Shown: positions 1-51,229 of the stretch, in pieces
How positions within the stretch are numbered: position 1 is the stretch's first letter
Layout of the letters: each line of letters opens with the position of its first letter
NCBI GenBank assembly: GCA_017396945.1
Contig: JAFQKI010000007.1
Coordinates: forward strand, 1 to 51,229
DNA length: 51,229 nucleotides
Reading direction: 5' to 3'
DNA from: Muribaculaceae bacterium
Lineage (GTDB): Bacteria; Bacteroidota; Bacteroidia; Bacteroidales; Muribaculaceae
Position numbers and translations under genes: made by a program
Notes under the pieces: model-generated
The model's input: only the letters and a program-made list of their open reading frames with translations
What the model was told of the DNA's origin: nothing
The model's database searches: none

Positions 1-1995
1 CAGGGCGGTTTCGGCATCACATATCAAGTATCGGCGACAATCAAATATGGTAAAATCGAGCAAAAAGCACGTTTCGCCATGAAAGAACATTTTTTGAGCG
101 ACTACTGCGAGCGTGACAGTACAACAAGTAGCGTCAAGTTCTCCGCTCCGGTGAAAGAGAAGGTTGACGAGAGTCTGCGTGACTTCACCGCCGAAGCCCG
201 CCGGCTAAACTCTCTTGACCACCCCAATATCGTTGCCGTCAACGAGGTGTTTGAAGCCAACGACACTGCCTACTATGTAATGGAATATATCGAGGGGAAA
301 AGTTTACGAGAATTCGTCAAATCAAACGGTACTCTTAGCGAAAAGGAGGCACTAACCATAATCTCCCCTATAATTAATGCGGTGAGCTATCTACATGAGA
401 ACCACATGACCCACCTTGACATCAAACCCGACAATATAATGTTGAAGCCGACTGATAACGGCGGCTTCACTCCGATACTCATTGACTTCGGATTGTCTAA
501 ACACTATGACGAAAAGGGGAAACCGACATCCACAATACGCATTCAAGGATGCAGTAATGGCTATGCGCCAGTAGAGCAATACCTGGGAATTAATAGTTTC
601 TCTCCCACAGCAGATGTGTATGCACTTGCGGCAACACTTTATTATCTTGTTGTTGGCAAAGACCCGATAATCGCAAGCGAATTGAATCAAGAGGTTTTAA
701 CATTATCACTTCCATCGTCACTTAGTGAGCGCACTCGTAACGCCATCTACAATGCGATGCGTATGGCAAAAGCCAATCGCACCCAATCGGTTGCTGACTT
801 CTCTCGCGAACTCGGCATTACATTAGACCGCAATTCCGCCCCATCAGTCACCCCCGAGAGACCGAGCTACACCCAACAAATAGAAAAACCACAGCCCCAA
901 AAGGACAACAATTCCACTGAGAGTATATTTAATGAGACTAAACACTCATCAAAGAAATGGCTAATACCTGTAATTATCACACTTAGCTTAATTATTGCAT
1001 GCGCCCTATGGTGGGGAAGTGGATTTTTCGGCAACGAATCTTGGTGGGGAGAAGACTCAACTTCCATCGTTGCATCCTCTTCTAACGAAACCCTTCAGCC
1101 AACAGACTCAACAACTCATTATCCCGAATCGATAAGCACAATTACAGAATTGCCGGAAGACATATTAGTTGCAGCTGAGCCAGTTTCGGGAATAGATGAT
1201 GGCTACTCTACCATTTACGCCGAATTGTTGAGTATGTACAATTCCGGGAGATATGCCGAATGTAAAAACCGATGCCAGAACCTATTGCGTCAATACAGCA
1301 AATCAGAGCAACTTCGTCAGTTAAACCAATTGATTGACTATTGCGACTCCGCAATCGAGCGTGAACAGGCAACCGAATTAGAGCGACAATACAAGAGTGA
1401 TTACTCGTCAGCTGAGGGATTGTATAATCAGAAGAAATATAATGAATGTATAAGCAAGTGCAACTCAATGCTGAAAAGGTTCCCGAGCCACAGCAATGAG
1501 ATAAACGAGTTAATCAGTATATGTAGGACTAAAATAAACGAGTCATCTCCGACTCGCCTTCCCGACAAGGCCGTCGACTTAGGCTTATCAGTATATTGGT
1601 GCGACCGCAATGTCGGTGCGGGAAACAGTAGTGGTTCTGGTCTTTATTACACATTTCACGAAGCTTCGTCTGCTGCCAGGAATATGGGTGGTGGTGATTG
1701 GAGACTACCCACATATGCAGAACTTGAGGAACTTGACAGCAAATGCACATGGTCATGGACCGGCAGCGGCTATAGAGTTACAGGACCTAACGGCAACTCA
1801 ATCTACCTACCGGCAGCAGGGTGGCACAATGGCTCATCCGCCAATTATGTAGGTCGCTATGGACACTATTGGAGTTCATCACCATTAGATAGCAACAACG
1901 CATACTATTTATACCTTAACGCCACAGATGGGCATTATTCAAGTTATAATTCCCCCGACAAAAGGTTCTCAGTCCGCCCAGTTTGCTCAAAATAG
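1..1995 (+). CDS. Ser/Thr protein kinase with C-terminal Fib_succ_major-type domain (5' partial)
   Basis: The reading frame is open from base 1, so the start codon lies outside the window; the first ATG (79) is internal. Bases 1-78 encode the glycine loop (QGGFGITY) leading into the ATP-binding lysine (AMKE, K28 of the visible part). The catalytic loop reads HLDIKPDN (D140; HLD replaces the usual HRD) and the metal-binding DFG follows at about 162. After the kinase domain (to about 275) come a linker, one membrane segment (about 319-341), two TPR-like helical repeats (about 403-511), and a C-terminal module (about 525-664) starting AVDLGLSVYW with WRLPT and HYWSSS, typical of the Fibrobacter succinogenes major paralogous domain. 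Expected topology is kinase inside, sensor or adhesive domain outside. No partner phosphatase gene is adjacent. The kinase call is secure; the role is unknown. Confidence 0.88.
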   Translation, partial: QGGFGITYQVSATIKYGKIEQKARFAMKEHFLSDYCERDSTTSSVKFSAPVKEKVDESLRDFTAEARRLNSLDHPNIVAVNEVFEANDTAYYVMEYIEGKSLREFVKSNGTLSEKEALTIISPIINAVSYLHENHMTHLDIKPDNIMLKPTDNGGFTPILIDFGLSKHYDEKGKPTSTIRIQGCSNGYAPVEQYLGINSFSPTADVYALAATLYYLVVGKDPIIASELNQEVLTLSLPSSLSERTRNAIYNAMRMAKANRTQSVADFSRELGITLDRNSAPSVTPERPSYTQQIEKPQPQKDNNSTESIFNETKHSSKKWLIPVIITLSLIIACALWWGSGFFGNESWWGEDSTSIVASSSNETLQPTDSTTHYPESISTITELPEDILVAAEPVSGIDDGYSTIYAELLSMYNSGRYAECKNRCQNLLRQYSKSEQLRQLNQLIDYCDSAIEREQATELERQYKSDYSSAEGLYNQKKYNECISKCNSMLKRFPSHSNEINELISICRTKINESSPTRLPDKAVDLGLSVYWCDRNVGAGNSSGSGLYYTFHEASSAARNMGGGDWRLPTYAELEELDSKCTWSWTGSGYRVTGPNGNSIYLPAAGWHNGSSANYVGRYGHYWSSSPLDSNNAYYLYLNATDGHYSSYNSPDKRFSVRPVCSK

Positions 1996-2078
1996 TTTGC
2001 ACTGTGTTTTGGCAACAGGCTTGTACTTAGCTAACTCGTAACAAAATCAACAAAACCTCGCTCCGACAACCTGAAAGA

Positions 2079-2109
2079 TTGCATGAGTGAGTTTTTTTGT
2101 ATAATTTCG
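2079..2109 (+). promoter_or_regulatory. Candidate Bacteroidota promoter for the DUF1460 gene
   Basis: TTG at 2079-2081, a 20-base spacer, then TAATTTCG at 2102-2109, one base away from the TAnnTTTG -7 consensus. It sits 26 bases before the ATG at 2136. The stretch 1996-2078 shows nothing else recognisable, and no terminator for the kinase gene was found. Confidence 0.4.
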
Positions 2110-2135
2110 CAATGAAATAATTTAAATTGCCATTC

Positions 2136-2999
2136 ATGATTAAGCATCTTTTCTTTTATACATTATTATTGCTACCGTTTTGCAGCCTTGCAATATCATT
2201 GGATAAAGTGAGGTTTCATAATGAAGCTACCGACACGACAAAAATCTCAAAAATCCTCATCGAGGCATCTGAAATCAGGACAGACAAACCTCAAGAACGT
2301 GTTGATTTCATAGCACGACAATTTTTGGGGACACCATACGTTGCCCATACTCTTGAGGATTCAATAGAAATGCTCACCATTAACCTTGACGAACTCGACT
2401 GCACAACATTCGTAGAAACAGTGATAGCTCTTGCCTACACCATAGGCGAATATCGCACATCATGGAGAGACTACGTTTACAACCTTGAACGCATCAGATA
2501 CCGAGACGGCGCGAAGACCAACTATGCGTCACGGCTACATTATATCTGTGATTGGGTGATAAACAACACACACCGAGGAATGTTTATCGATGCCACCCCA
2601 CGCCTGCCAAAATGCGACTACGCCATAAAATCAATCGATTTCATGTCGAAACACCGCGACAGCTACCCAGCACTATCCGACTCCGCTACATTCGCGGCGA
2701 TAAAGCAAATCGAAATAGGTTATCGCAACCACCGCTTCCCCTATATAAAAAAGGAAGATATCAAGAATAAGGAAGTGATAAACGCCTTGCGCCCCGGAGA
2801 TATTGTGGCATTAACAACCAATGTAAAAGGGCTTGACGTAAGTCACCTGGGCATAATCACTTTTGTTGACGGCGTACCACATCTACTGCACGCATCAATG
2901 AAAGCCGGCGAGGTTATTATCGACCCTCTCCCACTTGGCGAATATCTGCGCCGTAGCCGTTCGCTCACCGGGATAAGGGTAATCAGGCTTAATGATTAG
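2136..2999 (+). CDS. DUF1460 (N-acetylmuramoyl-L-alanine amidase-like) exported protein
   Basis: 287 aa. The ATG at 2136 is preferred over an in-frame TTG at 2127 because it begins directly with a signal-peptide-like stretch (MIKHLFFYTLLLLPFCSLA). The body matches DUF1460 (PF07313), a Bacteroidota-rich branch of the NlpC/P60-like papain fold. The likely catalytic Cys is C89 in LDCTTFVE, with His residues at 237 (VSHLG) and 252 (LLHAS) as candidates for the rest of the triad. The expected role is peptidoglycan peptide cleavage or amidase activity in the periplasm; that is family inference. It is a single gene with its own candidate promoter, followed by a shared terminator facing trpB2. Confidence 0.8.
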   Translation: MIKHLFFYTLLLLPFCSLAISLDKVRFHNEATDTTKISKILIEASEIRTDKPQERVDFIARQFLGTPYVAHTLEDSIEMLTINLDELDCTTFVETVIALAYTIGEYRTSWRDYVYNLERIRYRDGAKTNYASRLHYICDWVINNTHRGMFIDATPRLPKCDYAIKSIDFMSKHRDSYPALSDSATFAAIKQIEIGYRNHRFPYIKKEDIKNKEVINALRPGDIVALTTNVKGLDVSHLGIITFVDGVPHLLHASMKAGEVIIDPLPLGEYLRRSRSLTGIRVIRLND

Positions 3000-3009
3000 T
3001 CCAAGCAAC

Positions 3010-3053
3010 AAAGAAACCGCACGCCAACATTAACAGTGGCACGCGGTTTCTTT
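3010..3053. terminator. Bidirectional terminator between DUF1460 gene and trpB2
   Basis: Inverted repeat AAAGAAACCGC (3010-3020) / GCGGTTTCTTT (3043-3053) with a further GCC/GGC pair inside the loop. It lies between two convergent genes and has T-rich sequence on both sides. Confidence 0.75.
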
Positions 3054-3069
3054 ATTTCTGAAATAATTA

Positions 3070-4431
3070 TCAAATCAATTTTTCAAGAGAACTTGTAGCC
3101 GCTGCAACATCCTCATCAGTAACCTCATAGTTTCTAAGGTCACCTGAGATATATTGATCATAAGCAGCCATATCAATCAATCCATGACCGGAGAGGTTAA
3201 ATAATATGGTCTTCTTAACGCCCTCTTCTTTTGCCTTAATCGCTTCACGTATCGCAGTCGCGATAGCATGAGAACTTTCAGGCGCCGGTATAATCCCCTC
3301 ACTTTGGGCAAACATTGTCGCAGCCTTAAATGTCTCAAGTTGCGGAATATCCACAGCTTCCATAAAGCCATCTTGCATCAATTGACTCACAATTGAACCC
3401 GCGCCATGATAACGGAGGCCACCGGCATGAATGTTGGCGGGAGTGTAGCCATGACCAAGAGTAAGCATCGGAATCATTGGTGTATACCCAGCCTCATCAC
3501 CATAATCATATTGGAAAACGCCTTTGGTCAACTTTGGACAAGAAGCCGGTTCTGCCGCAATAAATCGCGTATTATATTTCCCGCTGAATTTATGACGCAT
3601 AAATGGGAAAGTGATACCGGCAAAGTTACTACCACCACCAAAACATCCGATAACGATATCGGGATATTCGCCAGCCATTTCCATTTGCTTTTCGGCTTCC
3701 AACCCAATAACCGTTTGATGCAATGAGACATGATTTAGCACAGAGCCAAGAGTATATTTACAACCGGGAGTTGCCATTGCCAATTCTACAGCCTCAGAAA
3801 TCGCCATACCGAGAGAGCCTTGACAGTTGGGCTGCTCGGTAATAATTTTACGACCGGCCTTTGTTGACATACTTGGTGAAGCTATGACTTGAGCGCCATA
3901 GGTTTGCATAATCGAGCGGCGATAAGGTTTCTGATGATATGAAACCTTAACCATATACACAGCCAATTCCAAACCAAAGTGCTTAGCCGCCAACGATAAC
4001 GCCGCACCCCACTGTCCGGCGCCTGTTTCAGTGGTTATATTGGTTACTCCTTGCTTCTTACAATAGTATGCCTGCGCAATAGCAGAGTTCAACTTATGAG
4101 AGCCAACCGGACTGACGCTTTCATTTTTAAAATAAATATGCGCAGGAGTATCAAGCATCTTTTCAAGACCTCGCGCTCGCACCAATGGAGTCGGACGCCA
4201 AATGCGATACATCTCACGCACCTCATCGGGAATTTCAATCCAACTATCAGTAACGTTTAATTCTTGACGCACCACCTCCTCAGCAAAAATCGGATACAAA
4301 TCCTCATGTGTTAACGGCTGCTTGGTTTGTGGATTAAGCATTGGCCGAGGTTTAACCGGCATATCCGGAATAAGATTATACCATGCATGAGGTATTTCAC
4401 TTTCTTGCAAAAAAAACTTCTTAGACTCCAT
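3070..4431 (-). CDS. trpB2: Tryptophan synthase beta chain, TrpB2 type
   Basis: 453 aa from the ATG at 4431; the 6-residue extension to 4449 would use TTG and is not preferred. This is a PLP fold-type II enzyme: the Schiff-base lysine is K113 in GSHKLNSA, followed by ETGAGQWG and the phosphate-binding glycine loop CFGGGSN. The long N-terminus and the SPVGSHK wording place it with the TrpB2 (TIGR01415-like) group rather than classical TrpB1. TrpB2 condenses indole with L-serine to give tryptophan, and may use phosphoserine or salvage free indole. No trpA or other trp gene is in the window, so it stands alone, which is common for TrpB2 in gut Bacteroidales. Confidence 0.88.
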   Translation of the reverse strand: MESKKFFLQESEIPHAWYNLIPDMPVKPRPMLNPQTKQPLTHEDLYPIFAEEVVRQELNVTDSWIEIPDEVREMYRIWRPTPLVRARGLEKMLDTPAHIYFKNESVSPVGSHKLNSAIAQAYYCKKQGVTNITTETGAGQWGAALSLAAKHFGLELAVYMVKVSYHQKPYRRSIMQTYGAQVIASPSMSTKAGRKIITEQPNCQGSLGMAISEAVELAMATPGCKYTLGSVLNHVSLHQTVIGLEAEKQMEMAGEYPDIVIGCFGGGSNFAGITFPFMRHKFSGKYNTRFIAAEPASCPKLTKGVFQYDYGDEAGYTPMIPMLTLGHGYTPANIHAGGLRYHGAGSIVSQLMQDGFMEAVDIPQLETFKAATMFAQSEGIIPAPESSHAIATAIREAIKAKEEGVKKTILFNLSGHGLIDMAAYDQYISGDLRNYEVTDEDVAAATSSLEKLI

Positions 4432-4485
4432 CTTTAGATATTTATGCAATTCTTGATTAAATATTCAGTATTTTTATTCACTATG

Positions 4486-4516
4486 CAAAGGAACTAAAAA
4501 ATAATTATACACACAA
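4486..4516 (-). promoter_or_regulatory. Candidate promoter for trpB2
   Basis: On the minus strand TTG (4514-4516), 20 bases, then TTCCTTTG (4486-4493), one base off TAnnTTTG. It lies 54 bases upstream of the ATG at 4431. The surrounding AT-rich gap (4432-4658) separates the divergent trpB2 and yraN genes and holds no other visible gene. Confidence 0.5.
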
Positions 4517-4628
4517 ACATTTCACTCAAAAAATACGCTTCATCTATTTATATTTAACGAAACCCACTAAAAACAACTTAAATTTCGATTAATTTTCTCA
4601 TAAAATACGCATATTCAAAATAAAGTTT

Positions 4629-4636
4629 TATTTTTG
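4629..4636 (+). promoter_or_regulatory. Candidate -7 box for yraN
   Basis: TATTTTTG matches TAnnTTTG and lies 22 bases before the yraN ATG. No TTG is present at the expected -33 spacing, so support is modest. Confidence 0.35.
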
Positions 4637-4658
4637 CATAAAAATTAATTTTCAATCT

Positions 4659-5027
4659 ATGGCTCGACATAACGAAATAGGAAAATGGGGTGAAAATCTC
4701 GCAGAGGAATATCTTATTGCGCAAGGATATGCCATAACCGAGCGCAATTGGCGGTTAGGTCACTTTGAAATCGACATTATCGCAATGAAAGGCAACCGCA
4801 TCATATTTGTAGAGGTAAAAACACGTGCCGACAAATCAACCGACCCCACAGAAGCCATTGATGAGAAGAAAATACGCCGCACCGTACGCTCCGCGAATGC
4901 CTATATAACATCATATAACATACCTCATGAGCCACAATTTGATATTATCGCAATATCCGGCACTCCTGAAGATTTCGAATTGCGACATATTCCCGACGCC
5001 TTTATGGCTCCATTAAATGCGTTATAA
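4659..5027 (+). CDS. yraN: YraN/UPF0102 family endonuclease-like protein
   Basis: 122 aa, normal length for the family. The N-terminal GKWGENLAEEYL helix, then EIDIIA and FVEVKTR, give the E...D...ExK arrangement of the restriction-endonuclease/Holliday-junction-resolvase fold. The biochemical role of the family is not settled; a part in DNA processing or recombination is inferred from the fold. The glycosyltransferase gene follows 50 bases downstream with no terminator or clear promoter between, so the two may be cotranscribed. Confidence 0.85.
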   Translation: MARHNEIGKWGENLAEEYLIAQGYAITERNWRLGHFEIDIIAMKGNRIIFVEVKTRADKSTDPTEAIDEKKIRRTVRSANAYITSYNIPHEPQFDIIAISGTPEDFELRHIPDAFMAPLNAL

Positions 5028-5077
5028 TATAATAAAAGAGTCTGCATTGCGTTTCAATAAATAGAAATCCTATTGAA

Positions 5078-6235
5078 ATGAAACGTGTCACAACAGTAAT
5101 TGTCAATTATAGACTCAAGTATTTTTTAGAGCAAACACTATTGTCGGTGAGAGAGGCATATAGCGAAATCCCCGGACAAACAATTGTAATCGACAATAAC
5201 TCAGGTGATGACAGTATCGAGTTTCTAAAGCCCCGATTTCCGGAAGTAAAATTCATCTGCAACAATAAAAACGTTGGTTTTGGCAAAGCCAACAACCAGG
5301 GATTTGAGCTTGCCGACACTGACTATATCTTAGTACTCAATCCCGACACAATCATTGGCAAAAACACCCTTAAAGAGACTGTAGAGTGGATGGACACTCA
5401 CGCCGATTGCGCATCGATAGGCGTAAAAATGGTTGATGGGAACGGGAAGTTTCTCCCTGAGTCAAAACGTTCATTCCCATCAATATGGAATTCATTCTGC
5501 AAACTGTTTGGTCTATCAACCCTATTCCCTCATTCACGCACATTTGCCCGCTATCATTTGAGATATTTAGATGAAAACAACGTGCATAAAGTTCCTGTTC
5601 TTGCCGGAGCATTTATGTTATTGCGAACTGAGTTGGTCAGAAAAGTCGGGGGATTTGACGAAGACTTTTTCATGTATGGAGAGGATATGGATTTATCCTA
5701 CCGCATGATGGTTGACGGAATGTCAAATTATTATATCCCCACTCCAATAATTCACTACAAAGGGGAATGCACAAAGACCAATTCAATTAATTATATCAAA
5801 ATGTTTTATGAGGCTATGCTCATTTTTTACCGCAAGCATTACAATCGTAACGGGTGGTTGTGCAAAGCCCTCATATATACAGCTATCGGACTGCGCTCAT
5901 GCGTAAGCGCAATATCAAAAAAAATCATCAACCCGATCTCTTCACTATTAAAATCATCAAGCAAAGAAGCTCCGACATACATTGTCAGCCTCAACCCCGA
6001 AGATATTAAAAGCGTTTTAGGGAAAGAAGGGTTCCAAACTCAGTCGGTTCACATTATATCTGATTTATCACTACTTCCCAAAGATGACAAGCATCAAAAC
6101 ATCATTCTTGATGACCGAGATTTCGACTACAACACCCTAATAAACAACATTATCGCCAATAATGGCAAAAAACGATATTTTCACATCTACTCAGGGTGCA
6201 ACAACATTATAATATCACCCAAAGCACAACGATAA
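5078..6235 (+). CDS. Family 2 glycosyltransferase (rhamnosyltransferase-like)
   Basis: 385 aa with a GT-A fold at the N-terminus: TVIVNYR at residues 6-12, the VIDNNS donor-binding segment, NVGFGKANNQG, and the metal/nucleotide motif LNPDT. Later come GAFMLLR and GGFDEDFFMYGEDMDL, typical of WbbL-like GT2 enzymes that add sugars to lipid-linked glycans. The last roughly 110 residues form an extra domain with no family I recognise. It probably acts at the cytoplasmic face of the inner membrane in surface polysaccharide synthesis; the substrate cannot be read from sequence. It converges on queG with 17 bases between the stop codons. Confidence 0.82.
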   Translation: MKRVTTVIVNYRLKYFLEQTLLSVREAYSEIPGQTIVIDNNSGDDSIEFLKPRFPEVKFICNNKNVGFGKANNQGFELADTDYILVLNPDTIIGKNTLKETVEWMDTHADCASIGVKMVDGNGKFLPESKRSFPSIWNSFCKLFGLSTLFPHSRTFARYHLRYLDENNVHKVPVLAGAFMLLRTELVRKVGGFDEDFFMYGEDMDLSYRMMVDGMSNYYIPTPIIHYKGECTKTNSINYIKMFYEAMLIFYRKHYNRNGWLCKALIYTAIGLRSCVSAISKKIINPISSLLKSSSKEAPTYIVSLNPEDIKSVLGKEGFQTQSVHIISDLSLLPKDDKHQNIILDDRDFDYNTLINNIIANNGKKRYFHIYSGCNNIIISPKAQR

Positions 6236-6252
6236 ACAAAGCGTAGTGACAT

Positions 6253-7158
6253 TTAATCAAGTGCTTTGAGATTGCGCAACAAACCCATCAATTTGGTTCG
6301 CTTTATCGCTGAATGACGGAATATCATCGAAAAAAGCTCCGGGGTTAATTCTGAAATTGTTTTCTTATCAAGTGACAACAACTCATCAGAGGGTTCAAAG
6401 TCCGGTATTGACGTAAATATCGGAGTTGAATTATGGGGGCATACCGCTTGACACTCATCACAACCATATAGACGATTGCCCAAAGAGAAACCTTCAGGAA
6501 AATCGCCTTTATATTCAATTGTGAGATATGAGAGGCATCGACGAGCGTCAATCGCGCCATTACCAATTATCGCATTCCCCGGACAAGAATCAACGCATCG
6601 ACCACATTCAAGACACGATTGAGTCAAAGGGGTATCGGCAGGAAATTCAATTGATGTCAAAATCTCACCAAGAAAGAAATATGAACCGGCATCGGGGATT
6701 ATCAATTGCGAATTACGCCCAACAAAACCAACTCCGGCTTGCACCGCCCAATAACGTTCACGTAGAGGTGCGGTATCCACACACACCCGTGTCTCTCCGC
6801 CCACAAAATCAGCCAACAACATCAATCGCTCACGTAATACCTCATGATAATCGCGACCAAGAGCATAAGTGGCAATCTGTGGAAGTTCAATCGATTGTTT
6901 TTTTGCCGGATAATAACTTGCCGCACACACAATGATAGTCTTAGCACTTGGAAGAAGTTGTTGCGGATTGTTGCGCACATCATGATAGCGATCCAAATAG
7001 CTCATCTCGCCATGACAACCGACCGATATCCAATCGGCATATTGAGAAGCCGAAGCCTTTTCAACCGACCGGACTTTTGCAAACCCGATTTTATAAAATC
7101 CCAATCGCTTCGCTTCTGCGATTATCTCATCTTTACATGGGGATTGTTTCAAACTCAT
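6253..7158 (-). CDS. queG: Epoxyqueuosine reductase QueG
   Basis: 301 aa. It has the QueG hallmarks: DTAPLRERYWA and AGVGFVGRN in the N-terminal cobalamin-binding part, then two 4Fe-4S cysteine clusters (CLECGRCVDSCP and CDECQAVCPHN). It performs the last step of queuosine synthesis in tRNA, reducing epoxyqueuosine, and the family uses cobalamin as cofactor, which links it functionally to the B12 uptake island in this window. The ATG at 7158 lies inside the upstream deacetylase gene (26-base overlap), so translation is probably coupled. Confidence 0.92.
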   Translation of the reverse strand: MSLKQSPCKDEIIAEAKRLGFYKIGFAKVRSVEKASASQYADWISVGCHGEMSYLDRYHDVRNNPQQLLPSAKTIIVCAASYYPAKKQSIELPQIATYALGRDYHEVLRERLMLLADFVGGETRVCVDTAPLRERYWAVQAGVGFVGRNSQLIIPDAGSYFFLGEILTSIEFPADTPLTQSCLECGRCVDSCPGNAIIGNGAIDARRCLSYLTIEYKGDFPEGFSLGNRLYGCDECQAVCPHNSTPIFTSIPDFEPSDELLSLDKKTISELTPELFSMIFRHSAIKRTKLMGLLRNLKALD

Positions 7159-7750
7159 AACCTTCAGCCTTTAACCATTCAATAGCCAACGGCAACGCAT
7201 ATCGCATATTTTTCTCAGCTTTCAAAGAATCGTGAAACACTATTATCGAGCCATTGCGAGCAAAACGCTTTACATTTGCTAAAACCTCATCTCCATTAAG
7301 TTTTTTGCTATAATCGCGCGTAACCAAATCATACATCACGATATTATAACGTGTCTTTATCGCTTTAGCCTGTGACCAACGTATCAAACCATGCGGCGGA
7401 CGGAATAGCGTACTATCTATATATTCGCCGGCTTCTGTAATATCTCGCATATACCTCAACGTTGTCTCTTTAAAGCCTTGCAAATGATGCATTGTGTGAT
7501 TTCCAAAACTATGTCCTCGGCGACGCACCTCCTCCAACAATTCGGGATGACGACGCACATTATCGCCTACCATAAAAAAAGTAGCCTTTATATTATATCT
7601 GTCGAGTGTATCCAATACCCAAGGAGTAACCTCGGGTATCGGACCATCGTCGAATGTCAAATATACAACTCGTTGTTTTTTACGCTTTATTCGCCAAATT
7701 GCCTCAGGAAAAAGCATTCGATAAAACAACGGCGGGCGTTCAATCAGCAT
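7133..7750 (-). CDS. Polysaccharide deacetylase (NodB/CE4 family)
   Basis: 205 aa. CE4 motifs are in order: TFDDGP (D34, D35), the metal-binding His pair in GNHTMHH (H85, H89), FRPPHG and VFHDS. The expected reaction is de-N-acetylation of a GlcNAc-containing glycan or peptidoglycan. There is no signal peptide, though the N-terminus is hydrophobic and basic, so its compartment is unclear. Its ATG overlaps the stop of the upstream DUF2723 gene as TAATG, and its 3' end overlaps queG, so the three genes form a tight coupled minus-strand set. Confidence 0.88.
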   Translation of the reverse strand: MLIERPPLFYRMLFPEAIWRIKRKKQRVVYLTFDDGPIPEVTPWVLDTLDRYNIKATFFMVGDNVRRHPELLEEVRRRGHSFGNHTMHHLQGFKETTLRYMRDITEAGEYIDSTLFRPPHGLIRWSQAKAIKTRYNIVMYDLVTRDYSKKLNGDEVLANVKRFARNGSIIVFHDSLKAEKNMRYALPLAIEWLKAEGYEFETIPM

Positions 7751-10700
7751 TATCTGAATTGCTCAATAATATAGTGAACTTGTGTAGGATTAACACCATT
7801 TACACCATTAGACGCAAATATATTTTTTCGATCAATACCGGCTTTTTCATGAGCAGATATAAGATCCAACGCATAGCTATAAATGCTATAGTCTTGCATT
7901 AATTTATTGTATTGAGCTTCATCTTCGGTACGAGACAATACATTAGAAATAGTCTTAATCTGATGTTCAATTTCATCCTTGCTTAATTGTTGCAAATAAA
8001 CGACATCACCAATTGCCAAACTTGAAGCATATTCAATCGCCTCATACTCTTCAGTTCCAATATCTATTTTAGGAGAGGTTCTCAATTTGTTTTGTATATT
8101 ATTCACACAACAAGTAAACAAGATATAAGCTTGTTGCAGATCTTCTTGAGATATTGCTGATAGTTGATCCATCGGTGACAGTGTCTGTAGATACTTTGTC
8201 ATATCACCAGAACTTTTAAGCACCATATTATCAAACTTCAAAGCACGCTTATTATCATCGGCATCACCTGTACAATCATACAATTCATGATATCTCGACG
8301 CAATGAAATGAGCGATACTTACAGGATAAGCGCAAGCTTCCTCCGGGAGTTTCTCTTCCATAAGATGTAAAATCTCACGAGCTTTATCAAACTTGCCCTC
8401 TGAGATTAATTCTCCGGCAAGCTCAGCCATTGTCGCACGAGTGGTTGTAACCATACGGCGAATTGTCTCATCGAGATATATTCCATTGGAAGCGGTAACA
8501 TTTTCAAGTCCACCCCAACGGAAACGCTCGGTAATGTTGCGATACATTTTTTCGGCATCGATACTTTCTGAAGAGGTTCCATTATGACGTGGTTGCACCT
8601 CATAAGCCATACCGGTATTATACAAGTATGGTTGTAAGCCGAGATAATAGTCTCCGGGAACAGTCATCGCAAAATAGATTGGGCGATCCCAGCCATTTTT
8701 AAATGATGTGGCAATCATGTCAAGCGACATCAATTCATGGAACATCAGAACATCTTTACGTCCCAAATTCACCCCAATCTCTTTATCATAAATATAATCA
8801 CGTCCAATGCGCCCTTTTTGTGTTGCGACATCTACATTCACAGGAATAGACAAATCAGATGTAATATATGGATATGGCAATTCATATGGTCTTTCCAATT
8901 CGGGATGAATAAAAGTCAACAATGGCTGTTCTTTATAAAACAAATTCAACGCCGCAACTGCATCGGTATTTGTATTGATACTATCAATCTCTGGATATCT
9001 AAACTTGCTAACCGCATTGGACTCAGTCGCTTTGGGAACTAAATAAGCAAATGAGAATCGATTTAGCATATATTGTTCAGGCTTTGCCTGCATTGCGATT
9101 GCCGGTGCATCATAAGATGGATATAGCTGTTGCTTAGCATACCAATCTTGAGAAAGATATGACAAGTTTACCACACGCACATCAGTGCGGTATCCTTCAA
9201 CTTCCTGAGCATACCACAATGGGAATGTATCATTATCGCCATTGGTGAATATAATCGCATTCTCATCAAGGCTTGAAAGATAGTTCATACCAAAATCACG
9301 AGCCACATAACGACCTGAACGATCATGGTCATCCCATGTCTGCGACACCATTTGCAATGGTAAAGCTATACCTACAAGTACAGCTATAGCCATGGGAATT
9401 ATTGATTTTGCCGAACTATCATTTTCATCTTCCGATACCGAAGTCGCGTTTTTTGTCTTTTGAGATGAAGTAATTGCTTGTTTAATCAATGCCCATAAGC
9501 CGGCGACACCAATACCAATCCATATTGCAAACGCATAGAACGAACCGGCAAACGCATAGTCTCGTTCACGCGGTTGATTTGGATATTGGTTAAGATAAAG
9601 CACTATTGCGATACCGGTCATAAAGAATAGGAAGAATACTACCCAGAATTGCTCAATGCCACGACGTGAAGAGAACGCTTGCCATAACGCGCCAATCAAG
9701 CCGAGAATAAGTGGCAACATATAAAACACATTATGACCTTTGTTTCCTTCTCCATATTCTTCAGGAAGCAACGATTGGTCTCCAAGTCGCGCGTTATCAA
9801 CAAATGGAATCCCTGAGATCCAATTACCACGATTTGGTTCACCATTTCCTTGTATATCATTTTGGCGTCCGGCAAAATTCCACATGAAATATCGCCAATA
9901 CATGTGATTAAGTTGATATGAGAAGAAATAACGCAGATTATCTCTAAATGTAGGTGTAAACACTGTCGTTACACCATCATCCAACCTCACCTCATTTGCA
10001 TTATCTATATTATATCCCGACCAATACTTATAACCTGACACATGATTAGTGCTATACATACGCGGGAAGAAACGCTTTACCGCAGGATCTTCTTGCGCGT
10101 CACTATTTACCGGATCTTTAAGTTTTACATAGCTTTTCCCATCATTGCTTTTATAATAGCGTAATTTCTCATTTTCGATAACACTACCATTCTCGTCACG
10201 AAGATAGGTATCAGCAATTGAGCCATCAGCATTTTCAGCGAAATTCGCGCCATAAAACAATGGAGTTTTACCATATTGCTCACGGTTAAGATATGACGCA
10301 AGCTCAAACACATTGTCGGGTGCATTCTGATTCATCGGAGTATTAGCGTTGGCTCGAATTAAAATCAACGCATACGATGAATACCCTATAAATATCACAA
10401 ATATACTCATGATGGTCAAATTGAGAATGCGTGTATGCATTTTTTCGCTCATCACAAAATATACAACCAGTCCAGCGATAATCAACACCGGCCACAACTT
10501 GCTGTCACCAATCAAAGGAATACCTGAAAATGTCACACACAACACGACCAATGTCTTTATAAGACCGTCCCTCTTACTTGATTTGCGTGTATATAACTCA
10601 TAAATAGTCCACAAGAATAAACCAAGCACAAGTATCGCGTAAATAAGTACGCCACTATTATATGACATACCCAACGTATTGACAGCGAATATCTCAAAGT

Positions 10701-11442
10701 ATTGAGCTACTTCAATAAATCCGGGGACAAGACCATACAATATCGCAACCACAATCGCAAACGAGATGCCCAATGCAATGAGCGCACCTTTGGCATTTGT
10801 GTTTTTAAACTTACGGAAATACATTACAAGCACAATTGCCGGAATACACAACAAGTTAAGCAAGTGAACCGCAACAGAAATACCTATCACATAAGCTATC
10901 AATATCAGATATCGATCACTTCGAGGATTATCCGCTCTATTCTCCCATTTTAAAATAAGCCAGAATACCAATGCGGTACAAAATGAAGAGAACGCATAAA
11001 CTTCACCCTCAACAGCCGAGAACCAGAATGTATCACTCCATGTATATGCCAATGCGCCACATAAACCGGAGCCAAAGATGACACACATTTTCACCCATGA
11101 AATCTCATTAGCGTCATCTTTTATGATGAGACGTTTCACCAGATGCGTTACCGTCCAGAACAACAACAAAATTGTTGCAGCACTCAACAATGCCGACATT
11201 GCATTTACCGCAATTGCGACATTTGCAGGATCGCCACCCACAAAGTTAATAAAAAAACGTGCCGCAAGCATGAATATAGGGTTACCGGGCGGGTGACCTA
11301 TTTCAAGTTTGTAACCTTGTGCGATAAACTCGGGACAATCCCAAAAACTGGCGGTTGGTTCAAGCGTCAGCAGATAGGTTGTGGCTGCAATGATAAAGCA
11401 AAGCCACCCCAATGAATTGTTGATTATATTATACTTTTTCAT
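7750..11442 (-). CDS. DUF2723/GT117 multi-pass protein, copy A (putative O-glycosyltransferase)
   Basis: 1230 aa from the ATG at 11442; the 17-residue extension to 11493 uses TTG and would run through the promoter. The N-terminus is the DUF2723 signature: SFWDCPEF, then GHPPGNP, followed by about a dozen membrane helices to residue about 400 and further helices around 600-740. A large C-terminal soluble domain with alpha-helical, TPR-like text follows. The family is related to protein O-mannosyltransferase-type GT-C enzymes (CAZy GT117) and is nearly confined to Bacteroidota; a role in protein or glycan O-glycosylation at the inner membrane is family inference. It is a close paralogue of the gene immediately upstream. 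Its stop overlaps the deacetylase start. Confidence 0.85.
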   Translation of the reverse strand: MKKYNIINNSLGWLCFIIAATTYLLTLEPTASFWDCPEFIAQGYKLEIGHPPGNPIFMLAARFFINFVGGDPANVAIAVNAMSALLSAATILLLFWTVTHLVKRLIIKDDANEISWVKMCVIFGSGLCGALAYTWSDTFWFSAVEGEVYAFSSFCTALVFWLILKWENRADNPRSDRYLILIAYVIGISVAVHLLNLLCIPAIVLVMYFRKFKNTNAKGALIALGISFAIVVAILYGLVPGFIEVAQYFEIFAVNTLGMSYNSGVLIYAILVLGLFLWTIYELYTRKSSKRDGLIKTLVVLCVTFSGIPLIGDSKLWPVLIIAGLVVYFVMSEKMHTRILNLTIMSIFVIFIGYSSYALILIRANANTPMNQNAPDNVFELASYLNREQYGKTPLFYGANFAENADGSIADTYLRDENGSVIENEKLRYYKSNDGKSYVKLKDPVNSDAQEDPAVKRFFPRMYSTNHVSGYKYWSGYNIDNANEVRLDDGVTTVFTPTFRDNLRYFFSYQLNHMYWRYFMWNFAGRQNDIQGNGEPNRGNWISGIPFVDNARLGDQSLLPEEYGEGNKGHNVFYMLPLILGLIGALWQAFSSRRGIEQFWVVFFLFFMTGIAIVLYLNQYPNQPRERDYAFAGSFYAFAIWIGIGVAGLWALIKQAITSSQKTKNATSVSEDENDSSAKSIIPMAIAVLVGIALPLQMVSQTWDDHDRSGRYVARDFGMNYLSSLDENAIIFTNGDNDTFPLWYAQEVEGYRTDVRVVNLSYLSQDWYAKQQLYPSYDAPAIAMQAKPEQYMLNRFSFAYLVPKATESNAVSKFRYPEIDSINTNTDAVAALNLFYKEQPLLTFIHPELERPYELPYPYITSDLSIPVNVDVATQKGRIGRDYIYDKEIGVNLGRKDVLMFHELMSLDMIATSFKNGWDRPIYFAMTVPGDYYLGLQPYLYNTGMAYEVQPRHNGTSSESIDAEKMYRNITERFRWGGLENVTASNGIYLDETIRRMVTTTRATMAELAGELISEGKFDKAREILHLMEEKLPEEACAYPVSIAHFIASRYHELYDCTGDADDNKRALKFDNMVLKSSGDMTKYLQTLSPMDQLSAISQEDLQQAYILFTCCVNNIQNKLRTSPKIDIGTEEYEAIEYASSLAIGDVVYLQQLSKDEIEHQIKTISNVLSRTEDEAQYNKLMQDYSIYSYALDLISAHEKAGIDRKNIFASNGVNGVNPTQVHYIIEQFR

Positions 11443-11479
11443 ATTCAAGTAATTATTTTCTTGTGATTTTTTCAAACTG

Positions 11480-11510
11480 CAAAGGTAGTACAACTCAATT
11501 GCATAAGCAA
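11480..11510 (-). promoter_or_regulatory. Promoter for DUF2723 copy A - deacetylase - queG
   Basis: On the minus strand TTG (11508-11510), exactly 20 bases, then TACCTTTG (11480-11487), a full TAnnTTTG match, 37 bases before the ATG. It occupies the short gap between the two DUF2723 copies, so the downstream copy can be expressed independently of the upstream one. Confidence 0.75.
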
Positions 11511-11520
11511 TTTAAAAATA

Positions 11521-14500
11521 CTAAATGCTTTTTAAAAGCCGTTCAAACTCAGGTCGATATTGCTTAATCGTCTCTCCTTTTGAGTCCAATTCGCCTTTTT
11601 CAACAGAATAACGCTCATCATAATCATCAAGCAACGCAGGCATTACTGCAAAATTAACCCCTCTTTGAGATTTCAACAATTGAGCGACATCACCACCTGC
11701 TTCGACATACAGTTTTGAAAGATATACAATCTCAGGGATTGCGTCCCAATCTCCACGACGAATAATGCCACGTTGTCTATCCGATAGGCTATTCAAATAG
11801 TTTACGTATTCTGAATAGCGTGAGATTTCACTCGCAATCAACTCACGAGCTTTTGACAAATCGTCGGGAGAACCTAATTTTATATACAGTTCCGCAAGTT
11901 TTGAGGCAAAACAGATGCGATATTCAATAACCGACGGCGGTAATTTCTCAGCCATTAAACCAAGTATCACCCTTATTTTTTCATATCGTTCTTGTTTGTA
12001 AGAACTATTTGAATATCTTTCACTTTCTCGCCACAATGCACTCGCAAGATTATACATTGACAAGCGCATTGTGTGAATCATGTTTTTCACAGTCTCATCG
12101 ATATACACTTCATCTCCATTTTTTATCAAGTCCATTCCACCCCAGCGATAATGCTCGGTAATGTTGTGATACATTTTTTCAGTATCTACTGCGACAATAG
12201 AATCTTGAGAATATGACGAATTATAGAATGGTGTCAACTCATAAACCATTCCTGTACTACGTAAATATGGAGTCATTCCCAAATGATATTTCTCATCGGC
12301 CGGCAACGCAAAATAAATAGGTCGATTAAATCCATTTGTCGCGCTTCGTGTTATCATGTCCAAAACCATTAAATCTTTCAGATTGAAGAATGTACGTTTC
12401 TCTGATGTACCGGTCAGATTAAGTCTTATTTTATTTGTCGCACGTAAGATCTCCTCTTCTGTAATAAAACCGGATTCTACTCCCGCATGCTGGTTATACG
12501 GAATATACACCGACATATATGGGAACAATCTTTTCCCTGATTCATGCATAGTAGAGTCACGATATATGTTGCGCAATGCAGTCACAGCATCAATGCCTGC
12601 GGAATCGACACACTCCGACATTCCATAGTACTGAGGGAAAAACAAACGAGACATGCGACCATAGGCATAAACATTGGGCTTAGCAAAAATATCAACGGAC
12701 GGCGCATTATACGACGGATATCTCAATTCATTAACATACCAATCACTTGACAGATATGAGAGATTAACCACTTTCACATCTTGACGATACTCCTCCACCT
12801 CTTGAGCATACCATAATGGGAACAATTCATTATCACCCTCAGTCAGAATTATAGCATTTTCATCAAGGCTCGACAAGTAGTTGAAACCATAATCACGAGC
12901 CATGTAACGCCCGGTGCGATCATGGTCGTCCCATGTTTGTGACACCATCTGCAAAGGTATTGCGACACCGACAATTAACGCAATTGCAACCGGAATATAC
13001 GATATCGCGGTGATTTCTCTTTTTATTTTTTTTGTAATATATTCAATTGCCGACTTTAACATCGACCATATCGCGACAACGCCAAATCCCATCCAAATCG
13101 CAAACGCATAAAACGAACCGGAGTACGCATAATCTCGCTCACGTGGCTGACCAACTGTTTGATTTAAATACAAAATTATCGCAATCCCGGTCATAAAAAA
13201 CAAAAACGCCACAACCCAAAATTGCTCAATGCCTCTTTGCGACACATAGGCTTGCCATAGCAATCCGATTATCCCCAGCAACAACGGCAACATATAATAT
13301 ACATTATGCCCTTTATTGCCTTCCCCAAACTCTTTGGGCAACAATGACTGATTTCCAAGACGGGCATCATCAATCATCGAGAAACCTGAAATCCAATTGC
13401 CACGGTTCAATTCGCCACCACCCTTTAGGTCATTTTGCCGTCCCGCAAAATTCCACATAAAATAGCGCCAATACATATAACCCAATTGATAATTCAGGAA
13501 ATAGGCGATATTATCCCAATAAGAGGGGGCATATACCTCAGCCATACGTTTAGAACCATCACTATTGATGTGAGTTGTAACCAACTGTTTCCTACTATCG
13601 GTTGTCGTGTGGTAATCCATCGCCTCTTTATAGCGAACGACATCAATCAGCGTTGTACTATTTAATCGAGGGAATGGAACCTTCAATTCCGGGATCATCT
13701 CATAATCGGTTTCATACCCCTTAATAACATAATGATCCGGCTCTGTGGACAAATCCTTTACAGTCTTAGCATAAAGAGGTTTTCCGATAGTTTTTACCGC
13801 CTCTCCATTCTCGTCTCGCAAATAAGGCAAAACATTTTTAAACACCTTTGTACCATCGGGTTTTGTAACAATCGAATCGGCAAACGTCACATCATAAAAC
13901 AACCCATTCCCACCATATTGGTCACGACCAATGTATGACGCCAAACTAAAAACATTATCAGGCGCATTTTGATTCATTGGCGGATGGGCATTGGCTCGTA
14001 TCAAAATCAGTGTATATGAAGAATACCCTATAAATATCACGAACATGCTCACAATAGAGATACTTAATATCCTTATGTGCAATCTTTTGCACATAAACAG
14101 ATAGGCTATCAATCCAAGCATAAACACAATGGGAATCCATAAACTATTCCCAATAAATGGTATTCCGGAAATAAGCACCGATAATGTTAACGATATTTTA
14201 ATGCGCAAAACGTTTCGTTGCGCATATAGCTCATATATTGCCCATAAAAATATCGCTACAAGTGTCACAACATAGACTATTGCCCCGCTATTATAACCCA
14301 TTCCCAATACATTAACCGCAAACAATTCAAAATACTGAGCAATTTCCAAAAATCCCGGGACAAGTCCATATAGCAACAATCCAACAATAACAAATGAGAC
14401 AGCCAACGCAATCAACGAGCCGGTTGCCGTAGCATTACTAAATTTGCGATAATATATCACAAGTATGATTGCCGGGATACACAATAAATTGAGCAAATGC

Positions 14501-15075
14501 ACCCCCACCGACACACCCATTATATATGCAATCAATATCAAATAACGATCGCTTGACGGATTGTCGGCTCGGCTCTCCCATTTTAATATAAGCCAAAACA
14601 CTAGTGCCGTACAGAACGAAGAAAATGCGTAAACCTCCCCTTCCACGGCCGAGAACCAGAATGTGTCACTCCATGTATATGCCAAGGCTCCACATAATCC
14701 CGACCCAAAAATCACAAGCATCCTTGGCAATGGGATCTCTTGCTCATCATCTCTGACAATCAATCGTTTCACCAAATGTGTTATTGTCCAAAACAATAAC
14801 AAAATCGTTGCGGCGCTAAACAATGCCGACATTACATTTACAGCAATGGCCGAGTTTGCGGGATTGCCACCTGCAAAATTTATAAAAAACCTTGCCGCAA
14901 GCATCCAAATAGGATTACCTGGAGGATGCCCTATTTCCAAATTTTGCCCTTGAATTATATACTCGGGGCAGTCCCAAAAACTTGCAGTGGGTTCCAACGT
15001 TAACAAATATGTTATCGAAGCGACTAGAAAACACAGCCACCCCAATACATTGTTAATCAAATTATAACGTCTCAT
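11521..15075 (-). CDS. DUF2723/GT117 multi-pass protein, copy B
   Basis: 1184 aa starting at ATG 15075 (MRRYNLINNVLGWL). It has the same architecture as the neighbouring copy: SFWDCPEY, GHPPGNP, an N-terminal membrane block, a central TWDDHDR segment (MVSQTWDDHDRTGRY), and a soluble C-terminal region. The two proteins are nearly colinear and share long identical stretches in the membrane part, but diverge in the periplasmic loop around residues 390-500 and at the C-terminus. That pattern fits a tandem duplication followed by change of acceptor specificity (inference). No terminator is visible between the copies. Confidence 0.85.
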   Translation of the reverse strand: MRRYNLINNVLGWLCFLVASITYLLTLEPTASFWDCPEYIIQGQNLEIGHPPGNPIWMLAARFFINFAGGNPANSAIAVNVMSALFSAATILLLFWTITHLVKRLIVRDDEQEIPLPRMLVIFGSGLCGALAYTWSDTFWFSAVEGEVYAFSSFCTALVFWLILKWESRADNPSSDRYLILIAYIMGVSVGVHLLNLLCIPAIILVIYYRKFSNATATGSLIALAVSFVIVGLLLYGLVPGFLEIAQYFELFAVNVLGMGYNSGAIVYVVTLVAIFLWAIYELYAQRNVLRIKISLTLSVLISGIPFIGNSLWIPIVFMLGLIAYLFMCKRLHIRILSISIVSMFVIFIGYSSYTLILIRANAHPPMNQNAPDNVFSLASYIGRDQYGGNGLFYDVTFADSIVTKPDGTKVFKNVLPYLRDENGEAVKTIGKPLYAKTVKDLSTEPDHYVIKGYETDYEMIPELKVPFPRLNSTTLIDVVRYKEAMDYHTTTDSRKQLVTTHINSDGSKRMAEVYAPSYWDNIAYFLNYQLGYMYWRYFMWNFAGRQNDLKGGGELNRGNWISGFSMIDDARLGNQSLLPKEFGEGNKGHNVYYMLPLLLGIIGLLWQAYVSQRGIEQFWVVAFLFFMTGIAIILYLNQTVGQPRERDYAYSGSFYAFAIWMGFGVVAIWSMLKSAIEYITKKIKREITAISYIPVAIALIVGVAIPLQMVSQTWDDHDRTGRYMARDYGFNYLSSLDENAIILTEGDNELFPLWYAQEVEEYRQDVKVVNLSYLSSDWYVNELRYPSYNAPSVDIFAKPNVYAYGRMSRLFFPQYYGMSECVDSAGIDAVTALRNIYRDSTMHESGKRLFPYMSVYIPYNQHAGVESGFITEEEILRATNKIRLNLTGTSEKRTFFNLKDLMVLDMITRSATNGFNRPIYFALPADEKYHLGMTPYLRSTGMVYELTPFYNSSYSQDSIVAVDTEKMYHNITEHYRWGGMDLIKNGDEVYIDETVKNMIHTMRLSMYNLASALWRESERYSNSSYKQERYEKIRVILGLMAEKLPPSVIEYRICFASKLAELYIKLGSPDDLSKARELIASEISRYSEYVNYLNSLSDRQRGIIRRGDWDAIPEIVYLSKLYVEAGGDVAQLLKSQRGVNFAVMPALLDDYDERYSVEKGELDSKGETIKQYRPEFERLLKSI

Positions 15076-15113
15076 CTAAAACAATTAAGCGTCTTAATCG
15101 GTTTAATTTTATG

Positions 15114-15121
15114 CAAAGATA
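15114..15121 (-). promoter_or_regulatory. Candidate -7 box for DUF2723 copy B
   Basis: TATCTTTG on the minus strand, full TAnnTTTG match, 38 bases before the ATG at 15075. No clear TTG lies at -33. It lies back to back with the -7 box of the divergent CotH gene, 21 bases away, so the two promoters must share upstream DNA. Confidence 0.5.
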
Positions 15122-15142
15122 CGCTTTTTAGCGCAAATTTAT

Positions 15143-15150
15143 TATCTTTG
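15143..15150 (+). promoter_or_regulatory. Candidate -7 box for CotH-kinase gene 1
   Basis: TATCTTTG on the plus strand, 20 bases before the ATG at 15171. It is divergent from the copy B promoter; the -33 element is not recognisable. Confidence 0.5.
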
Positions 15151-15170
15151 CTGTGTAAAAAAGACTTGTG

Positions 15171-16997
15171 ATGAAAAAGATAGTTACATTACTGACAATA
15201 CTCATAACATTAAGCGTCAATGCGCTTGAGATACCCAAAGGCACTTTCTATTTTGACAATTCTTTGACCCAATACAGCCATGTAAAGTTTGTATATGGTA
15301 GCGACACATCAGCCGAGACCCATATAATCTCAATGACAATGGACGAAAATAACCGATGGAAAATCACCATCCCCGAATCCATAAGCGACATGTATCGTTA
15401 CACATTTGCCGAAACCTCTCTACCCGATGGGAAAATCAACAAAACATTTTCTACTATAAAAGAGGAAATCAGCAAGACCTACAATGAATATCGCACTGCG
15501 ACAACCGACAAAACAATACTTGTCGGTGGGATATTTGTACCTGAGACAGGCGACAATTGGGCGCAAGGAAATTGGCAAACACTTAGCAACAACTCTTTCG
15601 CATATTCCGGCACATTACCTGTCATGTTCATTGAGACTGAGAATAATGAACCGATAACCTCTACCGAGACATATATCAATGCCTCGTATCGGCTTGACAA
15701 CATGGGAATTGATGACATTGAACCAATTGCAACTGCCGATAGCATGTTTGCCATGCAGATACGAGGTCGTGGCAATTATACCTGGAGAGATTTTGAAAAG
15801 AAACCATACCGAATAAAACTTGATAAAAAAGCGGCATTACTCGGCATGAATAAAAGCAAACATTTTGCGCTACTCGCACATGCCGATGACAATATGGCGT
15901 TTCTTCGCAATACTATAGGGTTTGAACTCAGCCGACGCATTGGTTTGGCTTATACACCGGCACAACAACCGGTAGAAGTTGTATTAAATGGCGATTATAT
16001 CGGATTGTATTTTCTTACCGAAACAATTCGCGTCGCCAATGACCGAGTAAACATCGTTGAGCAACCCGACACCGCAACCGCAGCCGATATTATCACAGGC
16101 GGATGGCTTATTGAAATCGACAACTATGATGACGACTCGCAAATACGCATCACAGAGGGTAATGGTGAGATCATCAGATTTACATATAAAACACCTGAGT
16201 TACTTTCAAATAAACAGGAGTCATATCTCAGAAATCAAGTAACTGCAATGAACTCAGCCATTTACAATTCCAATAAAAACTCGACCGCATGGGAAGGGTA
16301 TATCGACATTGACTCCCTTGCACGTTTTTATATCGTACAAGAAATAATGGATAACGCCGAGTCATTTCACGGAAGTTGCTACTTACACAAAGATAAGGGG
16401 ATAAAAAAATGGATATTTGGTCCGGTTTGGGATTTTGGCAACTCCTATCATCGCAGCAACGGACAATTCATTTATCAAAATCCCCCTTTTGGACAAACCT
16501 GGATTGGGGAAATCGCCAAATACCCTCGTTTTCAGCAAAAAGTCATTGAAATATGGAAATGGTTTAAGGGTAATCGTTATGATGGATTGGATACATTCAT
16601 CGACAATTTCACTGAGCAGATTGCAATCGCCGCCCAATATGACGCGTTACGTTGGCCCAATTACGGTAATTATGACATTTATAATCGCAAAAACAATTTC
16701 ACCTCGATGCTTGACTACCGCGTCAATTGGCTTGTTTCACAATGGGGAGAGGGTATAAACAACATCGACGATATCACCAATAGCGATATTATTATAACAA
16801 CATCCGGAAATGGAGAAATCTCCGTTTACGCTGACAGCCCCATACTATCTATCAAAATTTACAACCTGTCAGGTATCGCTATCAGCAACAATAATCCTCA
16901 CGTCAACAATTATAGTATTGATTGCCCTGCAGGGATATACATAGTTCATGTTAAAACCGCATCAGCAATCAAACAATCAAAAATATCCATAAGATAG
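15171..16997 (+). CDS. CotH-kinase family secreted protein 1 with T9SS-like C-terminal tail
   Basis: 608 aa from ATG 15171 (a GTG directly before it is not needed). There is a signal peptide (cleavage after about residue 18), then an extra N-terminal beta-rich module (about 20-145) absent from the second copy. The CotH domain (about 148-510) shows MQIRGRGNYTW, KKPYRIKLDKK, FALLAHADD, VEVVLNGDYIGLY and GPVWDFG (D421). The C-terminal roughly 65 residues end in GIYIVHVKTAS, like a type A sorting domain of T9SS cargo. B. subtilis CotH is an atypical protein kinase; the target here is unknown. I recall WDFD or WDYD as common in this family, and both copies here read WDFG. The gene converges on the LtaS-like gene with 2 bases between stops and no terminator. 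Confidence 0.82.
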   Translation: MKKIVTLLTILITLSVNALEIPKGTFYFDNSLTQYSHVKFVYGSDTSAETHIISMTMDENNRWKITIPESISDMYRYTFAETSLPDGKINKTFSTIKEEISKTYNEYRTATTDKTILVGGIFVPETGDNWAQGNWQTLSNNSFAYSGTLPVMFIETENNEPITSTETYINASYRLDNMGIDDIEPIATADSMFAMQIRGRGNYTWRDFEKKPYRIKLDKKAALLGMNKSKHFALLAHADDNMAFLRNTIGFELSRRIGLAYTPAQQPVEVVLNGDYIGLYFLTETIRVANDRVNIVEQPDTATAADIITGGWLIEIDNYDDDSQIRITEGNGEIIRFTYKTPELLSNKQESYLRNQVTAMNSAIYNSNKNSTAWEGYIDIDSLARFYIVQEIMDNAESFHGSCYLHKDKGIKKWIFGPVWDFGNSYHRSNGQFIYQNPPFGQTWIGEIAKYPRFQQKVIEIWKWFKGNRYDGLDTFIDNFTEQIAIAAQYDALRWPNYGNYDIYNRKNNFTSMLDYRVNWLVSQWGEGINNIDDITNSDIIITTSGNGEISVYADSPILSIKIYNLSGIAISNNNPHVNNYSIDCPAGIYIVHVKTASAIKQSKISIR

Positions 16998-16999
16998 TT

Positions 17000-18829
17000 T
17001 TATTGTCCTACTTGATGTTTTTCAAAGTAGCGAGATGCGATAATCATGTGAGACACCAACCATGACTTACGCTGTCTCTCAGCTAATGGAGAAGTTATAT
17101 CTCCCAGAATATCATATTTTGGAGTCACTGCCGAAACGACCGGATAACGCAACAAGCTATACCCGACACCTTTCCATGGATACTGATTAGCCCCCATTAT
17201 ATCTAATAGTGTCGGATATAAATCCACAATCCCGACAATATCATTACACTTCACACAATGCCCTGAATTTAGAATTACAATCGGTGTCGTTTTATTCATT
17301 TCCGACGTCCCCCGACACAATCCTTCATGATCACCGGCAATGACTATAACCGAATTTTCATACAACCCTTGCTCTTTCAACTTTTGCAAAAACAAATTTA
17401 GCCGGGTATCAAACTGATGTGTTATGCTCAGATATGACTTCGTTTTATCATGGAGATTTGCCGATTTAAGCCATTCCGGGGTACCATCAACGACCTCAGC
17501 CCAAGGAAAATGCATTGAGATAGTAACCACCATCGCATAAAATGGTTGTTCAAAATCATTGACCATAAACTCAACCGAGGACGATAATATTAATTTGTCA
17601 AGATCAATTCTTTCAGTGCCCTCTCCCGGGTCATAATCAGACTGTTGATAGGTCTTATCAAATCCATAGCTATAACTCGTTGTACCTTGATTCCAGAAAG
17701 CAATATCATCACTAAGCACATTATAGGCTTTATAACCATTCTGTTTAAGAGCTTTTGCCAAAGACGGATATGGAACTTCTCCAAATTTCATAGCGGTTTG
17801 GGTTGTTTGGCAAGGTAATATCCCTGTGTTATACACAAAATGTCCATCACTTGAACGCCCACTAAGCACTTGAGCATAAGCATTTCTTATTGCAATAGAA
17901 CTACTATCATTAAAAAATGAATTTAGCGTAGGCGTAACCTCATGCCCATCAATAGAATAATCGATTACCCAAGAGCTTAGAGACTCCACAACTATAAATA
18001 TCAAGTTTTTTCCGATATTTCCATCGGCAAACTGATTATCAGAATAAGCAGGGGAATTTTTCAAAAAGTTATTTATCTCAGTCTCTTGTTCTGCCGTAAG
18101 TTTAACTTCAGGAGACCAATGAGATATATTATACCACATATAAGCCACCCAACCATTTCGATAATAGTATTCACTAAATGGAGGATAACATGTTTTTTGC
18201 CATAACCACCGGTCATGAGTAAGTTCGTAGAAATTTTCCACAAACGTTCCTTCAGGGTCCCTATTATTATAATCACAATAGGTTCTCCTGATATTATACC
18301 ACAAACACACAACAATAGTCATTGTCACACCAACAATTACCCCCAAACTATTCTTTTGCAAAATAACTCGCTTATAATACTTGTAATACACAATAACAAC
18401 GATAATTATGGGTAAAACTATCACCCAATCAACCCATTGCAATGAGCCTATGGTACTATCAATTAAAACACCTGAAACATTGTCAAATAAGAAATAAGAC
18501 CGTAACGGCATCAGTTCAAAATATGTACGAGAATACCATAAATTTGACAACAACCAAAATGTATAAATCGCAATCCCCACACCAAATGTCCACCGCAATT
18601 TACTTGACAAGACGATATATGGCAATAGAATTAACATGCCATCAGAAAATGCCATTAACAACACATCACCAAATGACAATGAACTTGAAACTGGCAGAAC
18701 ATACACAAACGCGATTGTCTGCGACACATACATCAACAACAATATCACATAAAATTGCAGTGATTTATTCTTCAAAAAAGCGTTCCAAATAACCGACGCA
18801 AGTTCATTAATCCGAGTTCGTAAATTCAT
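17000..18829 (-). CDS. LTA synthase-like phosphoglycerol transferase/sulfatase-superfamily membrane enzyme
   Basis: 609 aa. Several N-terminal membrane helices (within about residues 25-180) precede a periplasmic alkaline phosphatase-superfamily domain. The metal ligand E282 sits in FIVVESLSSW, the nucleophile position lies in SGRSSDG (S326/S327, where staphylococcal LtaS uses Thr), and later metal ligands are in ISMHFPW and AGDHEG. Gram-negative relatives transfer phosphoglycerol or phosphoethanolamine to periplasmic glycans or lipids; the substrate here is not deducible. It is placed between two CotH-kinase genes on the opposite strand. The ATG lies only 4 bases from the -7 box, suggesting a leaderless mRNA. 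Confidence 0.82.
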   Translation of the reverse strand: MNLRTRINELASVIWNAFLKNKSLQFYVILLLMYVSQTIAFVYVLPVSSSLSFGDVLLMAFSDGMLILLPYIVLSSKLRWTFGVGIAIYTFWLLSNLWYSRTYFELMPLRSYFLFDNVSGVLIDSTIGSLQWVDWVIVLPIIIVVIVYYKYYKRVILQKNSLGVIVGVTMTIVVCLWYNIRRTYCDYNNRDPEGTFVENFYELTHDRWLWQKTCYPPFSEYYYRNGWVAYMWYNISHWSPEVKLTAEQETEINNFLKNSPAYSDNQFADGNIGKNLIFIVVESLSSWVIDYSIDGHEVTPTLNSFFNDSSSIAIRNAYAQVLSGRSSDGHFVYNTGILPCQTTQTAMKFGEVPYPSLAKALKQNGYKAYNVLSDDIAFWNQGTTSYSYGFDKTYQQSDYDPGEGTERIDLDKLILSSSVEFMVNDFEQPFYAMVVTISMHFPWAEVVDGTPEWLKSANLHDKTKSYLSITHQFDTRLNLFLQKLKEQGLYENSVIVIAGDHEGLCRGTSEMNKTTPIVILNSGHCVKCNDIVGIVDLYPTLLDIMGANQYPWKGVGYSLLRYPVVSAVTPKYDILGDITSPLAERQRKSWLVSHMIIASRYFEKHQVGQ

Positions 18830-18833
18830 ACTG

Positions 18834-18865
18834 CAAAGTTACGCAAATCCTATATATTCTTACAA
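18834..18865 (-). promoter_or_regulatory. Promoter of the LtaS-like gene, abutting the start codon
   Basis: On the minus strand TTG (18863-18865), 21 bases, then TAACTTTG (18834-18841). Only CAGT separates the box from the ATG at 18829, so transcription would begin at or within a base or two of the start codon. Confidence 0.65.
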
Positions 18866-18964
18866 ATTTGTAAAATTATTTTAAATTTCAGTTCATTATC
18901 GAAAAAACAAAATACCATGTCGAAATTATTTATTCCGCCATTTTTTAATTTACTTTATTATTCT

Positions 18965-18972
18965 TAACTTTG
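18965..18972 (+). promoter_or_regulatory. Candidate -7 box for CotH-kinase gene 2
   Basis: TAACTTTG, full TAnnTTTG match, 25 bases before the ATG at 18998. No TTG at the expected -33 position. Confidence 0.45.
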
Positions 18973-18997
18973 GAAGTATCAATAAATAAATATCAAC

Positions 18998-20452
18998 ATG
19001 AAAAAATCATTACTTTCGGTTATCGCAATAATGATAACAATAATCGCCAACGCTTCCGCCCCCTCCGGAACTCTTCCTGTTATTTATATCACAACTCAAA
19101 ATAACGCTGAGATTACATCGACCGAAAACTATATCTCAGCAGCCTTTTATATTGATGCCATGAACTCAGGATACACATCCTTAGGCTCTGCAACAAGCCA
19201 AACCGCCATGAAAATACGCGGACGAGGACAATCCTCATGGAATAATTATGACAAAAAACCTTACCGTTTCAAACTTACAGTAGGTACTAAACTTCTTGAC
19301 ATGAGCAAAAGTAAAAATTTTGCGCTTATAGCTTGTGCCGATGATGATTTGGCATTCTTACGCAACACCGTAGGCTATCGACTAAGTCAGATGTTAGGAC
19401 TCATATACACCCCCGACCGACGTGCAGTTGAACTGGTGTTGAACGGAGATTACAAAGGGTTATACTTCTTGGTTGAGACCGTACGCATCGACAAAGACCG
19501 TGTGCCTATCGTAAAACAAAATGATAATGAAACCGATGCCTCATTAATCTCAGGGGGATGGCTTCTTGAAATTGACAATGCCGATGATCCCGCACAAATT
19601 ATAATCACCGAAGGTAATGGTTCTAAAGCCCGATTTACCTACAAAGACCCGGAAATACTTTCTACCGCTCAAACCGACTACATAACATCTCAATTAAACA
19701 CAATCGATGATGCCATTTACTCCAATAACATAAATTCTACCACATGGCAAAACCATATTGATATTGATTCTCTCGCTCGATACTACATCGTACAAGAGAT
19801 AATGGATAACACCGAGGCTTTCTATGGTAGCACATACCTATTTAAAAACCGAGGCGCAGACCACAAATGGATATTTGGTCCGGTATGGGATTTTGGCAAT
19901 GCCTATCGTCGCAATACTCAGCAATTTATATATCAAAACACGCCCCATACGCCTCAGATATGGATTTCTGAGATAGCAAAATACCCCGCATTCCAAGCAA
20001 AAGTAAAGGAAATTTGGAAAAATTTTTATGCCAACCAATATCCTTCATTAACCTCATACATCGATAATTTCACCGCATCAATCTCAGCTGCCGCAACATG
20101 CGATGTTCAACGTTGGCCTGAATATGGCACAGCCGATATGCAAGCAAAGAAAAACGAGTTTATTTCATTGCTTAACGCTCGCATTCAATGGCTCAACGAG
20201 CGATGGGACGAAACCGGCATTGACAACACTACAATTTCGGGAGGCTTCAAAGTATCCACAAGTAATGGTATGATTACTATCTCAGCATCAGAAGATATTA
20301 ATATAGTAACCATATATGACTCAATGGGTAAAATAATATCACAAGTTGAGCCAAAATCAACGGCTTACGACCACCAAAGTCAAAATGGCATATATATCGT
20401 AGAGATTAAAACCAATAGCCAAATTTTTCAAACCAAAGTATTTGTGAAATAG
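18998..20452 (+). CDS. CotH-kinase family secreted protein 2 with T9SS-like C-terminal tail
   Basis: 484 aa. After a signal peptide (to about residue 20) the CotH domain starts almost at once (LPVIYITTQ), with MKIRGRGQSSW, KKPYRFKL, NFALIACADD, VELVLNGDYKGLY, EIMDNTEAFYGS and GPVWDFGNAY. The C-terminus (about 415-484) ends NGIYIVEIKTNS, a T9SS type A-like tail. It lacks the 130-residue N-terminal module of copy 1 but otherwise aligns along its length, so the two are paralogues separated by the LtaS-like gene. A strong terminator follows. Surface or extracellular location is inferred from signal peptide plus tail. Confidence 0.82.
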   Translation: MKKSLLSVIAIMITIIANASAPSGTLPVIYITTQNNAEITSTENYISAAFYIDAMNSGYTSLGSATSQTAMKIRGRGQSSWNNYDKKPYRFKLTVGTKLLDMSKSKNFALIACADDDLAFLRNTVGYRLSQMLGLIYTPDRRAVELVLNGDYKGLYFLVETVRIDKDRVPIVKQNDNETDASLISGGWLLEIDNADDPAQIIITEGNGSKARFTYKDPEILSTAQTDYITSQLNTIDDAIYSNNINSTTWQNHIDIDSLARYYIVQEIMDNTEAFYGSTYLFKNRGADHKWIFGPVWDFGNAYRRNTQQFIYQNTPHTPQIWISEIAKYPAFQAKVKEIWKNFYANQYPSLTSYIDNFTASISAAATCDVQRWPEYGTADMQAKKNEFISLLNARIQWLNERWDETGIDNTTISGGFKVSTSNGMITISASEDINIVTIYDSMGKIISQVEPKSTAYDHQSQNGIYIVEIKTNSQIFQTKVFVK

Positions 20453-20473
20453 GAATTTCATCACACAACAATC

Positions 20474-20511
20474 AAAAACTCCCATTATGGTTAGACTATA
20501 TGGGAGTTTTT
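20474..20511 (+). terminator. Terminator of CotH-kinase gene 2
   Basis: Perfect 12-bp inverted repeat AAAAACTCCCAT (20474-20485) / ATGGGAGTTTTT (20500-20511) continuing into a T run. The next promoter box begins only 4 bases later. Confidence 0.85.
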
Positions 20512-20514
20512 TTG

Positions 20515-20522
20515 TACCTTTG
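20515..20522 (+). promoter_or_regulatory. Candidate -7 box for the SLC13 transporter leader
   Basis: TACCTTTG, full TAnnTTTG match. It would start a roughly 150-base leader before the ATG at 20675. The -33 TTG is not at the usual spacing. Confidence 0.5.
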
Positions 20523-20560
20523 CACTCCGAAATTAATATATAACTACTTCCATAAACACA

Positions 20561-20658
20561 TTGCCGATTAAATCTAATGCCTCCAAGATAAAAAATCTTG
20601 GATTGGCAGTTTTTTAAGCATGTTAATGTTTGGAATAGAACAAGTAAATTACATTAAC
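20561..20658 (+). promoter_or_regulatory. Structured leader with internal terminator upstream of SLC13 gene (attenuator or sRNA)
   Basis: A compact hairpin TGCC-TCCAAGAT / ATCTTGG-ATT-GGCA (20578-20608, AAAAA loop) is followed at once by GT6 (20609-20615), the form of an intrinsic terminator, inside the 5' leader. An alternative partner for the 3' arm exists upstream: TGCCGATT (20562-20569) can pair with GATTGGCA (20601-20608). A second inverted repeat GTTAATGT (20622-20629) / ACATTAAC (20651-20658) precedes the start codon. Either the transporter is controlled by attenuation, or a small RNA of about 90 bases is made from the 20515 promoter. I do not recognise a known riboswitch class. Confidence 0.55.
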
Positions 20659-20674
20659 TAAATTATAAAAATCT

Positions 20675-22195
20675 ATGTTTAAACGATTTCCTGGATCTCA
20701 CAAGATGTTGGAACTTCAACGCAAGAAGCTCCAAAGCCTGATGTCAAAAGAAGGTTTGATGGCTCGCCTTGTGAAGATTTTCATTGCTGTGATTGCAATG
20801 ATCACATTATGGGCTATGCCAACATCGGCATTTGGAATTGAAGGTCTCACATTTGTTGAGCAGCGAGTTATCGCGATTTTTGCATTTGCGACACTTATGT
20901 GGGTATTCAACGCCATTCCGGCATGGACCACATCTACATTTGTGGTTGTATTATTATTGTTCACTACATCCGACAGCAGTTTGTGGTTCTTCCGCGACGG
21001 CATTCCCACTGAAGAGTTGGGCAATCTCACAAGCTATAAATCATTGATGGCTTGTTTTGCCGACCCTATCATCATGCTGTTTATTGGTGGTTTCATCATC
21101 GCAATCGCCGCGACAAAAACCGGACTTGATGTGAAACTTGCTAAAGTAATGCTCAAGCCTTTCGGCACTCAATCCAAGTATGTGTTACTTGGTTTCATCA
21201 TCGTAACTGCCGTATTCTCAATGTTCCTCAGCAACACAGCAACAGCAGCGATGATGTTGACGTTCCTTGCTCCGGTATTAAAAGCACTTCCCGCTGATGG
21301 TAAAGGAAAAATCGGTTTGGCACTTGCTATTCCTGTTGCAGCAAACATCGGTGGCATGGGAACTCCTATCGGAACCCCTCCAAATGCAATCGCACTCAAA
21401 TACCTCAACGACCCTGAGGGCATGAATATGAACATAGGTTTCGGTGAATGGATGGCATTTATGATTCCTTTTACCTTGCTCCTTGTGTTTATCTCTTGGG
21501 TTGTATTATTGAAATTATTCCCCTTTAAACAAAAAACAATTCATCTCGACATTAAAGGTGAAGCTAAAAAAGACTGGCGTTCAATCACCGTATATATAGT
21601 ATTTGCATTTACTGTACTCCTTTGGATTCTCGACAAATACACCGGTGTTAACTCTAACGTTGTTGCAATGCTTCCTGTAGGTGTATTCTGTGTTATAGGT
21701 GTTATCACTCGCCGAGACCTTGAAGAAATCAGTTGGGGGGTACTTTGGATGGTTGCCGGCGGTTTTGCCCTCGGTGTGGCATTAAATCAAACCGGATTGG
21801 CAGGACACGTAATCAATTCTATTCCATTCAACACATGGTCGCCATTACTTGTAATCATTGGCTCCGGCCTCATCTGTTACGCAATGGCCAACTTTATCTC
21901 TCACACTGCAACCGCCAACCTTTTGGTGCCAATCTTGGCTGTAGCAGGTGGTAGCATGGCAACTGAATTGGCTCCTCTCGGTGGTGTTTCAACATTGTTG
22001 ATTGGTGTCGCAATCGCATCCTCTTTGGGTATGATACTCCCGATTTCTACCCCACCAAATGCGATGGCTCAAGCAACAGGCTTGATAAAAGAAAAAGACA
22101 TGGCCAAAGTTGGTATCATTATGGGACTTATTGGTCTTGTTATTGGATATATAATGCTGATCATCCTTGGCACTAATGGGTTCATCGGAGATTAA
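20675..22195 (+). CDS. SLC13/DASS family sodium-dependent anion transporter
   Basis: 506 aa, about 12 membrane segments. Both inverted-repeat signatures of the divalent anion:Na+ symporter family are present: FLSNTATAAMM with GTPIGTPPNAI in the first half, and FISHTATANLL with ISTPPNAMA in the second. Family substrates are C4-dicarboxylates, citrate or sulfate; dicarboxylate is most likely but not provable here. Inner membrane. An outer-membrane porin gene follows 75 bases downstream, which suggests a two-membrane uptake pair. Expression appears to be controlled through the structured leader. Confidence 0.88.
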   Translation: MFKRFPGSHKMLELQRKKLQSLMSKEGLMARLVKIFIAVIAMITLWAMPTSAFGIEGLTFVEQRVIAIFAFATLMWVFNAIPAWTTSTFVVVLLLFTTSDSSLWFFRDGIPTEELGNLTSYKSLMACFADPIIMLFIGGFIIAIAATKTGLDVKLAKVMLKPFGTQSKYVLLGFIIVTAVFSMFLSNTATAAMMLTFLAPVLKALPADGKGKIGLALAIPVAANIGGMGTPIGTPPNAIALKYLNDPEGMNMNIGFGEWMAFMIPFTLLLVFISWVVLLKLFPFKQKTIHLDIKGEAKKDWRSITVYIVFAFTVLLWILDKYTGVNSNVVAMLPVGVFCVIGVITRRDLEEISWGVLWMVAGGFALGVALNQTGLAGHVINSIPFNTWSPLLVIIGSGLICYAMANFISHTATANLLVPILAVAGGSMATELAPLGGVSTLLIGVAIASSLGMILPISTPPNAMAQATGLIKEKDMAKVGIIMGLIGLVIGYIMLIILGTNGFIGD

Positions 22196-22215
22196 TCATT
22201 TCAACTAACAAATAC

Positions 22216-22255
22216 AAGAAGCTGTTTATTCACAATCGTTTAAACAGCTTCTTTT
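22216..22255 (+). terminator. Terminator between SLC13 gene and porin gene
   Basis: Perfect 13-bp stem AAGAAGCTGTTTA (22216-22228) / TAAACAGCTTCTT (22241-22253) followed by TT. It ends only about 15 bases before the porin ATG, leaving no room for an ordinary promoter after it. Confidence 0.8.
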
Positions 22256-22270
22256 CAATTTTTATATAAT

Positions 22271-23485
22271 ATGAAAAAGTTTTTATTATTATTATTTCTC
22301 GCTATTACCTCAATTAGCGCAACAGCCCAAATTAAGGACTTTGACTTCAAAATATACGGACAAGTACGCGCCGATTTATTTTACAACAGCCGTGCCAATG
22401 TCGAAAGTGTTGACGGATTGTTTTATAGCTACCCCAAAGACTATGATTATGATGCCGCCGGTGAGGATTTGAACGCAACCGACAACAGCAATATGTATCT
22501 CGTTTATTCTCGACTCGGTCTCGACTTAAAAGGGCCTAAACTTGGTAGTGCCTCAACTTCTGCAAAAATCGAATTTGATTTCCGCGGTTCAGGAACAACA
22601 TTGTCAACTGTGCGCCTACGTCATGCCTATTTCAATTTTGATTGGAGTAAATCATCACTTCTTGTAGGGCAAACATGGCATCCTCTCTATGGCGATGTCG
22701 CTCCTCAAATCTTGAACCTCAACATGGGGTCGCCCTTCCAACCATTCAGCCGTGCGCCACAAGTGAGATTTCTCTATAATCTATCAAATGTAAGACTTAC
22801 AGCATCAGCATTGTGGCAATCACAATACCTCTCAAATGGTGTTGATGGCAAAAGCAACAAATATATCAAAAACAGTTGCGTACCTGAATTTTACTTTGGT
22901 GCCGACTATAAAACAAAGAATCTAATTGTAGGAGCCGGCGTTGATGTGTTATCTATCGTACCTCGCACTCAAGCAACAGTTGGTGCTGAAATATTTAAAG
23001 TGAGCGAACGAGTGACATCGGTATCGGGTGAAGTTCATATAAAATACACTACCCCAATGTGGTATCTTGCAGCAAAAAGCGTCTTAGGTTCAAATCTCAC
23101 TCAAGTATCTATGCTCGGCGGATATGGAGTTAAATCTATAGACCCAATCACCGGAGAACAAGATTATAGCGTAAACCACAACTCATCGACATGGGTTAAC
23201 GTTGTATATGGTTCAAAATGGAAAGCCGGCATATTCTTGGGCTATATGAAAAATTTAGGGACAACCGATGCAGTTAGCAAAATGTACGGAACCGGAACCG
23301 ACGTAGACCAATTACTCAGTGGATCTGCCGAAATTACCTACAATCTCCCACACTGGAAAATAGGACTTGAATACAACTACACTTCAGCCTACTATGGAGA
23401 CTTAAATCACGCAAACGGCAAAATCATCAACACACATTCTGTTGGTAACAATCGCATCGTTGCAAGTGTATTGTATATGTTCTAA
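22271..23485 (+). CDS. Outer-membrane porin-like beta-barrel protein
   Basis: 404 aa with a signal peptide (cleavage near SATAQ, residue 20) and a body of alternating hydrophobic/polar beta strands ending in an aromatic residue (VASVLYMF), the usual C-terminal strand of a barrel. KIYGQVRADLF at the start and VGQTWHPLYGD in the middle are like DcaP-type porins of Bacteroidota. It is probably the outer-membrane entry channel for the substrate of the SLC13 transporter just upstream (context inference). It has no promoter of its own that I can see, so it may depend on read-through of the intervening terminator. The downstream stretch 23486-23548 holds only a weak ACTCT/AGAGT repeat. Confidence 0.75.
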   Translation: MKKFLLLLFLAITSISATAQIKDFDFKIYGQVRADLFYNSRANVESVDGLFYSYPKDYDYDAAGEDLNATDNSNMYLVYSRLGLDLKGPKLGSASTSAKIEFDFRGSGTTLSTVRLRHAYFNFDWSKSSLLVGQTWHPLYGDVAPQILNLNMGSPFQPFSRAPQVRFLYNLSNVRLTASALWQSQYLSNGVDGKSNKYIKNSCVPEFYFGADYKTKNLIVGAGVDVLSIVPRTQATVGAEIFKVSERVTSVSGEVHIKYTTPMWYLAAKSVLGSNLTQVSMLGGYGVKSIDPITGEQDYSVNHNSSTWVNVVYGSKWKAGIFLGYMKNLGTTDAVSKMYGTGTDVDQLLSGSAEITYNLPHWKIGLEYNYTSAYYGDLNHANGKIINTHSVGNNRIVASVLYMF

Positions 23486-23548
23486 TTTGTAGATAATAAC
23501 TCTTTTATAAATGAGAGTAACTACATTAGCAAATTTCTCCCATAATTA

Positions 23549-23579
23549 TTGTTAGTGTAGTAAATTATATGTATCTTTG
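23549..23579 (+). promoter_or_regulatory. Promoter of the his operon
   Basis: TTG (23549-23551), exactly 20 bases, TATCTTTG (23572-23579): full match to the Bacteroidota -33/-7 consensus, 37 bases before the leader peptide start codon. Confidence 0.8.
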
Positions 23580-23616
23580 CACATATTAATTACAATAAAG
23601 ACATTCAATAGATAAA

Positions 23617-23664
23617 ATGCGTAGCAATTTCACACATTCACACCATCATCACACCACGTTCTGA
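23617..23664 (+). CDS. hisL: Histidine operon leader peptide
   Basis: A 15-codon ORF, MRSNFTHSHHHHTTF, with five His codons within six positions (23635-23652), ending TGA at 23662. It lies between the his promoter and an intrinsic terminator in front of hisG. This is the classical arrangement of a ribosome-stalling attenuator: a ribosome waiting for charged tRNA-His would stop on the His run. It is too short for automatic ORF calling. The His run together with its position directly upstream of hisG makes chance very unlikely. Confidence 0.9.
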   Translation: MRSNFTHSHHHHTTF

Positions 23665-23668
23665 AAAC

Positions 23669-23749
23669 GGGAGCATGGCGATGGTTAGTGCCTCAGTGAA
23701 ATCTACTAATTATAAACCGGCTTCCTTGCGTAGAGGTAACCGGTTTTTT
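23669..23749 (+). terminator. his attenuator: antiterminator and intrinsic terminator
   Basis: Terminator: AAACCGG (23714-23720) / CCGGTTT (23740-23746) with a T6 run (23744-23749). Antiterminator candidate: GGGAGC (23669-23674), just after the leader stop codon, pairs with GCTTCC (23720-23725) and would break the left side of the terminator. A further 9-bp pairing 23681-23689 / 23705-23713 (two G-U) fills the middle. A ribosome reaching the stop codon would cover GGGAGC and allow termination; a ribosome stalled on His codons would leave it free. The pairings are read by eye, not computed. Confidence 0.75.
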
Positions 23750-23777
23750 ACTTTTGAATAAATAAAAAACATATTAT

Positions 23778-24644
23778 ATGGAAACTCGACTTAGAATTGC
23801 AGTACAATCAAAAGGTCGTCTCTATGATGAGACTATGGAATTGCTCGGCGAATCTGGCGTAAAATTAACAGCGGTAAAACGCACATTACTTGTTCCGTCA
23901 CGCAATTTCCCGGTAGAATTATTATACCTTCGTGATGACGACATTCCCGATGCTGTTGCATCCGGAACTGCCGATATCGGCATTGTAGGACTTAATGAAG
24001 TTCTTGAAAAGAACAAAGAGGTTGAGATTATCAAAGAATTGGGTTTCAGCAAATGCCGTCTATCGCTTGCGATACCAAAGCGCACTGAATATAATGGTCT
24101 TAGCTGGTTTAACAACCGTAAAATCGCAACCTCCTACCCGGTTATACTTTCTGACTTCTTAAAGAAAAACGGCATCAAGGCTGACATCCACGTTATCACA
24201 GGCTCGGTTGAAATTGCCCCCGGCATAGGCATTGCAGATGGCATTTTTGACATTGTTTCATCCGGTTCAACACTCGTGAGCAACAACCTTGTCGAGGTTG
24301 AGAAAGTCCTTGAGTCTCAAGCTGTATTGATTGGCGCTTCAGCCAACAAACTCAACGCTGAAAAACAAGCAATTCTCGATGAACTATTATTCCGTTTTAA
24401 CGCAGTTGCAGCTGCCGACGGCAAGAAATATATTTTGATGAACGTGCCACGCGAGAAACTCGATGAAGTATTGGGAATACTACCCGGCATAAAAAGCCCT
24501 ACGGTGTTACCTCTTGCCAATGCCGATTGGTGTTCTGTTCACAGCGTACTTGAAGAAAAACGTTTTTGGGAAATTGTTGGCAAATTGCGCGCTGCCGGAG
24601 CCGAAGGTATCTTAGCCCTCGATATTGAAAAAATGGTACTCTAA
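23778..24644 (+). CDS. hisG: ATP phosphoribosyltransferase HisG, long form
   Basis: 288 aa. It catalyses the first, committed step of histidine synthesis (ATP + PRPP). The N-terminus (RIAVQSKGRLYDETMELL), GIVGLNEVLEK, and the PRPP loop region DIVSSGSTLVSNNL are standard. The length and the C-terminal ACT-like segment (about 215-288, KSPTVLPLANADW) identify the long, His-feedback-regulated form, which needs no HisZ. First structural gene after the attenuator; hisD follows after 3 bases. Confidence 0.95.
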   Translation: METRLRIAVQSKGRLYDETMELLGESGVKLTAVKRTLLVPSRNFPVELLYLRDDDIPDAVASGTADIGIVGLNEVLEKNKEVEIIKELGFSKCRLSLAIPKRTEYNGLSWFNNRKIATSYPVILSDFLKKNGIKADIHVITGSVEIAPGIGIADGIFDIVSSGSTLVSNNLVEVEKVLESQAVLIGASANKLNAEKQAILDELLFRFNAVAAADGKKYILMNVPREKLDEVLGILPGIKSPTVLPLANADWCSVHSVLEEKRFWEIVGKLRAAGAEGILALDIEKMVL

Positions 24645-24647
24645 CAA

Positions 24648-25940
24648 ATGGAAATAATACGTTATCCACAACGAGACAAATGGCAAGATCTATCCTTGCG
24701 TGCGTTTGCTGACAAAGCCGATGAAGTAAAATCTATCGTTGCCGGCATTATTGCTGAAGTGCGAAACCGTGGGGATGAAGCGTTGAAAGAATATGAGCGA
24801 CGTTTCACCGGTGCAGTTATTGATAATTTTATTGTATCCGAAGCAGAGATCTCCGAAGCAGAGACACTCATTGACAATGAGCTAAAACAAGCCATTAATA
24901 CGGCTCGTGACAATATCGCCACGTTTCACCAAGCACAAGCCACCGAAGTCATTATTGAGACTGCTCCAGGCGTTAAATGTATGCAACGCCAAGTACCAAT
25001 CACTAAAGTAGGCTTATACGTCCCCGGGGGAAACTCACCTCTATTCTCAACAGTGTTGATGCTTGCAATACCGGCAAAAATTGCCGGATGTGAGGAAATA
25101 TCACTCTGCACCCCTGCCGGAAAAAATGGCAAAATCCACCCTGCCATCCTATATGCGGCACACATCGCCGGCGTTAAACGCATCTACAAAACCGGAGGAG
25201 CGCAAGCTATCGCAGCAATGGCCTATGGCACAGAAACAATCTCACCGGTTTACAAGATATTCGGTCCCGGCAACCGATTTGTTACCGAAGCTAAACGCCA
25301 AGTGAGCGAGGGTGCGGTTTCTATAGATATGCCGGCAGGACCTTCAGAGGTGCTTGTTATTGCCGATGAAAAAGCCGATGCGCGTTTCGTCGCAGCCGAC
25401 TTCTTGTCACAAGCCGAGCATGGACCCGATAGTCAATCTATAATGTTGACCACATCAGAACGTCTTGCAGAGCAACTTCCCATTGAGATTGAAAATCTGC
25501 TTTCGGTATTGCCTCGCCGTGAGATGATGGAGAAATCATTGAGCCATAGTCGCATAATTTTATTGAAAAACGATAATGAGGTTATGGATTTTTCCAACGT
25601 TTATGCACCTGAACATCTCATCATAAACCATGCTGAAGCATGGACACTTGCCGGCAAAGTCAAAAACGCCGGGTCGGTATTTGTCGGAGCATACTCTCCT
25701 GAAAGTGCCGGGGACTACGCATCAGGGACTAATCACACGTTGCCGACCTCAGGATATGCCCGCACATATAGCGGTGTCAACTTAGATAGTTTCACCAAAA
25801 AAATCACATTCCAAGAACTCACGCCCGAAGGTGTACGCTCTATCGGTAAAGCGGTTGAGGTAATGGCTGAGAATGAAGATTTATTTGCCCACAAAATAGC
25901 AATGACACTACGTCTAAACTCTTTAGAAAACAATCACTAA
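24648..25940 (+). CDS. hisD: Histidinol dehydrogenase HisD
   Basis: 430 aa, normal length. Two NAD-dependent oxidations turn L-histidinol into L-histidine. Family landmarks are VGLYVPGGNSP, GAQAIAAMAYGTE, IFGPGNRFV, SIDMPAGPSEVLV, the zinc-site region SQAEHGPDSQ, APEHL, and SGTNHTLPTSGYART near the C-terminus. It lies 3 bases after hisG and 2 bases before hisC, so cotranscription is certain in practice. Confidence 0.96.
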   Translation: MEIIRYPQRDKWQDLSLRAFADKADEVKSIVAGIIAEVRNRGDEALKEYERRFTGAVIDNFIVSEAEISEAETLIDNELKQAINTARDNIATFHQAQATEVIIETAPGVKCMQRQVPITKVGLYVPGGNSPLFSTVLMLAIPAKIAGCEEISLCTPAGKNGKIHPAILYAAHIAGVKRIYKTGGAQAIAAMAYGTETISPVYKIFGPGNRFVTEAKRQVSEGAVSIDMPAGPSEVLVIADEKADARFVAADFLSQAEHGPDSQSIMLTTSERLAEQLPIEIENLLSVLPRREMMEKSLSHSRIILLKNDNEVMDFSNVYAPEHLIINHAEAWTLAGKVKNAGSVFVGAYSPESAGDYASGTNHTLPTSGYARTYSGVNLDSFTKKITFQELTPEGVRSIGKAVEVMAENEDLFAHKIAMTLRLNSLENNH

Positions 25941-25942
25941 TT

Positions 25943-26980
25943 ATGACTTTAAACAAATTAGTCAGACCAAACATATTAAGCCTTGAGCCATACACTTGCG
26001 CACGAAATGAATTTACCGGTGAAGCTCGCGCATGGCTTGACGCAAATGAAAATAGTCGCATCACTGAATACAATCGTTACCCTGACCCTTTGCAGATAGA
26101 GGTAAAACGCCGTCTTGGGGCATATCGCGGTGTGGAGATTGAACGCATGTTTCTCGGAGTAGGTAGCGACGAGTGCATCGACATCGCCTATCGTGTATTC
26201 TGCCGACCTGGCATTGACAATGTTGTCGCAATAGAACCAACATACGGCATGTATCAAGTGTGTGCGGCGATTAATGATATTGAATATCGTCGCGTCAGCT
26301 TGCATGAAGATTTTTCGTTAAATATCGATGCATTGCTTGATGCTTGCGATGAAAACACCAAAATTATATGGATATGCACACCCAACAATCCAACCGGCAA
26401 TGCCTATACTCGCGAACAACTTTGTGAAATCTGTCGCCGATTTAAAGGGATTACCATTGTAGATGAAGCATATATCGATTTCTCTCCCAAAGGCTCAATG
26501 ATTGAGTTTCTCAACGAGTTCCCTCGCTTGATTGTGATGCAGACATTTTCAAAAGCATGGGCAAGCGCAGCAATTCGTTTAGGTGTGTCTTATGCTTCGC
26601 CTGAAATAATCAACATCTACAACAACGTCAAATATCCATATAACATCAATGAATTAACTCAACGACAAGCCTTAAAGGCGCTTGACAACATCGCCAACAT
26701 TGAAAATGTCACAAAAGAGTTGATTGATGCGCGCAAACGACTTGCCGACTCTCTTGCCACACTTGATTGCGTTCAGAAAATATATCCCTCTGATGCCAAC
26801 TTTCTGCTTGTTAAGGTGAGCAATGCCAACGACATCTACTCATTTCTGCGCGACAATGGCGTGATTGTAAGAAATCGTTGCCGCGTACATCTATGTGGAG
26901 AGTGCTTGCGCATCACTGTTGGAGATGAATCCGAAAACAATTTGTTGATTGAAAAACTTGCCGAATATGTCACAAAATAA
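25943..26980 (+). CDS. hisC: Histidinol-phosphate aminotransferase HisC
   Basis: 345 aa class I/II PLP aminotransferase. It shows LDANEN near the N-terminus, [23 protein letters not shown] and the PLP lysine motif [14 protein letters not shown]. It converts imidazole-acetol phosphate to histidinol phosphate. The downstream hisB start lies inside its 3' end (14-base overlap). Confidence 0.95.
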
Positions 26981-28103
26981 ACAACGAGTACTTTTCATTG
27001 ACCGCGACGGCACTCTGATTGTTGAGCCTCCGGTTGATTACCAAGTTGACAGCCTTGAAAAATTGGAATTATTGCCCGGAATGTTGAGAGCGATGCACAT
27101 TATAGCAACACGTCTCAATTATAAACTCGTAATGGTAACCAATCAAGACGGGCTTGGCACCGACTCATTTCCCGAAGACACATTCTGGCCGGCACACAAT
27201 AAGATGCTCAAAGCGTTGAAAAACGAAGGGATTATTTTTGACGACATTATTATTGACCGCACTTTTGAGCATGAGAAAAAAACTACCCGCAAACCAGGTA
27301 CCGCATTGCTCGGAGAATATCTCACAGGTAAATATGACCTTGAACACTCATTTGTAATAGGCGACCGACTCTCTGACGTGCAACTCGCCAAAAACTTGGG
27401 GTGCAATGCAATATATATCGGTGACGCCGAGGATTTAGCCAATAACACACTATCTGAAGTTGTTAAACATATTGCCTCAGGCAATAATGCTTGGGATAAA
27501 ATCTCGACATTCTTGCTCAACAACGAGCGTCGTGCCATAGTTTCACGTCATACAAGCGAAACTGCTATTGACATCGAAGTAGTACTTGACGGCACTGGTC
27601 ATTGTGAAATTTCAACCGGATTGGGATTTTTTGACCACATGCTCGAACAGATTGGTCGTCACTCAGGCATGGACTTGAAAATAAAAACTATAGGAGATCT
27701 TCATGTCGATGAACACCACACAATTGAAGACACTGCCATTGCACTTGGTGAAGCTATACGCATCGCCCTTGGTGACAAACGTGGCATCGAACGCTATGGA
27801 TTTGTATTGCCTATGGATGATTGTCTCTGCACCGTTGCGCTTGACTTTGGCGGACGTCCATGGCTTGTGTGGGATGCCGAGTTTAACCGCGAAAAAATTG
27901 GGGAGATGCCCACCGAAATGTTTCTCCACTTCTTCAAAAGCCTCAGCGACAGCGCACGCATGAACCTATTTATCAGAGCCGAAGGGACTAACGAGCATCA
28001 TAAAATCGAAGGCATTTTCAAAGCCCTCGCTCGCGCCATCAAAATGGCAATAAAACGTGACCCGTTCAATTATTCACTCCCTTCAACCAAAGGAGCGTTA
28101 TGA
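26967..28103 (+). CDS. hisB: Bifunctional histidinol-phosphatase / imidazoleglycerol-phosphate dehydratase HisB
   Basis: 378 aa from ATG 26967; an upstream in-frame TTG at 26949 is not preferred. The N-terminal HAD phosphatase (about 1-165) has DRDGT (D12, D14) and [10 protein letters not shown]. The C-terminal IGPD domain (about 190-378) has the metal-binding HHTIED and the [14 protein letters not shown] signature. It does two non-consecutive steps of histidine synthesis. The Cys-rich zinc loop of the enterobacterial HisB phosphatase is missing here: the stretch before TRKPG is short and contains no Cys. The stop overlaps the next start as ATGA. Confidence 0.95.
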
Positions 28104-29065
28104 TTATTGACATTCTAATTCTCATTGGCGGTCTCGCGTTGATATTGCTTGGCGCCAATTGCTTGACCGATGGGGCGGCGGCAGTTGCTAAACGTTGGGG
28201 TGTGAGCGACTTGGTTATTGGATTGACTATTGTTGCGTTTGGGACATCTGCCCCCGAATTGGTCATCAGCACATTGTCGGCAATTAATGGCAGTGCCGAA
28301 ATGGCTATAGGCAACGTGGTAGGTAGCAACCTCTTCAATATACTTATGATTGTGGGTGTTACAGCAATGTTATTGCCTATCAAAGTAGAAAAAAGCATTA
28401 TGACCAATGAAATTCCGCTCGTGATTTTATCGTCGCTGGTGATGCTTTTCTTTGCCAACGACATTCTAATCGATGGCGACAGCGAAAATGCGATAAGCCG
28501 CATAGATGGCCTCATACTACTCTTGTTTTTTGCCATATTTATGCGCTACACATTTTCAATTGCCAAAAACGGAGCGGCAACAGATGAAAGTACCGGCGAA
28601 GTCAAGACTATGCCAGGGCTTAAAGCCACATTGTTTATTCTCGGCGGACTTGCAGGATTGATTTACGGTGGTCAACTATTTGTTGATGGAGCGAGCGGTG
28701 TCGCTCGCGCTCTTGGAGCAAGTGAGTCGCTTATTGGTCTTACCTTGGTTGCCGGAGGAACTTCCCTACCCGAATTGGCGACCTCGGTTACAGCAGCACT
28801 TAAACGCAACTCCGGCATCGCAATCGGAAACGTCGTAGGAAGCAACTTATTTAACATCTTCTTAGTTCTTGGATGCACCTCAACAATTACACCGCTAAAA
28901 TTGGGTGGCATTACCAACCTTGATCTGGGGGTAATGGTCGGCGCATCATTGCTATTTTGGCTCTTTGGATATTTCTTCAAAGATCGCACTTTCACTCGAG
29001 CCGAAGGCGCAGTAATGGTCTTAGCATATATCGGCTACACCGCATTTCTCATCTCCCAACAATAA
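28100..29065 (+). CDS. Calcium/sodium antiporter, CaCA family (YrbG-like)
   Basis: 321 aa, about 10 membrane helices in two inverted halves, each with an alpha repeat: [11 protein letters not shown]...[11 protein letters not shown] and [11 protein letters not shown]...[11 protein letters not shown]. It is an inner-membrane K+-independent Na+/Ca2+ exchanger by family. The start codon overlaps the hisB stop (ATGA) with an AAAGGAG ribosome site inside hisB, so it is translated from the his transcript although unrelated to histidine. A strong terminator follows. Confidence 0.9.
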
Positions 29066-29125
29066 TCTATACGCACCTTTACGGGCTGTAGCGCATGGGA
29101 TTTTGCTATAGGAAAAAGATAATAC

Positions 29126-29167
29126 AAGAGACAGTGTCAAAATTTCTCAATTTTGACACTGTCTCTT
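29126..29167. terminator. Bidirectional terminator: his/CaCA operon and rubrerythrin operon
   Basis: Perfect 19-bp stem, arms 29126-29144 and 29149-29167, tetraloop TCTC, T-rich on the plus side. It is placed between convergent genes and serves both. The stretch 29066-29125 shows no gene. Confidence 0.9.
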
Positions 29168-29189
29168 TATGCCGTTGAAACTATATTAA

Positions 29190-29732
29190 TTAATAGTTAT
29201 TGGCTTTGATTTGGAAATAGGCTTGTGGATGCTTGCACACTGGGCAAAGAGCGGGAGCTTTTTTGCCGATAACTATGTGTCCGCAGTTAGAACATTCCCA
29301 CACCATGTCACCATCGCGAGAGAAGACAAGTTGTCCTTCAACGTTAGCAAGTAACTTGCGATAACGTTCCTCATGCTCTTTTTCAATTTTACCTACCATT
29401 TCAAAGAGAGCGGCGATTTTGGTGAAACCCTCTTCGCGAGCCTCTTTGGCAAAACGATCATACATGTCGGTCCATTCATAGTTTTCACCTTGAGCCGCAT
29501 CAAGAAGATTTTCGGCTGTAGAGGGTATATCATCACCATGAAGAAGTTTGAACCAGATTTTGGCATGCTCTTTTTCGTTGTTGGCTGTTTCTTCAAATAT
29601 GTTCGCGATTTGAACAAAGCCATCTTTACGAGCTTTTGAAGCGTAATAAGTGTATTTGTTGCGAGCCATTGACTCACCCGCAAACGCTTCCATCAAGTTT
29701 TTTTCGGTTTTGCTACCTTTTAATTCTGCCAT
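29190..29732 (-). CDS. rbr: Rubrerythrin
   Basis: 180 aa. An N-terminal ferritin-like four-helix domain carries the diiron ligands ([37 protein letters not shown]), and a C-terminal rubredoxin domain has two CxxC pairs (ECSNCG and CPVCKHP). It reduces hydrogen peroxide in anaerobes. It lies 22 bases downstream of the reverse rubrerythrin gene, in the same orientation, sharing its terminator. Confidence 0.95.
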
Positions 29733-29754
29733 AGTTGTAACTTTTATTTGTTAT

Positions 29755-30306
29755 TTATTTTTTGAAATAACGATTATAGAGCCCTTGGAAACCTTGACCA
29801 TGACGAGCCTCATCTTTAGCCATTTCATGAACAGTGTCATGGATTGCATCAAGATTTAATTGTTTTGCGCGAGCAGCAATGCGCATTTTGTCGGCATTGG
29901 CACCAGCTTCAGCTGCCATACGTTTTTCAAGGTTGGTCTTAGTATCCCACACACAGTCACCGAGCAATTCGGCAAACTTCGCTGCGTGTTCAGCTTCTTC
30001 CCAAGCATAGCGTTTAAACGCTTCGGCGATTTCGGGATAACCTTCACGGTCGGCTTGACGCGACATCGCAAGGTACATTCCCACTTCGCTACACTCGCCG
30101 TTAAAGTGTGCATTGAGGTCTTTTATCATTTCGTCGTCACAACCCTTTGCGATACCGATAACATGTTCGGTCACAAACTGGAGTTGTTCATCTTCGACCA
30201 TTTCATTAAATTTGCTTGCGGGCACGCCACACAAAGGGCATTTTTCGGGAGCTTGCTCACCTTCGTGTACATAACCACACACAGCGCAAATAAATTTCTT
30301 AGCCAT
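29755..30306 (-). CDS. Reverse rubrerythrin (N-terminal rubredoxin domain)
   Basis: 183 aa. Domain order is reversed relative to the neighbour: the rubredoxin module comes first ([21 protein letters not shown]), then the ferritin-like diiron domain ([35 protein letters not shown]). Reverse rubrerythrins act as peroxide/oxygen reductases accepting electrons from NADH via a partner reductase. First gene of a two-gene oxidative-stress operon with rbr. A weak TAAACTTTG lies at 30364-30372 on the minus strand. Confidence 0.92.
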
Positions 30307-30446
30307 AGCCTTTTAATTTAGATAATTATACGTTTAAATGTTATTATTGTTCATTGCAGTCTGCAAAGTTTAGCAGATTGAAATCAAAATTAGAAATTTA
30401 ATTCCAAATACCGAAATTTCAATCACATTTTTTCATCCCCAAAAAC

Positions 30447-30469
30447 AAAAAAACACCCTCGCAAGGGTG
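30447..30469 (-). terminator. Terminator of carB
   Basis: CACCCT (30454-30459) / AGGGTG (30464-30469) with a 4-base loop; on the minus strand it is followed by a T7 run (30447-30453). It sits 27 bases after the carB stop. Confidence 0.85.
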
Positions 30470-30495
30470 GTTTTATCTGGGAAGTTGGAGATTGA

Positions 30496-33400
30496 TTAGT
30501 ATTCGTCCCAACCTTTAATTTCGATGTCGTTGATGGGCTTGCTTGTAAAGGCGGTGATGAATGCCGAAGCAAGACGCGCATTTGTGAGCAATGGAATGTT
30601 GTGATCGATTGCCGAGCGACGAATGCGATAACCGTTGGTCAACTCACGTTTGGTGTGGTTCTTTGGAATGTTGATTACCATATCGATGTCGTGGTTGGCG
30701 ATGAGGTCGAGAATGTTTTCACCCTCTTCGTCAGGCCAACATACAGGGTGAGCCGGCACACCGTTTTCATTGAGGAATTTAGATGTTCCCTCAGTTGCAT
30801 AAAGTTTGTAACCGTTTTCATTAAGCATGCGACAGCAGTCGAGCATATCTACTTTGCCACGCACGTCACCCGAAGAAACAAGTACGGCTTTATCTTTGCT
30901 TGGCACACGGTAGCCGACCGAAAGCATTGCATTGAGTAACGCCTCGTCAAAGTCGGCTCCAAGGCAACCTACCTCACCGGTCGATGACATATCTACACCA
31001 AGCACGGGGTCGGCTTTATGCAAGCGAGCAAATGAGAATTGAGATGCTTTAATACCGATGTAGTCGATGTCAAATGTTGAAGAATCGGCTTTTTCAACAG
31101 GCTCGTTGAGCATGATGCGTGTAGCAGTCTCAATGAAGTTGCGTTTAAGTATTTTAGAAACAAATGGGAAACTGCGAGAAGCACGCAAGTTACACTCAAT
31201 AACTTTCACATCGTTGTTTTTAGCAAGATATTGGATATTGAAAGGCCCTGAAATGTTCAATTCCTTAGCGATTTTCTTGCTTATGCGCTTGATGCGACGA
31301 GCGGTTTCCATATATATCTTTTGAGCGGGGAACACGAGTGTAGCGTCTCCTGAGTGAACGCCGGCAAACTCGATGTGCTCAGAGATAGCATATTCAATGA
31401 CCTCACCATTGCGAGCCACAGCGTCAAACTCGATTTCTTTGGCGTTTTGAAGAAACTCAGAAACAACAACAGGAAATTCTTTAGAAACCTTAGCCGCTGC
31501 ACCAAGGAACTCATGCATTGACTCATGGTCGTAGCACACGTTCATAGCCGCACCTGAAAGCACATAGCTGGGGCGGATCAATACGGGGAAACCAACCTCC
31601 TCTACAAACTTGTCGATATCGTCAAAGCTTGTCAACTCTTTCCAACGAGGTTGGTCAATGCCGAGCGAGTCGAGCATAGCCGAGAATTTGTGACGGTTTT
31701 CGGCACGGTCAATAGAGATGGGTGAAGTTCCCAAAATGGGTACATGGCGACGATAAAGCTTCATCGCAAGGTTATTGGGTATCTGACCACCTACCGACAC
31801 AATCACACCGCGAGGTGTTTCGAGGTCGATAACGTCGAGCACACGTTCAAAACTGAGTTCGTCAAAATAAAGACGATCACACATGTCATAGTCGGTAGAT
31901 ACTGTCTCAGGGTTATAGTTAATCATAATTGACTTATAACCGAGCTTGCGACAAGTGCTGACTGCGTTAACCGAGCACCAATCAAATTCAACTGAGCTAC
32001 CGATGCGATAAGCTCCTGAACCAAGCACTACGATATTCTTGCCGGAATTGTAGTCATAAGGTATTTGATGAGCATCGGCTCCGTATGTTACGTATAGATA
32101 ATTGGTCAAATCGGGATATTCTGAAGCAACGGTGTTGATGCGGCACACTTTAGGTGTAACATTCAAACTCTTGCGGTGTTCACGCACGCGCAACACTTCT
32201 GCTTCATAGTTGGTCTCAGGATTTTCAACATAGCGGGCAATTTGGAAGTCGCTATATCCAAGACGTTTTGCTTCGGCAAGAACTTCGGCAGGAAGGTCTT
32301 CGATACAAGAGTACTGACCAAGCACTTTGGTATAGTCATAGATATTTTTAAGACGACTCAAGAACCATGGGTCAATTTTAGTCAATTCTTCGATGCGCTC
32401 AACGGTATAACCATTTTCTAACGCTTGAGCAATCGCAAAGATGCGCAAGTCAGTTGGATGAGAGAGTGCGTGATCGAGATCGTCAAACTTGATATCGCGG
32501 TTGCCAACGAAACCATGCATACCTTGACCTATCATGCGGAGACCTTTCTGAATGATTTCTTCAAAAGATTTACCGATAGACATGATTTCACCAACAGATT
32601 TCATTGATGAACCTATTTCACGGTCAACTCCGGCAAACTTAGTAAGGTCCCAACGAGGTATTTTCACAATCATGTAATCAACCGATGGAGCTACGTATGC
32701 AGAATTAGGAGTTCCCATCTCACCGATTTGGTCGAGAGAGTAACCAAGAGCGAGTTTAGCGGCAACAAATGCCAACGGATAACCGGAAGCTTTTGAAGCG
32801 AGTGCCGAACTACGACTCAAACGAGCATTAATCTCAATAATACGATAGTCGTTGGTCTCGGCATTGAATGCATATTGGATATTACATTCTCCTACGATAC
32901 CTATGTGGCGAACAACTCTGATTGCAACATCTTGCAACAATTTGATTTGCTCTTGAGTCAATGATACAATGGGAGCAACTACGATACTTTCACCTGTGTG
33001 GATGCCAAGCGGGTCAAAGTTTTCCATTGGAACCACAGTGAAACAGTGGTCGTTTTTATCACGAATTACTTCAAACTCGATTTCTTTCCAACCTTTCAAA
33101 GATTCTTCAACAAGAATTTGTTTAGAGTGAGCAAGCGCGCTTTCGCAAAGGGTGTTGAACTCTTCTTCGTTATTACAAATACCGGAGCCGAGACCACCGA
33201 GTGCATAAGCCGAACGCACCATTACAGGGAAACCTATGCGGTGAGCCACATTAAGGGCGTCTTCCATTGTTTCCACAGCTTGAGAAACCGGAGTTTTAGC
33301 TTGAATTTCGTCAAGTTTCTTTACAAAGAGATCGCGGTCTTCAGTAATCATAATCGCCTCAACCGATGTGCCAAGCACTTTCACACCATATTTTTCGAGA

Positions 33401-33714
33401 GTGCCATTGAGATAAAGTTCTGTACCGCAGTTCAAAGCAGTTTGACCACCAAATGCAAGTAGAATGCCATCGGGGCGCTCTTTTTTTATCACTTCCTCAA
33501 CAAAATAGGAAGTAATCGGGAGAAAATAAACCTTGTCGGCTACCCCTTCCGATGTTTGAATAGTAGCAATGTTGGGGTTAATGAGAACGGTAGAGATGCC
33601 ATCTTCGCGGAGGGCTTTTAATGCTTGAGAACCAGAGTAATCAAATTCGCCGGCTTGTCCAATTTTCAAGGCACCAGAGCCGAGCAATAATACTTTTTTA
33701 ATTCCGTCGATCAT
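30496..33714 (-). CDS. carB: Carbamoyl-phosphate synthase large subunit
   Basis: 1072 aa, full length. Two homologous ATP-grasp halves begin KKVLLLGSGALKIGQAGEFDYSG and NIVVLGSGAYRIGSSVEFDW. Other landmarks are the carbamate-forming region (EINARLSRSSALASK), CNLRASRSFPF in the second half, and a C-terminal MGS-like allosteric domain (about 940-1072). It makes carbamoyl phosphate for pyrimidines and arginine together with CarA, whose gene is not adjacent. It has its own perfect promoter upstream. Confidence 0.97.
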   Translation of the reverse strand: MIDGIKKVLLLGSGALKIGQAGEFDYSGSQALKALREDGISTVLINPNIATIQTSEGVADKVYFLPITSYFVEEVIKKERPDGILLAFGGQTALNCGTELYLNGTLEKYGVKVLGTSVEAIMITEDRDLFVKKLDEIQAKTPVSQAVETMEDALNVAHRIGFPVMVRSAYALGGLGSGICNNEEEFNTLCESALAHSKQILVEESLKGWKEIEFEVIRDKNDHCFTVVPMENFDPLGIHTGESIVVAPIVSLTQEQIKLLQDVAIRVVRHIGIVGECNIQYAFNAETNDYRIIEINARLSRSSALASKASGYPLAFVAAKLALGYSLDQIGEMGTPNSAYVAPSVDYMIVKIPRWDLTKFAGVDREIGSSMKSVGEIMSIGKSFEEIIQKGLRMIGQGMHGFVGNRDIKFDDLDHALSHPTDLRIFAIAQALENGYTVERIEELTKIDPWFLSRLKNIYDYTKVLGQYSCIEDLPAEVLAEAKRLGYSDFQIARYVENPETNYEAEVLRVREHRKSLNVTPKVCRINTVASEYPDLTNYLYVTYGADAHQIPYDYNSGKNIVVLGSGAYRIGSSVEFDWCSVNAVSTCRKLGYKSIMINYNPETVSTDYDMCDRLYFDELSFERVLDVIDLETPRGVIVSVGGQIPNNLAMKLYRRHVPILGTSPISIDRAENRHKFSAMLDSLGIDQPRWKELTSFDDIDKFVEEVGFPVLIRPSYVLSGAAMNVCYDHESMHEFLGAAAKVSKEFPVVVSEFLQNAKEIEFDAVARNGEVIEYAISEHIEFAGVHSGDATLVFPAQKIYMETARRIKRISKKIAKELNISGPFNIQYLAKNNDVKVIECNLRASRSFPFVSKILKRNFIETATRIMLNEPVEKADSSTFDIDYIGIKASQFSFARLHKADPVLGVDMSSTGEVGCLGADFDEALLNAMLSVGYRVPSKDKAVLVSSGDVRGKVDMLDCCRMLNENGYKLYATEGTSKFLNENGVPAHPVCWPDEEGENILDLIANHDIDMVINIPKNHTKRELTNGYRIRRSAIDHNIPLLTNARLASAFITAFTSKPINDIEIKGWDEY

Positions 33715-33733
33715 ATTTTTGCAAAATTTCTTG

Positions 33734-33764
33734 CAAAGTTACAATAAATAGCGTGGCTACACAA
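33734..33764 (-). promoter_or_regulatory. Promoter of carB
   Basis: On the minus strand TTG (33762-33764), 20 bases, TAACTTTG (33734-33741): full consensus match, 20 bases before the ATG. The -33 TTG lies in the loop of the terminator hairpin of the upstream nitroreductase gene. Confidence 0.8.
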
Positions 33765-33773
33765 TAGCCACGC
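33751..33773 (-). terminator. Terminator hairpin after the nitroreductase gene
   Basis: Perfect 9-bp GC-rich stem GCGTGGCTA (33751-33759) / TAGCCACGC (33765-33773), 5-base loop. The T content after it on the minus strand is only moderate (TATTTATT). Confidence 0.65.
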
Positions 33774-33810
33774 CAATTTTTTCAGAAAAAACAACATTAT
33801 TACATAGTTG

Positions 33811-34557
33811 CTATGAAATGATGTCAAACCCACGATTACAAAGGGCTTTGAGCATGTCATAATTCATAGCTTCATAATAGTAGTCGATAATATGCCCAGC
33901 CCAATCATTGTCGGTAGTTGAGCCTGAACGAGTGGCATTATAGGCAGTGATTTTCTTGTCATACTCAAGCAAATCGGGAGTCATATCATCCTCACGATAA
34001 GTATTATTGTGAATGATAAGCGACTTTGGCTGCTTGGGTTTGAGCTCATTGACTTCACGAGGTATACCGATTGCGAGACCACACACCACAAACACTCCTT
34101 GTGGCAGTTGAAGCAGTTGGGAAATTTTCTCAGGTGCAGCAGTGCGGGTATAGCCTATGCAACAAGTCCCCAAACCACATGCCTCGGCGGCAACAAGAGC
34201 GCTCATCATCGCCAAAGACGCATCGATAACACCAACCATCACTCCGTCGAGAGTATCATTAAATCCGGGCATTTCAAGACCTTTGGCATCGGCAATAACT
34301 TTAATTTTATTATAATCGGCACAAAAAACAAGGAAACGATTACAAGTCTTAATCTGCTTTTGTCCGGTAATTTCGGCGAGTTTCTCTTTCAATGATTGAT
34401 CGCTGATATCGATTACAGAGTATTGTTGCCCGTTATAACTTGTGGGGGTGTTGCGTATAGCGCCAAAGATAAAACCTAAGTCTTGTTCTGAAATAGCTTC
34501 GCGCTCATAGCGTCGAGTACTGCGACGTTGTAAAAGGGTATCGATCACGGTTTTCAT
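33811..34557 (-). CDS. Nitroreductase family FMN oxidoreductase (NfsA/FRP-like)
   Basis: 248 aa. The N-terminal FMN-binding RRSTRRY at residues 11-17, PTSYNGQQ, and GLGTCCIGYTR are typical of NfsA-type flavin reductases, followed by a C-terminal extension reaching over the dimer partner. It uses NAD(P)H to reduce nitro compounds, quinones or flavins; the physiological substrate is unknown. It lies between ychF and carB in the same orientation, separated from each by a hairpin terminator, so it appears to be monocistronic. No clear promoter was found in 34558-34613. Confidence 0.85.
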   Translation of the reverse strand: MKTVIDTLLQRRSTRRYEREAISEQDLGFIFGAIRNTPTSYNGQQYSVIDISDQSLKEKLAEITGQKQIKTCNRFLVFCADYNKIKVIADAKGLEMPGFNDTLDGVMVGVIDASLAMMSALVAAEACGLGTCCIGYTRTAAPEKISQLLQLPQGVFVVCGLAIGIPREVNELKPKQPKSLIIHNNTYREDDMTPDLLEYDKKITAYNATRSGSTTDNDWAGHIIDYYYEAMNYDMLKALCNRGFDIIS

Positions 34558-34613
34558 AATAATTTTAGATTTAATGGTGTAATAATGGGGTTTGCTATTA
34601 TATTAAACGTAAA

Positions 34614-34643
34614 AAGTCCTTCGATAGTTTAACCGAAGGACTT
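34614..34643 (-). terminator. Terminator of ychF
   Basis: Perfect 10-bp stem AAGTCCTTCG (34614-34623) / CGAAGGACTT (34634-34643), T-rich on the minus-strand exit side. Confidence 0.8.
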
Positions 34644-34671
34644 AAAAAGTATATAAGTTAAATACTATATG

Positions 34672-35775
34672 TTAAACATTAAAACGGAAGTGCATAATGT
34701 CTCCATCTTGCACAACATATTCTTTGCCTTCAACACTCATTTTTCCGGCTTCTTTAACGGCATTTTCGCTACCGAGAGTTACAAAATCCTCATATTTGAT
34801 TACCTCGGCACGTATAAAGCCTTTTTCAAAGTCGGTGTGAATGATACCGGCACATTGAGGAGCTTTGCTACCACGGAGGAATGTCCACGCGCGCACTTCA
34901 TCGGCTCCGGCGGTAAAGTAGGTTTGTAAATCTAGCAACGCATAAGCCGCACGAATAAGTCGCGACACGCCCGACTCTTCAAGACCAATTTCGGCAAGGA
35001 ATTCTTGACGTTCTTCAAATGTATCGAGTTCGGCGATTTCGCTTTCGGTTTGCGCCGCAACAATAAGGATTTGAGCATTCTCGTTTTTCACCGCCTCGCG
35101 CACCGCTTCAACATATTTATTACCATTGACTGCCGACGCGTCGTCAACGTTACAAACATACATCACCGGTTTATTGGTGAGCAAAAACAATTCCTTTGCA
35201 TATTTTTGTTCATCAACGGTCTCAAATGTCACCGAGCGAGCGGGAAGCCCTTGATCAAGAGCATCTTTGAATTGACGCAACACTTCATATTGCATCTTTG
35301 CAACTTTGTCGCCGCCGGTTTGAGCTTGCTTTTGAGTCTTTGCAATGCGCGCTTCTACGGTTTCAAGGTCTTTAAGTTGCAACTCATAGTCAATAATCTC
35401 TTTGTCGCGAACGGGGTCAACCGTGCCATCGACGTGAGTGATATTGTCGTTGTCAAAACAGCGCAATACGTGTAGGATTGCATCGGTTTCGCGAATGTTG
35501 GCGAGGAATTTATTACCGAGACCTTCTCCTTTAGATGCACCTTTGACCAATCCGGCAATATCAACGATTTCAACGGTTGCCGGAACAACGCTACGAGGTT
35601 GACACATATCAACAAGCTTTGTAAGACGGTCGTCGGGGACTGTAATAACCCCTACGTTTGGCTCGATAGTGCAGAAGGGGAAGTTGGCCGACTGCGCTTT
35701 AGCGTTAGAGAGACAGTTGAAAAGAGTTGACTTGCCTACGTTGGGCAGCCCTACGATACCACATTGAAGTGCCAT
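34672..35775 (-). CDS. ychF: Redox-regulated ATPase YchF (OLA1-type Obg-like P-loop protein)
   Basis: 367 aa, normal length. It has G1 [10 protein letters not shown]3 [10 protein letters not shown], an altered G4 (CNVDD in place of NKxD, the reason the family prefers ATP), and a C-terminal TGS-like domain ([25 protein letters not shown], split by the fold). It binds ribosomes and is linked to stress responses. Monocistronic, with its own consensus promoter. Confidence 0.95.
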
Positions 35776-35814
35776 TTATAATTGAGTTTAATAGTTTTTA
35801 CTGATTTTTAAGTG

Positions 35815-35845
35815 CAAAGATAGTGCAAGCCGAGCGCAAATACAA
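35815..35845 (-). promoter_or_regulatory. Promoter of ychF
   Basis: On the minus strand TTG (35843-35845), 20 bases, TATCTTTG (35815-35822): full match to the consensus, 39 bases before the ATG. Confidence 0.8.
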
Positions 35846-35882
35846 GAAAAGCGAAATTTTATTTATTGATTTCGGTAATGAA

Positions 35883-35915
35883 AAAGTCGCCGTATCTCAA
35901 CGACAAGGCGACTTT
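35883..35915 (-). terminator. Terminator of the second corrinoid-uptake operon
   Basis: AAAGTCGCC (35883-35891) / GGCGACTTT (35907-35915) with a T run on the minus-strand exit. It closes the long operon that begins at the cobalamin riboswitch near 46.9 kb. Confidence 0.8.
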
Positions 35916-35977
35916 AAAAAGCAGAAAAGAGTTTATTTATATGTGGAGCTTCAATCAGCCCCAATTAAGAATAGGCA

Positions 35978-38900
35978 TTATTTTACCGCAATTTTTACCG
36001 GCAGATTGCCGACATTAACGATGTAAATACCTTCTACAAGATTAATAGGCACAGTATATTGATTATCTCTTGCGGTAAATGAGGTTATTAATTGCCCTGC
36101 AATATCATAAATTGCCACAACTTCACCTTTGCAATTATTCACTGTCAAATTACCATTAATATAGGAAATATAGATATCGCTGATTTCCACATTTTGAATG
36201 CCTACCGTAGGATCATATTCCACAATTACAGGAATGTTTGCGGTAAATGATTTCACTCCATAAGTTTTGTGAGAGATTGACTGTGTCAACTCAACAGTTG
36301 CCACTCCTGACATATTTTCAGGGATAGTAACCACAAGATTATTGTTAATTATCTCAGCATTTGAAATAAGCAGATTATCACTCACATTGGTCACAGTAGT
36401 CGCAAATGTCAAGTTTGTTTTACTTTGAGTATAGTTAAATACCTCAGCAATAGCCAAAGAGTCTGAAACCTCAACTGCAGCCCCCTCTATCAACAATTCG
36501 CATTCGGTGATAGTAGGTTTATAAATGCGAGGAGTGATTGTCAATGTGGCAGTATTTTTCACTGATGCACCATATTTATCGATACATTCCAATGTGAATA
36601 CAAATTCAGTCTTTGCATCAACATCTCCTGTGAATTTCACCTTAGGCGTGATATTACCGTTGGTAGCATAAGTGAGATCGAGCCAGTCAACATCTTCACG
36701 GATATACATTGTGATGTTATCGGTTCCGGGACCTTCTGCATCTGTAAAGCAAGTTGTAAGTTTTGCGGCTGTGCAGCTTTTTACTGATGTTGCACGTTCA
36801 TACATTGCAGAGCTATAACTATATGCTTTCTTCACTGTTGGAGCTTCATTTACCTCTGTTGCCTCCATTAAGTTTATCGCCGTAGGCACCGCATTACAGA
36901 TTGTTTTGGCTTGTATTAAGTCTGTCGATTCAAAGATAGCCAATCCTTGACTGTATGCCACATAATAGCGTTCATAGGTGTTCCCCTCTGATTCAAAAGT
37001 TTCGCCAACAGCAAGAGTAGGAACCATCATGTCGTTAAGCACCATCACAGTCTCGTCGCCAAATGTTTCGTTTTCAAGATTGTATGCGATAAATCCACTA
37101 CCACGAGATACCATAATATTGTTACCTGCAAGAGTTGAAGCACTATGAGGAACTTGCAAAGAGCCGTCTAATGTAGCAGATGTAATAGTAGATGTGTTGT
37201 CCATTGGATTAAACACAACCATTGAAGCAGCTTCGCCATTCACTTCACCGGTAGCAATATAGAGCTTGTCATTGTGGAGATACATTCCTGAAGCGTTGTT
37301 GCCACCATTCAGTTCTAAATTAGTTTCGGTTAATGCCCAAGTTGCAAGATTAATTTTGTTCATCATTGCATTACCATCTTTTGCACACAAGATATAAGCA
37401 ATATCGCCATTGAGGACTAATTGCTTGATTGTACCATTCAATTTGACAGATTTGAATGCCTCAAGGTCGGTGCGATAGAACACTTTGAGCAAATCCCCGT
37501 CACTGACAAGAATTTTATCTTTGTAAGTGACAAGTTGATGTTTGTTGGTTGAAGATAAGGTTGCTTCAGCGATATTCGAACCGTATGCCACATCATAGCG
37601 AGCGATGTTTGTGCCTTGTGTGACATATGCGTATGCTCCATCTGCAAGCACATTGTCGGTTGGCATTTCTGTTAAATCAGAACTGTTTAATAGTTCACCA
37701 ACGTAGGTTCTGTTTTCGTAAGTTTCGGCATCGATACCTTGAAGTTGAGCAATGCCCGTGTATGATCCATTTTCATCGGTACTGTTAACCATTAATAATT
37801 GCTTGCGAGTTGCTTGGTTGTGAGGGCCATATATAATGGGTACTTCAATTGTTGACTTCTTTCCATAGCAAGTAACATTAAATGTGAGAACATCTGAGCC
37901 ATATTCACCTTCGGTAAATTCATAATAAAGGTGGTTGTTATAAAGAGAAACTTTTGCAAATTCATTTTTCGCAGTCACCTCTTCCATATATACAGTAGCA
38001 CCGGTTTCTGTTGAAAAAATATCACTATTAAGCAATTCACCGGTTGACGCACTTGCCGCAATACGAATCGGATTTGCCTCTATTTTAGGAATATCACGAA
38101 CAGTTATTTCAATTTTATCACTCAATGCCGGATTAATCTCCGATACAGCAGTCAGAGTGGTTACACCGGAAGTCAATGCGATAAAACTACCTTTATCTAT
38201 TGTTCCAACTTCGGGATTGCTATTTAACCAAATGTAATTGTCGTAGATAAAACGATTAGATTTTGTTTCGTTTACGTTTTCAGCGTTTTCATCTTCACTT
38301 TCCACATTGATGTAAACTCGTTCTCCCACTACACATGATAATGCATCTCCTTCAGCTCCGGTATTTCCTTCAAGGCTGATAACTACAGCAGTAAGATTAC
38401 ATACCGAAACCTCAAATACTTCTTCGGGAATGCCGTCCATAGCCGAGAAGTGCACCCACACAGTGCCTTTCCCTTTAGCAGTGAAAAATCCTGTGTTGTC
38501 AATTTCGGCAATGGCGTCAACGCCGTCTGTTACAAGCCCCTCTTGATCCATTGTAAGCCACCAACGTTGAGTCGTATTTTCTACTGGGCGACCATTTTTG
38601 AATAAGAACCCTTCATATTGGCAAGTGTGTCCGAGAGGTACTTGCAATTGAGTGATACCTGCATAATTGTAGTAATAATCTTGTGGCACATATTCGGGGT
38701 CGGGTAAGGTGATGGCACAGTTTAATACTTCGGTTGACCATTCGCCAAGCCAACCGGCAATAACTTGCCCTGCAGTATATACTTTTACGAAATCAATCTT
38801 TTCAAGTTCGACATAATTTCCGTCTTTGTCAACAGCCCAACTGATGTCCATACCATCACCCGCAGTTTCGCCAAGAGACGGACGACCATATGGATTTTGT

Positions 38901-40306
38901 GCGATGCGAGAATCATCTTTCACAAAACCTTTATTGTCGCAATATCCAAAGCCAGAATAAGAATAAAACTCGATATAACTTGGTGAACGCATATCAATGC
39001 AACCTCGAATGTTAGTCATTCCGGTGAAAGTTATCGAGTCGCGTGAAATGCATGGATTATACCAACGCATTGATTCATCGGGATTATCTTGATTGTAGAA
39101 ATAATCGGGATAGAAAGTGTGTTTGTGAAAACTGTTTGTTACCACTGCACCATATTCATGTTTAGTTTCTCCGTTTTCTTCCCATTTCATTGCCCAGGGC
39201 ACAGTGTAACGATCATTGTAATGAGGATTGTAGTAGGTGAGTTCTACATTGCGTTTGGTAGTGCTCAGCCAATAGTCGCTACCAGCAAGTTCATACCATT
39301 CGCCATCATCGGGAAGTCCGTTGCCGTTTTTGTCTTCCATAACTTGCACAGCACCGGGTTCGGTCCATACACCTTTTTCGGCAGCGACAAATGAGTTTCC
39401 TTCAACGGTGAAATCCACACCGTAGGGGTTTTGTGGGTTATTGTAAATAGGTTGGTCAAATCCAAAAACAACATATCCACCCAATGCACCAAGACTTAAA
39501 CCGCGTTGGTCTGATTCAAAAAATTCTACCGGATTATCCCACGCTTCTTCTACTCGGAATTGACCAGCAGCAGGTTGGTATTCCAATATCTTTGTGGCAT
39601 AGCAATTGCGAGTAGCATACGCAATAATTTTATTTGAAGAGAACTCAGATCCATCAGATAGGGTAATTGTATATTTTATCGCATCTGAAACAATTTGTTG
39701 AGGTGTACCATTAAGAGTATATTGAATTACTTTATATCCATTTTCTCCGTCAACCAATTCGGCAGTACCATGTTTCAACTCATCGGCATTGTCAAGCGTC
39801 AAAGTGCAAATTGTTTTTTCGTCAGATTTATAGAAGCTGGTATTGCCAATAACATCATAAACTTGAGACGCAATCGAATCGGGATTAATGTACGATTTAA
39901 TGCCAGAGGTAGCCAACCCCGGCACTTTTACGGGGAAAGTGTTTGTGACTGTTTCGCCATTATAGGTAATAGAAACTGTAAACGTTGTTTCACCTTTTAC
40001 ACCTCCCAAACGAGTGAGTTGCATTCTCGTTTGATTCATGTGGGCATTAATAGTACTCAATTTAATGATTGAGTTATCGCCCGAAGATGTAGTGATTGTA
40101 ATGCCATCCATTTGTGAGATGTCGGTTTTAGTCGTAATCTCATCGGGATAGGTAAACAAATTGTAAAAATAGACATAGAAACTCTTGCTTGCGTCAGAGC
40201 CAACTTCCTCATAGGAATACTCCTTGGGAACGAATTGAGAGCTAGCTTGCGCTGTAACTGACGTTACCAGCGACAAAAACAGCATGATAAAGCTAAACTT
40301 TTTCAT
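35978..40306 (-). CDS. 1442-residue secreted multidomain protein in B12 operon (shared surface domain, Ig-like modules, propeller, T9SS-like tail)
   Basis: There is a signal peptide (to about residue 20). Residues about 238-530 are homologous to the central domain of the 409-aa lipoprotein two genes upstream: EYQPAAGQF, LGGYVVFGFD, the Ca2+-loop-like DKNGNGLPDDGEWYELAGS (325-343), ISWAVDKDGN and VYTAGQ...GWLGEWSTEV. About 530-800 read as Ig/BACON-like beta modules. About 820-1160 contain repeated blade-like segments (YAYVTQGTNIARYD, DGDLLKVFYRTDL, YLHNDKLYIATGEV) suggesting a DUF5074/BtuG-like propeller. More Ig-like text follows, then a tail (about 1375-1442) ending VEGIYIVNV, as in T9SS cargo. 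A role in binding or presenting corrinoid is inferred only from the operon. The start lies 1 base after the previous stop. Confidence 0.7.
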   Translation of the reverse strand: MKKFSFIMLFLSLVTSVTAQASSQFVPKEYSYEEVGSDASKSFYVYFYNLFTYPDEITTKTDISQMDGITITTSSGDNSIIKLSTINAHMNQTRMQLTRLGGVKGETTFTVSITYNGETVTNTFPVKVPGLATSGIKSYINPDSIASQVYDVIGNTSFYKSDEKTICTLTLDNADELKHGTAELVDGENGYKVIQYTLNGTPQQIVSDAIKYTITLSDGSEFSSNKIIAYATRNCYATKILEYQPAAGQFRVEEAWDNPVEFFESDQRGLSLGALGGYVVFGFDQPIYNNPQNPYGVDFTVEGNSFVAAEKGVWTEPGAVQVMEDKNGNGLPDDGEWYELAGSDYWLSTTKRNVELTYYNPHYNDRYTVPWAMKWEENGETKHEYGAVVTNSFHKHTFYPDYFYNQDNPDESMRWYNPCISRDSITFTGMTNIRGCIDMRSPSYIEFYSYSGFGYCDNKGFVKDDSRIAQNPYGRPSLGETAGDGMDISWAVDKDGNYVELEKIDFVKVYTAGQVIAGWLGEWSTEVLNCAITLPDPEYVPQDYYYNYAGITQLQVPLGHTCQYEGFLFKNGRPVENTTQRWWLTMDQEGLVTDGVDAIAEIDNTGFFTAKGKGTVWVHFSAMDGIPEEVFEVSVCNLTAVVISLEGNTGAEGDALSCVVGERVYINVESEDENAENVNETKSNRFIYDNYIWLNSNPEVGTIDKGSFIALTSGVTTLTAVSEINPALSDKIEITVRDIPKIEANPIRIAASASTGELLNSDIFSTETGATVYMEEVTAKNEFAKVSLYNNHLYYEFTEGEYGSDVLTFNVTCYGKKSTIEVPIIYGPHNQATRKQLLMVNSTDENGSYTGIAQLQGIDAETYENRTYVGELLNSSDLTEMPTDNVLADGAYAYVTQGTNIARYDVAYGSNIAEATLSSTNKHQLVTYKDKILVSDGDLLKVFYRTDLEAFKSVKLNGTIKQLVLNGDIAYILCAKDGNAMMNKINLATWALTETNLELNGGNNASGMYLHNDKLYIATGEVNGEAASMVVFNPMDNTSTITSATLDGSLQVPHSASTLAGNNIMVSRGSGFIAYNLENETFGDETVMVLNDMMVPTLAVGETFESEGNTYERYYVAYSQGLAIFESTDLIQAKTICNAVPTAINLMEATEVNEAPTVKKAYSYSSAMYERATSVKSCTAAKLTTCFTDAEGPGTDNITMYIREDVDWLDLTYATNGNITPKVKFTGDVDAKTEFVFTLECIDKYGASVKNTATLTITPRIYKPTITECELLIEGAAVEVSDSLAIAEVFNYTQSKTNLTFATTVTNVSDNLLISNAEIINNNLVVTIPENMSGVATVELTQSISHKTYGVKSFTANIPVIVEYDPTVGIQNVEISDIYISYINGNLTVNNCKGEVVAIYDIAGQLITSFTARDNQYTVPINLVEGIYIVNVGNLPVKIAVK

Positions 40307-40307
40307 A

Positions 40308-42140
40308 TTATAAAACTATTTTATAAGATTGGTTTGAAATTTTTACGAGATAAAGATTCCCTTTCGCAAGTCCTGTAATTTGTTCACCATTGTTTACGAT
40401 GATGGATTTTACAAGAGAACCTTGTGCATTGAAGATTTCTACTTGTTGAGGGGTGTCAATGCCGGTAATCATAATGTTGCCCGAAACGGCAAAAACATTA
40501 GCCTTTTCATGCGTATTCATTTGAATTGAGCTTATTTCGGCAGTAACTGAAACAGCGACACTCTTAGTTACAATTTTACCATTAGAATTAAATGCTATTT
40601 CAACAATGGTATTCCCTTTATTCAAAGGAGTAAGCACTAAATTTCCTCTAACGATATCGGCTTTTACAATAGCCGAATTTTCCACATTACTAATGCTTTT
40701 TATAATCGCCGCATTATTGGAATCGTCATCTGTCACCTTATCGGCAAGTGTGATTTCTACCGGATTTTCATCTTCAATAGTTACATCCTCGATATCTTCA
40801 ACTATTGGAGCTTCATTGTCGGGAAAGATAAACATTGCAGGATACCAATAGCGTTTAATCGGTTCTTGATACTGAATCATTTCCCCTTCAGAGTTTATTA
40901 TTGCATATATCCAATCTTGTGTCGCAATGTTTTCTTCTACATAAAGAGACGCATAGATGTTTCCATCTTTAGGGTTACACTGTATTGCTCCACCATAGAA
41001 ATACAATCCGTCAAAAGAGCTATCATATATCTCTTCACAAGCACCTTCGGCATAAGCCTCGTCGGGATTTGCCAGGTCTATATTATCCCAATCAATAGCA
41101 TCTATATTAAACCGATATAGCACACAGTTTCTGAACCAATTTATTTGACCCAGACTTGGATCGGTATATACAAAATAAAGAACGTTTTCGGTGTTGCTCG
41201 CAGTCAAAGTCCCGGCGGTCCAAGCATACCAAGATTGAGGCACTCCACCTGTATCTATTCTCACTTTCTTTGTCTCAAGAGTATATTGGTCAATGCACAT
41301 TAGTTGGGTTCCATTCCAAGCGTCACCATTCCACCCGTATGGATATTTGAGATTATCCTCATAACCCTCTTCTTGATAGTTCACACCTACCCACACATTA
41401 CCATCTTTACTTTGTACCATAGTTGAGAAACAACCTTCAATGATTTTTAGAATTTCATCGGTTTCAGGGTCAATAACAAGTACACCCAAGTCTTGCTTAA
41501 TTGCAAATACATAATCTTGAGTGCGAAGCATCATACCGATTTGATTTTTATACAACGGACCTTGACCATCGGCATTGCTCACCTCATTTCCCGTAATCAA
41601 AGGGTTATCGGTACCTGGAATAATTTTCTCAGAGTCCCACGTAAAAATTTCGCCTTGCTCGTTCCACTTGAAGACATATATGCCATTTGAAGTGCCGACA
41701 TAGAACTTTTTATTATCAACAAAGCACACGCCACGACCATCGGCATCGGATTTATCATTCTCGTTAACCGAAATAAGAGGGTGAACCTCATCGCCAACAG
41801 GTTTTAGCGTGTTTTTATGCAAAATAGCTACACGACCCGACATCATATCGCCCGGTTCACCGGGGTCTTTATCTTGTTTGGCTGTTATTACAATAAAGTC
41901 ACCATAAAGTTGACCATATTGAGAGGTACACCCAAGAGAGTATTCATAATTATTAGCCATCTGCATGATGTAATAATCAATGAGTTCTGTTTCGGGGTTC
42001 CAAAAGTTAAGAGAACTGTTGTTGTGACCATACCAGTCCTCATTCAATACATACACCCCATTGGTGTAATCTTGTGCTTCTGACTGCAACGAACTACTCG
42101 CAACCAATACACTTGCAATTAAAGAACAAAATTTTTTCAT
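40308..42140 (-). CDS. BtuG-like (DUF5074) propeller protein with T9SS-like C-terminal tail
   Basis: 610 aa. It has a cleavable signal peptide (to about residue 22, no lipobox Cys), then NGVYVLNEDWYGHNNSSLNFW, which parallels the opening of both BtuG lipoproteins (LLNEGSMGSNNA). The repeated blades run to about residue 440 and include VFAIKQDLGVLVIDPET and WNGTQLMCIDQYT. An Ig/cadherin-like module follows (about 445-535). The tail (about 545-610) ends with AKGNLYLVKIS, typical of sorting domains. So this is a BtuG-type propeller apparently secreted through T9SS rather than lipid-anchored. Corrinoid binding is inference from homology and operon position. 35 bases separate it from the upstream gene. 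Confidence 0.75.
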   Translation of the reverse strand: MKKFCSLIASVLVASSSLQSEAQDYTNGVYVLNEDWYGHNNSSLNFWNPETELIDYYIMQMANNYEYSLGCTSQYGQLYGDFIVITAKQDKDPGEPGDMMSGRVAILHKNTLKPVGDEVHPLISVNENDKSDADGRGVCFVDNKKFYVGTSNGIYVFKWNEQGEIFTWDSEKIIPGTDNPLITGNEVSNADGQGPLYKNQIGMMLRTQDYVFAIKQDLGVLVIDPETDEILKIIEGCFSTMVQSKDGNVWVGVNYQEEGYEDNLKYPYGWNGDAWNGTQLMCIDQYTLETKKVRIDTGGVPQSWYAWTAGTLTASNTENVLYFVYTDPSLGQINWFRNCVLYRFNIDAIDWDNIDLANPDEAYAEGACEEIYDSSFDGLYFYGGAIQCNPKDGNIYASLYVEENIATQDWIYAIINSEGEMIQYQEPIKRYWYPAMFIFPDNEAPIVEDIEDVTIEDENPVEITLADKVTDDDSNNAAIIKSISNVENSAIVKADIVRGNLVLTPLNKGNTIVEIAFNSNGKIVTKSVAVSVTAEISSIQMNTHEKANVFAVSGNIMITGIDTPQQVEIFNAQGSLVKSIIVNNGEQITGLAKGNLYLVKISNQSYKIVL

Positions 42141-42175
42141 AATGTTATATGAGTATTTTGTGATTTATATTATTA

Positions 42176-43405
42176 TCATGGATTTGGCATAAATGAGTTG
42201 TCAACATGCAAATCTTCGGCACGGCATATTTCGGTAGAAGTTTCCCCAAGCCAACCACACGACTGATTTACTCCGGTAAAGACACGTATAAAATCCACAC
42301 CTTCAAGATGCACATGATTACCATTCTCATCAACTGCCCAATCTATGTTGAAACAACTTTTATCTTCTACCTCATTAGGGTGATTATCGGCATACCCCCA
42401 GTCATAAGCATATAAAACATAATAACTACCAGTACCACTTTCATCAATTCCATTTGACGCCAATTTGGTTCCGGCAAAAGTCATTTCATCCTCATTAATC
42501 CATTTCGGAAAATAATCTTGACGATGATATGAGTTTTTTTCTATATATCCGGTTGTACCATCGTTGGCGATCCATTGAATATAAGAAGAGTCGGTTATGG
42601 GTGATTGCCGTATTGGAGTCGCGACATGATCTGACGGAGTGCGATAATATGTTACTGAATAATTGTGTAATGTTTCCGGCTTATAGTATTCACTACCCGC
42701 AAGTTCATACCACTCATCATCGGGAATGCCATTGCCGTTTTTATCAATTGACACCATCACGATTCCAGGCTCAGCACTACCACCCGATTCTGGTGCATTA
42801 GGATTGGGATTGGCTTCGGCATAGAAAGAATTACCGATAATTTTAAAGTCCATTTCTCCCGGCGCATTCACTACCGTGTGGTCAAATCCAAATGTCACAT
42901 ATCCGCCATATCCTCCTAAAGAAATGAGTACATCATTTTTATCAGAGATACATTCCAAAACCTTTTCACACATTGTTTCTTCTGTATCACCCTCCTCATA
43001 TTTAGGTAGTTCATTAACAAATTGTCCCGGAGCCGGACGATATTCATAAACCTGTGTTATATATCTGCTATAAGCGACTTGTTCGTTCCACACCGTGATT
43101 GTAACATTATGTTCGACCGGGTCGGTTTCGTCAATAATGCTCAATTTTATGTTATAGACTCCGGCATCTTTTTTGACAAAGTATAAATCGCGGTCGGTTG
43201 ATATAACCGAATCATTTCCGTTACTATCTTTCATCGTCCAGAGATACGCGTCTCCGGGAAATTCGGGGTGCAAATGAAGCATTTTCATTCGTTCAACGGC
43301 ATATTCTTCATTTATGCCAAGGCTTACCATCTCAATTTCAGGCTCACAAGCCGAAAGTGTGATTAGCAATATAATTGCAGATAATATATAATTTAACTTC
43401 TTCAT
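42176..43405 (-). CDS. Surface lipoprotein with PKD-like domain in B12 operon
   Basis: 409 aa. Lipobox LSAC with lipidated C20, followed by acidic EPEIE, consistent with surface-exported Bacteroidales lipoproteins. Residues about 25-110 form a PKD-like beta domain (YLWTMKDSNGND, GVYNIKLSIID). Residues about 120-395 are a domain shared with the 1442-aa protein, including GGYGGYVTFGFD, a Ca2+-binding-loop-like DKNGNGIPDDEW (221-232) and GWLGETSTEI. I cannot name this domain with certainty. Its place 9 bases after btuG2 under a cobalamin riboswitch suggests an accessory corrinoid-capture lipoprotein. Confidence 0.7.
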   Translation of the reverse strand: MKKLNYILSAIILLITLSACEPEIEMVSLGINEEYAVERMKMLHLHPEFPGDAYLWTMKDSNGNDSVISTDRDLYFVKKDAGVYNIKLSIIDETDPVEHNVTITVWNEQVAYSRYITQVYEYRPAPGQFVNELPKYEEGDTEETMCEKVLECISDKNDVLISLGGYGGYVTFGFDHTVVNAPGEMDFKIIGNSFYAEANPNPNAPESGGSAEPGIVMVSIDKNGNGIPDDEWYELAGSEYYKPETLHNYSVTYYRTPSDHVATPIRQSPITDSSYIQWIANDGTTGYIEKNSYHRQDYFPKWINEDEMTFAGTKLASNGIDESGTGSYYVLYAYDWGYADNHPNEVEDKSCFNIDWAVDENGNHVHLEGVDFIRVFTGVNQSCGWLGETSTEICRAEDLHVDNSFMPNP

Positions 43406-43414
43406 TATCGGATT

Positions 43415-44575
43415 TTATTTATATAGAAATACCATGTGAGCAGGAATGTCGCCGGTGCGAACACTCCATTTCTTTTTACCCTCTCTGCTATAGCAATGCA
43501 AAGCACCACTTGACACATAATTTTTTGCATCAGTCACATATATATCACCTGTGACAGGATGAACAGTTATTCCATAAGGGACTTCAATATCTTGCTCAGT
43601 TCCATCTGTGATAAAATGGTCTGTCACAAGCTCTTTTGTACGCACATCTATAATACCATAGGCAATATGATTTCGTTCTTCTTGATTATTCCATTCTACG
43701 CTGTAGAAATAGAGTGAATCACCTTGAATGTGCATCTCAGAGCAAGGGATGTCAAGAGTGTCTGTAACAACCATCTTTCGAGAAAATCGGCTTTCTTTTT
43801 CCAATACAAATATCTTGGAACGAATTGATCCATAGTTTCCCCTTGATGTCACCCACAATTTTCCATACTTATCAGCTTCTATGCGATGAAGGTTAATCCC
43901 AACCGGAATTTTCTCAACTTGTGTCATTCCATATTTTTCGACAACAGAGATTGTGTAATCATACTTTGGTACACGATACCCTCCAGAATTGGCGACATAA
44001 ATATATTCGCCTATTATCTCCAACTCGTCGGGCTGATAACCTACTGTACATTTGCCGGTAATCGCGAGTGATGTTGTATCGACTCGATACACTGCGCCTA
44101 ATTGAGCATCGGGATCAATCGCAACCGGACCCACATAGGCTGAGACATAAGCATTTCCTTTATCAAACTTGATATACCGACAATTTGGTATATCAATTTG
44201 CCCAATGCGAGTCAACGTGTGAGCATCCATTACTTCAACTTTGTGAGAACAGTTGATAACCGCATATAGCTTACTGCCATAGATTTGGATATCGTTCCCG
44301 ACATCTCCCAATTCCTTTATGACCGTAGGGTTGCGCTCTGCATACATGTTGCGCACATAATAAGCATTCTTGAAATCCACAAAATCTATTGACGCCTTAT
44401 TACTACCCATATTTCCCTCATTAAGCAGATACATCCCTATAGGGTCAACATCGGTTGTGGGATCAAATGGCAATATGTCATATTCTGTTGGCACCACAAG
44501 TTCATCCTCTCTACAACTCATGGCGCAACCGAATAGCAATGAAAAGAGTATAACCGATAATATATTTTTCCTCAT
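43415..44575 (-). CDS. btuG: BtuG-type cobalamin-binding surface lipoprotein, copy 2
   Basis: 386 aa from the ATG at 44575; the reading frame extends 3 codons further to a TTG that is not preferred. The N-terminal lipoprotein signal has the lipidated Cys at C17 (LLFGC) or C21 (AMSC). The DUF5074 seven-bladed propeller shows MYLLNEGNMGSNKAS, YAVINCSHKVEVMD, NCRYIKFDKGNAYVSAYVGPV, YQPDELEI, YVANSGGY and PYGITVHPVTGDIYVTDA. It aligns over its whole length with copy 1. BtuG proteins in Bacteroides bind cobalamin very tightly and sit as a lid on BtuB. It starts 11 bases after btuB2. Confidence 0.88.
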   Translation of the reverse strand: MRKNILSVILFSLLFGCAMSCREDELVVPTEYDILPFDPTTDVDPIGMYLLNEGNMGSNKASIDFVDFKNAYYVRNMYAERNPTVIKELGDVGNDIQIYGSKLYAVINCSHKVEVMDAHTLTRIGQIDIPNCRYIKFDKGNAYVSAYVGPVAIDPDAQLGAVYRVDTTSLAITGKCTVGYQPDELEIIGEYIYVANSGGYRVPKYDYTISVVEKYGMTQVEKIPVGINLHRIEADKYGKLWVTSRGNYGSIRSKIFVLEKESRFSRKMVVTDTLDIPCSEMHIQGDSLYFYSVEWNNQEERNHIAYGIIDVRTKELVTDHFITDGTEQDIEVPYGITVHPVTGDIYVTDAKNYVSSGALHCYSREGKKKWSVRTGDIPAHMVFLYK

Positions 44576-44586
44576 TAGTTTCAAAA

Positions 44587-46587
44587 TTAAAGTTCGACTA
44601 CAATACCAAAACGATAGTTGCGTTTAGGCATCGGATAATTTAAAATCACATCATAATCTTGTGAAAAGAGGTTATTTACTTCGGCTGTCGCCTTAAAATT
44701 GATATTGTTGATTTTAAAAGATTTCATTAGCGAAATATCGCTTGTGTACCATGGTTGAGTATAATTATATCTGATATTTTCTTGTTGATTGTAACGCTCA
44801 CCGGTATAGATAAAACTATAATTCAAGTGCCAATCTTTCCAATCAAGCATCAGTATCGCCGAACCACTATGCCAAGGGATATAGGGAATTTGGTGACGAT
44901 AATAATTGTCGGCAGGATTGGTGACATCTATAGCATCTTGATAAGTGTATTGAAATTTTGTAGTGAAATCAATATCATACGGGAGACCAAAAGTTGCTCC
45001 AAGTTGTACATCGACACCTTTGATCTCCACTTTGCCGAGATTCAACATTGTCCAACGGAATTGTTGCCCTTTAGGATAAGCTACTATTTTATCTCTCACG
45101 TCATTATAATACAAATCAGTTCCAACTCTGAAGAACTTAAACCAACTGTTTTTCCTTTCAAGATCATATAATAGCCCGACATTATATTGAATTGCAGTTT
45201 CAGGCTTTAGATAAGCATTACCCATATCGGTATAATACAAATCATTGAATGTTGGCATACGATAACTTTGTTTATAAAATGCTCTAACCACAAAGTTTGG
45301 TTTCTTAAATGGTTTGTATGACATGAATACTCCCGGAGTGAATTTCACCTTATCAGGGGCGGAATCACGGTCTCGTTGTTCCTCATTGACATAAGTCATC
45401 AATCCTGAAGCTTGCAATTTAAAACAATCTCCAAGCGAAAATGCCGTTGCCACAGAGAGCCAATGCGTAGTTCTGTCAACATCCATATACTCCGACAACC
45501 CATTCCATTGAAAGTCATAAGCCATCGAAACATCCCAATTTCTTAAAATCTCATATTTATTTGCCCAAGACAAATACACCTCTTTCTGTTTGTAGGTGTT
45601 ATCGACATGTATCAATTTGTCATCATTGTTAACATATCGGGTATAATCAAAGGCATATTTGGCATTAACCTTAGTTTGTAATTTATTGGTAATATCATAT
45701 TCAAACATCCCTTGGACAAACGAGTTTCTATCCCATAGTCGTTCTCCTCGACGCCACACATTATTTACTATCGCTCCCGGCACGCCTCGCTCTGAATTAT
45801 AATGGTATAAATAAGCTTTCCATCTTCCATTTGGAAGGTATCCATGAACCCCACCTTCAAAACGCACCGCATCAAGATCGCCATTTTGTCTCACCGCAGT
45901 CGTGTCGTATGCAAGTTCACCCGATGGAGTAACACGTCGATATCTAAATTTGTATTTTCCCGAAGCATTTACCCACTCGGCATTGAAGCTCATACTCATT
46001 GTGCGACTGAGTTTATATTCAAATGCGACAGACGGATTAAACAGGTCAAAAGACCCGGCTTTTAATCCGACTTTTAAGTGGCTTGTTTCTCCGGCTTTGA
46101 ATTTCGGGAATTTAGTTGTAAGATATATCGAACCAGCAGAGCCAAACTCTCGTGCCGACTGAAAAATATCACTTTTTTGTCCATTATAAAGAGAAACAGT
46201 CTCGATATTTTCGAGTGAGAATTTACCAAGATCGACTTGACCATTCTGTGCGTTCCCCAATTCTATCCCATTATAATACACCCCCATGTGGTTAGTCCCC
46301 ATTGAGCGTATATTGACGGTTTTAATACCTCCAACCCCTCCATAGTCTTTGATTTGCACTCCTGAGAAATAGCGCAACGCATCGACAACGCTGTGAGAGC
46401 GTAAAACCTCTAATTCTTTTCCGCCTAATGTTTGTGCGGGGATTACATCTTTGTAGGATTGAGCAGTAACTACAACCTCCTGAAGTTGTTGAATACTGTC
46501 AAGTGGAGTTTGCGCAAATGAAACCTGGCATACACCTACCATCATTGCCAATAATAAACCCTTTAATTTCATTCTCTTTGTAGCCAT
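44587..46587 (-). CDS. btuB: TonB-dependent cobalamin receptor BtuB, copy 2
   Basis: 666 aa. It has a signal peptide (to about residue 25, VSFAQ), a TonB box EVVVTA, and a plug domain with VVDALRYFSGVQIKDYGGVGG and IRSMGTNHMGVYY. A 22-strand barrel follows (MPTFNDLYYTDMGNAYLKPE is a conserved late segment), with an aromatic-rich C-terminus (RNYRFGIVVEL). It imports corrinoids through the outer membrane using TonB energy. The cobalamin riboswitch upstream and btuG downstream support the substrate. ATG 46587 is used; MKLKG at 46572 is a possible alternative. Confidence 0.9.
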   Translation of the reverse strand: MATKRMKLKGLLLAMMVGVCQVSFAQTPLDSIQQLQEVVVTAQSYKDVIPAQTLGGKELEVLRSHSVVDALRYFSGVQIKDYGGVGGIKTVNIRSMGTNHMGVYYNGIELGNAQNGQVDLGKFSLENIETVSLYNGQKSDIFQSAREFGSAGSIYLTTKFPKFKAGETSHLKVGLKAGSFDLFNPSVAFEYKLSRTMSMSFNAEWVNASGKYKFRYRRVTPSGELAYDTTAVRQNGDLDAVRFEGGVHGYLPNGRWKAYLYHYNSERGVPGAIVNNVWRRGERLWDRNSFVQGMFEYDITNKLQTKVNAKYAFDYTRYVNNDDKLIHVDNTYKQKEVYLSWANKYEILRNWDVSMAYDFQWNGLSEYMDVDRTTHWLSVATAFSLGDCFKLQASGLMTYVNEEQRDRDSAPDKVKFTPGVFMSYKPFKKPNFVVRAFYKQSYRMPTFNDLYYTDMGNAYLKPETAIQYNVGLLYDLERKNSWFKFFRVGTDLYYNDVRDKIVAYPKGQQFRWTMLNLGKVEIKGVDVQLGATFGLPYDIDFTTKFQYTYQDAIDVTNPADNYYRHQIPYIPWHSGSAILMLDWKDWHLNYSFIYTGERYNQQENIRYNYTQPWYTSDISLMKSFKINNINFKATAEVNNLFSQDYDVILNYPMPKRNYRFGIVVEL

Positions 46588-46606
46588 AATAACATTTAAT
46601 CATTAT

Positions 46607-46738
46607 AAAAGCTACGAGGGTGACAATGACAAGCCTAAACTTATGGTGCAACTTATAAGTCGGGCAGAAATAAAGAAATTTAAGACAGCTGCTTAACACT
46701 TGTCTATACTTCTCAAAGCTCATACCTCGTAAGCTTTT
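46607..46738 (-). promoter_or_regulatory. Expression platform of cobalamin riboswitch 2 (long-range stem and MSFE uORF)
   Basis: Between aptamer and btuB2, a GAGG-containing segment (46725-46738) can form either a local hairpin (AAAGCT/AGCTTT, with GAGG and an ATG at 46721-46723 in its loop) or a long-range stem with 46607-46619, 13 bp with one bulge, close to the btuB2 start codon. The ATG opens a short ORF beginning MSFEKYRQV that runs out of frame past the btuB2 start. The same elements recur in the unit 1 leader. Pairing was read by eye. Confidence 0.55.
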
Positions 46739-46749
46739 GAAAACTTAAT

Positions 46750-46925
46750 GCATAGGCAGGTCTTCTGACTTGTTCCCATCTATTCCGATTGCCTTCCCAA
46801 GATGCTCTTCTCAGTGACGTCGTTATCGGTGATGTTTGTATGGAACTTACAGCTGCGGGGACAGTTCAAGATTTACACTTGATTCCCTTTTAAGCAGTAT
46901 AACTTTGAGCAAGCTACTGCACCCA
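46750..46925 (-). promoter_or_regulatory. Cobalamin riboswitch 2
   Basis: Minus-strand aptamer with the conserved blocks in order: AATCAAGTGTAAATC, CCCCGCAGCTGT, a B12 box (46812-46818), GGGAAGG, and the 3' AGTCAGAAGACCTGCC end. The B12 box reads GTCACTG rather than the usual GCCACTG. It is located 163 bases upstream of btuB2, as expected for cobalamin repression of uptake genes. No consensus promoter was found in the 80-base AT-rich gap between it and btuG1 (46926-47004). Confidence 0.93.
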
Positions 46926-47004
46926 TACATCTATTATTTTTTGTTACTTATTCATTCTATTGATATTTATTTGTATATTATAAACACAATGTTATATCGT
47001 TGAT

Positions 47005-48135
47005 TTATTTGCCGGTAAATGTGATATGAGCGGGGATTACGCCGGTGCGTGCGCTCCATTTTTTCTTTCCGGTGGCATCAAAGCAGTAAACCGTTCCGGG
47101 AGTTATATAGTTGTGCACATCGGTAATCAAAATATCTTTTGTAACCGGGTTGACCGCGATGCCGTATGGCATGATTATATCAGCGTCGGAGCCATCAGCG
47201 ATGAAGTTATCGGCAACTTTTGTGCGACTATCAACATTGACTTTAGCATACGCGATGTCGTAGGAATAAGTCAGATTGTTCCATGACGAACTGATTATAT
47301 AAAGATTGTTGTCATCTATACAGATGTCAGAAACCGGGACTTCGAGTTGGGCGACAATCGCATGTTGTGCGATGTCATAGCAATATAGTCGAGATGGTGT
47401 CTCATAATAATCGCCACGCGATGAAATCCACAAGCAATTATTGTCATCAGCAATGACATATTGCATATTTATCGCAACCGGAATGCGTTCTTCTTCAGTA
47501 AATGAAGCGATGTCAATAACCGATAGGGTGTTTTCGGTGAGCGGATACATATATCCCCCGGAATTGGCAACATAAATTTTTCCACCGACAATTTCCAATC
47601 CATCGGGTTGATAGCCCACCAAACAGCGATCGACAACGGCAAGAGAGGCTGTATCGACTTTAGCGACATACCCCACTTGATTGTTGCCTGAACCATATTC
47701 TACCGGTCCGGCATAAGAAGTAACGTAGGCATATCCTTCATGAAATTTGATATATCGACAATTAGGTATCTCAACTTGACCGATGCGGCGAGCAGTCGCG
47801 GCATCCATTACCTCAACCTTGTTAGATCCATTGATTACAGTGTATAAACGATTGCCATAGATTGCCATATCAACACCTAAGTCCCCCAAATCCATTGGTA
47901 CATCGGGATTGGCTGTAGGATAAAGATTGGTGGTATAAACACCTTTTGAATAATCATAGTAATCAAGAGTGGCATTATTGCTACCCATTGAACCCTCATT
48001 GAGCAAATAAAATCCCGACACTTCAGTCAATTCCGGATTTGACACTTCGGTGTCTGTTGGTGGAGGGAGAACATCGTCTTTTTGACATGCAGTCAAAAAC
48101 GACACTGCGACAAGAAACATTGCAATCTTTTTCAT
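47005..48135 (-). CDS. btuG: BtuG-type cobalamin-binding surface lipoprotein, copy 1
   Basis: 376 aa. Lipobox FLTAC (C17) followed by QKDD, matching the acidic lipoprotein export signal for surface display in Bacteroidales. DUF5074 propeller: FYLLNEGSMGSNNAT, YTVINGSNKVEVMD, NCRYIKFHEGYAYVTSYAGPV, VGYQPDGLEI, YVANSGGY, LWISSRGDY, MPYGIAVNPVTKDILITD. Its start overlaps the btuB1 stop as ATGA, so translation is coupled one to one. There is no terminator after it before riboswitch 2. Confidence 0.9.
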   Translation of the reverse strand: MKKIAMFLVAVSFLTACQKDDVLPPPTDTEVSNPELTEVSGFYLLNEGSMGSNNATLDYYDYSKGVYTTNLYPTANPDVPMDLGDLGVDMAIYGNRLYTVINGSNKVEVMDAATARRIGQVEIPNCRYIKFHEGYAYVTSYAGPVEYGSGNNQVGYVAKVDTASLAVVDRCLVGYQPDGLEIVGGKIYVANSGGYMYPLTENTLSVIDIASFTEEERIPVAINMQYVIADDNNCLWISSRGDYYETPSRLYCYDIAQHAIVAQLEVPVSDICIDDNNLYIISSSWNNLTYSYDIAYAKVNVDSRTKVADNFIADGSDADIIMPYGIAVNPVTKDILITDVHNYITPGTVYCFDATGKKKWSARTGVIPAHITFTGK

Positions 48136-50168
48136 AACTCAAATTTTAGAATAAACTTATAATTGCGTCCCGGCATGGGATAATTTTGTATCACTTCGTA
48201 GTTTTGGTTGAAGAGATTATTGACTTCTACAGTAGCTGTCAATCTCACTTTGTTAAATTTAAATCTGTAGCTTCCCGAGATATCATGAGTGTACCACGGT
48301 TGCTCATAATTGGCAGGGATATTGGCAGAATTATGATAGCGTTCACCTACATATATAAAGCTGTAATTTAGTTCAAGGTCACGCCATGCGCCATGCACTA
48401 TTGTCGAGCCGCTATGCCATGGGATGTAAGCTATCTGACCTTTATATGTGCCTGCATAAGAATCATTATCCGTTGGATCACTATAATCCTGAGCTTTTTG
48501 ATAGGTGTAATTCATATTTAGATCCAATGCGATATCACATGGAAGATTAAAACTTGCTTGAGCATTAACATCGATACCTCGTATTTTCACTTTGCCAATG
48601 TTCATCATCATCCATCGATATTGACCTGTACCCTTTGGCACAGCAATGATTTTATCGGTCACATGATTATAATAGGCGTCGGCTTTAATTAAAACTCGAC
48701 GCAATAATCCATTAAAGTTTGCCGCATATTGAGCACCAATGTTATATAGAGTTACATATTCCGGATTGAGATTAACATTGCCGATGTCGGTATAATATAA
48801 GTCATTGAATGTGGGCATGCGGAAGATGCGTTTATAAAACGCTCGTAGATTAAACGGCACGTCATCAATCGGTTGATATGATAAGAAAAGTGCCGGTGTC
48901 AATTCTTCATGACTCTTGGTGAGACGAGTAACACTTCCGGTGCTGATGTTGGCAGTGCTACGATCATTGACAAATGTGCCGAGCAAACTTGCCTGTCCTT
49001 TTAATCCACGCCATTTATAGGCTGTCGCCAAAGCAACAAGTAATGAGTTGCGTGTAGGATAAGCAAAATTATGCAATGTTGCATCAAGAGTGTTCCACTG
49101 ATAGTCAACCGACAAGTTTACATCCCAATCTTTCAGTATCGTATATTTGTTGGCAACTGACAGATATATCTCATCTTGCCAAAATTCATTGTCGATATAC
49201 ATCATCGTGGTGTCGGGATTGAGATAATGCATGTAATCCCGAGCATACTTGGCGTTAACCATCAATTCATATTTATCGCCAAATCGCTGCATGTAACTAC
49301 CTTGTGTAAAGAAATTTCTATCCCACTGACGTTGAGCGGTTTTCCACACATTATTTACTATTGCTCCGGGAATACCCTTTTCAGAATCATAAAAATAGGC
49401 TTTGAGATTCCATCGACCACCATTAAGTCGTCCAAATAATCCGGCTTCCAATCGCAAAGACTCAATATCACCATTTTGGCGTGTCGCGGTCGTATCCCAT
49501 GCCAACGAACCATCGCTAAGATACTTTTTATATCGAAATTTATACTTTCCATTGGCATTTATATACTCGATATTAGCCGATAGGCTTATACTATTACTTA
49601 ATTGATGCTCTACTAAAATCGAGGGATTGACCAAACCAAACGAACCGGTACGAAATACCGCTTTCACGTTGGTTGATTCGCCTTCGTCAAATTGTGGGCG
49701 ACGTGTGCGCAAATAGATTGTCCCAGCCGAACCAAAGTCGCGTGCCGGCTGAAAAATCTCACTTTTTTGACCATTAAACAATGATATTTCCTCAATGTTG
49801 TCAAGAGAGAATTTTCCCAAATCGATTTGACCATTCTGAGCATTGCCAAGCTGGATTCCGTCATAAAACACCCCCATGTGATTGGTCCCCATTGAGCGTA
49901 TATCAACAGTTTTAATTCCCCCTACACCTCCATAATCCTTGATTTGTACTCCGGAGAAATAGCGTATCGCATCAGCAACCGAATGACTATTAAGCGACTC
50001 AATTTGCTCCCCTTTCAATGTCTGTGCCGGAATGACTTCGGCATAAGGCTTAGTGGCTCTAACTACAACCTCATTCAGATTTGTTATAGAGTCACCCTCC
50101 ACCTCAGACTGAGCCAAAACCCAACCAAAAGTTAGCAACATCACGCTTAATAATATCAATCGTTTCAT
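48132..50168 (-). CDS. btuB: TonB-dependent cobalamin receptor BtuB, copy 1
   Basis: 678 aa from ATG 50168 (MKRLILLSVMLL), chosen because GGAAG lies 9 bases upstream; the in-frame ATG at 50174 is nearly on top of that site, and the longer frame to 50234 starts with TTG. Signal peptide to about residue 20, TonB box EVVVRA, plug VADAIRYFSGVQIKDYGG and SMGTNHMGVFYDG, barrel with MPTFNDLYYTDIGNVNLNPE. It is close to copy 2 over its whole length, with the plug nearly identical and the extracellular loops divergent. It sits under cobalamin riboswitch 1. Confidence 0.9.
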   Translation of the reverse strand: MKRLILLSVMLLTFGWVLAQSEVEGDSITNLNEVVVRATKPYAEVIPAQTLKGEQIESLNSHSVADAIRYFSGVQIKDYGGVGGIKTVDIRSMGTNHMGVFYDGIQLGNAQNGQIDLGKFSLDNIEEISLFNGQKSEIFQPARDFGSAGTIYLRTRRPQFDEGESTNVKAVFRTGSFGLVNPSILVEHQLSNSISLSANIEYINANGKYKFRYKKYLSDGSLAWDTTATRQNGDIESLRLEAGLFGRLNGGRWNLKAYFYDSEKGIPGAIVNNVWKTAQRQWDRNFFTQGSYMQRFGDKYELMVNAKYARDYMHYLNPDTTMMYIDNEFWQDEIYLSVANKYTILKDWDVNLSVDYQWNTLDATLHNFAYPTRNSLLVALATAYKWRGLKGQASLLGTFVNDRSTANISTGSVTRLTKSHEELTPALFLSYQPIDDVPFNLRAFYKRIFRMPTFNDLYYTDIGNVNLNPEYVTLYNIGAQYAANFNGLLRRVLIKADAYYNHVTDKIIAVPKGTGQYRWMMMNIGKVKIRGIDVNAQASFNLPCDIALDLNMNYTYQKAQDYSDPTDNDSYAGTYKGQIAYIPWHSGSTIVHGAWRDLELNYSFIYVGERYHNSANIPANYEQPWYTHDISGSYRFKFNKVRLTATVEVNNLFNQNYEVIQNYPMPGRNYKFILKFEL

Positions 50169-50189
50169 TATCATCTTCTTCCAAAATCT

Positions 50190-50322
50190 CAACAGAGACG
50201 GAGGGTGGTAATGAAAAAGTTGATCGACGCGCAATTATCCCTGAATAGAGAAACCGATTTCGGACATTGACAATGGTGAAACACGTCTTGACCTTTCAAA
50301 GCTCATTCCTCGCAAGCTGTTG
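50190..50322 (-). promoter_or_regulatory. Expression platform of cobalamin riboswitch 1 (long-range stem)
   Basis: Counterpart of the unit 2 element. The GAGG segment (50308-50311) plus CAACAG (50317-50322) can pair with CCTC (50201-50204) and CTGTTG (50190-50195) just upstream of the btuB1 ribosome site. Relative to unit 2 one A to C change in the left arm is matched by T to G in the right arm. A 14-base block, TCATTnnCACCCTC on the minus strand, is conserved in both leaders. Confidence 0.5.
50235..50306 (-). other. Upstream short ORF (MSFERSRRV...) in the btuB1 leader
   Basis: 23 codons, ATG at 50304-50306 preceded by GCGAGGA as a ribosome site, ending 66 bases before the btuB1 ATG. The first nine residues (MSFERSRRV) resemble the corresponding ORF in the unit 2 leader (MSFEKYRQV). 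It may be translated as a regulatory uORF, or the similarity may only reflect a conserved RNA element. Confidence 0.35.
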
Positions 50323-50341
50323 AAATACAAAAATATGTAGT

Positions 50342-50518
50342 GGCAGGTCTTCTGACTTGTTCCCATCAATTCCGACAGCCTTCCCGAGATGCTCGTCTCA
50401 GTGGCATTAGAGAACGTCGGCGATGCTATAATGGAACTCACAGCAGCGGGACTGTTCAGGACTTTCACCTGATTCCCTATTAAGCGGCGTCACCCCGAGC
50501 GGGCTACCGCACCATTAC
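50342..50518 (-). promoter_or_regulatory. Cobalamin riboswitch 1
   Basis: Minus-strand aptamer with AATCAGGTGAAAGTCC, TCCCGCTGCTGTGA, the canonical B12 box GCCACTG (50399-50405), GGGAAGG, and AGTCAGAAGACCTGCC at the 3' end. It is followed by the conserved expression platform and then btuB1. In this class, adenosyl- or other cobalamins bound to the RNA shut down uptake genes. Confidence 0.95.
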
Positions 50519-50523
50519 GATGA

Positions 50524-50554
50524 CAAAATTAATGTATATTTTCCAATCCTGCAA
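50524..50554 (-). promoter_or_regulatory. Promoter of corrinoid-uptake unit 1
   Basis: On the minus strand TTG (50552-50554), 20 bases, TAATTTTG (50524-50531): full consensus match immediately before the riboswitch aptamer, so transcription starts at its 5' end. Confidence 0.75.
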
Positions 50555-50594
50555 CACACACCAATCATTTTTTTGTAAAAACATCAACTTCCCC

Positions 50595-50633
50595 AAAAAA
50601 CAAAAGAGCCACACTCTTGATAGAATGTGGCTC
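50595..50633 (-). terminator. Terminator of the aldolase gene
   Basis: Stem GAGCCACA (50606-50613) / TGTGGCTC (50626-50633), followed on the minus strand by TTTTGTTTTTT. It separates the aldolase transcript from the corrinoid unit. Confidence 0.85.
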
Positions 50634-50656
50634 CGAAAAATTTATTTAAGAATAAA

Positions 50657-51229
50657 TTATTCTGCTTGACCTGCGCTACCGAGCACGTTAACAATTTTGT
50701 GCTTGTAGAGTTTTTCCATATTGTCGCGAGCAGGACCGAGATATTTACGTGGGTCAAACTCAGCGGGTTTTTCAACAAAGACTTTACGGATAGCAGCAGT
50801 CATAGCAAGACGGCTGTCTGAGTCGATGTTGATTTTGCAAACAGCTGATTTAGCTGATTCACGCAACCATTCTTCGGGGATACCGATAGCTGCTTTCAAT
50901 GCGCCACCATTAGCGTTGATAGTTTCAACTTCGTCTTGAGGAACTGAAGAAGATCCGTGAAGCACGATGGGGAATCCGGGAAGTTTTTCTTCAACTGCTT
51001 TCAATACGTCAAATGCCAAAGGAGGAGGAACGAGTTTGCCGTTTTCGTCTTTTGTACATTGTTCGGGAGTAAACTTGTAAGCACCGTGAGAAGTACCGAT
51101 TGAGATAGCCAAGCTATCGCAACCTGTGCGAGTAGCGAAGTCGATAACTTCTTCAGGGTCAGTGTAAGTGTGGTGGTCAGAAGAAACTTCGTCTTCAACA
51201 CCTGCAAGTACACCAAGTTCACCTTCAAC
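50657..51229 (-). CDS. fba: Class II fructose-bisphosphate aldolase (5' partial, C-terminal 190 aa)
   Basis: The frame stays open to the last base, so the start lies beyond the window. Visible motifs: SDHHTYTDPEE, AISIGTSHGAYKF, LHGSSSVP (metal/phosphate binding), NANGGALKAAIGIPEEW (substrate and monovalent-cation loop) and NIDSDSRLAMT. It is a zinc-dependent aldolase of glycolysis and gluconeogenesis. It is read from its own transcript, which ends at the terminator before the corrinoid island. Confidence 0.93.
   Translation of the reverse strand, partial: VEGELGVLAGVEDEVSSDHHTYTDPEEVIDFATRTGCDSLAISIGTSHGAYKFTPEQCTKDENGKLVPPPLAFDVLKAVEEKLPGFPIVLHGSSSVPQDEVETINANGGALKAAIGIPEEWLRESAKSAVCKINIDSDSRLAMTAAIRKVFVEKPAEFDPRKYLGPARDNMEKLYKHKIVNVLGSAGQAE

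Follow-up and report, generated by a model that had tools for sequence, protein, structure and literature searches.

Why does a predicted vitamin B12 operon end in two long genes whose products carry putative secretion-system tails? The DNA analysed here (the window, 51,229 nucleotides) spans the full length of contig G000:C2 in a Muribaculaceae genome that is 63.8% complete, with 1.48 Mb in 19 contigs. It contains a riboswitch-led cluster encoding BtuB, BtuG and BtuH lipoproteins and two further proteins with predicted sorting tails of the type IX secretion system (T9SS). We consider it likely that these two proteins take extra corrinoid catchers outside the cell.

Organization of the locus

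The cluster consists of two tandem minus-strand units, each headed by a cobalamin riboswitch. In unit 1 the riboswitch is followed by BtuB and a BtuG lipoprotein, and in unit 2 by BtuB, a BtuG lipoprotein, a 409-aa lipoprotein, a 610-aa protein and a 1442-aa protein.

50325-50531, minus strand: cobalamin riboswitch, unit 1 (RF00174, 107.2 bits over the full model; gathering cut-off 31.5)
48132-50234, minus strand: BtuB-type TonB-dependent receptor, unit 1 (PF00593 and PF07715; TIGR01779 at 1.1e-30, under its cut-off)
47005-48135, minus strand: BtuG lipoprotein, unit 1 (BtuG1 chain 8blw_B, E = 1.8e-37)
46738-46941, minus strand: cobalamin riboswitch, unit 2 (RF00174, 116.3 bits; gathering cut-off 31.5)
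44587-46587, minus strand: BtuB-type TonB-dependent receptor, unit 2 (PF00593, PF07715; TIGR01779 at 2.5e-30, under its cut-off)
43415-44584, minus strand: BtuG lipoprotein, unit 2 (lipobox by eye; matches to structure chains)
42176-43405, minus strand: BtuH-type lipoprotein, 409 aa (BtuH domain at about residues 106-403)
40308-42140, minus strand: 610-aa DUF5074 protein (signal peptide, BtuK/BtuG-type propeller, Ig-like domain, putative T9SS type A tail)
40821-42074, minus strand: predicted propeller of the 610-aa protein, residues 23-440 (profile and predicted fold)
40317-40472, minus strand: putative T9SS sorting tail of the 610-aa protein, residues 557-608 (TIGR04183)
35978-40306, minus strand: 1442-aa protein (signal peptide, BtuH domain, Ig-like domains, predicted propeller, Ig-like domains, putative T9SS tail)
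38720-39607, minus strand: BtuH domain of the 1442-aa protein, residues 234-529 (8blw_B, E = 2e-29; 7biz_A, E = 9.2e-24)
36845-37822, minus strand: predicted propeller of the 1442-aa protein, residues 829-1154 (structure prediction)
36008-36157, minus strand: putative T9SS sorting tail of the 1442-aa protein (TIGR04183, DUF6383)
35886-35904, minus strand: terminator-like stem, 74 bases past the last gene (consensus scan only)

The five genes of unit 2 were found where the original prediction had placed them, and its spacing of 1-35 bases is borne out by measured gaps of 2, 9, 35 and 1 bases in gene order. At E ≤ 0.001, the incomplete assembly holds only these two cobalamin riboswitches and three DUF5074 matches. 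Terminator-like sites in the scanned stretch numbered 13 against 9.7 expected, and the promoter and terminator counts, being close to those of shuffled sequence, are not evidence.

The coordinates of the unit 1 BtuB are those of the longest open reading frame, with a TTG start; an internal ATG start is likelier. Its gene overlaps that of the unit 1 BtuG by 4 bases, and in this BtuG a lipobox LTAC followed by QKDD was recognized by eye. The unit 2 BtuG matched BtuG1 chains 8ptf/8ptd at E = 3e-37 and 8blw_B at E = 6.5e-37, and the BtuG2 chains 8bmx, 8bmy, 8bn0 and 8bai at E = 3e-12 to 9e-12. The contacts of BtuG2 to B12 are W194, W272 and Y316. Both units resemble the BtuBG loci of Bacteroides thetaiotaomicron, each with a riboswitch, BtuB and a BtuG propeller lipoprotein, as described in the available parts of PMC6143338 and PMC10404256.

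BtuH domains in the 409-aa and 1442-aa proteins

The 409-aa protein had been described as a PKD-like lipoprotein. Its N-terminus does contain one weak PKD-like domain (PKD_3, 0.0092, under its cut-off), but the main part of the protein is a BtuH domain, which that description missed; it matched 8blw_B, the BtuH part of BtuGH, at E = 7.6e-85 and BtuH2 (7biz_A) at E = 2.6e-52. Likewise, the 'shared domain' ascribed to the 1442-aa protein is indeed shared with the 409-aa lipoprotein, but it had gone unrecognized as BtuH. Residues 234-529 of the 1442-aa protein and the 409-aa lipoprotein are therefore homologues of the BtuH class represented by BtuH1, BtuH2 and the BtuG1/BtuGH fusion (PMC8941943, in the parts available).

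Putnam and colleagues named eight residues of BtuH2 that touch B12 (same source). Seven of these are kept in the 409-aa protein, with W511 replaced by Y, at an overall identity of 117/260 aligned positions, and six are kept in the BtuH domain of the 1442-aa protein, at 96/256. Among 76 homologues of the 1442-aa protein, Q333, N399, H476 and W577 are conserved in 75, L578 in all 76 and F401 in 70. Y510 is replaced by I and W511 by E in the 1442-aa protein, and the same replacements occur in 72/76 and 70/76 homologues, respectively. Because these two residues are replaced, the pocket of the 1442-aa protein may differ in part from that of BtuH2. The 409-aa lipoprotein is a homologue of BtuH, a known B12-binding class, and by this homology would be expected to bind corrinoids itself.

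The available parts of PMC8941943 describe BtuH as occurring with a propeller, with a PKD domain or with no extra domain. In B. thetaiotaomicron BtuGH, a propeller and a BtuH domain are joined and each binds B12. The BtuH domain follows the propeller in BtuGH, whereas in the 1442-aa protein it precedes the propeller and is accompanied by a long stalk, a putative T9SS tail and the replacements at Y510 and W511.

Predicted propellers of the 610-aa and 1442-aa proteins

Structure prediction, proposed earlier as a check on these two proteins, gave a propeller in both. Read by eye, both N-termini look like signal peptides; the 1442-aa protein shows no lipobox cysteine and the 610-aa protein no lipobox, so neither looks like a lipoprotein. 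The 610-aa protein differs in this from BtuK and from BtuG, the lipoprotein lid of BtuB, and both units have a BtuG lipoprotein of their own.

The propeller of the 610-aa protein is predicted to have the BtuK/BtuG fold, with BtuK1 and BtuG as its nearest matches by both profile and predicted fold. It had been called BtuG-like; the propeller stands, but it resembles BtuK1 more than BtuG. Among solved structures BtuK is its nearest sequence relative, and its first blade opens with NExW(F/Y)GH, as in BtuK. The solved chains of BtuK1 and BtuK2 (9s6c, 4r5o) are without a sorting tail, unlike the 610-aa protein with its putative one. By this resemblance the 610-aa propeller may bind corrinoids. For the 1442-aa protein, the predicted propeller is present in the model, but its likeness to BtuG is less clear than had been claimed: among the best 50 Foldseek rows for a 902-residue model, the BtuG group appeared only via 3dsm, at rank 50, while a second comparison placed BtuG2 first by a small margin.

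The two tailed proteins could instead bind no free corrinoid, and serve to organise or hold the BtuBG complex or to grip host B12 carriers or food particles. We regard such a role as rather unlikely. The B12-contact residues of the BtuH domain are mostly kept. In addition, the available parts of PMC12751083 report that the lipoprotein BtuK1 binds cobalamin and that BtuK2, also a lipoprotein, did not; with the profile of the 610-aa protein, BtuK1 was matched at 7e-18, and none of the 19 chains at E ≤ 10 was 4r5o, the BtuK2 chain.

Predicted sorting tails and secretion machinery

Sorting tails had been claimed on both long proteins. Candidate tails were found on both, each scoring near the TIGR04183 cut-off of 23. 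The 610-aa tail reached 24.2 bits as a 110-aa piece and 16.1 bits in the whole protein, and it is not among the 34 TIGR04183 places detected in the genome scan at E ≤ 0.001. The 1442-aa tail reached 27.9 bits in the genome scan and 21.3 bits in the whole-protein scan, and it also scored 24.7 against a cut-off of 23.7 for DUF6383.

With scores so close to the cut-off, it is the relatives that support the assignment. At E ≤ 0.1, TIGR04183 matched 39/56 ends of DUF5074 proteins, compared with 3/36 ends of BtuH-domain proteins and 0/33 ends of BtuG lipoproteins. One of the 56 DUF5074 ends is that of the window; the other 55 belong to 38 loci among the 40 family loci surveyed below, where one protein truncated at a contig edge was excluded. 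A signal peptide together with a C-terminal domain, GxY and a terminal basic motif characterizes T9SS type A cargo (TIGR04183/PF18962) in the available parts of PMC10202324 and PMC11969387, and the same elements are predicted here, with the tails scoring near the cut-off.

A genome search for SprA, GldL and PorU, covering part of the T9SS check that had been suggested, detected all three in the incomplete assembly. Two proteins exceeded the NCBIfam PorU cut-off of 420, at 943 and 620 bits; these PorU-like proteins lie at G000:C7:19494-20621 and G000:C12:106844-107938, and two sortases may have different cargo. The genome scan gave 34 T9SS tail matches, 33 of them over the cut-off. Outside the B12 units, the window encodes two more proteins on the plus strand, at 15168-16997 and 18998-20452, whose T9SS type A tails exceed the cut-off (29.2 and 29.1 bits). 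GldL was found in 39/41 genomes, with this one counted. According to the available part of PMC4936053, on the related family S24-7, all ten T9SS components occur in 22 of 30 genomes and B12 transporters in 28, a complete B12 synthesis pathway occurs in none of the 30, and 161 proteins carry T9SS tails, 60% of them hypothetical.

Proteins secreted in this way might bind corrinoid and yet go into the medium, as a carrier resembling a secreted siderophore, rather than form a surface layer. Some T9SS cargo is released rather than attached, and the vesicle-borne BtuJ carriers of B. thetaiotaomicron offer a precedent (available parts of PMC10202324 and PMC12751083, respectively). However, the same T9SS review gives attachment to LPS as a common feature of T9SS secretion, and in the co-culture described in PMC6143338 (in part), cells producing BtuG2 did not rescue a btuG2 mutant; therefore no sharing was seen for BtuG2. 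We consider a freely secreted carrier improbable.

Linkage to cobalamin riboswitches in related genomes

The 610-aa protein had a match at E ≤ 1e-10 in 91/198 family genomes, from 24 genera. We surveyed 40 of these 91 genomes, with one locus each from 20 genera, hand-picked for the best matches and for spread; loci L009, L010, L068 and L069 were left out of the further analysis. The expected linkage of homologues to cobalamin riboswitches was confirmed. Upstream on the same strand, 35/40 loci have a riboswitch at a distance of up to 15 kb and 33/40 at up to 10 kb, where uniform placement would give about 0.3. The five family loci without one belong to G048, G067, G132, G098 and G181, the last two being close to the end of a contig. 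In 35/40 loci a BtuH-domain protein is encoded, and btuB, btuG, btuH and DUF5074 genes occur all together in 28/40. A scan of contigs with the 610-aa protein gave two loci, whose proteins are 87% and 72% identical to it. Architectures like that of the whole 1442-aa protein occur in L012-L015, with L013 cut by a contig end, and in L057. Seventeen of the 40 family loci, among them L016 (3133-6051), encode another, longer DUF5074 protein of about 740-2100 aa next to the shorter relative of the 610-aa protein.

Across the wider order, 23/295 genomes match the 610-aa protein, 20 of them outside the family. Fourteen of these 20 were taken; G309 and G381 were left out, as were G025, G238, G297 and G480, which had matches to the tail region only. 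A cobalamin riboswitch was present in 12/14 of these loci and btuB, btuG or btuH in 13/14, L067 having neither.

That unit 2 is an ordinary BtuBGH operon whose last two genes encode unrelated surface proteins, there by accident, is very improbable: function is not provable from spacing and strand alone, but the linkage in 35/40 family genomes, on which we rejected chance neighbours, and in 12/14 loci outside, together with domains that are BtuK/BtuG- and BtuH-like, argues against it.

A possible route of corrinoid capture

If the tailed proteins do carry corrinoid catchers to the outside, capture could proceed as follows. Low corrinoid would relieve the cobalamin riboswitch, as expected from its family, and BtuB, BtuG and BtuH would be made as receptor and lipoproteins, roles suggested by their homology. 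Ordinary signal peptides would take the 610-aa and 1442-aa proteins across the inner membrane, and SprA/PorV would then take them across the outer one. PorU would cut the tail and join them to LPS or release them; part of this machinery is encoded in the genome. The BtuK/BtuG-type propeller and the BtuH domain would then bind corrinoids away from the membrane, with the BtuH lipoprotein as a near-membrane catcher and the two tailed proteins as a further tier. Corrinoid would presumably be handed to BtuG and then to BtuB for TonB-dependent import, by analogy with the B. thetaiotaomicron BtuBG work. The layered capture originally proposed is supported in part, by homologous domains, predicted propellers, riboswitch linkage, the enrichment of tails among relatives and part of the T9SS machinery.

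In B. thetaiotaomicron BtuBG, as far as the available parts of PMC6143338 and PMC10404256 go, the surface binders are lipoproteins, whereas the window adds two binder-like proteins whose N-termini look, by eye, like ordinary signal peptides and whose C-termini are putative T9SS tails. The terms 'T9SS' and 'type IX' have no occurrences in the main texts of PMC6143338, PMC10404256, PMC8941943, PMC12751083 and the DUF4465 paper, and the T9SS cargo review PMC10202324 has none of 'vitamin' or 'cobalamin'. The S24-7 study, in the part available, treats B12 transport and T9SS separately and does not join them. Among the matches listed from the open-licence PMC literature, no title or abstract dealt with T9SS-exported corrinoid binders, which is no proof of absence.

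B12 is a contested gut nutrient, and the Bacteroides-based model of its capture relies on lipid-anchored binders. If our reading is correct, common and little-cultured gut Bacteroidales do the same job by a different display route, and vitamin capture is linked with a secretion system whose more familiar cargo is proteases, adhesins and enzymes that degrade polysaccharides. It would also give a job to some of the mostly hypothetical T9SS cargo of S24-7 (PMC4936053, in part) and a proposed function to DUF5074 proteins, a name found in a single paper of the open-licence literature searched.

Variable C-terminal ends in relatives

The ends of BtuH and DUF5074 proteins differ among related loci. 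In L032-L035, from the genus of the window, a BtuH protein that is non-lipidated (by eye) carries a short end motif, YNLQGxxVxxPxxGIFIK. The genes lie at L032:5739-6860, L033:8609-9730, L034:7804-8928 and L035:9868-10953, and upstream of each are relatives of the unit 1 BtuB (73-75% identical) and BtuG; no such short-ended BtuH gene follows unit 1 in the window. This end resembles, by visual likeness only, the short T9SS signals of Prevotella intermedia shown in the available part of PMC11969387. Outside the family, a BtuH protein in L061 has a Por tail (28.7 against the Pfam cut-off of 27), and ends in L055, L056, L058 and L059 resemble it by eye. In the genus g33 (L036-L039 and L050), type I dockerins take the place of T9SS tails at the ends of BtuH or DUF5074 proteins (in L038 by eye), and these too are cobalamin-riboswitch loci.

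From these differing ends we infer that the binder modules stay while the end module is exchanged. More broadly, T9SS-bearing Bacteroidales may have a second, non-lipidated tier of B12 capture under riboswitch control, in which BtuK/BtuG-type propellers and BtuH domains with swappable T9SS, short or dockerin ends, anchored to LPS or held by a scaffold, would act as a corrinoid antenna outside BtuBG; we hold this to be an evenly balanced possibility.

Replacement of the T9SS by dockerins after its loss in g33 was rejected, as GldL is present in 5/5 g33 genomes searched. Cohesin matches were obtained in 3/5 of the dockerin-ended g33 genomes and also in 2/6 others searched (G011 and G046), so cohesins are not special to dockerin-ended loci. 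In L037, BtuH, DUF5074 and dockerin are fused in one protein. L058 (8674-12621) and L059 (5768-9715) each encode, within a B12 locus, a 1315-aa protein with a T9SS-like end, and the sole BLAST match of these proteins to the B12 proteins of the window is the tail.
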